DNA from: Pycnococcus provasolii | Lineage: Eukaryota; Chlorophyta; Pseudoscourfieldiophyceae; Pseudoscourfieldiales; Pycnococcaceae | DNA: 64,000 nt | Assembly: GCA_938743325.2 (NCBI GenBank) | Contig: OW568864.1 | Span: 248,001-312,000, forward strand | Direction: 5' to 3' | Shown: positions 1 through 64,000 of the stretch, in pieces | Layout of the letters: every line of letters starts with the position of its first letter | Numbering within the stretch: position 1 is the first letter of the stretch | The notes under the pieces: model-generated | Database searches by the model: none | The model's input: only the letters and a program-made list of their open reading frames with translations | What the model was told of the DNA's origin: nothing | Position numbers and translations under genes: made by a program

Positions 1-1258
1 TAATCACAATGGCGCATACCGTCTCACTCGGCGCGACATCTTCCAGCGCCTTGATGGACCACTCACCCACGACGCCCATGCCGCCTTCGCCGGCATTCAC
101 GAGGTACCACTGCGCGAGATCCTCCGGACCCTCGGTCGCGGTGCCTGGTTGTATGGCGTCGACGAGCAGAAGCAGCTTCTCTTTGGATTCGCGCGCATGT
201 CGTTCGGTGCCCGGCATCAGCTCATACGGAATACTCAGCGCCACAGGAAGGGCTGCCCTGTCGAGGCTCATCCAACGAGGGAGTGGCACATACGAGAAGT
301 CTGCTCCGTTGTCACGCGGGACTCGGAAGAGCCCGTATCCTGTGCCAAGCGTGTCAAGCAGATCCACCTTGGGCGCGCCCATCAGGCTCGTGATACCCCG
401 CAGCATCGCCACGTCGCCCACTAGCGGCACGGGCATGCATGCTCGCGTCCCGAGTTCATCCGCCTCAAGCCTCGTCACTTGCAGCTCGTTTGGCATGCGA
501 CGCTCACGTGCGAGCTCCTCCGCGCTTGGCGGCACCATCTCCTTCGTGATGACGTCACGCGCCGCCGGCGACTCGACCGCGGCAAGTGCGTTGCGCAGCG
601 CGATGGTGTGCTCGTTCGTATAGGCGCGTTCCTGCTGCGCGATCCTGTAGCTGGAGTACGCGATTGCGTCTCCCATGGATACTTCATTCAGTCCTCCTGT
701 GCTGGGCGCAAATCCGAGGCGCTGCATGTCCTTGAGCCGCGACACCGCGTCCTTGAGCGCTCTCGCCACCTTCCTCGCCTCCAAGACGTCCGAGACGCCC
801 ATTTGTGCGAGGTACTTCCCCGCCTTGCGCCTTTCGTTGGCGTTAAGCATGCGCAGCTCGTACAGGACGCCACTTCCCCACAGCGGGTCGAACCACGCGC
901 GCTCGGCGTCGGTGAGTTCCGGTCCCTTGAGCGTCAAGTACACCTGGCTTGCGGTGTACATGGTGTTCTGCTCCGTTCCGGAGATTCCCGTCTCCTCTTC
1001 GACGGACGCGGGTGTGTACCCACTTCGGTACAGGTTGGGTATGCTATTCGCGAGGTCGTGCCAGAGTCCGTTCATGTTCGAGAGGTTTCTCAGGAGTTCT
1101 TCCGGCGGTTCTTGCGCGAGTACGATTCCCGCGGTTGGCGGTGCCCACGGCCTGTACGTGCCTTTCATTTCACGTCCTGCACGGACTAAGTCGGGGTCGA
1201 GCTGCTGAAACGCCTGACGTCCCTGTCCCCCACCCCCATCCCTATCATTATTACCCAT
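1..1258 (-). CDS. RAF1: Rubisco accumulation factor 1 (RAF1), 3' end missing
   Basis: The minus strand is open from an ATG at 1256-1258 to the left edge (about 419 codons). The translation has the RAF1 signature: a helix-turn-helix segment around GLWHDLANSIPNLY and YTPASVEEETGISGTEQN, then a helical region around VLYELRMLNANERRKAGKY and the start of the C-terminal domain. RAF1 is a chloroplast-stroma chaperone that holds Rubisco large-subunit dimers during holoenzyme assembly, and in eukaryotes it belongs to the green lineage. The residues before the conserved core (glycine/asparagine-rich) do not look like a convincing transit peptide, so an upstream exon may supply the N terminus; the reading frame also stays open upstream of 1258. 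The family call rests on my recognition of conserved segments. The C-terminal beta domain lies partly outside the window. Confidence 0.85.
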   Translation of the reverse strand, partial: MGNNDRDGGGGQGRQAFQQLDPDLVRAGREMKGTYRPWAPPTAGIVLAQEPPEELLRNLSNMNGLWHDLANSIPNLYRSGYTPASVEEETGISGTEQNTMYTASQVYLTLKGPELTDAERAWFDPLWGSGVLYELRMLNANERRKAGKYLAQMGVSDVLEARKVARALKDAVSRLKDMQRLGFAPSTGGLNEVSMGDAIAYSSYRIAQQERAYTNEHTIALRNALAAVESPAARDVITKEMVPPSAEELARERRMPNELQVTRLEADELGTRACMPVPLVGDVAMLRGITSLMGAPKVDLLDTLGTGYGLFRVPRDNGADFSYVPLPRWMSLDRAALPVALSIPYELMPGTERHARESKEKLLLLVDAIQPGTATEGPEDLAQWYLVNAGEGGMGVVGEWSIKALEDVAPSETVCAIVI

Positions 1259-1844
1259 ACCTAACCCGGGACCATTACCACCACGACTCCGACCCCCCGA
1301 TAACGACGCGTGAGTTTTCACAACCCTATTGACCCGAGAACCTAAAGAAGAACGAGAAGATGAGCGTGAACAAACACCAGAATATGAGCAAGTTGACGCC
1401 ATGAGGAGCAGCGAGCGAGAACAGGGATGAGGACGACGGACGACCTTTAAAGAAGTGCCCGGGGGGATGGGGATGCTTCCCCCCCGCGGGGACCCGGCGG
1501 CCTCCCAAGAAAGTGAGGCTCAGAAAGTCAGGAAACGTGGGGCCGGGAGGAAAACTCAAAAACCAACCTGAAAAAAAAGCACAAGCGTCTTATCCACAAC
1601 ACAAAACCTCCTAGTTTTATAGGTAGTACTTCCTAGGGGTTACGAGAAAAGTGGTTCACCTGTTTGCCAGTTGGGGGTTGGTTTGGGGGTTGGGTTTGGG
1701 GGATTGGGGTTTGGGGTTTGGGGGTTTGCATTTTTGGGGTTTACCTGAGGTGTTTACCTGTTGGATTGGTTCTCTCTTGTTTTTATGCAATGATTTTGTT
1801 CTACATGATGGTGGTGATGAAGGTACCCTAGTCTATGTAGGTAT
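1259..1844. other. Intergenic, upstream of RAF1 and downstream of ETFB
   Basis: No convincing gene is seen. The segment holds a G/T-rich stretch at 1671-1743 with runs of TTTGGG and TTGGGGG, resembling degenerate telomere-like repeat. It may also hide an upstream RAF1 exon, because the RAF1 N terminus looks incomplete. Confidence 0.5.
1671..1743 (+). repeat. Degenerate G/T-rich (TTTGGG)n stretch
   Basis: Irregular units of TTGGGGG, TTTGGGG and TTTGGGGG fill about 70 bp on the plus strand, with G runs of 3-5. The pattern is like a telomere-type G-rich repeat without the A of TTAGGG, and could form G-quadruplexes. It lies just past the 3' end of the ETFB coding region (antisense to it). Confidence 0.7.
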
Positions 1845-2633
1845 CTACAGCACGCCTTTCTCTCTCAGCATGTTGATAAACTCGTCCATGTCCTTCGTCT
1901 TCACGCCACCCGCGCGAGCAGGAGGTTCGCTCACCTTCCTCACGTGGAGTTTGCCCTGGTCACGATCCACGTGATCCTTCACGTTGAGGGTTTCCGCTGA
2001 CAACGTCTCAATCTCACGCTTCCTCGCCTTGAGAATCATGGGCAACTTCGCGTAACGAGGCTCGTTCAGGCGCAAGTCCGTCGTCACCACCGCCGGCAAG
2101 GGAACCTTCACAGTCTCCAGACCCGCATCCACCTCGCGCGTCACGACGGCGTGCGTGCCGCCGTCCGTCACGGATACCGAGCTCGCGAACGTCGCCTGCG
2201 GCCAACCGCGCAAGGCGGCGAGCATCTGGCCCGTCTGGTTGTTGTCGCCGTCAATTGCCTGCTTGCCGGCTAGGACCATGCCGAACGGCCCCGCGTGGTC
2301 GACGACGGCGCTCAGCACGCGCGCCACCGCGAGCGGCGGCAGGGCCCCGGCGCCCGCACCCGCGCTTTCGTGCACGACGTGCACAGCGTGGTCCGCGCCC
2401 ATCGCCATGGCGGTTCTCAGTGTGTCCTTCGCGGCGTCCGGTCCTACCGTGACTGCGACGACTTCCGTCGCGATGCCCGCTTCTTTTAGCCTCAGCGCTT
2501 CCTCGAGAGCGATCTCGCAGAACGGGTTCATGGACATTTTCACGGATGACGTGTCGACGTTCGTTTGCGCGGCGTTGACGCGAATTTTCGCGGCGTAGTC
2601 GACGACGCGCTTGACGGCGCACAGGATACGCAT
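1845..2633 (-). CDS. ETFB: Electron transfer flavoprotein subunit beta
   Basis: A 262-residue protein, the usual length for ETF-beta (about 255). It starts MRILCAVKRVVDYAAKIRV at the ATG at 2631-2633; the longer open frame upstream has no family similarity. Diagnostic segments are NPFCEIALEEALRLKEAG, the AMAMGADHAVHV stretch typical of the AMP-binding beta fold, and a C-terminal basic AxKRExxT segment. With ETF-alpha it forms the mitochondrial heterodimer that passes electrons from acyl-CoA and amino-acid dehydrogenases to ETF-ubiquinone oxidoreductase; ETF-beta binds AMP. No cleavable presequence is evident, as is common for ETF-beta. A telomere-like array lies 221 bp upstream of the start. 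Confidence 0.95.
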   Translation of the reverse strand: MRILCAVKRVVDYAAKIRVNAAQTNVDTSSVKMSMNPFCEIALEEALRLKEAGIATEVVAVTVGPDAAKDTLRTAMAMGADHAVHVVHESAGAGAGALPPLAVARVLSAVVDHAGPFGMVLAGKQAIDGDNNQTGQMLAALRGWPQATFASSVSVTDGGTHAVVTREVDAGLETVKVPLPAVVTTDLRLNEPRYAKLPMILKARKREIETLSAETLNVKDHVDRDQGKLHVRKVSEPPARAGGVKTKDMDEFINMLREKGVL

Positions 2634-3848
2634 ACCAAACGTATGCCTGTACGATACGACAGGACTTAGACTGGAAAAACGAATTGAAATGAAATGCGAG
2701 CGTTTTGCAACGAGGGAGATGGAAAACCAGAATAGTGGGCTGAATAGACAATGATGAGACAGGCAGACAGACAGGTGGTGATGAAGAGACACGTCAGGAA
2801 ACCGAAAAGCGGAAAAGGAGAAAGGTTGGCTGTTTCAACTTTCAACCAGGGCACCTAACCCTAACCCTAACCCTAACTTCGTTTATGGGACCACACACGC
2901 AATAAGGGATCCATCCCCAAGCCAACGACGCTTCGCCTCCCCCCAACCAAATCAGTCGAAATCCCACCTCAAGTTGGAAAAACGCGATCCCCCAAAAGGA
3001 CAGAATTTGCGGAGGATTGGTCCCGCCGAATAATGCCCGAGGATCAGTCACAGGCAAGGGCAAGGGGAACGAATTGGAGGGAAGGGGAGGGGTACGAAGA
3101 AGCCGAAGATTTCAAGTCCGCACCTTTTTAGTCGAACCGTACCGGGTCCTCTGGTTTCGCGCCCCCCTTGTTGGCCCTTCATCCCTTACTTCTTCCCATC
3201 ACTCGCTCGCTTTCTTCGCCATCACTCGTCACATTAGTGTGTTGTTTCATTCTTGATTTGGAATTCCAAACGACGTTTACCTGTACTTTCTTTCTTTTAT
3301 AGTTGAATTACTCGCACTCACCGTCACCGTCACTGCTACTTTCATTTAAGCTTTCATTTAAGACACTCTTACTGTAAGTAAGACTTCCACTCGCTGCGCT
3401 GCTTACTGTAAGAGTTCACGAAGAGCTCGGCTCATCACAAGTTTTCGTGTCTTAAGTTGTGACGGTTTGTCTCTTCCTGGAGGCTCATCACCACCTTCGC
3501 TTCACCCCTGTTCCCTCGTTTCGGTTCACGCACATTTCACTCTGTTTGTCTCGTGCAACTGCGCATTCCTTCTTCATCCTTCGGGGCACTGCTTCCAACA
3601 AACAAACAAACTTGCACTCCCTCCTGAAGTGTTTCTTCGCTCACAGCACACGGGAGCTTTTCGTTTGCAGCTTTCTTTGGAATTTCCATTGCCACTTCGC
3701 CTTGGACTCCGTCTACCATATCAACCTCTGCTCACTCGTCCTTAACGAGCACGCACGCACGCGCGAACGAACGAACCTGAACTCCTCATCTCTCTTGTTC
3801 TTCGCCGGGCCACTTCACTGACCTGGTTTTTGTTTTGGTGCGGTGCGA
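2634..3848. other. Divergent intergenic region, ETFB to RWP-RK gene
   Basis: About 1.2 kb between two genes transcribed away from each other. It contains a CCCTAA array (2854-2877) and, towards the plus-strand gene, a C/T-rich stretch (about 3160-3830) with repeated CTTTCATTTAAG and ACTGTAAGTAAG-like words. Short ORFs here look like chance ORFs. It probably holds both promoters and a long 5' UTR for the RWP-RK gene. Confidence 0.5.
2854..2877 (-). repeat. Telomere-like (CCCTAA)n array upstream of ETFB
   Basis: Four consecutive CCTAAC units read on the plus strand (TTAGGG on the minus strand), 221 bp upstream of the ETFB start. It is one of nine such arrays at 5' gene ends in this window. Confidence 0.95.
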
Positions 3849-4167
3849 ATGATGCGGAAGACGACAACCACATTGACAGCCAACTTCCCAGTAGAAGCTT
3901 GCACGCCTACTTCTGGTTCTTTCGGAGATTTGCCTGCGAAAAAAAGACTCAAATACGCAAGTCGAGCAGATGCTGCCGCGCAAGCACCAGCACCCCCTCT
4001 CGCTATGAGCATGACGACGCGCGTGACGAAAACCGCCACCGCCACCACCATCACAACCACAAAGACGACAGTGCACGCGACAACGGGACTCGACGCTCTG
4101 CTCGTCTCGGCATCCATACTTGACAACCCAACGTCGACGCTCAGGTTCTTGCAGCACCAGCAGCAGC

Positions 4168-4199
<32 letters not shown>

Positions 4200-5480
4200 C
4201 AACAAGGTGGTGCCGCATCTGCCGCCGCCGCCGCCGCCGCTGCTGCTGCTGCTGAGCCTGATATTGAGCCTGACACTGAAGTCCTGCCACCGTTCGATCC
4301 GTTGCTGGTTGTGCCTAGTCAACCACTTAAACTCACGCCCGAAAATCTGAAGAGAGCATACAGCCTGCCAATCAAGGATGCGGCCAAAGCTTTCGGCATC
4401 GGTGAAACGAAGATTAAGAGGTACGCTAGAAAGCAAGGTGTGACGCGCTGGCCGTACCGTAAGCTCGAGTCGCTCAGGACTGTGCAGAATAACCTGTCGA
4501 AGAACGCAAAAAAGCATCCAGCCACATCGAAAGCTCCTGAGCTCGTTCAGGAGGTGCAAAAACTGCTGCAGAAGGAGGGCGTGAGCATGGCTAGTGAGCC
4601 GAACTGCAAGTTGTCGCACGAAGTGCTCACGCTTCGTCAGAGCATCTTCAAGACAAACTACAAGGAGAAGCTGCGTGCAAAAAAGTCAAAGGAGAGGAAG
4701 AAACGGATACCGCCACCGTCACTGCCACCGCCACCGCCGCCACCAGCACCGCCGCCGCCGCTGCCACTGCCGACGCAAATGCCGCTGCCACCGCCACCGC
4801 CATTGCCACCGGCACCATTACCGCCACTGCCGCCGCCGCCGCAGCTGCTGCTGTCACTGCCGCCTCCTCCTCCTCCTCCTTCTCCTCCTTCTCCTCCTTC
4901 TCCTCCTCCTCCTTCATCTACGCCTCCTCCGCCTCCTCTGCCTCCTTCACCTCTGCCTCCTCCGCCTCCTCCCACCCCTTCACCTCCTTCACCTTCGCCT
5001 TCGCCTCCGCCTCCGCCACCACCACAACGACGACGACGAGGACGACGACCACGACGAGAGTCACTGCCGCCATCCCCACCGCCACCTGCACCACCTGCAC
5101 CACCATCACCACCGCCACCTGCACCACCACCTCCACCACCTCCATCACCGATATTGTCACATTTGCCCGTACCACCGATGCTGCAATCTCCACCACCATC
5201 ACCACTACCATCACTTTCACCACTGCCATACTATGCGTCAGTAGGATTCCCTCCACAATACTCTTCACCTGCCCATTATTTTGAGATACATCACCCTCTT
5301 GTTGCTGCGGTGGCTCTTCCACCGGCATCCCCGTCCCCACCACCGCCTCGTCGCCATCGTGTTTATGGACATCGGAGACGCGCTGCTCCACAACCACTGC
5401 CATCTACGCCTATTCTACCATATTTCCCTTCGATTGGGGTGCCGTCCCCTGGTGGTGATAACGAAGGTGTTATCTTCTAA
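3849..5480 (+). CDS. RWP-RK domain transcription factor with polyproline tail
   Basis: A 543-residue protein starting at the ATG at 3849 (a second ATG follows at 3852). After a Thr-rich, His/Gln-rich and Ala-rich N-terminal region there is an RWP-RK domain at about residues 162-212. It includes LPIKDAAKAFGIGETKIKRY and the RWPYRK core followed by LESL. RWP-RK proteins are plant and green-algal DNA-binding factors for nitrogen response and gamete identity. No PB1 domain is seen, so it belongs with the short RKD-type rather than the NLP type (inference). From about residue 285 to 460 the protein is almost pure Pro with Ser, Leu and Ala, encoded by CCR/CCN repeats, including an RRRGRRPRR-like basic patch. 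Homopolymer codon runs (CAA, CAC, GCC/GCT) at about 4150-4250 suggest repeat-slippage growth. Confidence 0.95.
4160..4252 (+). repeat. Trinucleotide runs encoding His, Gln and Ala tracts
   Basis: Adjacent CAC/CAG, CAA and GCC/GCT codon runs encode poly-His, an eight-Gln tract and an 11-Ala tract within the RWP-RK gene, upstream of the DNA-binding domain. Confidence 0.9.
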
Positions 5481-5624
5481 GAGCGCATTGCAATACAAAA
5501 CAAACATAACAAACATATACATACTTTTTTCATGTGTTGTAAGAACGGATTTCTTTTTTATTTACTGTTCCATCAGGTTTACAGGGTATTTCAAGAAAAA
5601 CTTGGAGGGAGAAGGTTGCTCGTG

Positions 5625-6225
5625 TCATGCCGGAGTGATCCAACGCGTCTCCGCGCTTAATTCTTCGCCCATCTCCGTGCTTGGAGTGGGAGGTGGCAAA
5701 GAACCTTCACGGGCATTCACGAATCGCATCAGCAGTTCGTCAAGCTGATTTGCAGCCTCAGGACCGTCCCCAGACGCGACGTCGCCAAGGTCGTTCAAAG
5801 CCTCTAGACGACGCTGATTGCGCGTGTACAGCTGACTTGCGTCAATGATGTTCTTCGAATTTGGAGATGTGGCGTCACCCAACCGTGCTCCTGCGAGCGG
5901 ATTATTGGCTCCCGGACCGGATATAGGAATGAATGTCGAATCTGCGGCAAGACTTGCTGTCATGTCAATGCTGCCTCCATTCGCAGCCCTCAAAATACCA
6001 TCCGCGCCACTCTTTCGGATTGTCGGAGGATCGAAGCGCTCGTAGCTAACCACCTCGCTCTTGTCGTATCGGTCAAGTTCTGCGGCTAGACCAAACTGAT
6101 TGCCACGCGCCGGAGCAGCATTGCTCAACTCCCCGAGAGCATCTTGGTATGCGCCCAGCCCACCAAGACCAACGTTGCCACCAGCCCCGGGTCCGGCTCC
6201 GGCATACCTAAGAGCGTCGACACCG

Positions 6226-6261
<36 letters not shown>

Positions 6262-8380
6262 AGACGTGCTTCTGCAAGCTGCTGGCGCAGAGCTAATAGC
6301 TCCTTGCGCGCTGCATCTGCGTCCGACTCTGCTGACAGAGCGCGCTCATTCAGACGTGCCATGTCACGCCCTTGGCGATGAAGCTGCTCTCGGATCTGAG
6401 CCTGCTCACGCTGCAGTTCGTTGCGAAGTCTGTCCATGTTTGCATCCGAAGCTTGTGGAGGGGCTCCATATCCTGGTGCAGCCGGAGGCCTGGGATCGTA
6501 GCCAGCCGGAGGCCTGGGGTCGTAGCCAGCCGGAGGCCTGGGGTCGTAGCGAGGTGCAACAGGACTTTGGTTCGCAGAGGGTGCTTCGTCGTCGTACTCA
6601 GCCGGCGGCGGCACGTAGATGTTCGCTGCGTGCGATTCCTGGCGCGCAGCTCGTTTCTCCTCCTTCGTGGGCGACGAATGGCGCTTTCGGTGTTTGCCCA
6701 GCCGACGATTCGCCGCCTCCTGAGCTTTATTCTGTTGTTCCTCAAGAGCACGCATAGCCTCCTTCTTTCGCTCAGCCTCCTTATTCTGCTCGCGCTCAAA
6801 TTGCTCCTGCAGAGCATCGCGTTCTTTCTGCAGGCGCGCCTCGTACTCGGCATCCTCCTGCCGCTCGCGATCCACCTCCTCCTGCTTGCGCCTCTTCTTT
6901 TCCTCAATTTGCAGCTTCAGGGCATCCTGAAGTTCCTCCTGCTGGCGTTGCTTTGCCATCGCCTCCGCTGAGTCAACTCCGAACGGATTGTCGGATCGAA
7001 ATCGGATGACTGGCATGGGTCCACCTGGCACCGCCTGCATCGCTATTGCCGCCCCTGATGGCTGCGCCGATGGCGAGTACTCCCCAACGGCACGAGGCGC
7101 GCCGTAGAACTCCTCTTTTGGTAGCTGCACTGGCGGTGGGTGTCCCGCTGGTCCTGCCGCCCCACCCGCGCGCTGCGCAAGCTCCGCAACCTCGCGCTTA
7201 ACACGCTCGTCGTCCAGTCGATTCGCGTATTTGTTGGCCTTGTCGCGTTCTTCCTTTTCCCGCATCTGTGCCATCAGCTCACGGGCGTATTCCGCCTTCT
7301 TCATCTCCGCCGCTGCTTTCGCGACGTGTGCAAACGCCGCTTCCGCCGTGGCTTGCGGGTAAGCACCCACCGGCGCAGCTGGCAACCGTCCTGCTCCCAG
7401 GGCTGGCGCTTCCGCGGCGGCTTGCATGGCTCTGCGAGCCGCCGAGGCAGGATCTTCGTACGCGCCGGGCGCTGCTGGCATCGGCTGAGCATAGTTGGCT
7501 ACTGGTGGGGGTGGGGGTGGTGCTGCTGCTGCCCCTGTGGGCTCATAATAGGGTGGTGGTTGTGGCATAGCCGCCGCCGCCGCCGCCGCCTGCGCTTGGT
7601 ACGCAGCGTGCGGTGGTGGAAAGTGCTGAACCTGAGGTGCGCCAACGAATGGCGCGTAGGCTCCCGTCGGCCTGGCATCAGGTTGCTTGCGCAGGTCGCG
7701 GTCACGGCGGTCACGAGCACGCCGATCTGCAATCTGAGCCTCTAGCTCCGCGGCGTATTGGCGTTTGCGTTGTTCCTCTTCCCTCACCTTATCTGCGCTG
7801 GGTACGGCGTACATATCTCGAATGTTTCCGCCGACGCCTGCCGGTTTGCCGAAGGCGCGTGGTTCTGGGTGCTTAGGCTCCCCACGCAGTCCAGGCGGCG
7901 AACCCATGAGCGCCGCCTGCGCCGCCGCCGCCGCCTCGCTGGGTGGTTCTGGCCTTGCGAGCTGCGCCGGTGGTGCCTGCGCAGCTTGCGCTGCAGCGTT
8001 GACTCTGGGCGTCTGTCTTGCTTCCAAGGCGGCGGCGTGAGCTACTCTGTGTTCTCCCCGTTGTCTCGCGAGGAAGGCGTTGTACTCCGCCTGCAAGATA
8101 AACAAACAACCAGGCGCGTTTTCGTGTGTGTGTGTGTGTGTGTAGCGTATTTGTCAGTTCGTCAGAATACCCACCAGTAGTTCGCCAGAAGAGATAAGCC
8201 TGCGTCAAAACAAAAAACAAAAGTGTAACACACTTTTGCTGTACACTCCTCTGTAACTGCAAGAGATATCTAACATAACCTTACCTGTCTTTCTTCCCTT
8301 AGTTTTCTTCGCTGTTCTTCGACGTCGAGTTGGTTCGCCGCGACGATGAAGCCGGTGTTGGCTGTGCTTCTAGCGGCCAT
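5625..8380 (-). CDS. CSPP1: CSPP1-like centrosome/spindle-pole protein, two exons
   Basis: Exon 1 is 8380-8285 (ATG at 8378-8380, 32 codons) and exon 2 is 8090-5625; the intron 8284-8091 starts GTAAGG and ends TTGCAG, phase 0. The 853-residue product is mostly charged coiled coil with Ala/Pro-rich linkers. The exon junction joins LREERQ to AEYNAFLARQRG. This matches the CSPP pattern of a KLKEELRQ-like helix followed by an aromatic-containing helix. Several later units follow the family style: YAAELEAQIADR, YARELMAQMREK, and a DNPFG motif followed by a QIEEKK helix. CSPP1 binds microtubule lumens near plus ends and acts at centrosomes and ciliary tips. A polyglycine run is encoded at 6228-6262. 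The family call is by pattern; a generic ciliary coiled-coil protein is the alternative. Confidence 0.6.
8091..8284 (-). other. Intron of the CSPP1-like gene
   Basis: A 194-bp intron with donor CAG|GTAAGG and acceptor TTGCAG|GCG on the minus strand. It carries a TG dinucleotide run (8127-8144 on plus) and a 9-bp-arm hairpin (8218-8238). Confidence 0.9.
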
Positions 8381-9452
8381 CACGGACGAATGGGAAAGTG
8401 ATGATGATGAGAGAGGGAGGGGGGGGAGGGGAAGGGGCGCGCGGCCGGCCGCTTCTTGTTCTTGTTGCACGGAGTGTGTTTCTTTTTGGGTTTCGTTTTC
8501 CCGCTCTGCTCGAGAGTCTTTTCTGAGCTGAGCTTTCTGATGAGCTTTCTTCTGATGAGGGGCGTGAGGGAGGGAGGCCTTGGAGCCTTGGAGGGAGTCA
8601 TGGAGGGAGGGAGGAGTCCGCGGCCGATGAGGAGGCCACCTAGGTTGAGGCACCTGGTGGAGGCGCGGCCCTTTTCTTTCTTTCGCTCCAACCCTTTCGC
8701 TTCATAAAATAAGTTGAGGATGTCGGTCTCGGGATCCTTCCTTGTCTTCGCGAATCGCGAGGAATCCTCCGGCCACAACGGAGAACGAATAATCGGGCAT
8801 GCATGGGCCAGCATGGGCTCGCCGAATCGACAGCGAATCGACCGTTGGAAAACGTGTTGGAAAATGCAAAACAAAGAGGCAACCTCACTCAATTCACCCT
8901 CCTTTCATTCAAAGAAGGAACCATCCACCTGAACCATCCGAAAGAAACCAAGAAAGCAAAGCTAGGAAGCGCCATGAGGAAGAGGTTCCCTTATTCCAAC
9001 CCATTAGACTATTAGTAGGGTTAGGGTTACGGGGTGGGTGGGGTGGGGACCAACATGACCGTCCATGGTGTGCCGAACGACCGACCAAGAGGACCGTGCC
9101 CATTCCTGTATTTGCCAGTCGGCCCCCCCGAGAGTTGTGGTCTTGTGTGTGGATTTGACTGGACTGGACGGAACTTCAGGAACGGAACGGAACCAACTGG
9201 TCTGGTCTCAGTGGTGTGGCAAGTCCTTGCCAGCCCCCTCTTGGAGTGTTTGACCTCGCTGTTCAATTCTAAATTCCTCGGACGGACTCGCTGGTTCTTG
9301 CCCACAGGAAAAGGAATTCGACAGCTCGCCTTCCCCTTCCCCTTAAGTTTTAAGTTAAGTTCAGTCCAGTCCAGTCCAGTCGTCGTCTGCTTGTCAGCCT
9401 TATTTGTATTGTTTTTCAAGTGGTGGCCTCACTTCATCTTTTTTCACTCACC
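8381..9452. other. Divergent intergenic region
   Basis: About 1.07 kb between the CSPP1-like gene and the next plus-strand gene. It includes a G-rich purine stretch (8400-8450), a TAGGGTTAGGGTTA telomere-like array at 9016-9029 followed by GGGTGGG runs, and a CAGTC repeat near 9361-9380. No gene is recognised. Confidence 0.5.
9016..9029 (+). repeat. Short telomere-like (TTAGGG)n array
   Basis: TAGGGTTAGGGTTA followed by a degenerate G-rich stretch, midway between two divergent genes. Confidence 0.8.
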
Positions 9453-11315
9453 ATGGTTACCATGGCACAACCTTCGTTCGTTGGAAGTGCCTCTGCTCGG
9501 AAGAAAAATGGCCTTAAGCTTAAGGCGACCTTGAAAGAGAATGCCGCGAGGTAAGTGTGGTTAAGTGGGTCTGGTTTGGTGTTAACTCTGGTTTCATGCA
9601 CTGGTTGTGTAGTTCACCTTGCGTGTTTCACCTTGCGTGTTGCTTGCGGCCTTTGTGTTGGTTGGTGTTAGGTGGCCGTTTCGTTTTTTCCCACATCTTT
9701 GTCTTTGTCTTTGCAGATTACGTTTTGTTGTTTCTCCTCACAACTTCACTGACTGACTCTTCCTCGTTCCCTTCATTTTCGTTTTGTTCCATAACAAAAC
9801 TTTTTTTTCTCGATTTCTTTTCTTCTCGTTTGTATGTACGGTAGCTATGGCGAGGCCATTAGTAAGCTCGAGAAGTACTTCTCGAGGTGCGACAGGCTGC
9901 GAACGGGAACGCTCAGCCAGCTGCAGGTGGAGCGCGTCATGCGCAAACTTCACCCGGAACTGCTCGTCGCGCTGAGCGCCGAAGACCTCCTCGGACAACT
10001 CTTCAAGCACAGCCAGCGCTCGCGTTCCGGACAGAACCACGTGCACTACCGCCCGTTCCTGCGCGAAGTGCGCTCCATGCTGTCGACGAAGGACGTGCCA
10101 GTTGCCGAGCAGGTGACAAGCAAGCCAGTTCCCGTGGGCGTGTCGAAGAGCGCGCCGTACGCGACGTACGGTGCGGACCTTGGAAAGGAGAACGGGTATG
10201 CCTGGGACAACATCAACGGCGGAGAGTCGTTCTCGCCTGAACGGCCCCAGACCGCAAGGCCTCCGAGCCGCACGCTCAAGGCGCGCTGCTCGTTCCCGGC
10301 GGAAATCGGCGTCGCGGACCCCATCCTGCACACGTGGAAGGTGATGCCCACAAGCAGCAAGTACATGGACCGCGAGCAAGAGGTTATGCCCGCGGGAAAC
10401 GTCAGCTACTTCCACAGCGCACACATCAAGCCGAGGCTCAAGAAGGGAACGGATTTCGCGCGCCGACTTGGCGAGTACAACCCAGTCACGCACGCGTGGG
10501 TGTGCGAGCCGACGGACGAGAGCTACGAGACGCGCACGGATGGAGAGCCGGCGGAGCAGATGCGCGGAGGCACCGGCAGCTTTGTCAAGCGTGTTGGTGT
10601 TTACGATCCAATCAAGCACGTCTGGACCGCGTCGCCAAGCGACTCTGCGTACTCCGATCGAGCGGGCATGACACCGAGCGAGATTGCCGAGAATCGGGTA
10701 TCGGAAAGCGCCCGCGTTGGCGTGTACAACCCGATCGCGCACTCGTGGATTTCGCCACCGACGGATGCACGGTACGTGAACCGAGCCGGGCCGAGCGCTA
10801 TGGGTGGCGAGGAGGCGGTGAAGCTGCTGCACTACGGCACGGGGCGCAAGCGCGTGCCTCCGCCAACCGTGCTCGACGACTGCGTGACGCTCGGCACCTT
10901 CCTCGGACCAGGCAAGCGAAAGGTTCCGCCGCCTGAGAGATGTGGAATTTACAATCCGGTGGCGAACAGCTGGACGAAGGAACCTCAAAATAAGGACTAC
11001 GTCAACCCGCCGGAGCCACGCATGAAACGTCCCGCGAGCGCCCCGCCGACGAAGACGAAGCTGGACCGCAAGCTGGTGACCTCTGAGGGAAAGCAGTTCA
11101 CGGCATTCAAGGATCGCATCGGCACGTACGACCCCATTAAGCACGTCTGGGTGAGCCCGCCGCAGGACCCGGAATTCCTAGACTACTGGACCGGAGAGCT
11201 TATCGCAAGGCCAGACTACCAGCAGAATGGTTTACGGCGTCGGCGGCGCAAGCGCAAGCTTCCCGCGTCGGCATTCAACCCGGTCGTGGGCAAGCTTGTG
11301 GCGTGGCAGTCGTGA
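9453..11315 (+). CDS. EF-hand-like protein with six Pro/Trp repeats, two exons
   Basis: Exon 1 is 9453-9550, ending GCCGCGAG|GTAAGT; exon 2 is 9845-11315, after CGGTAG. The join makes an AGC serine codon and a 522-residue product. Residues about 35-110 look like a degenerate EF-hand pair or helical domain (YFSRCDRLRTGTLSQLQ). From about residue 187 onward, six copies of a short motif occur near residues 187, 241, 283, 324, 400 and 458. The consensus is G-x-Y-[ND]-P-[IV]-x-H-x-W-x-x-x-P followed by an acidic/aromatic segment. Linkers are basic. I do not recognise the family. Short, regularly spaced Pro/Trp repeats in a basic protein recall axonemal microtubule-associated proteins, but that is inference. 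The minus-strand ORF covering the same DNA is a composition artefact. Confidence 0.85.
9551..9844 (+). other. Intron of the Pro/Trp repeat gene
   Basis: A 294-bp, T-rich intron with donor GAG|GTAAGT and acceptor GGTAG|C. A second AG at 9715-9716 (TTTGCAG) would put exon 2 out of frame, so the downstream acceptor is preferred. Confidence 0.8.
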
Positions 11316-11596
11316 AGAAGTTGAGGAATGTGGAGGATTTGTGGCTTTGAGACGAGAGAGAGAAACAGAGAGAGAGAGAAAGGGTCGTTTGGTTGAGAGT
11401 GTGAAAGGGATTGGAATTTCAGCAAAAGAATGATTCCAAGAAGAAGGAGAAGTGCATGCCTTCGATTCATCTAGTGTGTGTGTCGCCATCGCGTGTCGAT
11501 TTCTGAAACAAAAAAAAATCATAACTTTTTAATCAACTCCGTAAGCAAAACTAATTTCCAACGACGACGACGACGATGACAACAACAACATAATAC
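11316..11596. other. Convergent 3' region
   Basis: Purine-rich GAGAGAAA stretch (11355-11385), then an A-rich and CAA/GAC-repeat-rich segment. Probably the two 3' UTRs. Confidence 0.4.
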
Positions 11597-13132
11597 TCAC
11601 GCGTCTTGATTTCCGCCGAATTCACGTTCCAGCCTTGGCCCTTGCCAGATTCGTCCGATGCAGAACGGCTCAGCCTGCCAGTTCCTTGGCTTGGGATAAA
11701 ACAGCAGGTGATTGATGCACATCTCCTGATTCGTCGCAATGCCACCAATCGTCCACGTGTTTTTGTGCGCCGTGTTGAACTGACAGTGCGTTTGTATTTG
11801 GTCGCCAGGCTGCACGATAACGTCGCGGTCGAGATTGACGATGGGCTGATACTGGTAGTCGAACGGGTACGTCACGCCGAGCATGTCAATTTCATTGCCT
11901 CGCCTGTCAAGTAGTCGGCTGTAGACCGCAGTTCCTGTCTCGTGCATGTGCCCACGTGTCGCGAAGACGGTGATGTTTGACGGCCAGCGGCACGTCTGCG
12001 CGACATTCCACGTGGGAGACCGCGGTGGGATTGTCGCAACGACGATCGATCCAGCCCACAGATCACCAACATCTTGCGTGCGTCCACCCCTCGAGAGGTA
12101 CATCTTCATGCCCGAGCTGTCCATGAGCCCAGCCTGCCTGTTGAGATTACTGTGGTGATACTGGAGCACCACCTTGCGGAGAGCACCTTTGCCTACGCGG
12201 AATCCAGCATCCGGCGGCATCTTCCACAGTCCGTTCGGCCCTTCACCCCATCCGCCTGGCGTCCACCCGCCATGGTACTCGAGACAACCACGCGTCGGCA
12301 TTCCCGTGCAATCCTCGCTCTCGCCGAGTGCGAGCGGCGCATCATCCTCGCACGCGAAGACGGCGATGTGGTGCAGCGTTCGAAACTGGTCGATGATAGG
12401 TTCGAACGCAACTACGTGGTACGAGTCGTCGGAGGGGTACTCGAACATGTGGCACGTGTAGCTCGTCTCCTGCGCAGGCACCTCCCACGGCTTCGGTCGA
12501 AATGTGATTGCTGTTCCAATTTCGTCGTCGCGGAAAATTCCCAGCTCCTGCTCACGCGTACGACGTTGCGATTCTTCTTCAGGTTGTTGTTGTCCCGGAT
12601 CTGTTGTCGCGGACGATTCTGCGGATAGCTGTTGCAGTGCTGGTGGTGGGGAGACGACGGCTGTGTCGCACACGGACCGTGCGGTTGCCGCAGCATCTTC
12701 GAGGATGCTCGTCGCGAATCCGGGGTGCGACGCCCCTTGGAAGATCGTCTCGCTTCCGCCTTCGGGCGTCCACGTGCAGCACGGATCGCCTAGTTCCATG
12801 CCGTTCGTCATTCCGTCGCCGTCGCTGTCTTGCATGCACAGCTCTTTCGTCCACTGGTATCCCGTGCTCTTGAGTGCCTCTCCGAACGGGTTCAGCGGCA
12901 GGCTTCCTCCGATGCAGCTGTTGTGTCCAACCCCCGCGCAGTTTGGTGCGTTGTTTTCGCATCCCGCGACACCTGGCGGGCACGCGACGTTGTTTCCGTT
13001 CGGGATGTGCGCCGCGAGCATGGGGAATGCCGTGACGACAGCAACGGACGACGACAAGGACGACAACGTGAGCATCACCATCACCATCATCATCGTCGTC
13101 ACCACTCCATCAACAAGGGTCGTCACCATCAT
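11597..13132 (-). CDS. Secreted temptin-domain copper type II monooxygenase
   Basis: A 511-residue protein with a hydrophobic signal sequence (residues about 1-36). A temptin-like Cys-rich module follows (about 36-140), with HIPNG, GVGHNSC, NPFG and the D-x-DGDG-x-TNG segment ahead of ELGDPCC. A two-lobed PHM/DBH-type copper monooxygenase fold spans about 215-495. Expected copper ligands are visible: His254-His255 and a YHH at 325-327 for the first copper, and His395, His397 (GHMH) and Met471 (QEMC) for the second. Related enzymes hydroxylate small molecules or peptide C termini using ascorbate and O2; the substrate here is unknown. The final codon and stop (GCG TGA) overlap a GTGAGT donor-like sequence, so a further 3' exon cannot be excluded. 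Confidence 0.9.
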   Translation of the reverse strand: MMVTTLVDGVVTTMMMVMVMLTLSSLSSSVAVVTAFPMLAAHIPNGNNVACPPGVAGCENNAPNCAGVGHNSCIGGSLPLNPFGEALKSTGYQWTKELCMQDSDGDGMTNGMELGDPCCTWTPEGGSETIFQGASHPGFATSILEDAAATARSVCDTAVVSPPPALQQLSAESSATTDPGQQQPEEESQRRTREQELGIFRDDEIGTAITFRPKPWEVPAQETSYTCHMFEYPSDDSYHVVAFEPIIDQFRTLHHIAVFACEDDAPLALGESEDCTGMPTRGCLEYHGGWTPGGWGEGPNGLWKMPPDAGFRVGKGALRKVVLQYHHSNLNRQAGLMDSSGMKMYLSRGGRTQDVGDLWAGSIVVATIPPRSPTWNVAQTCRWPSNITVFATRGHMHETGTAVYSRLLDRRGNEIDMLGVTYPFDYQYQPIVNLDRDVIVQPGDQIQTHCQFNTAHKNTWTIGGIATNQEMCINHLLFYPKPRNWQAEPFCIGRIWQGPRLEREFGGNQDA

Positions 13133-14056
13133 CGTGACTTACAACTACAATGAGTGGTACGACGGTGGAAGGCCCGTTACCCCCTGCTGGCAGTCAGTCT
13201 GGCAGCCTGGTGGTTTCCTGCCAGGAAACCACTGGGAGTGGAGCGAGGAGTGTGACATGTTTCCTCGAGACATGCATGGACTACTTGTCATCGGACGGAA
13301 ACGAACCTGTTTATCTTTTCCTCCCGAAACGTAAAAGGAGTTCCAGGATCCAACCACAAGAACAAGGTGCAATACAATGGTGGGTCCCAAGATCCCCACC
13401 CAAACCCAAACCCAAACCCAAACCCAAACCCCCCTTTAAAACCCTAATCCCCAGGGGATGGATTGGCGTATCCGGATGGACGTTGACGTTCCGGCCTTCC
13501 GGGGATCGCAGGGGCCTATCGGACGGCAAGGAAGGAGGATCCCGATCAGGGGATTCCCCTTCTAGTAAAGGTTTAGGACATGTTCCCACGCCTTTCCCCC
13601 ATAGAGGTTTTCTTAAAGTTTGGACCAAAATGCCCGTGAAAAGAAAAAGTTTTACAGGCGATAACTTGGATTGGGGGGTCTGGTCTTATTAGCCATCCCC
13701 TCCTCTCCCGAGGTGGACCACAGGGGAAGTCATAAGTGGAACGTCCCGTCGTTACACGTCATGGCTTCCTCTCGTGGGAGACGCTCTGTTTTACCGCGGT
13801 CCATGGGCGTTGTCCCTCATGGGCGTACTGCTACATCACGCGGTTACCGGTTGCCTGCACGGCGGGATTGCTGAGAGGGGCGAATCGATTGGGGGTTTGT
13901 TTTGGTGAAACCCCCACTGGAGATTTGGTTTGTTTGGTTTTACGTCTTGACTTTTTCAGGACGTGGTGTATTTATAGTGGGTGACTGACAGCCCACTATA
14001 ATCCCCCCCCCTTTGGAATAAACAACTCAAGACGTTTTCCATTGATGTAAAGATAG
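13133..14056. other. Intergenic region with repeats, upstream of the temptin gene
   Basis: Contains a perfect 11-bp-arm inverted repeat (13210-13232), a (CCCAAA)n run (13399-13430) and a run of Cs at 14003-14011. No intact gene is seen. The right part may be the eroded upstream portion of the retroelement whose RNase H fragment begins at about 14057. Confidence 0.45.
13399..13430 (+). repeat. (CCCAAA)n array
   Basis: About five perfect CCCAAA units, followed by CCCTTTAAAACCCTAATCC, so it is telomere-like but lacks the T of CCCTAA. Confidence 0.9.
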
Positions 14057-14590
14057 CGATCGTGTGATCACGATGAGGAGGGGCGCTCGGTAGGCGTTGG
14101 TGCCCTTGCCTTCTACGGCTGCAAGGTCTACGCCATCAGCGCCGATATTCCTGTGCGCTGGTTCGACTGGATGCGACAGCACTCTACCAAGGTCATCAAC
14201 CAGGCAGAGCTCATCGCGTTGCACGTCGCGTTCCTCTCGTTGCATGCTGCTGGCGTTTGTTTAGCTCAGCTGCCAGTCGTCGTCTACACGGACTCGTCGA
14301 CGGCTCTTGCAGCGTCTTCTCGAGGCGCTAGCGCAGTGGTCCACCTCAACACGCTCGCGTTTGCCTACCGCGCCACCTTGGCGTCGCTGGGCATCGCGTT
14401 CGCGTACCACGAGTACGTCCCGTCGGCGCTCAATCCGTCGGATCCGCTCTCGCGCATTGAGGGTGGCCTATCGGCTTCACGTTTGGCTTCCCTCACCAGC
14501 GCAGACCTTCTGCGCTGGTGTGCGGTCGCGGGCTACTGCCCGACGATCCTCGCTGCAGTTTTTCCTCCCTTACCGGAGGTTCTTCTGTAG
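14057..14590 (+). pseudogene. Retroelement RNase H-like fragment
   Basis: An open stretch follows an in-frame TAG at 14054-14056 and runs to the TAG at 14588-14590. The translation resembles the RNase H domain of LTR or DIRS-type retroelements. It has a degenerate acidic start (DEEGRSVGVGALAFY), INQAELIALHVAF with the conserved Glu, VVVYTDSSTAL with the conserved Asp, and YVPSALNPSDPLSR, like the terminal motif seen in retroelement polyproteins. No reverse transcriptase or integrase is visible on either side, and there is no plausible start, so this looks like a truncated relic. Assignment to a retroelement class is not possible from the sequence alone. Confidence 0.6.
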
Positions 14591-14959
14591 CGCTGTCGAC
14601 CGTTCCTTGCGCGTTTTAATTCCCTTCCTAACCCACTAACAAGCTACCTTTTTCTCTGCCTATTGGCATGATAGGTGGTGGGCGCCTCGTGCTACGTCCT
14701 GTCTTAGGATGGGATGGAAAAACGAGCGCGTCCGCTGCCTCCCAACCTTATATCACATGTGATTTAAGTTCCCGCATAATCCACCAGGAGCCTAGGAGGG
14801 GTACTGTAATTTTCAGGGGATTCCCCAGGGGATTCGAACTCACATTCCACCCTTGTTAGGGGCGTGCGCCTTCCATCCTTCTCTTCGGTTTCCTGGTTCT
14901 CTCATTCTCTTGAAGGCATCTTTGGGCATCTATCTGGTCCGCATCATATTAGCATCGTC
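14591..14959. other. 5' region of the KAPP-like gene
   Basis: No gene is seen. Includes CCTAACCCACTAAC (one telobox-like word) near 14626 and a CCCAGGGGATT stretch near 14820. Confidence 0.4.
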
Positions 14960-16978
14960 ATGGCGCCCTCGTGGATGTCCCCGTTATCTCGTCATGGCTC
15001 AACACCGTCAGGCTCGTCGTCAGCTCATCCACCTCTCGCATCGTTGGCGTCTAAACTCTCTCTGCTGGCAGCTACCAACCCGTTACTTGGTGGTACCGCT
15101 ACTGCAGTTGCCTCTAACCCCGTCGCCTTAAGTGTGACGACCGTCTCCATGGGCCTGCTCGGAATACGCGCGCTCATCGCCAGACGCAACCTCGGAGGAG
15201 GAGGAGGAGGAAATGGAAGATCCGGAAGTGCGCGAAAACACAAAGGAGAAAACTTCGACACGCCGGGATCCGCTCTGCGTGTCTACAAAGATGGAACGGC
15301 GGTACCACTCGAAACGAACGACACGACGCAAAAAACGCAAAAGGCGGCGTCGACACAGAAAAAATCATCGAAAGCAGCACAAAACAGTGCACTGGCGACA
15401 AGACTGCAAAACGACAACTTGAAGAAAAGGTCCGTTGTCGTCGTCGACCTGCCGCCTTTGTTGGTCCTCAAAGCAACCGCAGGACCAAGCGCGGGAAAGA
15501 CGTACGAGGCGGATCCGTACGCGGGTGCCCTGGTCATAGGAAGAGGAGGGCCGTGCGAGTTCGCGCTCACGAACGACCCGGAGGTGAGCACGAGTCACGC
15601 AGAAATTGACTGGAACGAAGAAGACAGAGTCTGGCGCATACGCGACGTCGGAAGTCTGAACGGAACGAAGCTGAACGGCGCGCCGCTCGTGTCACGGGGA
15701 AGCGAGGGAGGGAGCCCGTTCTTCACCATACTCGAAGGTGACGTCATCGAACTCGGAACCAAAACGCAAGTGCTTGTTACCCTAACATCACACGAAGCGC
15801 AGTCCTCCGTGCCGAGGCATGCAAAGCACGCAAGTACCACAACACGCGACATCACGACGAGCGAGCCAACGCCTGGTAACCACGCGATACCCAGCAGCGC
15901 CATCCCCAAGCCAATTGGCATCGACGCTTCGCCAGTCGGCAAATCGGAAATGGTGGTGAACCGATTCGGCATTTGCTACCATGCCGCATCGCTCGTTGGT
16001 GCGCAGGGCGCGCAAAATATGCCGAATGAAGATGCGCTCGTCGCCGACGTTCCGCTGCGCACGCACCCCACGCTCGCGCTCTTCGCCGCCATCGACGGGC
16101 ACTGCGGTCCCGCCGCCGCGGCTCGCATCCAGGACTTACTCCCTCGTGCTGTGGCCAGCGCCGTGACGAGAAACGCGGGTGTCGAAGGACGTCTCAGCGC
16201 AGAGGCGCTCGCGGATGGCATGGGCGCAGTTGTGCTCACCGAAGCGCTGGAGAAGCTGGACGCCGACCTGTGCGCAAGCCCAGATTGCGAGCACTGCGGT
16301 GCCGTTGCTTGCGTCGTGCTGCTTTGGCGCACCATGCCCTACAATACCGACGGTCGATCGTCTCTCGAGAGAACCTCCTCAGTCGGTAATGATCAGGCCA
16401 TCAACACCCCAAGGCGTGGCGTACGCTTTGGTGATCCTGCAACACTGCAGGGCATTTGTGCCACGGTGGGAGATTCTCGAGCGGTGCTGCTACAGGATCA
16501 ATTAAAAGGACCTGGGTCGCACAGGAATGGCGTGGATGCCACCTTTCTCACTGGCCTGCACCGCTTAAACGTTCCCTCAGAGCGCAAGCGCATCGCCAAG
16601 CTGCGCGGTGAGACGAGGATGCGAGGTGGTGAGCAGCGCATCTTCGGGCTGAGCGTCTCGCGTGCTCTCGGCGATGCGTTCGTGAAGCGTGCGGACAAAG
16701 GCTTCACGGGTACGCCCGAACTCTCGAGTGTTTTCTCGATGGGACCCTCCGACGCGATCATCATGGCCACAGACGGGCTGTGGGACTTCTGCACGGAAGG
16801 ACAGGCTTGCCGCGCGTGGATGAACGCAAGGAACGCGAACGCGCCAAAGCGTTGGGACGATGTCTCCTCCTCGAGCAAGGCAGCGGCGTCAGACGCGGCG
16901 AACTCTTTGATTGCGTTGAAAAAGTCTCGCCGCGACGACGCTTCGGTTCTTGTGATTGCGCCGCTTAAATTTACTTAA
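14960..16978 (+). CDS. KAPP-like protein phosphatase: membrane anchor, FHA, PP2C
   Basis: A 672-residue protein starting at the ATG at 14960 (the frame is open further upstream without an ATG). Order of parts: a hydrophobic segment at about residues 50-73 followed by RR (signal-anchor-like), a charged linker, an FHA domain at about 175-265, and a PP2C domain at about 334-670. The FHA domain shows VIGRGGPCEF, STSHAEIDW and GSLNGTKLNG; FHA domains bind phospho-Thr. The PP2C motifs are NEDA, DGHCG, CATVGDSRAVLL, GLSVSRALGDAF, DGLWD and RRDDAS, covering the metal-binding aspartates. This architecture is that of plant kinase-associated protein phosphatase (KAPP), which docks on phosphorylated receptor kinases. 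That this alga has such partners is inference. Confidence 0.88.
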   Translation: MAPSWMSPLSRHGSTPSGSSSAHPPLASLASKLSLLAATNPLLGGTATAVASNPVALSVTTVSMGLLGIRALIARRNLGGGGGGNGRSGSARKHKGENFDTPGSALRVYKDGTAVPLETNDTTQKTQKAASTQKKSSKAAQNSALATRLQNDNLKKRSVVVVDLPPLLVLKATAGPSAGKTYEADPYAGALVIGRGGPCEFALTNDPEVSTSHAEIDWNEEDRVWRIRDVGSLNGTKLNGAPLVSRGSEGGSPFFTILEGDVIELGTKTQVLVTLTSHEAQSSVPRHAKHASTTTRDITTSEPTPGNHAIPSSAIPKPIGIDASPVGKSEMVVNRFGICYHAASLVGAQGAQNMPNEDALVADVPLRTHPTLALFAAIDGHCGPAAAARIQDLLPRAVASAVTRNAGVEGRLSAEALADGMGAVVLTEALEKLDADLCASPDCEHCGAVACVVLLWRTMPYNTDGRSSLERTSSVGNDQAINTPRRGVRFGDPATLQGICATVGDSRAVLLQDQLKGPGSHRNGVDATFLTGLHRLNVPSERKRIAKLRGETRMRGGEQRIFGLSVSRALGDAFVKRADKGFTGTPELSSVFSMGPSDAIIMATDGLWDFCTEGQACRAWMNARNANAPKRWDDVSSSSKAAASDAANSLIALKKSRRDDASVLVIAPLKFT

Positions 16979-17052
16979 AGCTTATTGTAAAGAATGTGAA
17001 TGGTGTGAACGGACGATCAAGTGGATCAGTGGACAATGTAAACTCAATTCTG

Positions 17053-17086
17053 TTACTGAATGAGCAATCTTACTGAATGAGCAAGC
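17053..17086 (+). repeat. Tandem 17-bp motif in a convergent 3' region
   Basis: TTACTGAATGAGCAATC is followed immediately by a second copy differing at one base (GCAAGC for GCAATC), 75 bp after the KAPP-like stop. The same 17-mer recurs at 51073-51089 in an equivalent position. Confidence 0.9.
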
Positions 17087-17110
17087 AAAGCTTCAAACTG
17101 ACAGCCTGCT

Positions 17111-18874
17111 TCATGCGCGAGCGCGCGATGCGTTCCAGTCAATGAGAGGGGGGTACATCAATCGGGTACGATTATGAGTGTGCAAGAAACTCTCGAGCAC
17201 ATCGGCCCAATCAAGCGGTTGGGCATCCGTACGTGGATTAAGGCGTCCGTATTCTTCAGAAAGCGCGATTCCAGTGAAAGGGCTTGATTTGAACTTTCTG
17301 CCAATCAGCGGGCATGTAGCTGGTAAGACGATTGGCGACGACGGCACTTCCATTAGATTGGAAAAACGTCTTGGGTTGTCGAAATTCTTCTGCAAGTCAG
17401 ACGAGCAGCTTTCGCGATCATATCGATAATGCGACAGCGTCGTGTTATCGACATGTTGAAAGTAGTTGGTTTTCGGGCGCATTCCATGAAAGTTACCACC
17501 AGGCCAGTACCACTTCACTTCTGTTGCACAGTCGTACAAAGCAGTCTCGTTCTCTATTCCCAGGTGTGCAAACAATGTGGGAACATAGTGCTCGTCGCAG
17601 CAGCATGCCCTGTTACTTCTGTCGTTTGCAGTCCAGCACCATCTGTGGAACCACGAATACACTGTCCGGTCTTCGACCATCGCGCGAACATGCTTGGCAT
17701 GCAAGATCTTCCACTGCGGTGCTTTTCTGATATCCTCCGGACGGAGACTATTATGGTCGTTTTCGCCGGCGGCATCTAACATCATGCGTCTAAACAAATT
17801 GTAGTTGGGCTCTGAATGCCACTTGGGCTCCGATTCCGCACTCGCGACGCGAGAAAACGCTCCTGAACTGAGCGGCACGACAGATTGATCCCATCCCAAA
17901 TGTGAGGACGAATACTTGATGGATAGGGCGAACGTGGGAAGAGCGTAGAGCGGAATGCAGCTTTCGCTCAGAAGGATGAAATGGCTTGCCTGTGCATCAC
18001 GAGCGAGTGCCGTAGCGAAGAGCAACTTTTCCGCACGGGCAATCTCGAAAGTTCCCCACTTCCCGTCCACACGGTACGGCAAGATCGCATCGACGTAACG
18101 ACTTGATTGAGGTATGAAGCGAGCGGCATTTTCAAGTGTCGCGGCGTGCACATGAATCGAGAACTTGATCTTGGCGGCGACTTCGTCATCAAAGAAGGTG
18201 TCCCAAATGGTGGCGAGAGGTAAGCTGTCGCGAACGAGGAATAGGAACGCCAGCCCTCGGAGCGAGGTATTCTTTGGGACGATGGATTCGTATCGTCGTT
18301 GACGATTCCTGCCACTGCTGAGGAGATATTCTTTCAATTCTTGCGGAAGCGGCTCGTCGTGCGGTCCCACACCAAGATTCGGGATGTCCGCGCACGGCGC
18401 AGCGTAAAGCCATGCTGGATGCTGCCGAGCCTGAGGCGCACACTTGTCAACAACAACATCGCGAGCAGCGGGTGGAGTCATCTTCGTTACGTTGTTGCTG
18501 TTGTTGCTGCTGCTGTTGCTGTTGTTATCGTAGTCACCACCTGTACGAATGTTTCGATCACCACCATCATCATGATCATGACCACCACTTATTTTCTGCT
18601 GATGATGGAGTGTCATGTCACTCGATCGCATCACGAGAGTGAGATCGCTCAAGACGATGCACGCCGCAATAGCAAAAATGGCGGATATGATAATCGCAGT
18701 ACATATGCGCACGAGATCGCACCTTGTTGCTGCTGCTGCTCGTCGCCACCACCGCCACCTTTTCTTCCCCAACAATGAGCGCATCTTACCACTCCACAGC
18801 ACTGGCAGCCGCGAGGGGATCCCACTACGACAATAACCACCAGGATCCCGCGCGGCGCCTGGGAGGAACGCCAT
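17111..18874 (-). CDS. GT14-family (core-2/I-branching-like) glycosyltransferase
   Basis: A 587-residue type II membrane protein: a basic N terminus, a TM helix at about residues 55-76 (ICTAIIISAIFAIAACIVL), a low-complexity Asn/Ser stem, then the catalytic domain from about residue 205. Plant-type GT14 (DUF266) signatures are visible: LAFLFLVRDSLPLATIWDTF, IHVHAATLENA, GTFEIARAEKLLFATAL, FILLSESCIPLYALP, RKAPQWKILHAKHV and CCCDEHYVPT. GT14 members transfer GlcNAc, xylose or glucuronic acid to glycans in the Golgi; in plants they include arabinogalactan glucuronosyltransferases. The exact substrate is unknown. Its 5' end faces the WDR27 gene across a 225-bp region with a telomere-like array. 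Confidence 0.88.
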   Translation of the reverse strand: MAFLPGAARDPGGYCRSGIPSRLPVLWSGKMRSLLGKKRWRWWRRAAAATRCDLVRICTAIIISAIFAIAACIVLSDLTLVMRSSDMTLHHQQKISGGHDHDDGGDRNIRTGGDYDNNSNSSSNNSNNVTKMTPPAARDVVVDKCAPQARQHPAWLYAAPCADIPNLGVGPHDEPLPQELKEYLLSSGRNRQRRYESIVPKNTSLRGLAFLFLVRDSLPLATIWDTFFDDEVAAKIKFSIHVHAATLENAARFIPQSSRYVDAILPYRVDGKWGTFEIARAEKLLFATALARDAQASHFILLSESCIPLYALPTFALSIKYSSSHLGWDQSVVPLSSGAFSRVASAESEPKWHSEPNYNLFRRMMLDAAGENDHNSLRPEDIRKAPQWKILHAKHVRAMVEDRTVYSWFHRWCWTANDRSNRACCCDEHYVPTLFAHLGIENETALYDCATEVKWYWPGGNFHGMRPKTNYFQHVDNTTLSHYRYDRESCSSDLQKNFDNPRRFSNLMEVPSSPIVLPATCPLIGRKFKSSPFTGIALSEEYGRLNPRTDAQPLDWADVLESFLHTHNRTRLMYPPLIDWNASRARA

Positions 18875-18982
18875 TTATTATTTTCAAGAAAGTTGAAATA
18901 TTTAAAAATGGCGAATAAATGATGCAGAGAGAGGAACAAGAACCTGTTAACAACAAAGTACTTTACAAACCCGACCGATGCT

Positions 18983-19004
18983 GGGTTAGGGTTAGGGTTA
19001 GGGT
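18983..19004 (+). repeat. Telomere-like (TTAGGG)n array in a divergent promoter
   Basis: GGGTTAGGGTTAGGGTTAGG followed by GT, in the 225 bp between the divergent GT14 and WDR27 starts. Confidence 0.95.
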
Positions 19005-19099
19005 GACATCTGATCTCAGCCAGCCCACCGAACCCGTCCCCTTCCCGCGTGGAATTCCCAACAACCTCCTACTTGCTCGTGACTTGCTTTGAGGCTCGG

Positions 19100-22000
19100 A
19101 TGGCGGTCGTGCACACCGGCCGCGTGCTCGCTCACGTGTGCCTCGGGAAAACGGGATGTGGTGACGTGGCGTTGGCGCCAGTACGAGGGCCAGGAGCACT
19201 TGCAGTGTCGTCGTCAGGATGGCTCGCGATCGCTCCCAAAGCGTCATCCACAATCACCGTGCGACGTCTGCCTACCGCCGATGCTCCAGCAGCACCACCA
19301 GCAGCTGGCCTTCTTGGCGGCGAATCAGCAGCATTCACGTGCACACACGACGCACACGGCCGCGCAATATCGAGCATGTGCTTTGCAGGGCCAAGCCAGC
19401 TTGTGAGCGCTTCGCGTGACGCAATAGTGGTACACCTCCTGTCCGCCTCAAAGGCCATGAACGCGCGCGTGATTTCCGTCGAACAGGGATCGGTGGAGGC
19501 CATGGCTGCAGACGAAACGGGAGCCGCAGTGGCGGCAGCCTGTGGCACAGCTTGCCTGGTGTTCGACCTCGTGCTCGGCCGATGCTCGCATCGCCTGGAA
19601 GGGCACCGCGCCGCTGTTAGCGCTGTCTGCTTCCTTCCGCACGCGCCGACTTGCATCGCGACGGCTGCCGAGGACAAGGCGCTGCGCGTGTGGGACGTGC
19701 GTGGCAAGGGAAAGCTGCTCTGCGAGTTGTCGAGCCTATCTGGAGACGCGCTGACGGCAGTCGCCGCAGATCCTAATCACCCACGCATCGCCGTTGGCGA
19801 CGCGGGAGGTTCCGTCCGGCTGGTCGACGTTTCGGACGCCGCGCGCGCGCGCGCTCTGCCCGCAACCGACGTCGGACGACTTGTGCGCCGCGCATACCCC
19901 ATGACGGGCAGTGCTGGTGCCTCACAGGGCGACGAGGCGAGCGAGGCTAAGCCACGCGTCGTGCGCGCTGGCGGTACCGCCGCCACGCGTCGCGAGCCTT
20001 CCTCGACCGCAGCAGGTGCAAGTGGAGGAGGGTGGGGCGCCGTGGCACCTCCCGCGCTCGGCGTCGCGGGCAATGGCATCGCACTTCTCGCTTTCACAGC
20101 ATCTCCGCCGCCTCTTGGACGCTCAACGCTGAGCCTGCTGTCGGCCAATGCCGTTCCTCATCTCATCGTCGGCACGCCCGCGGCGCTGAGCATACTGGAC
20201 GCGCGCTCGTTCGACCTAGGCGCCTGCTTCCCGCTTGGCCTCGCCACCACGGGTGGAGCGGAGGTAAAGCGCCTTGCGGCGGCGCATCATCCCCAGGCGG
20301 CGGCTGCGACAACACAAGCCTACATCACATCGACACGCGCGAGCGCATCCGTGAGTGGAGCTGACGAGGTGGAGATTGGAGGGGTCGAGCGGGAGCTTTC
20401 TGTGCTGTCAGTTGGTGAGATCACGGGCTCGGCGCTCGTATTCGCCTCGTATTGCCCACCAACCGACGACGCGGCGGACAACGTCGATGCCGTGGTCGCC
20501 ATAGGTGGCGCATTTACTCCCTCCGCTGTCGCAATTGCACTTCGGTGCCGACCGTCTGCGGGAAACTCTTCGTTGGAAGCGGATGCGCGGGATGAGGTAT
20601 CTAATGGCGTGCACGGAGTCGCACACACCGATGGGGATGTCGCGTGGATCGACGACACCGGAGGTGAGCTGGATGGCGACGTCCTCGACTACGCTGATGA
20701 GAGCGAGCACCTCTGCTCCATCTTTCCAACGGAAGATCTCGACGACAGTTCGCCTCTACGTTACATGCCTACCTCGTCATCGTCATCACCGTCGTCGTCG
20801 TCGACCGCAGGACGCAGTGCGGCGACAGCCGCGCGCCTTCTTCCTGGCAAAAAGAGCTCTGTGGTGAAAAATCTGCCAGTGACATTTCATAGGACGGTGC
20901 GCAGCTCGGGATATGGCGCCGGACCCCCTCCCCCGCGTCTCTTTGGCGGTGGCCCGAGCACACGAGCTGCGCGCTCTGCTCGTGCGAAGAAGGCTGGCGC
21001 AGGCGGCGGCGGCGGCGGTGGCGGTGTTGGATCGCTTGCCATATCTGCGTATCCGATGAATGCTTCACCGCCAAGTGTGCTTGCAAACCCTCCCGTACCT
21101 GGCGAAGCGTCCGTGCACGCGACCGCCGCCCTGCGTGTCGCGTTCGCGCCGGACGGCAGTCGGCTAGCCACAGCCGGGGCGGATGGCACCGCGCGATGCC
21201 TGAAGTTACCTCTCAGCAAGCATCGTGGCGCGGGTACCGACCTCGTCGGTCATGATGGCCCTGTTCTCGACGTGCGGTGGAGTCACGACGGCAGGTGGAT
21301 GCTAACGGCGTCGACAGACCGCAGTGCGATGCTCTGGCCCTCCGGGCGTCCCGATGCGGTGCTGCGCATTCGATACCAGACGCGATCCCCTCCTGCGACA
21401 GCTGCGCGCGCGGCGGGCAAGAGCCTGACTCCCGCAGATGCTCCCATGCCGCTTGCGGGCGAAGTCAGGGCGGCACGCTTGATGCATCTCGACCGCCTCA
21501 TTTTCCTCGCTGAGGGAAGTCGTGCTCGCGTGTATGCGTACAGCATTCCCGACGAGAAAGATCGCGATGACATCGCGAGACTTCGACAGATGGCTGCGGG
21601 TGGTAGCTACAAGTGCCGCGCATGCTACACGTCGCAGTCTCAGAGCATTACCGATGCCGCGGTGACGAATGGATTTGTCAGCCACATTGCCGTGCTCGCT
21701 ACATCCGCCAAGTCGATCGAGGTTCTCGACCTTGCACCCGCGGCACCTCGCGTGGTGCGTCGTATCTTGGATGCTCATGATCGTGCACCGCACTGCGTAA
21801 GCCTTGCGGCGGATGCCTGTGGCGGAGTCGCGCATCCGTCTGGAGCGTACGAGCTGTTCGCCACCTCCTCGTCGGCAGGCGGTCCCGCCGACCAGATTTC
21901 GGGCGGCATTGTGAAGCTATGGGACCTTCGCGCACGCGGGTGCTGCCGGACGCTGTCCAGTCACTCTGCAGGCAGCACGTCCGGTGGCGCCGGTCTAGCT

Positions 22001-22231
22001 GGACCCGCGTGCGCCTTCAGTCCTTGCCTTCGTTATCTCGCCGTTGGTTCGGACGATCGCGCGGCGTATGTGTACGACATAGGAACCGGCGCGGTGGTGG
22101 AGAGGCTTCGCGGCGGCCACAGCGGCGCTGTGTCAGGCGTTGCGTGGCACCCGAGCGTTCCTCGTCTGGCGACGTGCGGTTACGACGGCCACGTGAGGTT
22201 GTGGACGCCGGAGAGCAGCATGAGCCGTTGA
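19100..22231 (+). CDS. WDR27: WD repeat-containing protein 27 homologue
   Basis: A 1043-residue WD40 protein starting at the ATG at 19100; the frame is open for 17 more codons upstream without an ATG, so an upstream exon is possible. Two propeller regions are separated by an acidic, Ser/Gly-rich linker. WDR27-specific segments are present: FHRTVRSSGYGAGP between the propellers, GHDGPVLDVRWSHDGRWML, KSIEVLDLAP, IVKLWDLRARGCCRTL, then FSPCLRYLAVGSDDRAAYVY and GHSGAVSGVAWHPS at the C terminus. It is longer than animal WDR27 (about 830) because of linker expansions, including a Gly run near 21005. The biochemical role of WDR27 is not well defined; it is a likely protein-interaction scaffold. Confidence 0.87.
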   Translation: MAVVHTGRVLAHVCLGKTGCGDVALAPVRGPGALAVSSSGWLAIAPKASSTITVRRLPTADAPAAPPAAGLLGGESAAFTCTHDAHGRAISSMCFAGPSQLVSASRDAIVVHLLSASKAMNARVISVEQGSVEAMAADETGAAVAAACGTACLVFDLVLGRCSHRLEGHRAAVSAVCFLPHAPTCIATAAEDKALRVWDVRGKGKLLCELSSLSGDALTAVAADPNHPRIAVGDAGGSVRLVDVSDAARARALPATDVGRLVRRAYPMTGSAGASQGDEASEAKPRVVRAGGTAATRREPSSTAAGASGGGWGAVAPPALGVAGNGIALLAFTASPPPLGRSTLSLLSANAVPHLIVGTPAALSILDARSFDLGACFPLGLATTGGAEVKRLAAAHHPQAAAATTQAYITSTRASASVSGADEVEIGGVERELSVLSVGEITGSALVFASYCPPTDDAADNVDAVVAIGGAFTPSAVAIALRCRPSAGNSSLEADARDEVSNGVHGVAHTDGDVAWIDDTGGELDGDVLDYADESEHLCSIFPTEDLDDSSPLRYMPTSSSSSPSSSSTAGRSAATAARLLPGKKSSVVKNLPVTFHRTVRSSGYGAGPPPPRLFGGGPSTRAARSARAKKAGAGGGGGGGGVGSLAISAYPMNASPPSVLANPPVPGEASVHATAALRVAFAPDGSRLATAGADGTARCLKLPLSKHRGAGTDLVGHDGPVLDVRWSHDGRWMLTASTDRSAMLWPSGRPDAVLRIRYQTRSPPATAARAAGKSLTPADAPMPLAGEVRAARLMHLDRLIFLAEGSRARVYAYSIPDEKDRDDIARLRQMAAGGSYKCRACYTSQSQSITDAAVTNGFVSHIAVLATSAKSIEVLDLAPAAPRVVRRILDAHDRAPHCVSLAADACGGVAHPSGAYELFATSSSAGGPADQISGGIVKLWDLRARGCCRTLSSHSAGSTSGGAGLAGPACAFSPCLRYLAVGSDDRAAYVYDIGTGAVVERLRGGHSGAVSGVAWHPSVPRLATCGYDGHVRLWTPESSMSR

Positions 22232-22394
22232 GTGATACTGTAGTACAAGTGTAGTGTACCGTACCATAAGGACTTGTTCAACACTCTAAAGTACCACTCT
22301 AAAGTGCCTCGACCATAAAAAATCTTGGCCATCAATCCCCGGATTTCTGCCCTACCGGTTTCGTCGTCATCCATAGTCCATACTTTTTTCGTGC

Positions 22395-22688
22395 ATGGCG
22401 CCTTGGCACTCTTCGTCCAACGCTGCTACCTCCGCCTCCTCCGCTTCTGCCTCCGCCTCCTCACCGTCTGCCCTCCCTAACTCCTCCTTGCCCTCCCAGA
22501 CTGCGTTCCAAACCAACTGCTTGTCGTGCCGCGTCATTGGGACGTCCGTGCTCTCCGCATCCTGCCTGTACGTCCTGTACGAAAAACAAAACCTGCCGCG
22601 GGGAACGTCGCGAATCACGCACGCGACATACGCGTGCGTTTCGCTCGGAATGGCGGGCATGGCAATCGCACGTGCGATCATTGAGTGA
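22395..22688 (+). CDS. DMAC1-like (DUF4536-type) small membrane protein
   Basis: A 97-residue protein: a Ser/Ala-rich N-terminal half, then NCLSCRVIGTSVLSASCLYV, a short basic loop and a second hydrophobic helix (ACVSLGMAGMAIARAII). The C-L-S-C-R motif at the start of the first helix followed by a paired helix is the pattern I associate with DMAC1/TMEM261 proteins, which help assemble the distal membrane arm of mitochondrial complex I. The match is short, so the function is tentative. The stop codon is only 34 nt before the start of the MEPCE-like gene on the same strand. Confidence 0.65.
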   Translation: MAPWHSSSNAATSASSASASASSPSALPNSSLPSQTAFQTNCLSCRVIGTSVLSASCLYVLYEKQNLPRGTSRITHATYACVSLGMAGMAIARAIIE

Positions 22689-22722
22689 GAGTGCAGCTGA
22701 CCAAAACCAAACCAAACTTGCT

Positions 22723-23727
22723 ATGGATAACGAGCGAAACGACGTGCGCCAACGCGGCAAGCGCGCGCGCGAGGAGCAGGTGGAGCAGGGCGAGCCGACG
22801 CGAAATGAGCGTCGTAAGCAGCCTCTTTTCCGCTTCGGGAACTATGCGAGGTACTATGGTTACCGGCGCGAGGGGAACGGCGCAGAAGCCGTCGCCAGTG
22901 GCGCCGCGCCACAGTCGCCGCCACAGCATAACCAGCACCAGCAGCAAGCCTCATCCATGTGGAGACTCACGCGTAAAGACGACAGGCTTGCGGCTCTCGA
23001 CGCAAGCTGGTTCAGGAAGGAAACGGTGCTTGACGTAGGCTGCCACGAGGGACTCGTCACGCTCGAGGTTGCACGCCGATTCGACGTGACAAAGGTGGTT
23101 GGTATTGACATCGACGAAAGTCTCGTGACACGCGCAATCCACAACCTTATTGCATCACGCAGCGCATCTCGCAATCACGAAAACATGACGCTCGCTCCCG
23201 TCACGTTCCGATGCGAAAATTATGCGATGAGCACGCCAGGTGTCCGCGGCGGCTCTGGTGCGAATGCAGATCTCGAAGCGAGCAAGTATCCCGCGACGAC
23301 CGACGTGAAGCACGGTGCTCCTCCGTACGGCGTCATTCTCATGCTTAGTATGACGAAGTGGGTGCATATGAACTTTGGCGACGACGGCATCCGTCGGCTC
23401 TTTTCGCGCGCTCGTGACGAGCTGAGACCGGGAGGCGTGCTCGTGCTCGAGGCTCAGACATATGAGAGCTACACCAAGGCAGTCAAGGCAGTCAAGAAGA
23501 TGCGCCATCTCGATTCCGTGTATGTTCCGCTCAAGCAGTTGAAGCTGCATCCAGATGAATTCTCGCGTGTTTTGACAACTGACTACGGCTTCGAGACGCT
23601 GGCATTACCACAGGCATCACGGGCAGACGACGCCTCCGCGGCATCCACGACAGAATTTTCGAGGAGAAATCTTCTGGTGTTCCGAAAGCCAATGAGCGCA
23701 ACAAAGGTGAACGAGGAGAACCTGTAA
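22723..23727 (+). CDS. MEPCE: Bin3/MEPCE-type RNA methylphosphate capping enzyme
   Basis: A 334-residue protein beginning at the ATG at 22723 (MDNERNDVRQRGKRAREE). The Bin3 family hallmark FGNYARYYGYR occurs at about residues 39-49. It is followed by DRLAALDASWFRKETVLDVG with SAM motif I (VGCHEG), an acidic post-I motif (GIDIDESL), VILMLSMTKWVHMNFGDDG and the C-terminal Bin3 block (LEAQTYESYTKA, LKLHPDEFSRVL). Family members methylate the gamma-phosphate at the 5' end of small RNAs (7SK in animals, U6 in fission yeast) or the 5' monophosphate of tRNA-His (BCDIN3D). It sits 34 nt after the preceding small ORF and converges tail to tail with the SDR gene, with a 16-nt gap. Confidence 0.93.
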   Translation: MDNERNDVRQRGKRAREEQVEQGEPTRNERRKQPLFRFGNYARYYGYRREGNGAEAVASGAAPQSPPQHNQHQQQASSMWRLTRKDDRLAALDASWFRKETVLDVGCHEGLVTLEVARRFDVTKVVGIDIDESLVTRAIHNLIASRSASRNHENMTLAPVTFRCENYAMSTPGVRGGSGANADLEASKYPATTDVKHGAPPYGVILMLSMTKWVHMNFGDDGIRRLFSRARDELRPGGVLVLEAQTYESYTKAVKAVKKMRHLDSVYVPLKQLKLHPDEFSRVLTTDYGFETLALPQASRADDASAASTTEFSRRNLLVFRKPMSATKVNEENL

Positions 23728-23743
23728 CAATGTTTTTTTTTTT

Positions 23744-24469
23744 TCACCACTCCGCTAGACTCGGCCGAATGTCAAGCTCGAACGTCCAACACCGTTTGTC
23801 CTGTTGGTACAGTGACCAGTACGTTTCGGCGATGCTGGTCGTGTCGAGGAGTCGATCGTCTGGCATGTCGGCGGAAGTGAAGCCTCGTATGATTGGCATG
23901 TCCACCATCCCATCGACGACGACGTGCGCAACGTGAACTCCTTCCGGGGCAAGTTCCTTCGCCAAAGACTGCGTGAGTGCACGCGCGGCACATTTTGCCG
24001 ACGCGAAGGACCCGAATCGTTTGCTTCCCCTCAATGACGCGGTGGCACCGGTGTACAGAATACATCCTTCGCCCGCAGCGCGAAACGCTGGAAGAACGAG
24101 CTGGACAGCACTCAAGAAGCCGGCGACACACACGTCGTGGTCCTCCTTGAGCCGATCAACGGAAAGTTCCGCAACCTCTTGCGGTGGGAAAGGACGAGCG
24201 CTCGCATTGTACACGAGACACTTTGGCGTCCCAAATTCGGATTCGAATGCCTGCACGGCAATTTTCAAAGCGTCTGCGTCCGTGCAGTCCACCGCTGCAC
24301 ACGAAATCTGCGCCCCTGGCACATCGCTGATGATGGCCGCCTTGGACTCTTCGAGCTTGGCGATTTGCCTTCCCATGATTCCCACTTTCAGCCCACCGAG
24401 CGCGAAGCGGCGCGCGACGGCGTGGCCGACGCCAGGCACGTGCGACACGCCCAGGACGAGCGCTGACAT
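23744..24469 (-). CDS. Atypical short-chain dehydrogenase/reductase
   Basis: A 241-residue single-domain SDR. The N-terminal nucleotide-binding glycine motif is GVSHVPGVGHAVAR, followed by GRQ at the second strand and a Cys-Leu-Val-Tyr-Asn-Ala-Ser variant of the NNAG region. The catalytic YxxxK is replaced by FASAK (Phe for Tyr), and the usual catalytic Ser position, 13 residues earlier, is Ala in TGATASLRG. Such variants occur in uncharacterised SDR subfamilies. The protein probably still binds NAD(P)(H), but standard SDR catalysis is doubtful. The C-terminal WTFELDIRPSLAEW resembles the end of these short SDRs. Confidence 0.9.
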   Translation of the reverse strand: MSALVLGVSHVPGVGHAVARRFALGGLKVGIMGRQIAKLEESKAAIISDVPGAQISCAAVDCTDADALKIAVQAFESEFGTPKCLVYNASARPFPPQEVAELSVDRLKEDHDVCVAGFLSAVQLVLPAFRAAGEGCILYTGATASLRGSKRFGSFASAKCAARALTQSLAKELAPEGVHVAHVVVDGMVDMPIIRGFTSADMPDDRLLDTTSIAETYWSLYQQDKRCWTFELDIRPSLAEW

Positions 24470-25490
24470 ATATATTTCTTACGTGTAGTGCACGCTCCAC
24501 GGTGGCACCGCAGAGGCAAAAAGCACCGGGGCAGAAATGGTCACGTGATGTGATGAGGTCACGTGCTTCAGGGGAACCGAACGAACCCTAACCCTAACCC
24601 TAACCCTAACCCTAACCTAGTTCCTCGACCAAGGCGGTTAGGGTTGTACATACCCATAGATCGCGTGATCTTGCTGGCACTTTACTGTAGGGAGGAATCG
24701 GATCGGGCTGACTGGCTGCTTGCTGCGCGTGCGCGTACCTGCGAGTGAGTGAGCTGCGGCCAGGCACCTTCTGCACTATGATATCTGACGTTTGCGTTTG
24801 CGGATGCTCAAAAACACAATACAGTACCCGGTAGGTCTTACAATACGGGGAAGACTCTGGTCGCGACTGGGCCAACTCCAAGGAGCGTCCAGACGTCCAG
24901 CAGCCAGCCAGTCGTGGTTGCCATTGTCCAATGGAGTGCGCGAATGTTATGGTAAACAAAAATGAAACATTCCAAGAAACGAACGCGAAAAACAAAAACA
25001 AAAAACAATCAACCACAGGCGCGAGGACCAAGCAGCTCTCAAGCACCACGATGATTCCTGATTCCACTTACCCTTTTAGTGGTATTACAGTATCACCACG
25101 CTTGATGAATGAGGCATTTGAAAGTTGATGATTCTGCTGCGCCAACCAGCCAGTGGATTCAGCAGGCAACCAGCGGCCAACCACAGAGCCAGCCACTCCG
25201 CGAGAAGTTCTTCGAGCTCTTACAGTAAAACTTTAGTCATGAGGCTCTCCAGGTAGGAGCCAAGTGGCTTTCGAAGAAGCGTCCAGAGAGAAAATGAGAG
25301 AGAAACCAAAAACGTCCTTGCTCATCCTCCCTCATCCTCCCCCATCCTCCCGGTTCGGCGGCCATCCCTCACGCTCAATCTTGCTCAGCCTGAGCCTCCT
25401 TGCTCACAGTGGCTCACGCGAACCGTCCAACACATACACATACACGCAGTAGTCTATCCTTCTCATCTTCAGTTCGATTCAAGCGCGTCC
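24470..25490. other. Divergent intergenic region, SDR to polycystin gene
   Basis: About 1 kb with a CCCTAA array (24584-24619) and, 20 bp further, a single GGTTAGGGTT in the opposite orientation. The rest includes an A-rich stretch (24950-25015) and CCATCCTCC repeats near 25325-25355. No gene is recognised. Confidence 0.5.
24584..24619 (-). repeat. Telomere-like (CCCTAA)n array in a divergent promoter
   Basis: About five CCCTAA units plus a degenerate end, 115 bp upstream of the SDR start. It is the longest uninterrupted array in the window. Confidence 0.97.
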
Positions 25491-28400
25491 ATGGAGGACC
25501 ATCCATCTTCGGAGTTGGAGTTGAAACGCCCCTTCTCTCAGGTGCAGGTGGCGTCTGCGGCCGCACCAAAGCAAGGAAAGGAAGGAGGTACGGGAGCAAG
25601 TTTTCTCGCTCTCAAAGCTGCCAGCCGCTTCCGCGTAGGCTCGGGGGCGTTGTTTAGCGAGATCGAGTCAGCGGCTTCGGGGTACTTTCGAGGCTTGGTG
25701 GACAGATATGCGCCGTTTGTGAGGGTCTGCGCGTGGTTGCTTCTGCTCGGCACGTACTTGGGGCTCATCCAGCTCCAGCTCACGCCGGAACGGATGTACC
25801 AAGTGAAAGAAGCCGTGCAAATAGCAATTACAAAGGGCGTCGAGCCGGCCGCCTTGCTCGAAGACCGAACGCCCTTGGACGGCCACGACGGCCCGCTGAC
25901 GTGGCTCATGGGAAGTGTAGTCAAGCCGAGCTGGCGCGACCCTGTTTGCGGAGACGGCATCTGCGAAGCGCCGTACGAGGAACCGAGCTACGGAAACGAC
26001 CGGTTCGGGTGCCGCGCGGACTGCGGGGTTGCAAAGGACGCGGTGTCCACCCTCGTGCGCGTGACGAGCGACTTTCGCCACCCCGCGCTCGCTCAGGACC
26101 AGCTGCGCGAAGTCGCGACGTGGAACCTCTGTCGCGTTGACGAAGACAGGCTAGGTGCCGGCTACGACGACCTCTGCTTGTTCCCAGACGGCGGCGTGCC
26201 CTTCCCAAGTGAGGGAAGCGGAACGAGCGAGGCGACAACACTCATAGCTGGCCAGTGGTACCTTCGTGTCGACGGCGATCCCGCGGGACGTACCGCGGGA
26301 CTTCTGCTTGACGGCAGTGTCGCTGACTCACAGGGTGTGCTAGCCGCTCGCGATGCTGCCGAGAATGGAACGCTCGGCACACGAGTCGTGCTGAACGCAT
26401 CAGATTCTTGGGGCTACTGCGAAACGCCGAAACGCACATTTCGCAGCGCGGTACCAATTCCTTCAACGCCGTCCGGCGGAGGAGCACGGCGTAAGCTTCT
26501 AAGTTGCGGTTACACGGAATATCGATGCCGTGGCTGTGTGTGGTTCGTGTGCGGTGCATGGAGCGGATGGAGTCAGTCTGACTGCTCTAATTCTGAGAGA
26601 GAGACACGATGGATTTCGACTACATGTCCTTCACCACCACCTCCATCTCCACCTCCATCTCCACCTCCATCTCCTCCACCTTCACCACCTCCATCTCCAC
26701 CTCCATCTCCACCTCCATCTCCTCCACCTTCACCACCTCCATCTCCACCTCCATCTCCTCCTCCATCTCCACCACCTCCATCTCCTCCACCTTCACCACC
26801 TCCATCTCCACCTCCATCTCCACCTCCATCTCCTCCACCTCCATCACCACCTCCATCTCCACCTCCATCTCCACCTCCATCTCCTCCACCTTCACCACCT
26901 CCATCTCCACCTCCATCTCCACCTCCATCTCCTCCACCTTCACCACCTCCATCTCCACCTCCATCTCCTCCTCCATCTCCACCACCTCCATCTCCTCCAC
27001 CATCTCCTCCACCTTCACCACCTCCATCTCCACCACCTTCACCGCCACCTCCTCCGCCATCTCCACCATCACCGCCACCACCTCCTCCTTCGCCGCCACC
27101 ACCTCCTCCTTCACCGCCACCGCCTTCACCACCTCCATCTCCACCTCCATCTCCTCCACCATCTCCTCCACCTTCACCACCTCCATCTCCACCTCCATCT
27201 CCTCCTCTATCTCCTCCACCTTCACCACCTCCATCTCCACCTCCATCTCCATCTCCTCCACCTTCACCACCTCCATCTCCACCTCCATCTCCTCCACCTT
27301 CACCGCCGCCACCAGCAGTGGCATCTGTCAGTGCGTCTCTGACGTTGCAGGGCATTAGCATGGCAACTTTCTCGGGACCTCAGCAGACTGCATTTAAAGA
27401 TGGCATTGCATCTACCCTCAACTTGGACGCTGACGCCATCACCATCACCTCCATTACGCCCGCAGACTCGCGACGACGTCACACGCTAGAGGTTGGTGTC
27501 ACAGTCACGATGCGTATCGCGCTCGGTCCCGAGGAAAAGCCAACCGCCATCTCGGAGAGTCTTATCAGTGCTATCGAGAGCGGCTCATTGTCCACTCAGC
27601 TTGTAAGCGCAGGCCTCACTGGCGTCACTGGAGTAGCTGCGAGCGGATCTGTGCAGCAGGCGTTACCCCCCGCACCCTTTGCGCCACCGCCAAACCCTCC
27701 GCTACAGCCACCGCCAAACCCTCCGCCAAATCAACCGCCGCCGCCGCTGCCAGCACCGCCACCGCCAGCACCACCACCGACGAGCCCTCCGCCGCCACCG
27801 GCGCCATCACCTCCACCGTTCCCAATGCCATCGCCGCCGCCGCCGCCAGGACCGCCGCCGCCAAGCCCGCCGCCGCCAAATCCGCCAAGTCCTCCTCTTC
27901 CGCCGCCAGGTCCTCCTCCTCCGCCTGCGCCATCGCCGCCACCATTACCCCCTCCCTCGGCACCGCCGGCACCTCCGCCACCTGCAATACCTCCGCCGCC
28001 ACCACCCAATCCAGCTTTGCCGCCCGCTCCCCCTCCAAATCCGCCGCCCGGTCCTCCACCAGGCACGCCGTCTCCAAGCCCGCCTCCATTTCCTCCACCG
28101 CCGCAACCCGGTTTGGTCACGGAGGTTTCCGACGAGGCGATTCCGGATGTGAGCGAGGAGGATTCAGAGGCTGAGAATGTCCCGGCGACGCCCCCGGCGA
28201 CGCCCGATATTGTTCATCCTGTGCTGACTCTGAAGGGCGACGAGGAGGTATTCGTTGACCAGATGAAGAAGTATAAAGATGATGGTGCATCGTGCATGGA
28301 TGACCGAGATGGCCCTTTGTTCGTGAAACCTCCAGAAGGCATCGCAAAAGTCAAGACTGAGGAAGCGACGCAGGCAACTTCGCCCTTTGTGCTGATCTAC

Positions 28401-31044
28401 ACCTGCGTCGACAAGGCGGGAAATGAGGCGGATTCGAAGACGCGTCGTGTGCATGTTCGCGACGCATGCGCGGAAGCCTCTCAGCAGACTGGTCAGAGTG
28501 AGAAACTTTGCCTGGAGTACGACCCGCCCGTTTGCAGCGCGTACGGATCCTGTGCAACAGTGTCGCCCACCGTGACGGAAGACGAGCCCGACGTGGCTGC
28601 ATTTGAACCTGAGGTTGACACCGAGCCGCCGAAACTCGCGCTTGTTGCCCTAAACTCTGAGAGCAAGCTTGCTCGCACAACTTCGGGCAAACTAGTGATG
28701 GCAGAATCTATTGTGCAAGGCGAGAAGTACGAGGAGCCGGGCTACGTCTGCCTTGACGGCACGAAGGACATCAAGGAGCGCGTAAGCGTGTTTGGTGGAG
28801 GAGATAAGGTGGATACGAGTGAGCCATCTGTGGATGGCAAACGTGCAATTGTTATCTACAACTGTGACGACAAGAGCGGCAACAAGGCGGAGGAAGTGCA
28901 AAGATGGATTACGGTGACACCCAAGTGTCCTGAGCAGGGTTCTGTGATTTGTGAAGATGGAAGCTGTTCGTCGTCTGACGGATTCTGTGCGAGCGCGGGA
29001 ACAGTCGGTGTGGCCACTGATGAAGATGCACCCACAAAGAAGCCAGACGAGCCGCCAACGATCTTGCTGCAAGGCCTCGCGAAGGTGGAGATCGATGCAG
29101 GGCAGGCGTATGTCAAATGCCCGACAGGCGAGCCCTTGTCGTCAAAGTGTGACCGAGGCGTTGTTGCATCAGATAAAGAGGATGGTGACCTCTCGCCATT
29201 TGTCATGACATGCAATAAGGAATATGCGAAATATGGGCTCGAAGGCTGTGGCATCAGCGATGCTGGCACCTACGAGGTTAACTACGTCGTCGAGGACAGC
29301 GCGGGCAATGTTGCTCAGGTGAAGCGTACCATTGTAGTTCTCGCGGGCTGTTCAGCGGGGGAAACGCGGTGTGCAGACGGTGTGACGTGCACGAAGGATG
29401 GCGCACCGTGCGAGGGAGATTTTGGCTCTAACAGCGAGACTCTCGGTGCTGATCCAGCCCCCAGCAATCAGCCACCCAGCGTCGTGCTCATCGGCTCGAA
29501 GGCAATCAAGTTGAAGCGTTTCACGAAGTACGAACGTTGCCCCGATGGCACGGCATCGTCGGACGAGGCGCCTTGCGAGGCTGGTGCGAACGCCGTGGAC
29601 AACGAAGACGGGGATCTTGGCGCCAAGCTGCTGTCATGCCCACCAGATGACTGCCTGGATGTTGGATGTCCAGGCCATGAGTTCCAGTCGAAGGGTTTGG
29701 CTGGCTGTCTCAACACGAGCGCGACGGTGCAATCAACGTTCGTAATCAACTTTATGGCATTTGACTCTGCAGGTGCTTACGCTAGTGACGTGCGAACCGT
29801 GACGCTCATTGAACCGTGCCCAGAGGGCCAGCACTGGTGCCCAGCAAATGATCCAAACGGTCGGTGCGAGACAATGACTTGCGAAAAGCTTGAGGCTCTC
29901 CAGAACAGTCTTCCGTCATCTGCGGGCGGCGTTGATGATGGATTTGGGCCAGTGGTGGCGCTACGCGCCCCGGCGGAGATGCCCTTCGTGCTGCTGTACG
30001 GTGCGAAGAGTCCAAGTGGCATGCTTCGTGGTTGCGTTGTAGAAGGCGCAAGTTTTCCTGAGTGCATCGCTACCGCAATCGACGCTGTGGATGGCGACAT
30101 GAGCGCTACTCTTGTGGCAGTCGGATCATCGTCGGAGTGCACAGACGCTTCTCTTGTCGATGGCCTGTGCGCGCCAGGTGCGTACGACTTTGTTCTGAAA
30201 TCCTACGATAAAGATGGTCGTGAAGGTGTCCTTGATCGCGTGCAATTTCGAGTAGTGGAAGGTGCTTCGGCAAATTACCGCGTGCGCGTGAAAGGCACGA
30301 ATTGCGCCACGCTTCTGGACTCGACGACAGAGGAAAGCGCCGCGGTGAGAGAGGATGTGGCGTCTAAGATAGGATACACGCGTGGGCACATTCGCATTCT
30401 TGAGTGCACCGCGGTTCCCAACTCCGAGAGTGGTGATAGCGAGGTCACGGTGAATGCTGTGATTGAGAAGATGTCTCGGCGTCGCGCGCGCTCTCTCCAA
30501 GAAGACGACGATCTTGTTGTTGTGGGTGCAATCGAGAGCAGTCCACCGTCATCTGGCCCTGAGGCAGAGGCGCGGCGCCTCACGGCTCTGCAGAGAGGGA
30601 CGGAGGCACTGCTTCGGAGAATTGAGGATTCGCGTGCCGAAGTGCTGGGTGCGACAAGCCTTGTCGATGCCCTGTCAGTCACATCGTCCGCCTCATCCGT
30701 TGTCGAACTGTTTGACGATATGCTCAATTCCACGAAGGTTGAGCAGAGCATAATTTTGGCAAAAGGTGAGGAGTTGCTCGATCTGACAGTTGCGCTTGCA
30801 CAGGCACTCGAAACCTTGTCGGAGACTTTCGATGCGGGTAATACCGCACTATCTCTTGACAACGCAGCGCGCGAGCTTGAGGACATCACGTCTCGGGCAT
30901 TGAATGTCATTTCACGTGCTGATCAGGTGACAAAAAGCAATGTTCCGGACTGCAATCGTGGTGTGGAAGGTGCACGGTACACCTACTATTCGGTGCTTCC
31001 ACCGCCGCAGGTGCTGAATGCGTCGACAACAACGACCACGACTT

Positions 31045-31106
<62 letters not shown>

Positions 31107-34100
31107 TTTGCAGCAGTAGCAACAACGACAACGACAACCTCTTCAACGGACAATCAAACAACTACTCGCGTGACTGCGCGTAAGCTTCTGCGTGCTGGTG
31201 GAAGAAGCTCAAAGGGCCCCCTTCAGATTGAGAAAAAGAACGTAGAATCAATTGACCCCGAAGAAATTTGGGCTGGCTACAACACCCTGGATGACGATTT
31301 CCAATCAATGCAGATATCCGAGCTCTTCTATGGAAGATACGCCAAGCCTCGTACTGTTGGAGCTGGCGGTGCGATGCGCATCATTGGAGGTGTATTGATT
31401 TACCAGGACAGAGCTGAATACAACGTTGGTTGCCCAGTGAATACGAAAGTCCATCGATCTGGTCGATTTGATTCGTTGCATCCTCCGAAGACTTTCTGTT
31501 CTCAAGCGCACAATTTGAACGCGTATGGAGTCGACCCGATATTCTCAAGAGCTAGCGTCAACGGAGAGGAAGAGCCACTGTTGTACAAGCCAAAGCTTGG
31601 CGCATTTAAGGGGGCATTCTACAATACGACCACTGAACTATCCTCGGTGAAACAACCTTATGCGTTTTATCGTGACGAAGAGGTTGGTGGAGGATGGGAT
31701 GTGTTTTTAGACGCCACGGCAAGCGAGGTGGCAATTAGGCGTTTGATGTGGTACCTGCGAGCGGCACGCTTCACGGATGCAAAGACGAAGAGCGTAACGA
31801 TGCGCATTCCCATGCATCACACCAAGGCGGATGCACTGGCAGACTTGCGCGTGAAATTCAACTTCCAGTCTGACGGCGGGATCCACCCAGCAATTGACTT
31901 TCGCACGATTCCTCTTGACCATTACTTCGACGGTTCGTCCGAGAGGCTCATACTCTTTGCTGTGGACGTATTTATTGCGACTGTTTCCTTCGTGCTCTGC
32001 CTGAACAGCTTGCTCAACTTTCTTCTTTACATGCGTGACTTGTCCAATGCTGAGATCAAGCGCGAGACTGGGGTGATTGTGCGTCGCACCTTCACCATCG
32101 GTGTATGGGATGTGGCTCGCGAAACGACTAACTTTGTGGCGCCCGCACTTCTAGTCGTTGGATATTCGATGCGTTTCACTTTCAACTTTCGCTTCTCGGA
32201 GCAACTCTCTTACGATAGTAGTTATCGCTGGTACGATCAGGAATCAGCTGACGCTCGAATCCTGCTACCAAAGAGACGAGGGGATGCTCCAGCTCCATTG
32301 GAGGGTTACCCGCTTGGAGCATTCCGTCACCAGCTTTCGCGTGATGCCTCTGAGGCACAGACTTTCGTGGATTTTTTGCAGAATGTTGACAACATGGGCA
32401 TGCTGTACTACACGTACAGTATGATGCAATTTCCCATCGTGATGCTGATCATTGCTAACATCTCGCGTCTCATGGGATACTTCGAGGGATTCTTTCCTTT
32501 GCTGCGCGCAATGCAGAGATCCGTAGAGCCTGTTCTCTTGCTTGCCGTTGTTATGATGCTGTGTTGTGTTGGCTGCGGCTTTGCGTTACATCTCATCGTA
32601 GGCGATCGCGTCAAGACGTACCAGACGATGCTATCGTCCATCGAGTTTATGGGCGAGTTTCAGTTGGGCGAAATGATTGGTATCACGCATACAGTTCTGT
32701 TCGGAAAGGAAAAGGGCGTCTTACTGGGTCCAGGTGAGTATGCATCGATTGTGTTCATCTACATTTTCTTCCCCTTCATCACTTTATTCGTCATCATTCA
32801 ATTCGTCGTCGCAATCTTCACCGATCTATTTTCTGAGGAGCGCGAGCGACGGCGTCAGAGTGACAAATTGAAAGAACTGTCTGCATCAAAGGGACGCTCA
32901 CGCGCTATCGAGCTTATGCGTTCTGGGTCGCTTTTTGCCAGGCTACGCACGCATGTCAGTGCAGTGCTCTACACGTTTGGCTGGCGCAACTTAAGCGCAT
33001 ACGTGCTGTCGCTGAACCCAAAGTTCCTCGACGGTTCGCCTGATGCCCCAACAGGATTCCGAACATGGAAAGCTGCCTCAAATCTGACACCTGCTGATAA
33101 CTTTCGTGCGCAGAGTCCTGCTGGGGAAGGATTCCTCGGATCGGTGGTCAAAATACACGAGAGACTTGACAACTTCTTTTCTCATCCATTAGATTCCTCG
33201 CTTCCCCCGGATGTCGAAGAGGGCTCGAGCACGAGCGAGAGCGACGAGTCGGGACTGGCATTTTCACCAGATGAGATTGCCGGGAAAGAAGTCGATTACG
33301 ATAGTAGTGGCGGCTTGAAGTCCGATTCAGCGCGATGGCTTCGCATGAATCAGCGAGATCGCTGGGAATTGCAGTCGCCAACCATGGGAAACATGGCCCA
33401 TGTGGCACTCTCGCAGATTTTTTACACGCTCCAGGAGTATTGCCACAACGACGCACTGAAGGATGAAACCGTCAACGGGAACGGTGGGAAAAACGCAAAT
33501 GCGGAAATCATTCAGATGCAGAAGGCGATGCGCATTGAAAACTTGGCAGAGCTGTCAGCGCGCCTCGAGCTGTCCGTACTAGACATCATGCTCTTCGAAC
33601 ACCTCGATCAGCCAGATGAGGCGGCGCTGGTGTCGTCGGTGCGTCTCAGTCCAAAGGCTCGGAAGATTTTGGGTAAGAAAGCGTGCCTGCGTATGGCACG
33701 TGAAGTTGTGAAGGACTTTGGCCACCCTCCAGGTGCGGAGATTGATCGATCTACAGGTCTCGATCTTGTTAACGTCGTACTGATGCGCGCGCGAGACAAC
33801 GCGCGTGGACTGTGCTCGCTGTCGCGCGACGCGATCAGCGCAAACATGGAATTCGATGACATTGCACGGCATTACATCGACAGAGTACCAAGATGGACGG
33901 TGCCAAATTCAGGACGTCCGCGCAAACGTCTCACGCTCGGGCGCCTAGTCCAGCTCGGTCTTGAGAAGGCGTCGAGCCCCATCTGGCGTGGCATCGGCTA
34001 CACGATGCGCCAGATCATCGGTTGCATTGCGGTGAGCGATCCAACGGGGGGCGCGAACGAGCTGATTAATATGCTTGGGAAACAGCCTCTTACGAGGGTT

Positions 34101-34328
34101 AGAGCTGCGAATGTGGGCAAGTTCACAGGTGCGCAGGAGATGAAACAGTCACAGACGGTCACGCTGCACGAACTGTACGCATCGTTGGGATTGGAGGAGG
34201 ATTCTCTCGAAGAAGAGTTTGTCGAATTCCACGATTGGCCCGCGGCAGTAGGCGCCTTAATGGAGAATGACTCCTCTCAGGCTGCCTTAACTCCGAATGA
34301 CTCCACTCTCGCACTATTCTCTCAGTGA
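25491..34328 (+). CDS. PKD2: Polycystin-2-type channel with giant pherophorin-like ectodomain
   Basis: A 2945-residue protein in a single uninterrupted ORF. Order of parts: an N-terminal TM helix (residues about 75-95); a Cys-rich GDGICEAP-type LNR-like segment (153-178); a Trp/Cys segment resembling a thrombospondin repeat (340-373); a (SPPP)n tract (375-608); a beta-rich domain (609-723); and a second Pro tract (725-873). Then come about five Ig-like DUF5011-style repeats with EDGDL and SAGN motifs (905-1592), a Glu/Ser-rich helical region, a poly-Thr tract (1843-1891) and the polycystin cation channel (1923-2453) with its large first loop. Channel helices include LILFAVDVFIATVSFVLCL and FPFITLFVIIQFVVAIFTDL. 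A cytosolic tail of about 490 residues follows. Algal PKD2 relatives act in flagella and Ca2+ signalling; a wall- or matrix-anchored mechanosensor is inference. Confidence 0.93.
26614..27315 (+). repeat. Coding minisatellite for Ser-Pro-Pro-Pro tract
   Basis: CCACCTCCATCT and CCACCTTCA units repeat for about 700 bp in frame inside the polycystin gene, giving (SPPP)n. All six frames are open here, producing His/Leu-rich and Met/Glu/Val-rich spurious ORFs. Confidence 0.97.
27664..28110 (+). repeat. Second proline-rich coding repeat
   Basis: CCGCCGCCA/CCTCCG-type codon repeats encode a PPPxP-rich tract that is less regular than the first and includes Ala, Asn and Gly. Confidence 0.9.
31021..31107 (+). 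repeat. Hexanucleotide (ACGACC)n encoding poly-Thr
   Basis: About 12 near-perfect units of the hexamer ACGACC, in frame, give an uninterrupted Thr run just before the channel domain of the polycystin. Confidence 0.95.
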
Positions 34329-34866
34329 CATAATAATCACTTTCAATGAAATTAAAAGATATGGCTTATATGGCTTGGATACTTATTCCCGTACAGTAAT
34401 AAGTTAAGAGTAGTATGTACTATTTGATATCATTAAGAAATAGAGCCTTACCTTACAGTAGTACTACATTCTTCCTCAAGCTACTGTACGGTACTGTACT
34501 GGTACCGTAGCTTCCTACCTAGACCATCTGTATGTAGGATGGTAGAGGTCGTATTTTATAAACACGGGAGTATTTTCCAAACACTGAAGGAACACTTAGG
34601 AAGTAGGAATCCCTAAAGGTTTTTAAGGGGAAGGGGAAGACGGACAAACGGTTAGGGTTAGGGTTAGGGTTAGTTCGACGAAGGTTGGATTCCCTTTCTT
34701 GAATCTTGATTTCTTCCCGCCCCCCGATCACATATCACATATCACATGTGGAGATCCCCACCCAAACCTCCCGACCAAACCAGTGGTACTTCTTACAACA
34801 AAACCAAACCTGCTTCGTGTTCCCTTTTGTTCCGTTTTGGTTTGGTTTTGTCATTCGCCAACAAAC
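34329..34866. other. Intergenic, 5' region of the AP2/SET gene
   Basis: AT-richer 3' region of the polycystin gene with several TACTGTAC/GGTACC words (34380-34515), then a TTAGGG array (34651-34673) about 195 bp before the next start. Confidence 0.5.
34651..34673 (+). repeat. Telomere-like (TTAGGG)n array upstream of the AP2/SET gene
   Basis: GTTAGGGTTAGGGTTAGGGT plus TAG, about 195 bp upstream of the ATG at 34867. Confidence 0.95.
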
Positions 34867-37800
34867 ATGGAGGATGAGGAGGACATGGAGGAACGCACGC
34901 GTCATTCATGGAGGCTTCCAAGAATGGCGCACGACGACCATGATGACGTGGCTGGCGTGGTGAATGACGCTCCTGCCTTGTCTCCTAGTAGGCCTCCTTG
35001 CATGCCGATGCCTAGTACCGTCGTGCCTCCTAGTGCTATGAGTGCTCGTGAGGAACCATCCTTGTTGGAGGAGGAGCTTGTGGAGCCTGTTGTGGTGGTG
35101 CCTGGATGTGATGAGCTTGTTGGTGGGGAGCTTGGGGAGGAACTTGTGGGGAATCCATCAAGCATTCCTGTTGCTCTTGGTGGTGCACCTCACCCTCCTC
35201 CGCGTGGGGATGTCGCGATGATGGAGTTGAACGGGAATGAGGACGATGATGTGCCTCTTGAGGAAAATGAGAATCAGAATCAGCACCTTCGTCACCACGA
35301 TGGAGGGGCGCCCATGGTTCTGGATGCGGCGATGTACTCACCTCCCGCTGGTAGGGCCCCCTCTGGAGAGGCGTGGAACGCGATATCTGCGGTGGCGCCT
35401 GCGCAACCTCCAAGGCCGTTGTGCCCGATGTGCAAAATCAGGCACTGCGAAATAAGAGGCCAGAACGAGAAATGGCGCACAACATGCAGCGCCTGCAGAA
35501 AGTCGAGCGCCACAAAAAAGCAAGAAATGACACGGAGAGATGACCAAGTGCAGGAAGAGGAGGAGGTTGATGTCGAGAAGTGGGTCGACGAGGTGCTTGG
35601 GCGCGACAACAAGCCTGACGAAGCGACAATGATGACCAACGACGAACCAGCTCGTCAGAAAAGAGCAGCTGGCGCACTGCCGTCACCGCCACCACCGCCA
35701 GCGCTACCGTTACCACCACCGCCGCCAGCGCTACCGTTACCGCCACCGCCGCTGCCACAATCTAAATACTACGGCGTATACAAATACCCTGACTACGGAA
35801 CAAAGATGTATTTCTCTTTCATATTGAAGGGCAAGGCATACACTGCTCATCCAGCCAGTACAGATGCCGTATCGGGTGATGCAACTGCCCTTGCATACAT
35901 ACGTGATCATGCCATTCGTCACTTCGGATCGGCGTCGGCGCTGAACTACCCGCAGGTTGAGCAACTACCCGAGCAGTACACTGCAGCAGGTGCTGAACTG
36001 CTGGAGCAGCTGCGCCGCAAAATCGAGAAACAGCCAGAGCATTTGGACGACGAAAGTCTCGCACTAGACAGGCCGAACGCGCCACCACCGCCGCCAGCGC
36101 TACCGTTACCGCCACCGCCGCCGCCACAATCTAAATACTACGGCGTATACAAATCCTCTGACTGCGGAACAACGAAGTATTTCTCTTTCAAGTTGAAGGG
36201 CAAGGCATACACTGCTCAACCAGCCAGTACAGATGCCGTATCGGGTGATGCAACTGCCCTTGCATACATACGTGATCATGCCATTCGTCACTTCGGATCG
36301 ACGTCGGCGCTGAACTACCCGCAGGTTGAGCAACTACCCGAGCAGTACACTGCAGCAGGTGCTGAACTGCTGGAGCGCCTGCGCCGCAAAATCGAGAAAC
36401 AGCCAGAGCATTTGGACGACGAAAGTCCCGCGCTAGGCAGGCCGAACGGCGTGCCGCCCGTGGCTTCACTGGAGACGCCGACACCGACACCGGGACGGAC
36501 AGGTGATGACGAAGCGCCATCGACAATTCCGGCGACCATGACCGTCGACCCTGTCGATGCGTCGAAGAGGGTGCTTCCCATCGGCGTATATAAAAGCGGA
36601 ACAAGGTTGTATTTCCAATTCAGCTTGAAGGGCAAAGCATACAATGCTAATCCAGCCAGTACAGATGCCGTATCGGGTGATGCAACTGCCCTTGCATACA
36701 TACGTGATCATGCCATTCGTCACTTCGGATCGGCGTCGGCGCTGAACTACCGGCAGGTTAAGCAACTACCCGAGCAGTATGCTGCAGCAGGTGCTGAACT
36801 GCTGGAGCGGCTGCGCCACATAATCGAGAAACAGCCAGAGCATTTGGACGACGAAAGTCCCGCACTAGACAGGCCGAACGGCGTGCCGCCCGTGGCTTCA
36901 CTGGAGACGCCGACACCGACACCGGCACGGACAGGTGATGACGAAGTGCCGTCGACAATTCCGGCGACCATGACCGTCGACCCTGTCGATGCGTCAATGC
37001 TGCGCGTAGACTCTTCTCAAAAAGAGCCTTGGCGAAGAGACGCGGCGAAATTTGCCCTCGAAAACGCAAGCGATGTGGAGACGGCGCAAGGATGCAAAGC
37101 TGCTGAAGCAGGAGATCGTGTGCCGATGGCAGCAGAATGCGCAAGTGGTGAAGCGAGGAATCATATCCACAATCCAGAGCCTAACCCTTATCCCACGGGA
37201 AGCACCAAGCAGGCGGCGTACGAGGTGCTACTCAGAGCGACGCCGGAGGAAAGACAGGCGGGACTGCCGCTCGAGGAGTTTGTCAGGCGCATACGTACTA
37301 TGCTAAAGGTTGACGAGAATATGTGGCCTGCAAACACCAAGACGCCGGATGGAACGCTGCACGCTGCAATGGCAGGAGACTCTTGCTTCCTGAAGACGAT
37401 AAAGAGAACATTCACCCTTTCCGGCTCAGCGCCGAGTAAAATCGCCGGGTACGGCAATCGGGCGCAACAACTGCCAATGGAACAGACTTACGAGGACGAT
37501 AGATACGCCACCATGATGTCCAGGCGCGATACTGCCAAATCAAAAGATGAGAAGACATTGCTCACATACGAGGAATTGATTGAGAGAGAATTCGAACAGA
37601 AGCGCAAGATAGCCGAAGTGAATCGTTCCAATGTCGCTGCCAAGAAACAGAAAACGTCGCATGTGGTGGTGGAAGACGAAGTTCTCGATTGTTCCGTGGA
37701 TTCGTTGGAGAGGCCAGACGAAATACCTCCGAATCCATTTCTCGCTATCAAGAAGCCTGACGCATATGCTTTTCCATTGCCACCGCCACCGCTATCGTCA

Positions 37801-40059
37801 CCATCGCCGTCGTTGCCGCCTCCGCCTCCGCTGCCGTCATCGTCTTTTCCGCCGCCTCCGCCTCTGCCGCCGACAACACCACCGGATCAAATCCAAAATT
37901 CTCTACAAAGCGTGCAGATTGCGACGCGTATGAAAGCGATTGCATACGAGGTGCTGGCTAACGCCACCTCTGGTGAGCGTGAGACTGGATTGACCATTAC
38001 AGAAATAATGCAGCGATCGATCCACGTGAGCGAATCTTTAGGTGAAGATGTAGAATTTGCGTTTTCTACGACTGTCACGCTTGCAATGCTCATTGCCGCC
38101 GGCGCACTCACTCCAGGCGTGGACAAGCTCTCCTGTAAGTGCTTCGACAACACGCACAACGCGGAGCTTTTGCAGGATGGACGCATCCGTTACCTGGAAA
38201 TGACGTTCGATTCGCCGAGCGCGTTCAGCGTATACTGCAAGCGAATCTATAACCCAACAAGGCGCGCGGACGATGGTTGGGGATCGGTTACATACGACGG
38301 CGTGACGCTCAAAGACATCAAAACAAAGGCGATGGAGTCAATGAAAGACAAAGACGCCCTTAGCAAGGAAAAACTACTCGAATCCTTGAACTCGGATAAC
38401 TGCTTCGCAAAGAAAGCTTCGGGACGCTTCACACTTAGCTACAGCGTTCGTGAAGAACGAGACACTCGTCCATGGTCAGGACCAATTCCTCAAAGCTCAA
38501 GATCGAAGAGACTTCCTATCTCGAAGGAAAGGTGCTCTGGCTTCGCTGACTTTGTTGCGTTCATCACGAGTGCTGCCGATGATGTGCACGACAGCACAGA
38601 GAATGATTGCTCGAAAGAGTTACCCCGCGGCGTACACCGACGTGCCGGACGTTCCAAAATGTTTTTCCAAATCAGCTTGAATGGCAAAACATACAATGCT
38701 TATCCAGCCAGTACAGATGCCGTATCGGGTGATGCAACTGCCCTTGCATACATACGTGATCATGCCATTCGTCACTTCGGATCGGCGTCGGCGCTGAACT
38801 ACCCGCAGGTTGAGCAACTACCCGAGCAGTACACTGCAGCAGCTGCGGAGCTACTGGAGCAGCTACGCTGCAAAATCGGCACGCAGTCGAAGCAAGTTAA
38901 CAACGCCGAGGCCGCCTCTACAGCACCAAATCAAGCGCAATGCACCGCGTCTGGGGCACGAGTCGTCGAGAGGTCCCCTCATGACCCTCCGGCGAGTTGG
39001 TGGAAAACGAGGTCCAAGGACAAGGGTGTCGCAACCTCTTTCCTTGGATGGCGCGTTGTCAAGCGTTTCAACGGCAAGTCGTATCATGGCACGATTGACG
39101 GATTTGATGAGGATGAAGCGTGGTACCACGTCACATTTGATGACAATGACCAGGAGGAGGTTGATCTGAACGAGATTCTATCAATCTCGAAGAGGCGCTA
39201 CTTTCTGTCAAAGCAGATTCCCGTGCTTTGCCAGCTCGATGACGACAACATCCTCACTGAAAAGGTGCTAGGATGCACATTTTCTCATCGTGCCGCTGCT
39301 CTTTTCAAAAGACGGCGCAAGTGGTCGCTCAGGCAGCGAGAGATCAGCGCGGTGCGCATTACCTCTCAAGTGCCTCACGCACAAGACTTGCGGAACGTTC
39401 GAGATGCAGTCATGGCATACCTCGTATCGCTCGGCGTGGACGTCGGTGTGTCGCTCGCATATGGGGTGCCGATCAGTTTCCCTCGCGAAGCGCCGTCGCA
39501 TCGTTCTGTCGAGCAATACACGGTCGATTCGTCTGACGCGCGAGTGAGCTTACGCGGCGAATTCGGATGCCGTGCAACGGATATCATTCCTGCGAACACT
39601 GTGATTGGCATTTACACTGGTCACTGCTTTTTCAACGATGAGATGTTCGCGATGATTGAGAGGATGATTGCGCCTACTGACGGCGTGTCACGCCTTAAGG
39701 CGGAGCGGGACGTTGAAAGTGGCATCCAAGAATTCACGCGCTTCAACAGGCAGTCGAAGCGATTCGACGGACCGGCTGCTGGCAAGGGCGAGCTGCTGAT
39801 GGTGAGCTCGTTTGGGGACGACCAAGGCGTCTGCGGCCGAATCAATGATGCCCTTGTCGACGTGTACGATTCGAATGAGCTGGTCGACGACGGGTATAAC
39901 GTCATGTGCGTGGAGGCGGAGCTTCAGGGTTGGCCGTTCTTGTTCGTCTGTACGACGCGTGATGTTCGTGCTGGCTCGGACCTGAGGATGGATTACACTG
40001 GATACTACTGGGAACGAATCGGCGAGATGAAACGCCGACTGGATTTTGTACAACTGTAA
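34867..40059 (+). CDS. AP2-like / winged-helix / Tudor-like / SET-like chromatin protein
   Basis: A 1730-residue protein from the ATG at 34867 (MEDEEDMEERT). Parts seen: an acidic N terminus; a CPMC...CSAC zinc-ribbon-like motif (about residues 185-212); three AP2/ERF-like units (300-363, 423-486, 572-630) and a fourth at 1255-1313. The units have an initial GVYK strand and a helix ending FGSASALNYP, similar to AP2's YRGV and FGxxAxLNFP. HARE-HTH-like segments lie at about 781-853 and 1022-1085, and a weaker one at 1138-1191. A Tudor/PWWP-like module (GWRVVKRFNGKSYHGTIDGF) is at about 1388-1441. The C terminus (1557-1722) looks SET-like: GCRATDIIPANTVIGIYTG, GRINDAL and TRDVRAGSDLRMDYTGYYW. 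A DNA-binding histone methyltransferase is the natural inference; NHS-type catalytic residues are altered (INDAL), so activity is uncertain. Confidence 0.85.
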   Translation: MEDEEDMEERTRHSWRLPRMAHDDHDDVAGVVNDAPALSPSRPPCMPMPSTVVPPSAMSAREEPSLLEEELVEPVVVVPGCDELVGGELGEELVGNPSSIPVALGGAPHPPPRGDVAMMELNGNEDDDVPLEENENQNQHLRHHDGGAPMVLDAAMYSPPAGRAPSGEAWNAISAVAPAQPPRPLCPMCKIRHCEIRGQNEKWRTTCSACRKSSATKKQEMTRRDDQVQEEEEVDVEKWVDEVLGRDNKPDEATMMTNDEPARQKRAAGALPSPPPPPALPLPPPPPALPLPPPPLPQSKYYGVYKYPDYGTKMYFSFILKGKAYTAHPASTDAVSGDATALAYIRDHAIRHFGSASALNYPQVEQLPEQYTAAGAELLEQLRRKIEKQPEHLDDESLALDRPNAPPPPPALPLPPPPPPQSKYYGVYKSSDCGTTKYFSFKLKGKAYTAQPASTDAVSGDATALAYIRDHAIRHFGSTSALNYPQVEQLPEQYTAAGAELLERLRRKIEKQPEHLDDESPALGRPNGVPPVASLETPTPTPGRTGDDEAPSTIPATMTVDPVDASKRVLPIGVYKSGTRLYFQFSLKGKAYNANPASTDAVSGDATALAYIRDHAIRHFGSASALNYRQVKQLPEQYAAAGAELLERLRHIIEKQPEHLDDESPALDRPNGVPPVASLETPTPTPARTGDDEVPSTIPATMTVDPVDASMLRVDSSQKEPWRRDAAKFALENASDVETAQGCKAAEAGDRVPMAAECASGEARNHIHNPEPNPYPTGSTKQAAYEVLLRATPEERQAGLPLEEFVRRIRTMLKVDENMWPANTKTPDGTLHAAMAGDSCFLKTIKRTFTLSGSAPSKIAGYGNRAQQLPMEQTYEDDRYATMMSRRDTAKSKDEKTLLTYEELIEREFEQKRKIAEVNRSNVAAKKQKTSHVVVEDEVLDCSVDSLERPDEIPPNPFLAIKKPDAYAFPLPPPPLSSPSPSLPPPPPLPSSSFPPPPPLPPTTPPDQIQNSLQSVQIATRMKAIAYEVLANATSGERETGLTITEIMQRSIHVSESLGEDVEFAFSTTVTLAMLIAAGALTPGVDKLSCKCFDNTHNAELLQDGRIRYLEMTFDSPSAFSVYCKRIYNPTRRADDGWGSVTYDGVTLKDIKTKAMESMKDKDALSKEKLLESLNSDNCFAKKASGRFTLSYSVREERDTRPWSGPIPQSSRSKRLPISKERCSGFADFVAFITSAADDVHDSTENDCSKELPRGVHRRAGRSKMFFQISLNGKTYNAYPASTDAVSGDATALAYIRDHAIRHFGSASALNYPQVEQLPEQYTAAAAELLEQLRCKIGTQSKQVNNAEAASTAPNQAQCTASGARVVERSPHDPPASWWKTRSKDKGVATSFLGWRVVKRFNGKSYHGTIDGFDEDEAWYHVTFDDNDQEEVDLNEILSISKRRYFLSKQIPVLCQLDDDNILTEKVLGCTFSHRAAALFKRRRKWSLRQREISAVRITSQVPHAQDLRNVRDAVMAYLVSLGVDVGVSLAYGVPISFPREAPSHRSVEQYTVDSSDARVSLRGEFGCRATDIIPANTVIGIYTGHCFFNDEMFAMIERMIAPTDGVSRLKAERDVESGIQEFTRFNRQSKRFDGPAAGKGELLMVSSFGDDQGVCGRINDALVDVYDSNELVDDGYNVMCVEAELQGWPFLFVCTTRDVRAGSDLRMDYTGYYWERIGEMKRRLDFVQL
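35764..38842 (+). repeat. Four intragenic AP2-like repeat units
   Basis: The second half of the unit is almost identical at DNA level in four copies starting near 35851, 36220, 36652 and 38704. Copies 1 and 4 are identical over 139 nt (35851-35989 and 38704-38842), whereas the first halves differ strongly. Confidence 0.95.
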
Positions 40060-40280
40060 AACCAAAAGTAAGGACTACATAAAATCAAAAAACACCTTCC
40101 TTCCCCTCCCTCTCCCGCTGAACAAAACCCTTCCAGGGCTAAACCCCCAATTTTTGCAGGAACGAATCGGCGAAAGGAAACGCCGAACGACTGGGATTGG
40201 GTTCTCCGATAGACCCACCACCATAAACTGAACTATCGTAGAAAGTACACATCAAAATAATCACCCGCTGCTGCTGAATC

Positions 40281-40760
40281 ATGCCGCCTTCGGACATCCC
40301 ACCGAATACAACTACGGACGACAAGAATGTCTTGGATCTCATCGTGGCATTCTTCGATGACCTGTTTTCGTCGGTCTTCAAGAAGGAGTCGGGCGACTCC
40401 AAGGAATCCACGAAGAAGAACGCGGAGCTGGCAAAGAAGGTGGACGATGCGCCGATTTCCAATTTCCACACTCCTGCTATAGAGAGCCCAAAGGAGTACA
40501 AGGAGTACAGCGCCAAGCCAAGCAAGTCAACATCATCCTCGAAAAAGAAGGATGCTTCGACGAGCGCGCAACGCATGGAGGGACCGTCGCCTGCGATGAT
40601 TGTGCTGCTTGCTCTCCCGTGGATCGCGGTAGGAGGTGCGGCGGTGGGAGCTATGACGAAGGGTGTGTTCTGCCTGTTCAAGAAGAAGGACGACGATTCG
40701 AAAAGCAGCAGCGGCGCCGGCGGCGGTGACGACAAGACGAGCACCATCGCGTCAACTTGA
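40281..40760 (+). CDS. Small single-pass membrane protein, unknown
   Basis: A 159-residue protein starting MPPSDIPPNTTTDDKNVLDL. An N-terminal amphipathic segment (LIVAFFDDLFSSVF) is followed by a Lys/Ser/Glu-rich disordered region. One TM helix at about residues 107-130 (MIVLLALPWIAVGGAAVGAM) follows, then a short basic, Ser/Gly-rich tail. No family is recognised. The ORF has the coding bias of its neighbours (G/C at third positions) and lies 221 bp after the AP2/SET stop in the same orientation. Confidence 0.72.
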   Translation: MPPSDIPPNTTTDDKNVLDLIVAFFDDLFSSVFKKESGDSKESTKKNAELAKKVDDAPISNFHTPAIESPKEYKEYSAKPSKSTSSSKKKDASTSAQRMEGPSPAMIVLLALPWIAVGGAAVGAMTKGVFCLFKKKDDDSKSSSGAGGGDDKTSTIAST

Positions 40761-41269
40761 TGTGTGACATACATCTGCGCTTCTTGATGTTTTGGATAAG
40801 TTTGCACTTACTTGTTGCTGTATTATGCATCAATTGATAATTGGGTTTGGATCGACGACGACGACCATGGATGACTTTGGATTTTGATGGATTTTTGGTT
40901 CAAGGGAACGTCGTCGTGCTGCGAGTTGCTGTTGCTATTGTTGTTGTTGTTGTTGTAATACACTACGATGAATACTTAAGGACTACGGTACCTACCGTAC
41001 GGTCGGTGGCGCCATTCATCATACAGGAGCCAAAAACAAACCTGGAAACCCTACTAGCCCTAACCCTAACCCTCTGCGAGCTCCAAAACAGCTTTATATT
41101 TTGTTGTTGTTGTTGTTGTTTTCCTCCTGCGAAGTGCAAGGTGCCCGACCTCACTCCCCTCACTCTCACCGGCAACCGGTGAGCTGAGCAAGATCGATCT
41201 GCGCGCACGTCACTGGTCACTGGTGAGAGAGTGTCGTGTCGATTCGATCGCAAAGAAGAAGTGCGTGTG
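40761..41269. other. Intergenic, 5' region of the first GT29 gene
   Basis: Contains two (TTG)n runs (40932-40955 and 41101-41121), a CCCTAA array (41058-41073) and a CTCACCGG/CCGGTGAG inverted repeat (41165-41183). No gene is seen. Confidence 0.5.
41058..41073 (-). repeat. Telomere-like (CCCTAA)n array upstream of GT29
   Basis: CCCTAACCCTAACCCT about 200 bp before the GT29 start, preceded by a degenerate CCCTACTAG. Confidence 0.9.
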
Positions 41270-42388
41270 ATGGCATTAATGGTGTTAAGAAGCTTGCTGA
41301 GGTCAAGGACGTTGTTAAGGCTCATTTACGTCCTCTACGTCAGCTCGTCCTTGGGCTCCTACGGTGGTGTCGTGCAAGCGCAGGAGGAGGCGACACCCTC
41401 CCGCCCTCCCCCCAGGAAAGTGATACCGAACGCGCGCGCGTGGATGTCGCTCATGGGTACAGGGGGCACGCCCGTGACGGACGACGAGGTGGCCGAGCAG
41501 GGTAAACACGGCGTGGCTGAGTGCACAACCTCCAAAGACTGCCCCATGAGCCGAATGGCGTGCGTGAATAAGGTGTGCCTCTGCCCCGTGCTCTTCCCAG
41601 GAGGGAGCAACTGCAACGCTCCGCGCAAGCCCGTCGATGACTGGTGCCTGACGCCTTTCGAGGTGTGGGCTTCCAAGGGACCGCGCTATCCAAGCCTGCG
41701 TTCGCGCAACGGAGGAACGTTCGGAGGACAGCCGAACGGCGCCATACCACGGTGTGCCGTCGTCGGCAGCTCCGGACGACTCAAGGGTTCCGGAGCTGGC
41801 GCGGAAATCGACGACCACGACATCGTCATACGGTTCAACGAGGCGCCGTCGGGAGGCACGTTTGCCAAAGACGTCGGCAGCTTCACGAGCCTTCGCTTCC
41901 AGAATCGCGATCGCAGCGGCTACGCGCAGGCGAAAGGCGAGGTGTGCGTCGTGCGCAAGGGCAAGTGGTACAAGGGCAGCGACAGCAAGGGAAAGTGCTC
42001 GATGAAGGAGATGCCGCTGCCGGTGGAGCACTTTGTCGACGGGCACTGGAAGGTGTTCCGTCGACCTGTGAACACGCAGTCCGTGCGAACGAGTGGCCGC
42101 GACCTCGGACGTCCTTGGTTCTCCAACGGGTTCACCGGAATTGTCTACGCGCTGCACATGTGCGCGACGGTGGACGTGTACGGGTTCAACTTCGGCGCGG
42201 GGTACTACTTCACGAAGTTCAAGGGTAAGCCGAATGGCTGGGGTCGTCCAGGCAAGGGCCTGAGCCCGCCGAGAAAGGCGCTCGCGACGCGCCACTCGTG
42301 GACGAAGGAGCGCGACTGCCTAGCGACATTAAGCGAGCAGCTGCCGAATGTCGTGAAGGTTCACAAGACAGCAGCATCCTCGTCGTGA
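41270..42388 (+). CDS. GT29 sialyltransferase-like protein with EGF-like segment
   Basis: A 372-residue type II membrane protein from the ATG at 41270: a short N tail, a hydrophobic anchor (about residues 8-30), then a Cys-rich EGF-like segment ([17 protein letters not shown]). The GT29 domain follows. Sialyl motif L is seen as [20 protein letters not shown] followed by [11 protein letters not shown] and [10 protein letters not shown]. Motif S is [14 protein letters not shown] with VDVYGFNFG, and the VS-type motif is [11 protein letters not shown]29 enzymes transfer sialic acid or related 2-keto sugars (Kdo-like in plants) from CMP-sugars in the Golgi. Whether the donor here is CMP-sialic acid or CMP-Kdo is not decidable. 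A second GT29 gene lies 7 kb downstream. Confidence 0.95.
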
Positions 42389-42484
42389 AGGTTTGCATTC
42401 GATTGAAAATGAATTTGTGTTACTAGACGTTTTTTTAAACTAAGATGTGTGTGCAATGAATCGAACAACAAGTAGAAGTTTTTT

Positions 42485-43249
42485 TCAAGCGCTCGCCGTC
42501 GACGGTCGACGCAGTCGACGGCGCACGCTGCTTGCCAACGCTGCTGTCGTGCTTTCGTTTGTGTATCCGAAAGCCTCCGTGCCAGCCTCCTTCGTGGGAA
42601 GCACCTTCACCGCCGCCGAGCGTAGGCTGGTGGCGGCGGGTGCGATAGCCTGCGGAACGCGCGTCCTGATGTCGTCGACGCTTCGAACGCCCAGCGACTT
42701 GGCTGCGGTGGCTGCAGTTGCGCCGACGACCCACGAGGCGATGACGGTTCCCCACAGAAGTGCACGCGACGCGGTCATGTTCGGGAAGAGCCTGAGCGGC
42801 TTTCCCATCAAGGTGAAAACTTCACCTTGCATCCCAGCTTCCATGGCTCGCTTCGCCCTCATGTTTCCTTGCCACACCTTTGGCAGCTCTGTCTGCGTGA
42901 TGAGCTCCGCTCCCTTGTTTGCGTGAAAGATGGAAGCCCCTGCTTCGGTGGTGTTGTACTTCAGGCTACCGAGGCTGACTGCAGGTGGCTGAAACTTGGC
43001 GAACGGGTTCTGGCTTTCGAGCCATCCTGGCGGCGGCCTCCACTCTCGTGCGGGTACCTTGTTACGCACGACGACTTTGGCAATGCGCTCGAGTTCGTTC
43101 GAGGTTGTTGGCTGAGGCGTCGAGAGCACGAGTCCGTGTTTCGCTCGTATTTTGTTGAGTGCGTCCATGGTTTGCGTGTGCGCCCACGACCCTTCCTGGT
43201 AGTTGAGCGCCGAGGACAAAAAGGTGGATGACGAAGCAGCAGCCGCCAT
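42485..43249 (-). CDS. Conserved-looking protein with one TM helix, unknown
   Basis: A 254-residue protein, ATG at 43247-43249. It begins MAAAASSSTFLSSALNY. A basic middle region contains REWRPPPGWLESQNPFAKF, followed by NTTEAGASIFHANKGAEL, a helical basic segment, and a hydrophobic helix at about residues 165-187 (ALLWGTVIASWVVGATAATA). No family is recognised. The motif-like, non-repetitive sequence and strong codon bias support a real gene. It converges with the GT29 gene, with a 96-bp gap. Confidence 0.78.
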   Translation of the reverse strand: MAAAASSSTFLSSALNYQEGSWAHTQTMDALNKIRAKHGLVLSTPQPTTSNELERIAKVVVRNKVPAREWRPPPGWLESQNPFAKFQPPAVSLGSLKYNTTEAGASIFHANKGAELITQTELPKVWQGNMRAKRAMEAGMQGEVFTLMGKPLRLFPNMTASRALLWGTVIASWVVGATAATAAKSLGVRSVDDIRTRVPQAIAPAATSLRSAAVKVLPTKEAGTEAFGYTNESTTAALASSVRRRLRRPSTASA

Positions 43250-43288
43250 GATAAAAGTCAGGTGTCAGGGGTAATAATAATGTGTCAG

Positions 43289-43321
<33 letters not shown>

Positions 43322-44317
43322 GGTGTGTGAGACACAAGCCAGTGATTTATGTATGTGCAGACGACAACGAGCGTGATATGAGCCTCACAAAGAAAAGAAA
43401 GCCCAGGTGGGAGAGGGAGAGGGGGAGCGGCAAAACAAGTCCGTCCAGTCCACGGTGGAAAAAGATATTGCTTTCTTTGAGAGGAGGGAGAGGAGAGGAG
43501 AGACACACACGCACACGGATTCACGTTCACGGATTCACGTTCACGCACGATATTCACGAGAGGCTGGTATTCGCTCGAGAACGTTGCGACAAAAGGCTCC
43601 AGTTAAAGTAGTTGGTGCTTCGAAGACACAATGTGAGGTTCTACTCGTAGTGAGGAAACGAATCTGATGCAACTCCTCGAGACTCGAGAGAAGATGCAAA
43701 GCAACAGAAGATGCGTGTGTGTGGTCGAATCACACCTGGGAAGACGAATCGAACGACGGTCGACGTGAGGCTCTGCTCTGATCAAGACTCTTGTGCGTGA
43801 AGAGGTTGGGTGAAGCCGTGCGTGATGAGGAAGAAGCACGTCTGAATGAAGCCTGAAGGAACCTGAGGTGTCAGGGAGGAAATGAAACGAAAAGTATCGT
43901 CGCCACGGGTGATGGAAGAATTATTACCGTAGGAAGTAGGTCCCCACCACAGGGCACAGGCTGACAGGTCAGGTGTCAGGTCGGGCTATACATAAAGAAT
44001 ATATGGGTCCCATGACCGCATCGGATTCAATAATTCAATTGAGACTTGCTTCCCCGTCTCTGGACCCCACATTGCGAGAATGAGAGGTCCCTGTTCAGTC
44101 CCTGCTGCCTGTGGTGCACCACTGCGGTGCCAGGGGTGGGAATTCGTTCTGTTCTGGGATGCACAACGCACAGCACGCCTAGGTGTGTTCTCTCCCCCGC
44201 GGTCGTGGTTTTCCCCTCCCCTCCTCCCGTCCACGACTCGTTCTCCTCCCCCCCTCCCTGCCCCCCCTTTTGTCCGTCATTCTCCACTTCTCCCCTCTCT
44301 TATTTGTTGAATTCACC
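43250..44317. other. Intergenic region, about 1.07 kb
   Basis: Divergent region with a (CGAAAA)n run at 43288-43320, ACACAC and TTCACGTTCACGGA short repeats (43500-43550), and a C/T-rich stretch (44210-44310) before the next ORF. No telomere-like array and no recognised gene. Confidence 0.5.
43288..43320 (+). repeat. (CGAAAA)n microsatellite
   Basis: Five to six perfect units of CGAAAA near the 5' end of the minus-strand unknown gene. Confidence 0.95.
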
Positions 44318-44545
44318 ATGTGCCTTCCCATCTCGCAGAACCTCTCCCTGTCGCTCTCGCTCATCGCGCTCTGCAGTCTCGCAGGCGCGGGAGTCGCCGT
44401 GGGAAGCGGCGTCGCCATGATGGCTTCCCAGGCGATCGAAGCGGAAACCAAGGCTACCCAAGGTGTCGCCGCGCACTCCGTCAAGGAAACTCTCTCCTTC
44501 TCCAGCTCGTCGCGTGGATTCGCTGCGTCGAGCAGGAAGTTCTAA
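44318..44545 (+). CDS. Possible 75-residue membrane protein
   Basis: A short ORF with a good start context (CACCATGTG). It has a hydrophobic N-terminal half (LSLSLIALCSLAGAGVAVGSGV) and a polar Ser/Lys tail ending SSRKF. No family is recognised. Support is the codon bias and the promoter-like pyrimidine-rich stretch upstream. Confidence 0.5.
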   Translation: MCLPISQNLSLSLSLIALCSLAGAGVAVGSGVAMMASQAIEAETKATQGVAAHSVKETLSFSSSSRGFAASSRKF

Positions 44546-45009
44546 GTAGGGAGGAAACCTCGTCGAGATTCGTTTCGACGTTTTCCTATTTAGAAGGTTG
44601 GGTGTGCTGAGCTCTTGAATGAAGAGGTGTGTGCAGTGGACCTGGAGTTCTTTTTCAACCACCATACATGATTTTTACATACAAAAACCCGCGCAAAAAA
44701 AAACCCGCGTGTAACGCCATAAACAACAACTTTAAAAAAAAAACATAACACCAACATGACACACACTTAGCTTGGAAAGACAAAGAGCACTCACCACTCA
44801 CTCCAACACCCTCCCTCCCTCAGCATCATGACGGCCCATGGCGGCCTCCTCCCCCACAGGGCACAGGCCTGGGGCCAACCAAAAGCCCTAGCTGCCCCCC
44901 CCCCCCCCCCCCCTCCCCCCTTGCCTCAATTCTCCGTTTTCGCCCAGCTACTCCCTTGACTGGCGGCGGCGGGCTAGGCCCAATGTCACGCACATAAGTG
45001 TAAGTACTC
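44546..45009. other. Intergenic region with a poly-C tract
   Basis: A-rich runs near 44690-44745 and a long C homopolymer at 44895-44912, flanked by CCCTCCCTC. No gene is seen. Confidence 0.5.
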
Positions 45010-45705
45010 ATGGAGGAAACAACAACGCGCGCGTACATACTCCTGCACAACGTCTCGAAAAAGCATAACGTAGGCACGCTCACGCGCATCGCGACGGCCT
45101 TCAACGTCACAACCATCGTACTCACGGGAAACGCACACTACAACGTCTTCGGGTGCCAGGGAGCGTCGGCGTACGCGAAATTTGTACACAAACGAACGCT
45201 CGAGGATGCCGTGCAGTGGCTCAAGGAGGACTGCGCGTGCGAAATCGTGGGCGTGGAAATCGACGAGTCGGCTGTCCCTCTGCCTGACGCAAGGCACGCG
45301 TGGTGCGGCGAACAGCCGAACGTGAGGTCGCGCGCCTTTTTCATGGGGAACGAAGGACACGGTCTCTCGGAACGAGAAATCAGCCTGTGCGATAAGCTCG
45401 TGTACATACCGCAGTATGGTGTCGGCAGCACAGCGTCGTTGAACGTCGCGGTGGCTGCGGGAGTCGTGCTATCCGCCTTTGCCGAGGCGGCAGCCTTCGC
45501 GCAGTGCAATAAGCAAGGAGCGAAGTTCGACGTCGCGGAACGACCACGGCGAACACAAACGCGAGGTTTCGCGGAGGACGACGAGGAACGCGAGATGCGC
45601 ATACAAGCGAGGAGGCTGGCGCGTGAGAAAGCCGCGCACGGCGGCGACGACGACGATATCGACAACCCACCACCCTCACTGGACACCCTCTTCAGCGAGA
45701 GCTGA
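45010..45705 (+). CDS. TrmH/SpoU (SPOUT) RNA 2'-O-methyltransferase
   Basis: A 231-residue single-domain SPOUT methyltransferase. Motif 1 region is LLHNVSKKHNVGTLTRIATA, motif 2 is FFMGNEGHGLSEREI, and motif 3 is IPQYGVGSTASLNVAVAAGV with the expected Asn, forming the trefoil-knot SAM site. The charged tail (RRLAREKAAHGGDDDD) is lineage-specific. Family members methylate ribose 2'-OH in tRNA or rRNA; the target is unknown. No clear organelle presequence is seen, since the conserved fold starts within 12 residues of the ATG. Confidence 0.95.
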   Translation: MEETTTRAYILLHNVSKKHNVGTLTRIATAFNVTTIVLTGNAHYNVFGCQGASAYAKFVHKRTLEDAVQWLKEDCACEIVGVEIDESAVPLPDARHAWCGEQPNVRSRAFFMGNEGHGLSEREISLCDKLVYIPQYGVGSTASLNVAVAAGVVLSAFAEAAAFAQCNKQGAKFDVAERPRRTQTRGFAEDDEEREMRIQARRLAREKAAHGGDDDDIDNPPPSLDTLFSES

Positions 45706-45847
45706 ATGAAGTGATGTTTGTTGTATGTATTTTCATTTGTTTTTTGTAAATTTTTTTTAAGTAACAGTAAGGTAATATTTCTTTTTTATAGTATATTGTA
45801 TTCGTATTCTAGTCTCTATATGCAATGAAAAAATGTAAGGTTGTTAT

Positions 45848-47863
45848 TTAAGCAGCCATGCCCATAGCCTTCGCGAGCACGCTGTCGCGTCGGTGGCTCA
45901 CAGCATGCAGCAAGTGCTGCGCAAATCTCACGACGAAGAAGGCAAACATCGACATCCACACGCGGCACAGGCCACAGCCGGTCGTGCTCGTTCCGAACAG
46001 GATCGCGGCAGCCACCATCGTCGCCACGAGATTCGTGCGAGGCAGATGCTTGAAGTCGTTGGATCCGATCGAGATGCCGTCGCACACCATCACGACTGCA
46101 ACCACGAGTACCGTGGTGCTTGCGATGGGCGCCGCACTCGCGACGAGCGATGTCACAGCCGCATCCGTCGTGAATAGGAAGGGAAGCTGCGTCAGGATCA
46201 CTCCCGTCGCCACGCTGAGAAGGATGCCGAACACCACGCCGAGCTTGAGAAGAAGGCGAGCGAGCGGCTTGGCGTGATTTGCGGCATACGCCGCATCGCT
46301 GCTGCTTGCGGTACTCGCTGCGCCTATGTCGCGAGCAATCAAGCTCTGCGCCGCGACGCTCAGTGGCTCGGGGAAGAAGGTGAGGAACCAGAACACCTGC
46401 AGCACCACCTGGTGAGCTGCGGTAATCTGCAGGCCCATCGACGTTGCGGCGTAGCTCGTCATCGTGAAGGCGACCATCGTGAAGAGCGTGCGGCTGATGA
46501 GCGTCGTGGCGACCACCATGAACGGCTTCAGCACGGAGAAGCGCGGGAATCCGCGCCACACGAGGCGCAGGCCCTTGGCATTCTTGCGGCGGAGCGTGGC
46601 GAAGAAGATCGCAAGGCCAGTGATTTGCGCCGCGAGCGTCGCCCAGGCGGCACCCGCTGCACCCATGCCAAGTCCGAGCGTGAGCATCCAGTCGCCGAGG
46701 AGGTTCGCGACGCCCGCGAACGCGAAGATGCGAAGCGGCGTGAGCGAGTCCTGCATGCCGAGGCTTGCCCCCTGGCAGACGCACAGCGCCATCACCGCGG
46801 GGCTCGCGAGCGCGCGAATGCGCAGGTAGGCGAGAGCTGGCTCCGCCATCGCGCCGTCCGCGCCAAGAAGCGACAGCAGCCACGGGCCGGACACCTGCAG
46901 CAGCACGCACATGGCGATGCCGGCGTAGACGGCACATTGCACGGCGTAGCACACGAACCGTTCGCAGAATCGACGCCGATCGTCGCGCTCCTCGTCGCTC
47001 AGATCAGGAGCCGTGGGCGAGTTCGTCGCGACGACGTTCGTTGTCGCGACGCCGATGAATGCGAACACCTGGAAAATGAAGTTGAAGATGGCGGTGTTCG
47101 GTCCGAGCGAGGCAAGGTGTATGCTGCTCACCTGTCCCACGCATCCGGTATCGACGAGGCTCATGAGCGGGTCGGCGACGATGGACCCGAGTGCGGGGAT
47201 GGCCAGAGCAAGAACCTCCGCAAGCTTTGGGTTTTGCTGCGTTTCATCCATTTTCTCCTGGTGCTGCTGCTGCTGCTGCTCGGTAGCACTTGGCAGCAGC
47301 TCATTTGTGCTGCTGCTGCTGCTGCCGTCGTCGCCGTCGTCGTTATTGCTTTCGCTGCCGTCGTTCGTTTTGTCCTCTGGATTTCGCACCAGCATGTCTT
47401 TCTCTTCGACGATGACAAGGTCATCTCCCGAGCCGCTGCCAAGTGTTGGTATCTGCGACTCTAGAGCGGCGTTTGAGATTTGGCTCAAGTCTGTCAAGTC
47501 TGTCGTCGTCGTTGTCGTCGAAGGCGTCGGCATGGTTGTGTGCGACGACGAAGCGACAAAGGTGGTTGGTGGCGGAAGCTCCGGTTGCGGAGTCGGTGCT
47601 GCTGTCGTAGGCGGTGGTGGTTCCACGGGATTGTGCGACGACGTCCACCCAAAAGGCGTGGGATTTGTTGGGTCAGGATTGCCGGGATTGCCCGAAGGAG
47701 TTCCACCTCCCGGATTGGGGCTGAACGACGTTCGTGCGCGTATTCCAAGACGGCGTTGCTGTTGCTGTTGACTTCTCGCGCCGCCTTTGCGAAGTGTTCT
47801 TGTGTTTGCTTTGCTGGTGGAGTTGCTCATGGCATTCGATTTCTGAAAATGAAGAGTCGTCAT
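45848..47863 (-). CDS. MATE-family transporter, probably plastid-targeted
   Basis: A 671-residue protein from the ATG at 47861-47863; the frame continues upstream without ATG. A Ser/Thr/Arg-rich, Pro-rich N-terminal region of about 200 residues, consistent with a transit peptide and linker, precedes 12 TM helices. MATE motifs include ALAIPALGSIVADPLMSLVD, LGPNTAIFNFIFQVF, ASLGMQDSLTPLRIFAFAGV, LGLGMGAAGAAWATLAAQI and the second-half AHQVVLQVFWFLTFFPEPLS. It is closest in style to plant EDS5/DTX45-47 plastid MATE proteins, which export organic anions or metabolites. The substrate is unknown. Confidence 0.95.
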   Translation of the reverse strand: MTTLHFQKSNAMSNSTSKANTRTLRKGGARSQQQQQRRLGIRARTSFSPNPGGGTPSGNPGNPDPTNPTPFGWTSSHNPVEPPPPTTAAPTPQPELPPPTTFVASSSHTTMPTPSTTTTTTDLTDLSQISNAALESQIPTLGSGSGDDLVIVEEKDMLVRNPEDKTNDGSESNNDDGDDGSSSSSTNELLPSATEQQQQQHQEKMDETQQNPKLAEVLALAIPALGSIVADPLMSLVDTGCVGQVSSIHLASLGPNTAIFNFIFQVFAFIGVATTNVVATNSPTAPDLSDEERDDRRRFCERFVCYAVQCAVYAGIAMCVLLQVSGPWLLSLLGADGAMAEPALAYLRIRALASPAVMALCVCQGASLGMQDSLTPLRIFAFAGVANLLGDWMLTLGLGMGAAGAAWATLAAQITGLAIFFATLRRKNAKGLRLVWRGFPRFSVLKPFMVVATTLISRTLFTMVAFTMTSYAATSMGLQITAAHQVVLQVFWFLTFFPEPLSVAAQSLIARDIGAASTASSSDAAYAANHAKPLARLLLKLGVVFGILLSVATGVILTQLPFLFTTDAAVTSLVASAAPIASTTVLVVAVVMVCDGISIGSNDFKHLPRTNLVATMVAAAILFGTSTTGCGLCRVWMSMFAFFVVRFAQHLLHAVSHRRDSVLAKAMGMAA

Positions 47864-49529
47864 CGTCGTCGTCGTGCTTGTTTGCAGTGCTGCTGGTGTA
47901 TTTACGTTCTCAAGGAAAAACAAGAAGATTTTTTTCTTTGTTGCGAAAAAAAAAACCTAGAAGAAGTGAGAGACGAGAAAAGAAAGAAAAAAGGAAGCTT
48001 CAGACCCTCAGAAAAGAAGAAAAGAACCCCGTACACAGGAAAATAAATCCTACGAAAATCTAATATCTATAGAATCCAAAAGGTGCTAGACACGAAGGCA
48101 ATGAGTTCAAATAGACTACTACTGAAGATAGTGACAGTGACACACAACCAGAGACGATGTGCATACCACCAAGTGCTAAAGCTACTACTGTACTATGGCG
48201 GGAGCGAGGAATGCGAAGAATGCGAAATGGAGAAGGAATGACGCAGGGGAGGAGGGGGAAGGGGAAGGGGAAGGGGGAGCGTGCTTCTTCCTTGGGAAAG
48301 CAGGCTTCCCTCCTCAAGACGGTTGCCGTTGAGGGAACCCACGCGGCCTGGTTTTTTTCTACGCCTTCCTTTTTTTAGGGGAAAAACCCCAGGGGTAGGA
48401 AGTAGGGGGCACACGAAGGCTAAAATAACCTGTCCGTAGAGTCGGTCGAATTTCGCCTTGCCCAGAAAAACCAACAAAAACCGGAAAAAACCTTGAAAAA
48501 AGAGCGGGTTTTTAAGAAGTTTTTGAAGGTTTTTTTTCCCGTTGGTGACATAGGTAAAATTTCACCCAAAAAACGAGGAAAACGCCTGGGGATACCGGTT
48601 GGTTCAAACACCTCCTTGAAAGAAGGGTGAGCATCTGCGCACTCCCGCCCTCTTTTGTGTTGTTGTTTTTAACTTTTTTTGGTTGGTTTTTGGTTGGTTT
48701 TCTCAAGGTTTTTGTGTGCTTTTTTTTGGGGGGGGGGGGGCTTTTTTTACAGAGAGTGAGTGCCGTTGACGTTGACGTTGTGCCCTCGTGTGGAAGGAAG
48801 AGGTTGACGTTCTGGAAGACCGTCTTCTCTTCGAACAACAGCATTGTTCAGGTGCAGGCGTCGAGCCTCACTGCCTCAGACCGTCAGACCAAATGAAACG
48901 CGTTGGGAACGTCGATCAAAAAGAAATAAACCAACCTCCTTTTGAAGTGAAGAGAAGTGGAGAGGTCCTCTGGAGGGAACTTTTTCATTCACACCTCCTT
49001 TTGCAGACTTGTTGTCTTGTTTGTCATCAAGACATCATGGACTTGCCTGCGTGAGTTTTGCGGGGAATGTACCGGTATCCCCACCACGCAAGACGTCAGT
49101 CATAGGGAACGGCTAAAAGCCTTTACCTCATTCGAAAGAAAAAAGGACGTGGCGAAGCTTCTCAACGTCCAAGTGTATGGCGCCCATGGATCTGGAACCC
49201 CGCATCAACGACAAATCAAAACACAATTCGAAGGTCGGGGTTTGCTCCAAAAAACAATGAGGCAGGCGCAGGATGACTTTGGGGATACACAATTGAACGT
49301 TTTTGAATTATCGGGCACTCCTCTCTCCTCCCGCGCGTCCGTCTCAGGCAGATCTCAGGCCATCCCGGGACAACCCGACGTCTCTGCGGCCGCGACAGAG
49401 TACTCGCGTTGCGCTGCGCAACCACCACGTGGCTGACTGGCCTTGCAGCAGCAAGGTGTAAGGTTAGGTTTCGTTGTGTCTGAAACAAACCTCCTCCTCG
49501 ACCTTAACACATTTATCGACCGACCAATC
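47864..49529. other. Intergenic region, about 1.7 kb
   Basis: Divergent region with A-rich and AAGAAGA purine stretches (47940-48035), GGGGAAGGGGAAG repeats (48250-48275), a T8/G14/C/T7 homopolymer block (48720-48748) and a possible orphan coding remnant (49055-49436). No telomere-like array is present here. Confidence 0.5.
49055..49436 (+). pseudogene. Possible orphan coding remnant upstream of GT29-2
   Basis: An open plus-strand frame ends at the TGA at 49434-49436. Its translation is non-repetitive and charged (for example ERKKDVAKLLNVQVYGAHGS and QAQDDFGDTQLNVFELSG), unlike the low-complexity shadows elsewhere. No start or domain is recognised. It could be an eroded gene, an upstream exon, or chance. 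Confidence 0.25.
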
Positions 49530-51035
49530 ATGTCTCAACCTCCTCCTCAAGGGGGACATCCACCAAGTCGAAAACCCAAGTCCAACAGGCTGTCGTGGGA
49601 GTTTGTCGATGACGGTGATCTGTCAACTTACGGTGACGGAAAGTCCTCGGGACTCGGACTCTCAAACGTGCGTGCAGGCATCGCAGTACTCCTCATCATC
49701 ATATTCGCACTCATGCTCGTCACGGGAACGGAAATGAGAAAACTGCTCGGGTCGCCGAAGTTCGAACCGCAGACGTGGTTCAAGTCGAAGCCGTACTGGC
49801 AAACGACCGAAGAACTGCAGGAAAGACTCACGTCAGACGGACAGCCGTTCGTCGAGCCGCGCTTCAGGGGACACGATCAGGCGGACGACGACACGTTCGA
49901 CGACCCGGCGATTGACAACCTCGACGACGCGTACAGCAAACGAAGAAGAAGAAGGTCGCTCCTTCAGGAGGAGGAGGGGGGGAAGACTTCCGAGTACGTC
50001 GGAGGTGCTGGTGAGCTTTCCAGCTGGCCGTCGTGGCCTCCGCCACACTGCAAGGGCGTGAACCCTGTCGGCAAGCCAAAGATACGTGGCCAACGACGAC
50101 GACTACGGAGCCTGCTGCAGACTTTCGTCAACAACAACAGCAACAACAACACTGAAAGTCGGCGCAATCTGCTCTCCGAGGCGCCCACGAAGCTGCTCGT
50201 GGACAGCAACCCGCCAGACACCAAGCTGCAAACGGACGTGTACGATTTCCTGCGAGATGTCATGGCCAGCCCGACGATGTGCCGTCCACGAAGCCTTGGC
50301 ACCGCGTCGAAGCTTCCCTGCCGCGGCATGGGAGGTGGGATGAGCTGCCGTGGTGCCACGCTGCCCCTCTGCGAAGCGGCTGGATCACCACCTGTGGGAC
50401 CGAAGGGATTCTCCAAGCCCGTGCAGTGGAGAAAACCGCCGCTGGTCTTTGGCACAGACGATGACTCGATCATGCAGCCAGGCGCGCTAGGCTCGTGCGC
50501 GTTCATCGCGACTGGTGAGACGGTGCTCCGCGGGTCGTTCGGTGACGACATCAACAAGCACGACACGGTGATACGGTACAACACGCCCATCAAGGGATTC
50601 GAGAAGCACGTAGGCACGAAAACGACTCTCATGTGGACCAAGTCGAAGTACGGCACGACGGCGAATCCCACGATGGGATACATCGACTCGGGCGGCGCGG
50701 GTGCCAAAGGTCGGCTCGCGCGTGGCCAGAAACGCTACCGCTCGAGCAATACCGAGGTGCGCGCTTTTCGCGACTTGCTGCACCGCCTCTGGTTCCAAGC
50801 GCGTGGCATCAAGGAAGGCAAGGCGGCGGCAGGATTTACGCGCGCGCTCATGCTCGTCAAGAGCGGGCTGTGCTCGCAGGTGTCTCTCTACGGCTTCCAG
50901 ACGCAATCCAAGGGACGTGCCGGAAAGTACTTCGCGAAAAAGGCGGTCGTGACACCTGGCCATGCGATTGACTGGGACGGGTGGCTTCTCAAGGCGCTCA
51001 TGGACCTCGGCTTTCTGTGTGTGTATGGACCGTGA
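49530..51035 (+). CDS. Second GT29 sialyltransferase-like protein, diverged
   Basis: A 501-residue type II membrane protein from the ATG at 49530: a Pro-rich cytosolic tail, a TM helix at about residues 50-70 (AGIAVLLIIIFALMLVTG), and a long stem with acidic and Arg-rich low complexity. The GT29 domain starts at about residue 320. Motif L is recognisable but diverged: SCAFIATGETVLRGSFGDDI, NKHDTVIRYNTPIKGF and HVGTKTTLMW. The motif S region is ALMLVKSGLCSQVSLYGFQT, and a C-terminal HAIDWDGW stands for the last motif. Much of the segment between motifs is shorter than in the first copy. A Golgi glycosyltransferase role is inferred; the donor and acceptor are unknown. Confidence 0.87.
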   Translation: MSQPPPQGGHPPSRKPKSNRLSWEFVDDGDLSTYGDGKSSGLGLSNVRAGIAVLLIIIFALMLVTGTEMRKLLGSPKFEPQTWFKSKPYWQTTEELQERLTSDGQPFVEPRFRGHDQADDDTFDDPAIDNLDDAYSKRRRRRSLLQEEEGGKTSEYVGGAGELSSWPSWPPPHCKGVNPVGKPKIRGQRRRLRSLLQTFVNNNSNNNTESRRNLLSEAPTKLLVDSNPPDTKLQTDVYDFLRDVMASPTMCRPRSLGTASKLPCRGMGGGMSCRGATLPLCEAAGSPPVGPKGFSKPVQWRKPPLVFGTDDDSIMQPGALGSCAFIATGETVLRGSFGDDINKHDTVIRYNTPIKGFEKHVGTKTTLMWTKSKYGTTANPTMGYIDSGGAGAKGRLARGQKRYRSSNTEVRAFRDLLHRLWFQARGIKEGKAAAGFTRALMLVKSGLCSQVSLYGFQTQSKGRAGKYFAKKAVVTPGHAIDWDGWLLKALMDLGFLCVYGP

Positions 51036-51072
51036 ATGGACGGCTATTGGACGAAGTAAACTAACATTCCCA

Positions 51073-51089
51073 TTACTGAATGAGCAATC
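51073..51089 (+). other. Recurrent 17-bp 3' motif
   Basis: TTACTGAATGAGCAATC, identical to 17053-17069, starts 38 bp after the GT29-2 stop in a convergent 3' region. Confidence 0.9.
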
Positions 51090-51098
51090 CCAAAGATT

Positions 51099-51929
51099 TT
51101 AAAACGTTGTTACTCTCGGGAGCAGAACCACCTCAGCCTCCATCTCAGCCGCAGGTTTGTGTGGCGCACTGCCTTGAACAGTGGCGGTGACGAAGAAGCG
51201 CAACTTCGGCGCGCCTGACCTCGCCTCGTCGAAGATTGACTTCAGGTTGTCCGTCGCAAGGAAGCGCCGTCCGTCGTCTTCGTGCGTCGTCGTCGTCGTC
51301 GTCGGGGGAAGTGCACACGTGGCGACGATATTTCCGAGTCTATCCACCGGCCTGAGGTACGAGATGGTCGCGCGTCTAATTACGTGAAAGTGCGTGGCGC
51401 ACATGTTTGCCCGGTACATCTCACTGAGCATTTTGCCCCACACGGCGAGTGCGGCGACGACGTAGATGGACCCCGCAAAACCCGTCCTGTGCGTGTTTGA
51501 GTTGGCTGGCAGAACGGGTGCCTCGAGCGTCAACGCCGCTTCGTCAAGGTGGTTCACGCTGAGTCCGACGAAGTACGCGATGGGGTTATTCCTTTTGAGC
51601 AAGTTTTCGAGTCCCTCTTTGGTCGTCAAAGCAGCTTCTGGCAGTGACGGTTCGAGCGGAGGTTGAAATCCTTCGTCGAATCCGGAGACTCGCACCCACG
51701 CGCCGTCAAAGGAGTAAAGCGGTTGTTGTGAGGACTCCATCAACGTCTTGGACGAAGATCTGGTGACTTGAGCTTCCGTTTCCGCTGCAGCAGAACTTCT
51801 ACTTCTTCTTCTTCTGCTTTTGTGCATGTGCACATTCCTTCTTCTTCTCCTCGTACGAGACGCGAGCGTAGTAAGGGCAGACGCAAAGGCGCACCCAAGC
51901 ACGAACGACCATGATGACAGGGCGGGCAT
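51099..51929 (-). CDS. Hotdog-fold thioesterase-like protein (YiiD C-terminal type)
   Basis: A 276-residue protein, ATG at 51927-51929. An N-terminal hydrophobic helix (SSWSFVLGCAFASALTTLAS) is followed by a basic RRRRR segment, so it is membrane-anchored or targeted. The C-terminal 160 residues resemble the YiiD_C/hotdog thioesterase family: NSNTHRTGFAGSIYVVAALA, containing the conserved GxxFGGSLY-like turn and long helix, and a strand pair around ATISYLRPV. FFVTATVQGS and a terminal beta strand follow. Thioesterase activity on acyl-CoA or acyl-ACP is plausible but not established for this family. Confidence 0.75.
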   Translation of the reverse strand: MPALSSWSFVLGCAFASALTTLASRTRRRRRNVHMHKSRRRRSRSSAAAETEAQVTRSSSKTLMESSQQPLYSFDGAWVRVSGFDEGFQPPLEPSLPEAALTTKEGLENLLKRNNPIAYFVGLSVNHLDEAALTLEAPVLPANSNTHRTGFAGSIYVVAALAVWGKMLSEMYRANMCATHFHVIRRATISYLRPVDRLGNIVATCALPPTTTTTTHEDDGRRFLATDNLKSIFDEARSGAPKLRFFVTATVQGSAPHKPAAEMEAEVVLLPRVTTF

Positions 51930-52014
51930 GGCAGCTGAAACAACAAAACACACCGTCACCGAAGACGTTACTTACGTGCCGAAACGAAGAACGAAGCAGG
52001 CCTCCCTGGTGAAA

Positions 52015-52030
52015 GTTAGGGTTAGGGTTA
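52015..52030 (+). repeat. Telomere-like (TTAGGG)n array in a divergent promoter
   Basis: GTTAGGGTTAGGGTTA lies midway in the 212-bp gap between the divergent thioesterase-like and ankyrin-methyltransferase starts. Confidence 0.92.
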
Positions 52031-52141
52031 CGGGTTCGGGATGCCGACTCCATTTCCTATCCTAGCTAGGGTACCCAGTTCATTCATTCCCGTGGCGTCT
52101 CCCGCTGTGAAAGAAATCATCCGTCCGTCGCACTCCGTCTC

Positions 52142-53830
52142 ATGCACGCGTCATGTCTGGAAGTTTCCGCGTTGGTGACAGATGCTGCTGCTGCTGCCGA
52201 TGATGATTGCACTGCGCCTTCTGCTGCGAACGCACGAATACACGTGCGTAAAAAACACAAACCAGTTGGGGGATCAGTCAAGCATCCTAATCAACCCAAA
52301 CGCACCATCTACTCACCCGCCGCGCTCCAAGCGACCATCGCACTCATACACTCAACGCACGCACAACGAGCACTCGCGTCGCCATCCTACTCGCGGGGAA
52401 CCGGGAAATCTAACCACACCAAAGGAGGGAACGACCTGCACCGTGCGCTCATGAAACACGACCACGACGCCATCACCAAGTGCCTCCAAGCAGCACGCAC
52501 ATGTGACGACGTGAACGAGGCGTGGAGCATCGTCAACGCGCTCAACCGGTCGGGGTGCACTCCGCTGCAGGTGGCCATCTCGCAGTCGTACGACGAGAAC
52601 ATGCTGAAGGATATCCTCGAAGCAGGAGGGATACATAGCATCGCGGCGGTATCCAGCATGCGGTGGATGGCTACCGACTACGCCAAGGATAACCCGCGCG
52701 TGCCGCAGGGTGTCGTTGACGACCTACAGGCACTGCAGGATGCAATGGTACAGGCGACGATGACGGTGAGGTGCGCGTGTTGCCGCAACGTCGTCAAGCC
52801 TGCCAACTCGTTTGAAATGTGGATTCGCGCAATCAAAAGCGACGGCGAGTCCAACCGGCTGTGCGACGCGCTCATGTGCGACACGGAGACGATTCACTTG
52901 CCTCGCTGCTATCCGTGCGCGTCTCCCACTACGACCCCTGACAGTGACGGCGCAATCTGGCCAATGGAGGAAGCGCTGGCCGCACTTCCTCCTCCGGCGG
53001 AGTCTGAGTCAGATGCTCGCAGACGAACAGCCGCATGCCCGTGGCTTCCGCGCGTGGATGCACTGCGTGCGTGCCGGCGTCTGAGAAGCCAGTGCTACCA
53101 CGCCTTTCACGAGACGACGAAAATGAGAAAGGAGATGAGCGAGAGTCTCGCCGTCATCGAGGCTTGGGCCATGCACGGCGGTGGCGGCGCCGCCGCCGTC
53201 GAAGGCGATAGAACATGGCGCATCGTTGATCTGTGCAGTGGTCGTGGACTCACCGCCTCTCTGCTAGGCGTGCTTCGACCTCGTGACGTTCGCCTGCTCG
53301 CGGTGGATCTGCTGCCAGAGCGCTTTGTTTTCACGCATCATGCATATGACAATGTCACGTACCGCGGCGAAACGAATATCAACGACGATGACTTTTTACA
53401 TCAACTGGAGTCGTGGATTTGTGGCGATGGCGAGAACAACGGCAACAAACGCAGCGGCAGCAAATCTCCTCGTCGCGGCGCGTTCCTTGGCATGCACCTT
53501 TGCGGAGAGCTCAGCGTTCGCGCCATCGACCTTTTCGTGGCCACGGACGCTGTCGAGACGCTCGTTCTGTGCCCGTGCTGTCTGCCCCCAAAAGAGGCAT
53601 ACTTCAATTCCGCTAGCGCAACGCACGAGCAGCGTCGTGTTTTCGAGGCTGCCCCTGAATCTCGGTACCGTGCATGGGCGGACTACTTGTCGTACTGGCT
53701 ACAGACGTCATGGAGCAGGAGGAAGGATGGCAGAGGAGATCTTGATGTGAAGGTTTACGTGGAGGAGGCTATTACGAGCGCTCGCAACGTCGTGCTTGTG
53801 GCTCATAAGAAATCGCCAGAGCCAATGTAA
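52142..53830 (+). CDS. Ankyrin-repeat plus TRM13-like methyltransferase-domain protein
   Basis: A 562-residue protein from the ATG at 52142. Residues about 98-190 look like ankyrin-type repeats (DLHRALMKHDHDAITKCLQA, NRSGCTPLQVAISQ). A Cys-rich segment (CACC...C...C, about 203-260) may bind zinc. From about residue 355 there is a Rossmann methyltransferase of the Methyltransf_32 type: WRIVDLCSGRGLTASLL (SAM motif I), LAVDLLPER, GMHLCGELSVRAIDLF and LCPCCLPPKEAY. The HLCG and CPCC motifs are shared with tRNA ribose methyltransferase TRM13 and related proteins. Substrate RNA is plausible but unproven. Confidence 0.87.
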   Translation: MHASCLEVSALVTDAAAAADDDCTAPSAANARIHVRKKHKPVGGSVKHPNQPKRTIYSPAALQATIALIHSTHAQRALASPSYSRGTGKSNHTKGGNDLHRALMKHDHDAITKCLQAARTCDDVNEAWSIVNALNRSGCTPLQVAISQSYDENMLKDILEAGGIHSIAAVSSMRWMATDYAKDNPRVPQGVVDDLQALQDAMVQATMTVRCACCRNVVKPANSFEMWIRAIKSDGESNRLCDALMCDTETIHLPRCYPCASPTTTPDSDGAIWPMEEALAALPPPAESESDARRRTAACPWLPRVDALRACRRLRSQCYHAFHETTKMRKEMSESLAVIEAWAMHGGGGAAAVEGDRTWRIVDLCSGRGLTASLLGVLRPRDVRLLAVDLLPERFVFTHHAYDNVTYRGETNINDDDFLHQLESWICGDGENNGNKRSGSKSPRRGAFLGMHLCGELSVRAIDLFVATDAVETLVLCPCCLPPKEAYFNSASATHEQRRVFEAAPESRYRAWADYLSYWLQTSWSRRKDGRGDLDVKVYVEEAITSARNVVLVAHKKSPEPM

Positions 53831-53923
53831 AAAAATTATAAATTGAGTGAGCAATCACAGCATTTTTATTTACTTTGTGATGTTTTGTCGTCCTTCATGA
53901 CCACCTCGATGCCTTCCGTCTCT

Positions 53924-54364
53924 TCAGTCGAATTGATACCTGTCTCCAAAAAGAAATGGACAGCAGTTGAGGAGGAAGAGTGCGCGACGAAAGCACGTCC
54001 ACCAAGTCGGTCTTGGAGTAGTAGCTGATGGATTGCGCCTGATCCGATTGACGTGGAATTGGTTGTGGATTGCGTCGTCATCGCCGCTTGTGCCAGTGTA
54101 CTCCTCTAACAAATGGTCAATCTCCACCGCGAGACTGCCGTCGTCCATTTCCCTCATTTTCTTCTTCCTATTGTTATGTTCACGAGGAGGATTCATTGAC
54201 GGCTGCACGTGATGATTCTCCTCCTCCGCCGCAGCGACCACGACAGCTACGTCGCCACCACCTCCTGCTGCTGCCGCCTCGCCGATGGGTATCGGCGCCG
54301 ATGAGCCTCCTGACGATGCGTGCAATTCGCGGTCGATCATCGTGGAGAGCGCGTCGAGCGGCAT
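53924..54364 (-). CDS. Possible small hypothetical protein
   Basis: An open frame of 146 residues from the ATG at 54362-54364. It has an acidic/Ala-rich N-terminal half with MREMDDGSLAVEIDHLLEEY and a Cys-rich, Trp-containing C terminus (TWWTCFRRALFLLNCC). A TTTTGCAG acceptor-like site lies just upstream at about 54375, so there may be an earlier exon. A second open frame overlaps the 3' half (54081-53866), so a small intron or a different reading frame is possible. The gene model is uncertain. Confidence 0.35.
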   Translation of the reverse strand: MPLDALSTMIDRELHASSGGSSAPIPIGEAAAAGGGGDVAVVVAAAEEENHHVQPSMNPPREHNNRKKKMREMDDGSLAVEIDHLLEEYTGTSGDDDAIHNQFHVNRIRRNPSATTPRPTWWTCFRRALFLLNCCPFLFGDRYQFD

Positions 54365-54577
54365 TGAAGTGAAGAACTGCAAAATGATTTGGATGACGCG
54401 CGTGCTTAGAAGGCGTTTCTTGGCGTTCGGTTTCGAGCGATTCCAGGTCGGGGTTTGATAGATTGTTCGAAATCAGGGGTTCGAGAAAAGTGCGAGATTG
54501 ATTGATGTTGTTTATTGTTGTTGTGATGATGATGAGTTACATTGTGTTGTATCTCTTCTTGTATCTCTCAAAACTAA

Positions 54578-55240
54578 CTACATCCAGATGGCGCCGGGAG
54601 GCACATTCACAACGACATGCGGCATACACAACTGGACATTGCACCACGGGCACTTCACGTCGCCGGAAGAGGCGCTCTGAGCCTCCACATGGCTCATCGC
54701 ACAATTCAAGCACTGCTTTGCGTGCACGCAAGGGAAGAAGACAGCGCGACGACGATCATCATCGTTGAGCGAAAATGCTTCAAAGCATATGCCACACTCG
54801 CCCGCGTGAGGCGCGCTGCCATCCGCGTCCGTCCGCCAAGGCCACCATGATTTCGGCAGCGACTTGCTTTGGGGCTTTGCAGCAGCTGCAACCTTTTCAT
54901 CACGGCGGCGATGCAGCTTCATCGTTATAAGTTTTCCCTGTTTTGGGGAACACTGTTTTTGCCGAGTAGGTGGGGGTGTCACCTTTGGTGGCGGAGATGA
55001 CGGTGGTGTCGGCGGTGTTGCTTGCATGAGCCGCCTCTCTTCTTCTTCTGCGCGCTGGCGGCGCCACCGCTTGTGTGCTGCGAGCTGGCGGCGGCGCCGC
55101 TCCTGTGCTGCGCGCTGGCGGCGCCTCCGCTCGGCCCTCAATCCAACCCAATCCTCAGGATGCACCATCCACCCATCGTCTCCATCCATCTCCAAGGGCT
55201 CCATCTCCAAGGGCGGCGGTGGGATACTCTCAGACGCCAT
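54578..55240 (-). CDS. RING-finger protein
   Basis: A 220-residue protein, ATG at 55238-55240. The N-terminal two thirds is acidic, then Arg-rich helical (RRRRQRAAQERRRRQLAAHK), then Pro-rich. The C-terminal 70 residues form a RING-type zinc finger: CGICFEAF, a CVHAKQC turn (C-x-H-x3-C), NCAMSHVE and CPWCNVQL. Such proteins are usually E3 ubiquitin ligases; the partner is unknown. Repeated 30-bp units in the Arg-rich part (RRRRQRAAQE, RRRRQLAAHK, RWRRQRAEEE) suggest local duplication. Confidence 0.88.
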   Translation of the reverse strand: MASESIPPPPLEMEPLEMDGDDGWMVHPEDWVGLRAERRRRQRAAQERRRRQLAAHKRWRRQRAEEEERRLMQATPPTPPSSPPPKVTPPPTRQKQCSPKQGKLITMKLHRRRDEKVAAAAKPQSKSLPKSWWPWRTDADGSAPHAGECGICFEAFSLNDDDRRRAVFFPCVHAKQCLNCAMSHVEAQSASSGDVKCPWCNVQLCMPHVVVNVPPGAIWM

Positions 55241-55442
55241 GTATTTTAATCAGCGTATAATGGAACCACCTCTCCGAGTCTCCCCAATATTATCCACTCT
55301 CCGGTACCGAAAGATGAAGAGGACGCTAAACCCCGAATTGGGGGATCTGTCCTCCCTAGAAAGTGGAGCATGGAAGGTCCCCGACTTTTCTTCTGAGAGC
55401 GATTTTTCGACTTAAAACGCGTGTGTGACAGACAACCCACCT

Positions 55443-55461
55443 AAGTGCGCAGTGCGCACTT
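55443..55461. other. Short palindrome upstream of the EF-hand gene
   Basis: AAGTGCGCA-G-TGCGCACTT, 9-bp arms around one base, 71 bp before the EF-hand ATG in the divergent RING/EF-hand region. Could be a transcription-factor site. Confidence 0.5.
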
Positions 55462-55531
55462 CTGCGTGTAAACGTGCGTTGTTGCGTAATCGCAGGCTTG
55501 ACAGAGAAAAGAGGGTGATTTTCAACGACGG

Positions 55532-56155
55532 ATGGCGGTACGCTGCTGTTGTCGTCGCTTCGGCATGACTCATTTCGGTTCCATCATGGGCATGGGCATG
55601 TGGTGCGTGTTGTTTGGTGTGATGATGTCGTCCATATTTTTCCATCCGCACGATGATGCTGGTGTTGTAGTATCATACTCCTGTGCGACACCATTACCAA
55701 GCGCCGACAACTCGATTTCAAACGACGAATGCGCGATGAACCTCAAGGCAAACGACAGCGACGAGCCTGCTGAGTCCGAGGAGATGGATGCGATGATATC
55801 AGAACATGAGCGAACAGCAGAAGACGACAACGATTTGAAGCTCGTCGATGACGTCGATGACGACATCGCTGAGCTCGACGCAATGCTCCAAGAGGAACTC
55901 GCGGCGGCTGACGAACAGCAGAAACAAGCACAGGCTGAGCGTGAGAACGACGCGGCGCGCGAGCGATTCAACCAACTCGACGAGAATGACGACGGCGTAA
56001 TCAGTGTCGACGAACTACACGCGGCGGTTCGCGCGTCGTCACCCGCGACGACAAAGCAAGACGTCGAGGGGTTTTTGTCCATGGCTGATGCGAATGGCGA
56101 CAAATATCTGACATTCGAAGAATATGGAAAGCTCATTCGCGCAAAACGTGCGTAG
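55532..56155 (+). CDS. EF-hand calcium-binding protein with signal sequence
   Basis: A 207-residue protein. An N-terminal hydrophobic stretch (MWCVLFGVMMSSIFF) may be a signal peptide or anchor. A long acidic segment (about residues 75-150) is followed by a C-terminal EF-hand pair. The loops are DENDDGVISVDE and DANGDKYLTFEE, both with all expected Ca2+-coordinating positions. It is probably a luminal or secreted calcium sensor/buffer. Confidence 0.9.
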   Translation: MAVRCCCRRFGMTHFGSIMGMGMWCVLFGVMMSSIFFHPHDDAGVVVSYSCATPLPSADNSISNDECAMNLKANDSDEPAESEEMDAMISEHERTAEDDNDLKLVDDVDDDIAELDAMLQEELAAADEQQKQAQAERENDAARERFNQLDENDDGVISVDELHAAVRASSPATTKQDVEGFLSMADANGDKYLTFEEYGKLIRAKRA

Positions 56156-56188
56156 AGTCATGAATGATCAAGAATTAACATTTACAAA

Positions 56189-56199
56189 GATTGCTCATT
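56189..56199 (-). other. AATGAGCAATC motif in a 3' region
   Basis: The minus strand reads AATGAGCAATC, 61 nt after the L2HGDH stop and in sense with that gene. It matches the core of the 17-bp motif found at 17053 and 51073. Confidence 0.7.
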
Positions 56200-56259
56200 T
56201 TACAGTACAGTAATGGAATATGACTTGCAATAATTTACTTTACACACACTGTAGTATAA

Positions 56260-57555
56260 TTATCGTACGGTAGTCAGCTTTGCGACCACATCTTCCGCTA
56301 GCGCTAAGCTGCTCGTCAAGCCTGGACTCTCGATGCCAAGGATGTGCACAAGACCATCCACCCCGTGCTCATCTGGTCCAAACACACCAAAGTCTCCACT
56401 CGGGAGCTTTGCTCGAATTCCGGCGTAGCTAGGCTCGAGCATGCCACTGGGCATCTCGGGCCAGTACGCTCGTATTGCGCGCTCGAAGTCTGGCGCACGA
56501 CTTGCGCTCACGTCGTAGAGATCGTCGAAGCTGCTTGGCTCGCCTGGCAGGAACTCGACGTCAGGACCGAATCGTGGTTGGCCGCCGAGGTCCAGAGTGA
56601 GGTGTACACCAAGGCCACCGATCTCGGGGAGCGGGTAGATGAGACGACGGAAAGGGCAGGCGGACTGGCCACCTTTCAACGCGAAGTACGAGCCTTTCGC
56701 GTAACGCACGCGGCCAGGCTGCAGCTCGGGTGCATACTTGAGCGGCGCGGCGATGGCGTCGTGTATCTCCATGGCGTGCAGGCCGGCGGCATTGACGAGG
56801 TAGCGTGCGGAGACCATCGTCTGATCACCGGATTCGACGTCCACCGCGCGTAGCGTGAATCCCTCGCCATCCGGTCGCACCTGGCCTCCAAGGACGTGCG
56901 TGTTGGTCACGACAACGCCGCCAGAGTTCTCTACGTCGGCGTGCAGCGCGGACATGTACGCATGGCTGTCGAAGATTCCCGTGTGCGGCGAGTGGATGGC
57001 ACCGCCGTCGCAGCGGAGCGCCGGCTCCATCGCGCGCGCCTGCGCCGGCGTGAGCATCTCCAGGTCAGGCGCGCCGCGAGCGCTCGCGCCTTCGAAGAGC
57101 TCGCGCAGGCGTTCGTCGTCACGCTCATCCGGCGCGACGATGAGCTTTCCCACTTTATCGTGCGCGATGCCCCGCTCGGCTAGGTAGTCGTACAGCAAGC
57201 CCCTTCCCCGGTGGCACATTCTGTTTTTGCTTGAGTTCGCGGGGTAGTAGATGCCTGCGTGTATCACCTCGCTGTTTCTGCTCGAAGTCGCGGTTCCGAC
57301 GTGGCTTTCACTTTCGAGAAGCACGACGCCTTCGTCTGTATTAATCGCGGGCGACATGGCAAGACAACGCGCGACAGCGAGTCCGACGGCACCTCCTCCC
57401 ACGACAACCGCCGCGACTTCGCCTAAAGGAAGCGGGGTGGAAGACGAAGACGCAAACGCACGCCTAAAGTAGTATAAAGAGTGAGAATAATAGTGGGAGG
57501 AAACGACATTCATGCGTGTAGAACTCCATAACCTTAAGGATAGTGTGTGCGCCAT
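56260..57555 (-). CDS. L2HGDH: L-2-hydroxyglutarate dehydrogenase-like FAD enzyme
   Basis: A 431-residue protein from the ATG at 57553-57555. A second ATG at 57511-57513 begins an Arg/Ser-rich presequence-like stretch (YYFRRAFASSSS), so mitochondrial targeting is likely from either start. The FAD-binding motif is VVVGGGAVGLAVARCLA, followed by an acidic end (LLESE). The DAO/L2HGDH fold shows SSRNSEVIHAGIYYPANSSK, LTPAQARAMEP, GIFDSHAYM, NAAGLHAMEI and LGIESPGLTSSLALAEDV. It oxidises L-2-hydroxyglutarate to 2-oxoglutarate (metabolite repair). Its start faces the YebC gene across a region with TTAGGG arrays. Confidence 0.9.
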   Translation of the reverse strand: MAHTLSLRLWSSTRMNVVSSHYYSHSLYYFRRAFASSSSTPLPLGEVAAVVVGGGAVGLAVARCLAMSPAINTDEGVVLLESESHVGTATSSRNSEVIHAGIYYPANSSKNRMCHRGRGLLYDYLAERGIAHDKVGKLIVAPDERDDERLRELFEGASARGAPDLEMLTPAQARAMEPALRCDGGAIHSPHTGIFDSHAYMSALHADVENSGGVVVTNTHVLGGQVRPDGEGFTLRAVDVESGDQTMVSARYLVNAAGLHAMEIHDAIAAPLKYAPELQPGRVRYAKGSYFALKGGQSACPFRRLIYPLPEIGGLGVHLTLDLGGQPRFGPDVEFLPGEPSSFDDLYDVSASRAPDFERAIRAYWPEMPSGMLEPSYAGIRAKLPSGDFGVFGPDEHGVDGLVHILGIESPGLTSSLALAEDVVAKLTTVR

Positions 57556-57639
57556 GAATCCCAAAACACAAAACACCAAACCAACCAACCTGTGACAAAA
57601 ACGGAAAGCGAAAGCAGAAAGCAGTTCAATGCGGTGAGC

Positions 57640-57675
57640 GTTAGGGTTTACAGTTAGGGTTAGGGTTAGGGTTAG
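57640..57675 (+). repeat. Telomere-like (TTAGGG)n arrays in a divergent promoter
   Basis: GTTAGGGTTT, then after 4 bp three TTAGGG units, between the L2HGDH and YebC starts. Confidence 0.95.
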
Positions 57676-57827
57676 CGCCCTGGGATGGATTTGGGAAGAT
57701 CGGGCGAAGTGTTTTGTGGTGTGAAACTTTACCCTAGGTGTGAGACCTACACCCATCGGATAAGGTGTCTCTTTTTGGATTCTTGGCAAGCAAAAAAAAG
57801 TGGATTGCCAAAGAAAAATCAGTCTTC

Positions 57828-58766
57828 ATGATGGCGAGAGTGTTCTCTCCTATGGGTCGGATCCAGGGTGTATCCTCTAGTGTGCGTTGCTCTTCTAGTG
57901 GTATGTATGGAGGCAGATTCTATGCGGCTCCTTCGTGTGTCCTTTCATCCCCGGGCATCCTCAGGGGTCCTCAGCCTTCCCCGAGTAGTACTAGTCGCCG
58001 GTTTCTTCGCATGCCGCCGATTTTAATGGGACGACGGTCGGCGAAAATTGCGACGCGGAAAGGGGCGGCGGATGCGAAAAAAGCTGCGCTGTACGGAAAG
58101 TATGGAAAACTCATCGTCACACTTGCAAAGGAAGGAGGACCGTCGCCGAACGCTAACACGCAACTAAGGGACATCATCGCGCAGGCAACGCGAGCGGGTG
58201 TGCCCAAGGACATCATCGAACGCAACATCAAACGCGCGTCGGACAGCAAACAAGCCGACTACTCAGAAACGTCGTACGAGGCATACGGACCGGGCGGCGT
58301 CGGGTTCATCATCGAGGGACTCACCGACAACCTCAACCGTTCGGCGGCGGACGTACGATCGGCAGTCACCAAGGGTGGGGGCAAAATGGCCACGGCTGGC
58401 GCAGTCGCGTTCAACTTCAAGAACGTCGGACAACTCATGACGGCTCCTGGCGAGGAAGTAAGCGAGGACGACCTATTCGACGTCGCAATCGAAGCTGGTG
58501 CCGAGGACGTTATCTCGAACGCAGACGGAACGTTCACCGTGCTCACGCCGAAGGAGGAGTTTGGGGCTGTTCGCAACGCGCTTGACGGAGCTGGCATCAA
58601 AATGAATGAGGAGAAGAGCGGGTTGCAGATGATGCCCATGTTGTTCGCGACGGATGTCAGCGACGAGGACTACGAGAGCTGTCGCGATATGGAGGAGAAG
58701 CTTCTCGCGCTCGAGGACGTCGATGCTGTGTACACGCAGCTAGAGGACGAAGAGGCTGAGGAATAA
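57828..58766 (+). CDS. YebC/TACO1-family protein, organelle-targeted
   Basis: A 312-residue protein from the ATG at 57828; the frame is open upstream with no ATG. About 60 Ser/Arg/Pro-rich residues form a likely organelle presequence. The YebC fold follows: GRRSAKIATRKGAADAKKAA with the AKIA-x-R-KG motif (bacterial form starts GHSKW), YGKLIVTLAKEGG, NTQLRDIIAQATRAGVPKDI, YEAYGPGGVGFIIEGLTDN, NRSAADVRSAVTKGGGKM and the C-terminal EDVDAVYTQLED. TACO1 activates mitochondrial COX1 translation, and YebC acts on polyproline translation in bacteria; which organelle is served here is not clear. Confidence 0.95.
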   Translation: MMARVFSPMGRIQGVSSSVRCSSSGMYGGRFYAAPSCVLSSPGILRGPQPSPSSTSRRFLRMPPILMGRRSAKIATRKGAADAKKAALYGKYGKLIVTLAKEGGPSPNANTQLRDIIAQATRAGVPKDIIERNIKRASDSKQADYSETSYEAYGPGGVGFIIEGLTDNLNRSAADVRSAVTKGGGKMATAGAVAFNFKNVGQLMTAPGEEVSEDDLFDVAIEAGAEDVISNADGTFTVLTPKEEFGAVRNALDGAGIKMNEEKSGLQMMPMLFATDVSDEDYESCRDMEEKLLALEDVDAVYTQLEDEEAEE

Positions 58767-58995
58767 ATAGTTACCAATTACCATACCAATATTATTTTTG
58801 ATTGACGAACTATTTTTCTACGTTTTCCCTTCTAGGAACGCATCCAGGCGGTCCGATTCTCACAACTCCAAGGTAAGCGCAAACCTAGGCGACGAAGCAG
58901 AAACGACTTACGGTACGCGCGTTCAGTTTTAAGGACACTTACAGCAATAGCATTACAATTTGTATCATACAATGCGGACGGCATAGAGGTGATCA
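58767..58995. other. Convergent 3' region
   Basis: AT-rich stretch between two gene ends; no feature recognised. Confidence 0.4.
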
Positions 58996-60228
58996 TCAGT
59001 TGCCCGTGTAGCTCTCACACGCTGTCATTCTGCGAATCTCGTCCAGCTCGAAGCGCCGCTCGCTCTCGCAAAACTCTGGATTTGTCGGAACGCGCGCTGT
59101 GCTCTTAGGCGAGCCGAAGCGACCGTTCACGCCACCGCCCGCGTAATTGTTCAAGTTGACGCCGAGGCGGTACTCCTCCGGCGGATTGTTGTGGTAGGTG
59201 CCTTTCGGCACACGTGGGGCTGTCTGTTGCTCCACCGGCATCAACGAAGCGTCGTATGTGCCATGCAGATACTCCAAAGGACCCTCGAACTGCACTGGCG
59301 AAGGGTTTGGTCGTTTTCTGATGGGAGGGTCGAGCGGTCCGCCGCGCCACTCAGCTTTGTCGCACGCGACGTTGATTGCCGGACAGCACTGATAGCAATA
59401 TGCTGCGCCAGGAGCATCCGTGCAGGATCCTGCTTCACATTTTTTGCAACTCTGCGAACCAGCCTGCCCCCAGTACGGGTTGAAGAATCCGCTCGGACAT
59501 GGCGTGCACTGCGCGCTGCCGTCGTCGCTATACGTTCCTGGCGGGCATGGAAGGCAGTCCAGCGCACTTGATCCGCCGCTACGGCTCGCGTACGATCCTG
59601 GGGGGCAGTTCGTGCAGCTCCTCGCACCCTCGCGCGGGTCAAACTTACCCACGTAGCTCGCGAAGTCTCCCGACGTCGCCTCGCGGTACTCCTCGAGCAG
59701 CGAGAGCGAGTACGTCCCCGCTTTGCACTTCTCGCACGGGTTACCTCGACCCGGCAACGGATTGAAGTGGCCAGCAGGGCATGGCTTGCAGTACTTCGAG
59801 CCTGTCACGTCGGCATACCAGCCTTTTGGGCATGGGACGCACAGGCGGTTGCCTTGCCTTGGCTGTGCCTCTCCGAGCGGGCAGTTTTCGCATAGGCACT
59901 GAAACCACTTTGCCGTTCGGTTCGTTACCTGGTTTGTGACTTCCTGGTAGTCGCAGACGAAGCACCTCGACCCGTCGCAGCAGCCTTCGCCGCGTCCACC
60001 GCCGACCGTGCACCCGTCGTCCGCGGGCAGCACGGCGTCGGGGTTTTCTTTCTGGAACGTCAGGAAGATGGCGGACCGTCCTGCGCGCGTGCAGAGTGCG
60101 TTTGCGTTTTGTAGACTTGTTAGTGTTGTTAAGGCCAACAACACGACCCATATGCAAGCACTAAGGTAAGCACAAGGGTCAGCTGCGCGTGCGCGTGCGC
60201 GTGGTACGCGTCGAGGCGCCATGGCCAT
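58996..60228 (-). CDS. Secreted Cys-rich protein with ephrin-receptor-like repeats
   Basis: A 410-residue protein from the ATG at 60226-60228. A hydrophobic signal segment (YLSACIWVVLLALTTL) sits near residue 20. The body has repeated GCC2/GCC3-type modules: CVPCPKGWYADVTGSKYCKP, CPAGHFNPLPGRGNPCEKC, CPPGSYASRSG, CPPGTYSDDGSAQCTPCPSG and CKKCEAGSC. These are as in the extracellular parts of ephrin receptors and many protist surface proteins. The C-terminal 130 residues are Pro/Asn-rich and end without a TM helix, so it is probably secreted or matrix-bound. Confidence 0.87.
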   Translation of the reverse strand: MAMAPRRVPRARARAADPCAYLSACIWVVLLALTTLTSLQNANALCTRAGRSAIFLTFQKENPDAVLPADDGCTVGGGRGEGCCDGSRCFVCDYQEVTNQVTNRTAKWFQCLCENCPLGEAQPRQGNRLCVPCPKGWYADVTGSKYCKPCPAGHFNPLPGRGNPCEKCKAGTYSLSLLEEYREATSGDFASYVGKFDPREGARSCTNCPPGSYASRSGGSSALDCLPCPPGTYSDDGSAQCTPCPSGFFNPYWGQAGSQSCKKCEAGSCTDAPGAAYCYQCCPAINVACDKAEWRGGPLDPPIRKRPNPSPVQFEGPLEYLHGTYDASLMPVEQQTAPRVPKGTYHNNPPEEYRLGVNLNNYAGGGVNGRFGSPKSTARVPTNPEFCESERRFELDEIRRMTACESYTGN

Positions 60229-60312
60229 GGCCTTGCGTGCTAAGCGCACGGAGGAGGGAGTGGTCAAAGGAACGAACTGGCAAGTTGCAAGTGGCAAGGG
60301 ACTCTGGTGTCT

Positions 60313-60366
60313 GGGTTAGGGTATGGTACAAAGTACGTTAGGGTTAGGGTTAGGGCTAGGGTTAGC
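60313..60366 (+). repeat. Telomere-like (TTAGGG)n arrays in a divergent promoter
   Basis: GGGTTAGGGT, an unrelated 17-bp interval, then GTTAGGGTTAGGGTTAGGG and a CTAGGGTTAG variant, about 85 bp upstream of the Cys-rich protein start. Confidence 0.95.
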
Positions 60367-60510
60367 GGCCTACATACAGTAGCCTAGGACCTACTCATAA
60401 TGAGGCCATGGAGGCCGCTAACTTACATAACTTGCGTGGTGACTGGCCAGTGTTGCTAGTGTTCGCTTGGTTCTCAGTTTGCGTTTGTTCGAGCTCCTAA
60501 GGCTGTAAGG

Positions 60511-60665
60511 TGTGGAGGAGGGGCTCCGTGCAACGGTTGCTGAAGGTTGCAAGCGGAATGGTCGCGTTCGCAAGGTGAGAAGGAGGGCTCCACACAACTG
60601 TTGTCAAGGTCGGGCGGACTGGTCGTTGTCGCAGGTCGAAGGAAGGGGCTCTTGCAAGTGGGAAA
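60511..60665 (+). repeat. Imperfect tandem repeat, period about 60-64 bp
   Basis: Words AGGAGGGGCTCC, AGGAGGGCTCC and AGGAAGGGGCTC recur at about 60516, 60581 and 60640. Each is followed by a CAAC-GTTG segment, a GGTCG(C/T)(G/T)T word and CGCAAGGT/CGCAGGTC, giving about 2.3 diverged copies. Confidence 0.7.
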
Positions 60666-60812
60666 ATTAAAGTGGGATTTAAAGTGGGAAAATTAGGGGT
60701 TGCACGAAACCTTCGTCAGAGTTCAGAGGTCTTGCTTGGACTCCATTATTCTTGGGCGCAAAAAGCTCCTGTGTGGGCCTTCCCAAAAAAAACTTGCCAG
60801 AGCACCAAAGGA

Positions 60813-63800
60813 ATGACGGGCGCACCCGACGCCGTCGCCACATGGAAACGCAAGGGCAAGGTGCCGCCCGTGCGCGCACTCGTCGCGCCGGCCAACGCGA
60901 CGAAAGTCACCTACGCCAAAGAAGCGGCGTCCGCTTCTCTGGCCTCGTACCTGTCGCCCATGCCGCTGCCGTCAAGCGTCGCGGATGCTGGAGGACCGCC
61001 AAGACTCACGAAAGCGCAGAGAGAAGCGCTGCCGCGGCTGGGCATCGTGCGCCACTCGCCACGAGGCAAAAACAGCACGTCAAACGGCCGCCCGGCTACG
61101 ACGATTCCTCTGCCACGAAGAGTCGCGACAACAGCAACACGACCAGCTTCCGAGTTGCGACCACGCCCACCGCCTCTACCGCTCGTGGGCGCGCTGCCAG
61201 GAGGCCGGCCGGGCACAAGGCTAGCGGAGAGACGTGCACGCTCGGTACTGAACTTGCGCGCTGAGAGAGTTGCCGACGTCGCGCTCGCCAACAGTGTCAT
61301 CCGATCCCCGCGCAACCACCGCCGTCAGCTCGACGCCACCGCGACCACGGAGTTGACGGTTGACTCGCTCAACCAAACTGCCGGGTCGTCGGAGAGCTTG
61401 TATGCCTCGAACGGGGAAACATCGGCAGGAGCGACGCGGCGCATACGTAGAGGCATGTTGCTCGTGAATCCTCACGTCAAGCACCCCCTCGTCGAGTCCG
61501 TGCGCTGCGCTGGAGACCACGAGCGTAACGAGGTGCTCGACCTCGTTGCGACGGACCCGAAGGCGCACGCCAGCGACCTCGTCGAGTTGGCGCGTGGCCT
61601 TTCCAGCCTCCCTGACCTGCAGTGCTTCACCGGCGCGACTCGAATCATGCAACACGGCTGCTACTTCGCGGCTATTATGGCAGTGCACGACAACACGCAG
61701 ATGCTAGAGCTCGTGCTTGAGGGAGTCGAGAGCGCCGCGGAGCTGGGCAACGTGAATGAGTCCACCTGGTACTGGGCTGACAGCGATCGCAAGCTTTTGA
61801 CCAAGCAGTTCGGTGACCTGGACTCGATCAAGACGTTCGTCAACGCACGTGAAAGACTGCTCTCGCTTGGGCTTTCGGGCGCCACCGCGCTAAGCAGAAT
61901 GGAGCGTGAGGTGCTCCTTAAGGTGGTGGGAGACTTTGCCGATCAGGTTGCGCTCGCGCAGCAGCCACTGGACCCGCGGGATGACCCCACAGGAGGCGCC
62001 GTTCCACAAATCGACTTGGCGGTCAGCCGACGAACCATGAAGGCGAAGCAGGCTGCTGCGTTGGCACGCGCACAAATATCAGCCGAACGCATGGAGCAAG
62101 AGCGCCAGGCTGCTGCCGCTGCAAAGGCGGCCCGTGAGAAAGCGTGGACTCCAGAGCCCTTGCCACCAGCAAAGGTTTCGTCGGTTGACGACGTGCGAAG
62201 GAAGCAGCGCGAGCTCGAAGCGGAGGCGGAGGCACGGCGATTGGAAATCGAGGCTGAAAGGCGAGCAATCCAAGAGGAGGCGGCACGTGTGCAAAGGGAT
62301 AACGATGCCGCCGCAGAGCGTCTTCGCGAGCAGGCGGCTCGTGCTCGGGAGGAGGCTGAGCAGGAGGCTTCACGTCGCCGCGAGCAGGCTGAGACTACTG
62401 CGGCATTGAAGATTGCCGAGGTGGAAAAGAAGAAGCACGAACTCGAGTCGCGTGTCACCGAGGAGCAGGAGCGCATTGAAATGGAGCGCGAGAATTCCCG
62501 AAAGGAGCTTGAGCAAACGGCTGAGGAGGCTGAGGCTGAGAAGCGAGCGGCGATTGAGAAAGCGAAGCTGGAGAGCAACGAAGCGGTGGCGGCGAGAGAG
62601 GCAGAAGTTCAAGAGGAGCTGAGCGCAAAACGCGCCGCTATCGAGGCTGAAATGCGAGTGGAACGGGAAAACCTTGCAGCCATCAGGAGCAAGAAGGAAA
62701 AGGAGCAGAAGCGCCTTGAGGAGGAAAAAGATTCTGCCGGTGTGGCGAGCGATATTGGTGAGTTGCGTGCATCACGGGAAGCGCAGGAACGCCTAGACGC
62801 GGAGGAGTTGGCAATTGCGCAGGACCTCGAACGCCGCAAGACGGAGTTCGACGAGAATGTCGTGGCTGAGAAGGAGCTTATGGCAGCTGAACGCAGGCGC
62901 CTCGCCGACATGGCGGAGAACATCAAAGCAGAGAAAGATGCGGCTGAGCGCAGTCAGATGCAGCTCAACTTGGATGCGATTACCGAGAAAGTTTTCTCCG
63001 ATGAGTGGGACAAAAAGAAGGCGTTGGAAGAGCAGCGGCGAGCACTTGAGCAAGCTATGCTTGACGAACGAGATCGCCTCGCTCATATCCGCGAACGAAT
63101 CGAAGTTGACCTGAAAGAGCGTCTAAAGGAGCGCGAGCTGGAAAAGGAGATGACAGCTTTGCAAGCCGAACGTGAAGCTGCGGAGGCGGCGAAGCGCAGC
63201 GAGGATGAGTTGCGTGCGGCTGAGCTGGAGCTTGCTCAACGCAAGGCTGCTATAGATGCCGAAATCGAGGCAGAGCAAGAGCTAAACGAGAAGGAACGTC
63301 AAAGGATTGCCGAGGCGGCGGAGCTAGCAAAAGAGGAGCAGAACGCGATCGCACGAGAAACGGAGATTGCTAATGAAGAATTTAAAAAGCTGAGTGAGAA
63401 AGAAGTGGAAGAGACAAAGCAAAGTGCAGAAGAGAAAGCCAAGGCAGCAGAGGAAGAGCTAGAGCAGACGCGCAAGACATTGGAAGCATCTCTTGAGGAC
63501 AAGAAGGCTCAGTTGGAGAAAGAACGCGAAGACATCAAGGCTGAAGCAGAGCGAATTCGGCAGGAGGCTGCGGCATCTGCTACTGTGGCGGTAGCCACTG
63601 CGCAGGCGGAATTGAATGAAAAGAAGGCCCAACTTGATCGCGAGCTTGCTGAGAAGGAGGCGGAACTTGAGAAATTGCGCGAGTCGACTCTTGAAGAGAT
63701 CGGCGTAGAGATCAAGAGATTACAGGAAGAGCAGTCCTCAATCGCTGATAGCATCGATCGTGTTCGGATCGAAAGAGATGTGGCGATCAAAGAAGCTGAG

Positions 63801-64000
63801 GAAAAGGCGAATGCTGAGCTCTTGGCTAAGCTTCAGAATGAGAAAAATACCTTGATCGCGAATCTTGAAAAGGAACAAGCTAGAGTCGCGGGCGAGCTAG
63901 CAGCAGAGCGTGAAAGACTTGAACTGCAGCGTAAGATCGTCGAGCGGGAGAACGCGAAGATACAAAGAGACGCGGTATATGGTGTCAGTGCTGGTGATTC
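60813..64000 (+). CDS. Large coiled-coil protein, 3' end missing
   Basis: The plus strand is open from the ATG at 60813 to the right edge (1062 codons). The first 220 residues are basic and Pro/Ala-rich. Residues about 220-400 look globular and helical (HPLVESVRCAGDHERNEVLD, LPDLQCFTGATRIMQHGCYF, ESTWYWADSDRKLL). From about residue 415 (62055) to the edge it is continuous Glu/Lys/Arg/Ala heptad-type coiled coil, for example ERKAKEEA- and RREQAE-type heptads. No family is recognised. Long coiled-coil proteins with a helical head are typical of basal-body, striated-fibre or cytoskeletal scaffolds; this role is inference. Confidence 0.88.
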   Translation, partial: MTGAPDAVATWKRKGKVPPVRALVAPANATKVTYAKEAASASLASYLSPMPLPSSVADAGGPPRLTKAQREALPRLGIVRHSPRGKNSTSNGRPATTIPLPRRVATTATRPASELRPRPPPLPLVGALPGGRPGTRLAERRARSVLNLRAERVADVALANSVIRSPRNHRRQLDATATTELTVDSLNQTAGSSESLYASNGETSAGATRRIRRGMLLVNPHVKHPLVESVRCAGDHERNEVLDLVATDPKAHASDLVELARGLSSLPDLQCFTGATRIMQHGCYFAAIMAVHDNTQMLELVLEGVESAAELGNVNESTWYWADSDRKLLTKQFGDLDSIKTFVNARERLLSLGLSGATALSRMEREVLLKVVGDFADQVALAQQPLDPRDDPTGGAVPQIDLAVSRRTMKAKQAAALARAQISAERMEQERQAAAAAKAAREKAWTPEPLPPAKVSSVDDVRRKQRELEAEAEARRLEIEAERRAIQEEAARVQRDNDAAAERLREQAARAREEAEQEASRRREQAETTAALKIAEVEKKKHELESRVTEEQERIEMERENSRKELEQTAEEAEAEKRAAIEKAKLESNEAVAAREAEVQEELSAKRAAIEAEMRVERENLAAIRSKKEKEQKRLEEEKDSAGVASDIGELRASREAQERLDAEELAIAQDLERRKTEFDENVVAEKELMAAERRRLADMAENIKAEKDAAERSQMQLNLDAITEKVFSDEWDKKKALEEQRRALEQAMLDERDRLAHIRERIEVDLKERLKERELEKEMTALQAEREAAEAAKRSEDELRAAELELAQRKAAIDAEIEAEQELNEKERQRIAEAAELAKEEQNAIARETEIANEEFKKLSEKEVEETKQSAEEKAKAAEEELEQTRKTLEASLEDKKAQLEKEREDIKAEAERIRQEAAASATVAVATAQAELNEKKAQLDRELAEKEAELEKLRESTLEEIGVEIKRLQEEQSSIADSIDRVRIERDVAIKEAEEKANAELLAKLQNEKNTLIANLEKEQARVAGELAAERERLELQRKIVERENAKIQRDAVYGVSAGD

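Follow-up and report, generated by a model that had tools for sequence, protein, structure and literature searches.

A predicted Tudor- and SET-type protein with AP2-derived, HARE-HTH, and RAMA modules in an alga-like genome

Introduction

A 5.2-kb open frame, here called P0001, lies in the stretch of DNA that we analyzed (the window; 64 kb, positions 248001 to 312000 of the contig labelled C4), and it raises the question of whether DNA-binding-type modules and a histone methyltransferase-type domain are truly joined in one protein, and of what such a protein could do. HARE-HTH and RAMA, two of the domain types considered below, have been proposed as eukaryotic modified-DNA readers, and earlier work reportedly named MPND and ASXL1 as 6mA sensors. 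The genome (32.3 Mb in 46 contigs) is eukaryotic and alga-like in its RWP-RK domains and its many AP2 genes; the other contigs mentioned here are labelled C3, C7, C8, C10, C17, C28, C30, and C40.

Results

P0001 is a single long open frame

The P0001 frame runs from an ATG at 34867 to a stop codon at 40057–40059, encoding 1730 amino acids, and it stays open 5′ of this ATG, with a TTG at 34699. Codon statistics trained on nine other stretches of the window and evaluated in 60-codon windows preferred the P0001 frame over the five other frames in 22 of 28 windows; proline-rich stretches were overlapped by three of the six windows in which codon support was lacking. The 1730-residue frame of the original prediction was thus borne out by the open frame itself and by its codon support. 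Since the sister genes described below are also long single open frames, P0001 is most simply read as one gene without introns. Its features are summarized in Table 1.

Table 1. Predicted features of P0001 and their positions in the window
Feature	Residues	Window positions	Strand	Basis
P0001, uninterrupted ORF of 1730 aa		34867..40059	+	Open frame and coding statistics
Zinc-ribbon-like CxxC-x17-CxxC	186-212	35422..35502	+	Sequence pattern
AP2-derived unit 1	301-386	35767..36024	+	Profile match
AP2-derived unit 2	424-509	36136..36393	+	Profile match
AP2-derived unit 3	572-653	36580..36825	+	Profile match
HARE-HTH 1, close to HARE of ASXL-like gene on C8	777-854	37195..37428	+	Profile and DNA match
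HARE-HTH 2, N-terminal half	1020-1056	37924..38034	+	Profile
RAMA cassette inside HARE-HTH 2 (most likely placement)	1068-1158 (Pfam RAMA)	38053..38323	+	Pfam, PDB, and DNA match
HARE-HTH 2, C-terminal half	1165-1193	38359..38445	+	Profile
AP2-derived unit 4	1254-1337	38626..38877	+	Profile match
PTM/DIR17-type Tudor	1392-1440	39040..39186	+	Pfam PF21743, E 3.2e-11
Divergent SET domain (predicted)	1549-1715	39511..40011	+	Profile-profile and PDB profile

Near the N terminus, the predicted zinc-ribbon-like motif was present as a cysteine pattern, but no Pfam family matched it convincingly, the best being DUF1660 with 18.0 bits versus the 21.4 needed. Within the N-terminal linker, 28 residues (80–107; window 35104–35187) resembled an open stretch at C28:71367–71450, with 89% amino acid identity. 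Elsewhere in the window, positions 25491–34328 hold a 2945-residue open frame that contains long SPPP repeats and is matched by the Ig-like family PF16403, and whose C-terminal part, judged by eye, is apparently membrane spanning and channel-like; two GT29 sialyltransferase-family genes lie near one another (41231–42388 and 49443–51035), and a protein with an RWP-RK domain and a long proline-rich tail is encoded at 3843–5480.

The repeats are linked to AP2 by an intermediate subfamily

The four repeats of P0001 were visible in the DNA as stretches of 300 nt with 76 to 93% identity to the reference copy, and no further DNA copies were found in the genome. Direct recognition of these units as AP2 was rejected: Pfam AP2 (PF00847) matched neither the whole of P0001 nor units 1, 3, or 4 alone, the units scored at most 0.5 bits directly against the canonical AP2 profile, and the unit profile retrieved no AP2 structure from the PDB, its single match being at chance level (E 0.94). 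AP2 itself is abundant in this genome, with 32 Pfam matches at E ≤ 1, 19 of them above the cut-off. Using a hand-made chimeric sequence as the query, we located an AP2 subfamily with a common C-terminal extension at 11 sites spread over seven other contigs, and an intermediate profile was built from 11 units of this subfamily (two being those of L036), with the P0001 units excluded.

This intermediate profile recognized all four P0001 units (18.2 to 20.4 bits) as well as 19 of 19 canonical-type AP2 units (17.3 to 34.5 bits), the latter comprising 18 of the 19 above the Pfam cut-off plus L062, which lies just below it, with a unit carrying a stop codon excluded. It also recognized all 10 units of three C7 genes (the L032 pair and L035; 28.8 to 44.4 bits), and the best of 1000 shuffled controls reached 6.1 bits. 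By hhalign, the intermediates matched canonical AP2 at a probability of 98.5, and the four P0001 units matched the intermediates at 77. Weak scores of single L032 units against canonical AP2 were discarded because shuffled P0001 units reach 10.8 bits against that profile. Since the intermediate profile bridges the P0001 units and canonical AP2, we conclude that the repeats are strongly diverged descendants of AP2; the four AP2/ERF-like units proposed originally thus hold by way of the intermediate subfamily, but not by direct Pfam, canonical-profile, or PDB matches.

By eye, the usual DNA-contacting strand residues of AP2 are replaced in these units, and about six residues are inserted before the helix. 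DNA binding by the AP2-derived units is likely. Among units 1 to 3, dN/dS ranged from 1.0 to 2.1 on 3 to 8 changes, with no silent-site bias and no selection signature on single units, and comparisons of unit 4 with the other units gave 0.37 to 0.59. One of the C7 genes, L035 (C7:268000–277500, minus strand), is a 2014-residue frame that by eye resembles a ubiquitin-specific protease; its C-terminal third contains one AP2-like unit of the same kind.

A second HARE-HTH domain is most likely split by RAMA

Pfam HARE-HTH (PF05066) scored 14.0 bits on the isolated P0001 segment, below the cut-off of 25.9 bits, and P0001 was absent from the three genome matches to this family. Compared with true HARE-HTH of the same genome, the P0001 HARE gave an hhalign value of 95 and a score of 43.7, with 100 shuffles at or below 17.1. 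A profile of three true HARE-HTH loci gave 19.8 bits for HARE 1 and, for HARE 2, 16.3 bits without RAMA and 15.1 bits with it, a small gain; shuffled controls gave at most 7.0 bits. At the DNA level, HARE 1 and its counterpart in L031 shared 80% identity along 274 nt (dS 0.70, dN 0.19), and L031 looks ASXL-like because it combines HARE with an ASXH match that is weak and below threshold (E 6e-4).

Scored with a HARE 1 family profile built from P0001, L031, and L037, residues 1006–1240 reached 22.2 bits with RAMA and 27.8 bits after its removal, and when the C half of HARE 2 was shuffled 1000 times, the score never attained the latter value (maximum, 26.1). Most of this score came from the N half, which gave 21.2 bits alone; the C half gave a weak 4.5 bits alone and is where the case for nesting is least secure. 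On these scores, RAMA most likely sits inside the second HARE-HTH of P0001. The HARE-HTH-like winged helices originally proposed are thus supported as two domains by the same-genome profile, and the apparent splitting of the second by RAMA had been missed.

The RAMA cassette was probably copied between coding regions

RAMA, lacking in the earlier domain list, was a clear Pfam match (PF18755; 64.3 bits versus a cut-off of 35.2, E 1.1e-17), and the P0001 sequence matched the MPND RAMA structure in the PDB with an E value of 2.8e-9 (phmmer). According to PMC9963953, mutation of MPND Ser113, Ser115, and Trp135 nearly abolished DNA binding, and MPND DNA binding was unchanged by 6mA. In our mapping, which takes a chain numbering shift of one into account, Ser1116, Ser1118, and Trp1138 of P0001 align with these three residues.

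By family, at least four RAMA loci were detected in the genome, and comparison of DNA likewise gave at least four. The DNA of the P0001 cassette was 97.0% identical to that of L028 (C10) over 271 nt, 95.4% identical to that of L029 over 260 nt, and 84% identical to that of L033 over 269 nt, and its borders were sharp, similarity dropping to the background level no more than about 15 codons away on each side. For P0001 versus L028, dS was 0.053 over 84 codons with a dN/dS of 0.20, and for P0001 versus L029 the values were 0.054 and 0.88, respectively. The plain reading of these comparisons is that the cassette was probably copied, or gene converted, between coding regions. A mobile repeat was considered and rejected; since every copy found sits within an open frame, RAMA bears no transposon sign. 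L028 combines a near-threshold PWWP, PHD-type fingers, SET, and RAMA and is trithorax-like by our reading, and L033 consists of RAMA plus OTU. L028 (C10, about 894000–900790, 5′ end cut) is itself of unusual architecture.

Tudor and SET recur together with different DNA-binding-type modules

The Tudor/PWWP-like module of the original prediction proved to be a Tudor of the PTM/DIR17 type (PF21743, matched at residues 1394–1440; 43.3 bits versus a cut-off of 27.2), and this family and RAMA were the sole two Pfam families above cut-off in the whole of P0001. The Tudor-SET part had 13 matches in the genome, of which eight covered the Tudor part only and five spanned Tudor and SET. These five genes are P0001, L027 (C3), L030 (C17), and a tandem pair, L032 (C7), and PF21743 matched each of them. 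Across the Tudor-SET part, synonymous sites of P0001 versus all four relatives were saturated; within the L032 pair, dS was 0.06 over 374 aligned C-terminal codons. Ankyrin-like matches of a Tudor-SET profile to designed repeat proteins were set aside, as they cover a short linker only.

AP2-like arrays were found in P0001 (four units) and in the L032 pair (five and four units), and L027 carries ARID; L030 had no DNA-binding-type module by Pfam at E ≤ 0.1. Thus, a recognizable DNA-binding-type module accompanies Tudor+SET in four of the five genes, and this recurring pairing is the chief reason for proposing DNA-guided histone methylation. It suggests that DNA-guided SET proteins may have arisen repeatedly with exchangeable readers. 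Each member of the L032 pair (C7:878835–886508) has the AP2-like array, Tudor, and SET-like part. No viral or prokaryotic relatives of the family were found by tblastn among the 27 viral-contig and 31 prokaryote-genome pattern matches.

Profile comparison identifies a divergent SET domain at the C terminus

Pfam SET (PF00856) scored 14.1 bits on the isolated P0001 segment, below the cut-off of 22.4 bits, and at E ≤ 10 it matched only one of the five family members; all five were absent from the 47 matches of a genome-wide Pfam SET scan at E ≤ 1. When the SET part of the five was aligned with 18 genomic SET domains by hhalign, the probability was 96.6 (P 5.5e-10, score 60.2, 102 columns), and the best of 100 column-shuffled controls scored 20.6. 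Each of the five family sequences scored 11.2 to 17.2 bits against the profile of the 18 genomic SETs, with 1500 shuffles at or below 5.6 bits.

Against the PDB, 28 of the best 30 rows of the family SET profile were named lysine methyltransferases. The top two rows, with E values of 7e-5 and 9e-5, were a SET effector of Legionella and another chain that aligned in the same manner; apart from these two bacterial-effector-type chains the matches were weak, with E values of 0.02 or worse (ATXR5/6, 0.022 to 0.026; KMT5A/SETD8, 0.076 to 0.3; EHMT2, 0.43 to 0.58). The original assignment of a SET-like C terminus thus held in profile-profile comparison but not at the Pfam cut-off, and by these comparisons the C terminus is predicted to be a divergent SET domain.

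The Asn of the NHS motif, the last Tyr, and the YxG segment were invariant in the five members. The NHS His, already noted as altered in P0001, is replaced by Asp in all five (IND in four and VND in one), and IND is likewise found in two of the 18 other genomic SET domains (L086 and L090). Neither pre-SET nor post-SET cysteines were seen in the P0001 SET. Three nearly identical SET domains at C40 and at two places on C7 (L077, L078, and L079) look by eye like a recent expansion of another SET gene.

Discussion

We propose that P0001 may be a lineage-specific "DNA-read, histone-write" chromatin protein, a reading to which we give about an even chance. The four AP2-derived units, the two HARE-HTH domains, and RAMA would target P0001 to certain DNA sites or nucleosomes, and this targeting might be sensitive to modification; its Tudor would then bind a histone mark at the targeted site, and the C-terminal SET would methylate a lysine, most likely on a histone. 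For P0001, we infer from sequence the DNA binding of each module, the DNA feature read, the methyltransferase activity, and its substrate. The earlier reading of P0001 as a sequence-specific chromatin modifier would fit this proposal.

The SET domain may no longer methylate and may instead be a protein- or histone-binding scaffold, which would make P0001 a DNA- and histone-binding recruiter only; the His-to-Asp replacement throughout the family, the sub-threshold SET score, and the failure of the Pfam SET scan to detect any member would agree with such a pseudo-enzyme. The invariant Asn, final Tyr, and YxG segment speak against it, as do the same IND in other genomic SETs and the fact that the SET can be aligned over its length despite synonymous saturation between P0001 and its four relatives, so that we consider loss of activity unlikely, though a serious possibility. 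An active SET might also modify a non-histone substrate, with the N-terminal modules recruiting P0001 to other chromatin or repair proteins. SET enzymes acting on non-histone substrates are well known, but the Tudor and several chromatin-type modules of P0001, together with the ARID of a sister gene, point to nucleosomes, and we regard this explanation as improbable.

The joining of the modules could itself be a gene-model artefact, in which at least two genes were merged, or could reflect a locus in decay. That some sister genes carry only parts of the array would be in line with this, and the single-transcript status of P0001 is a prediction from DNA. Nevertheless, an uninterrupted 5.2-kb frame with codon support along its length, and the recurrence of the order AP2-like, Tudor, SET in two further genes on C7, make such an artefact very improbable. 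Histone methylation by a DNA-targeted P0001 remains the reading that we prefer.

A more specific version of the preferred reading is that P0001 is a modification-sensing histone writer, in which the nested HARE-HTH and RAMA, joined to Tudor and SET, would let adenine methylation or another DNA mark directly control histone methylation; RAMA would recently have been copied, without introns, between P0001, the trithorax-like methyltransferase, and a third gene. We advance this version tentatively and hold it to be rather doubtful. MT-A70 family sequences are present as five stretches at four places in the genome and could be DNA or RNA methylases. Two short MT-A70 frames, L066 and L067 (C10:1500–2400 and C30:94800–95650), are very similar to each other and have AT-rich flanks; one lies near a contig end, and by eye they look viral or mobile.

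Our literature search found no described protein with the domain combination of P0001, in agreement with what had been claimed for it, and at the level of titles and abstracts no AP2 plus SET fusion was found. Single proteins that read DNA and carry SET do have precedents: a bdelloid rotifer SETDB1 variant is described as preferring 4mC-DNA, a case of "DNA-read-histone-write" (PMC8885841), and SUVR5 of Arabidopsis as a DNA-binding SET protein (PMC3469426). SETDB1-type proteins (Tudor, MBD, and SET) resemble the predicted P0001 in having a Tudor, a modified-DNA-reading module, and a SET in one protein, whereas the readers of P0001 are AP2-derived, HARE-HTH, and RAMA rather than MBD, its Tudor is of the PTM/DIR17 type, and its SET differs in the cysteines noted above. 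SUVR5 and, to our knowledge, PRDM proteins fuse a DNA reader to a histone writer, an architecture analogous to that predicted for P0001, using zinc fingers in place of the AP2-derived units of P0001. We know of no Tudor, HARE, or RAMA in SUVR5 or PRDM proteins, and neither MBD nor C2H2 was among the Pfam matches of P0001. Most likely, P0001 follows the logic of SETDB1-, SUVR5-, or PRDM-type proteins with a different set of readers.

The RAMA and HARE-HTH of P0001 are the modules of MPND/MYSM1 and of ASXL, where they are coupled to histone deubiquitination, in contrast to their coupling to Tudor and SET in one chain here; the genome has its own ASXL-like gene (L031) and RAMA+OTU gene (L033). 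ATXR5/6 and KMT5A were the best eukaryotic PDB matches of the family SET profile, but these matches are weak (E 0.02 to 0.3) and the architecture of P0001 is entirely different. With plant AP2/ERF factors the P0001 repeats have AP2 ancestry in common, and they differ in lacking a canonical AP2 score, in the insert before the helix, in the C-terminal extension, and in their fusion to chromatin domains.

Taken together, these comparisons make P0001 a real, well-supported multi-domain protein, with an architecture that we found nowhere described and a plausible mechanism. That two methyltransferase-type genes with no other relationship share a RAMA cassette at 97% identity would clearly exemplify recent domain shuffling, or gene conversion, between chromatin regulators with no help from introns, and if the modification-sensing version were true, this genome would swap DNA-mark readers among its chromatin writers. 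The modules united in P0001 are usually separate in animals and plants; in this alga-like eukaryote, P0001 is a candidate for tying DNA reading, which may extend to modified DNA, to histone methylation within a single protein.
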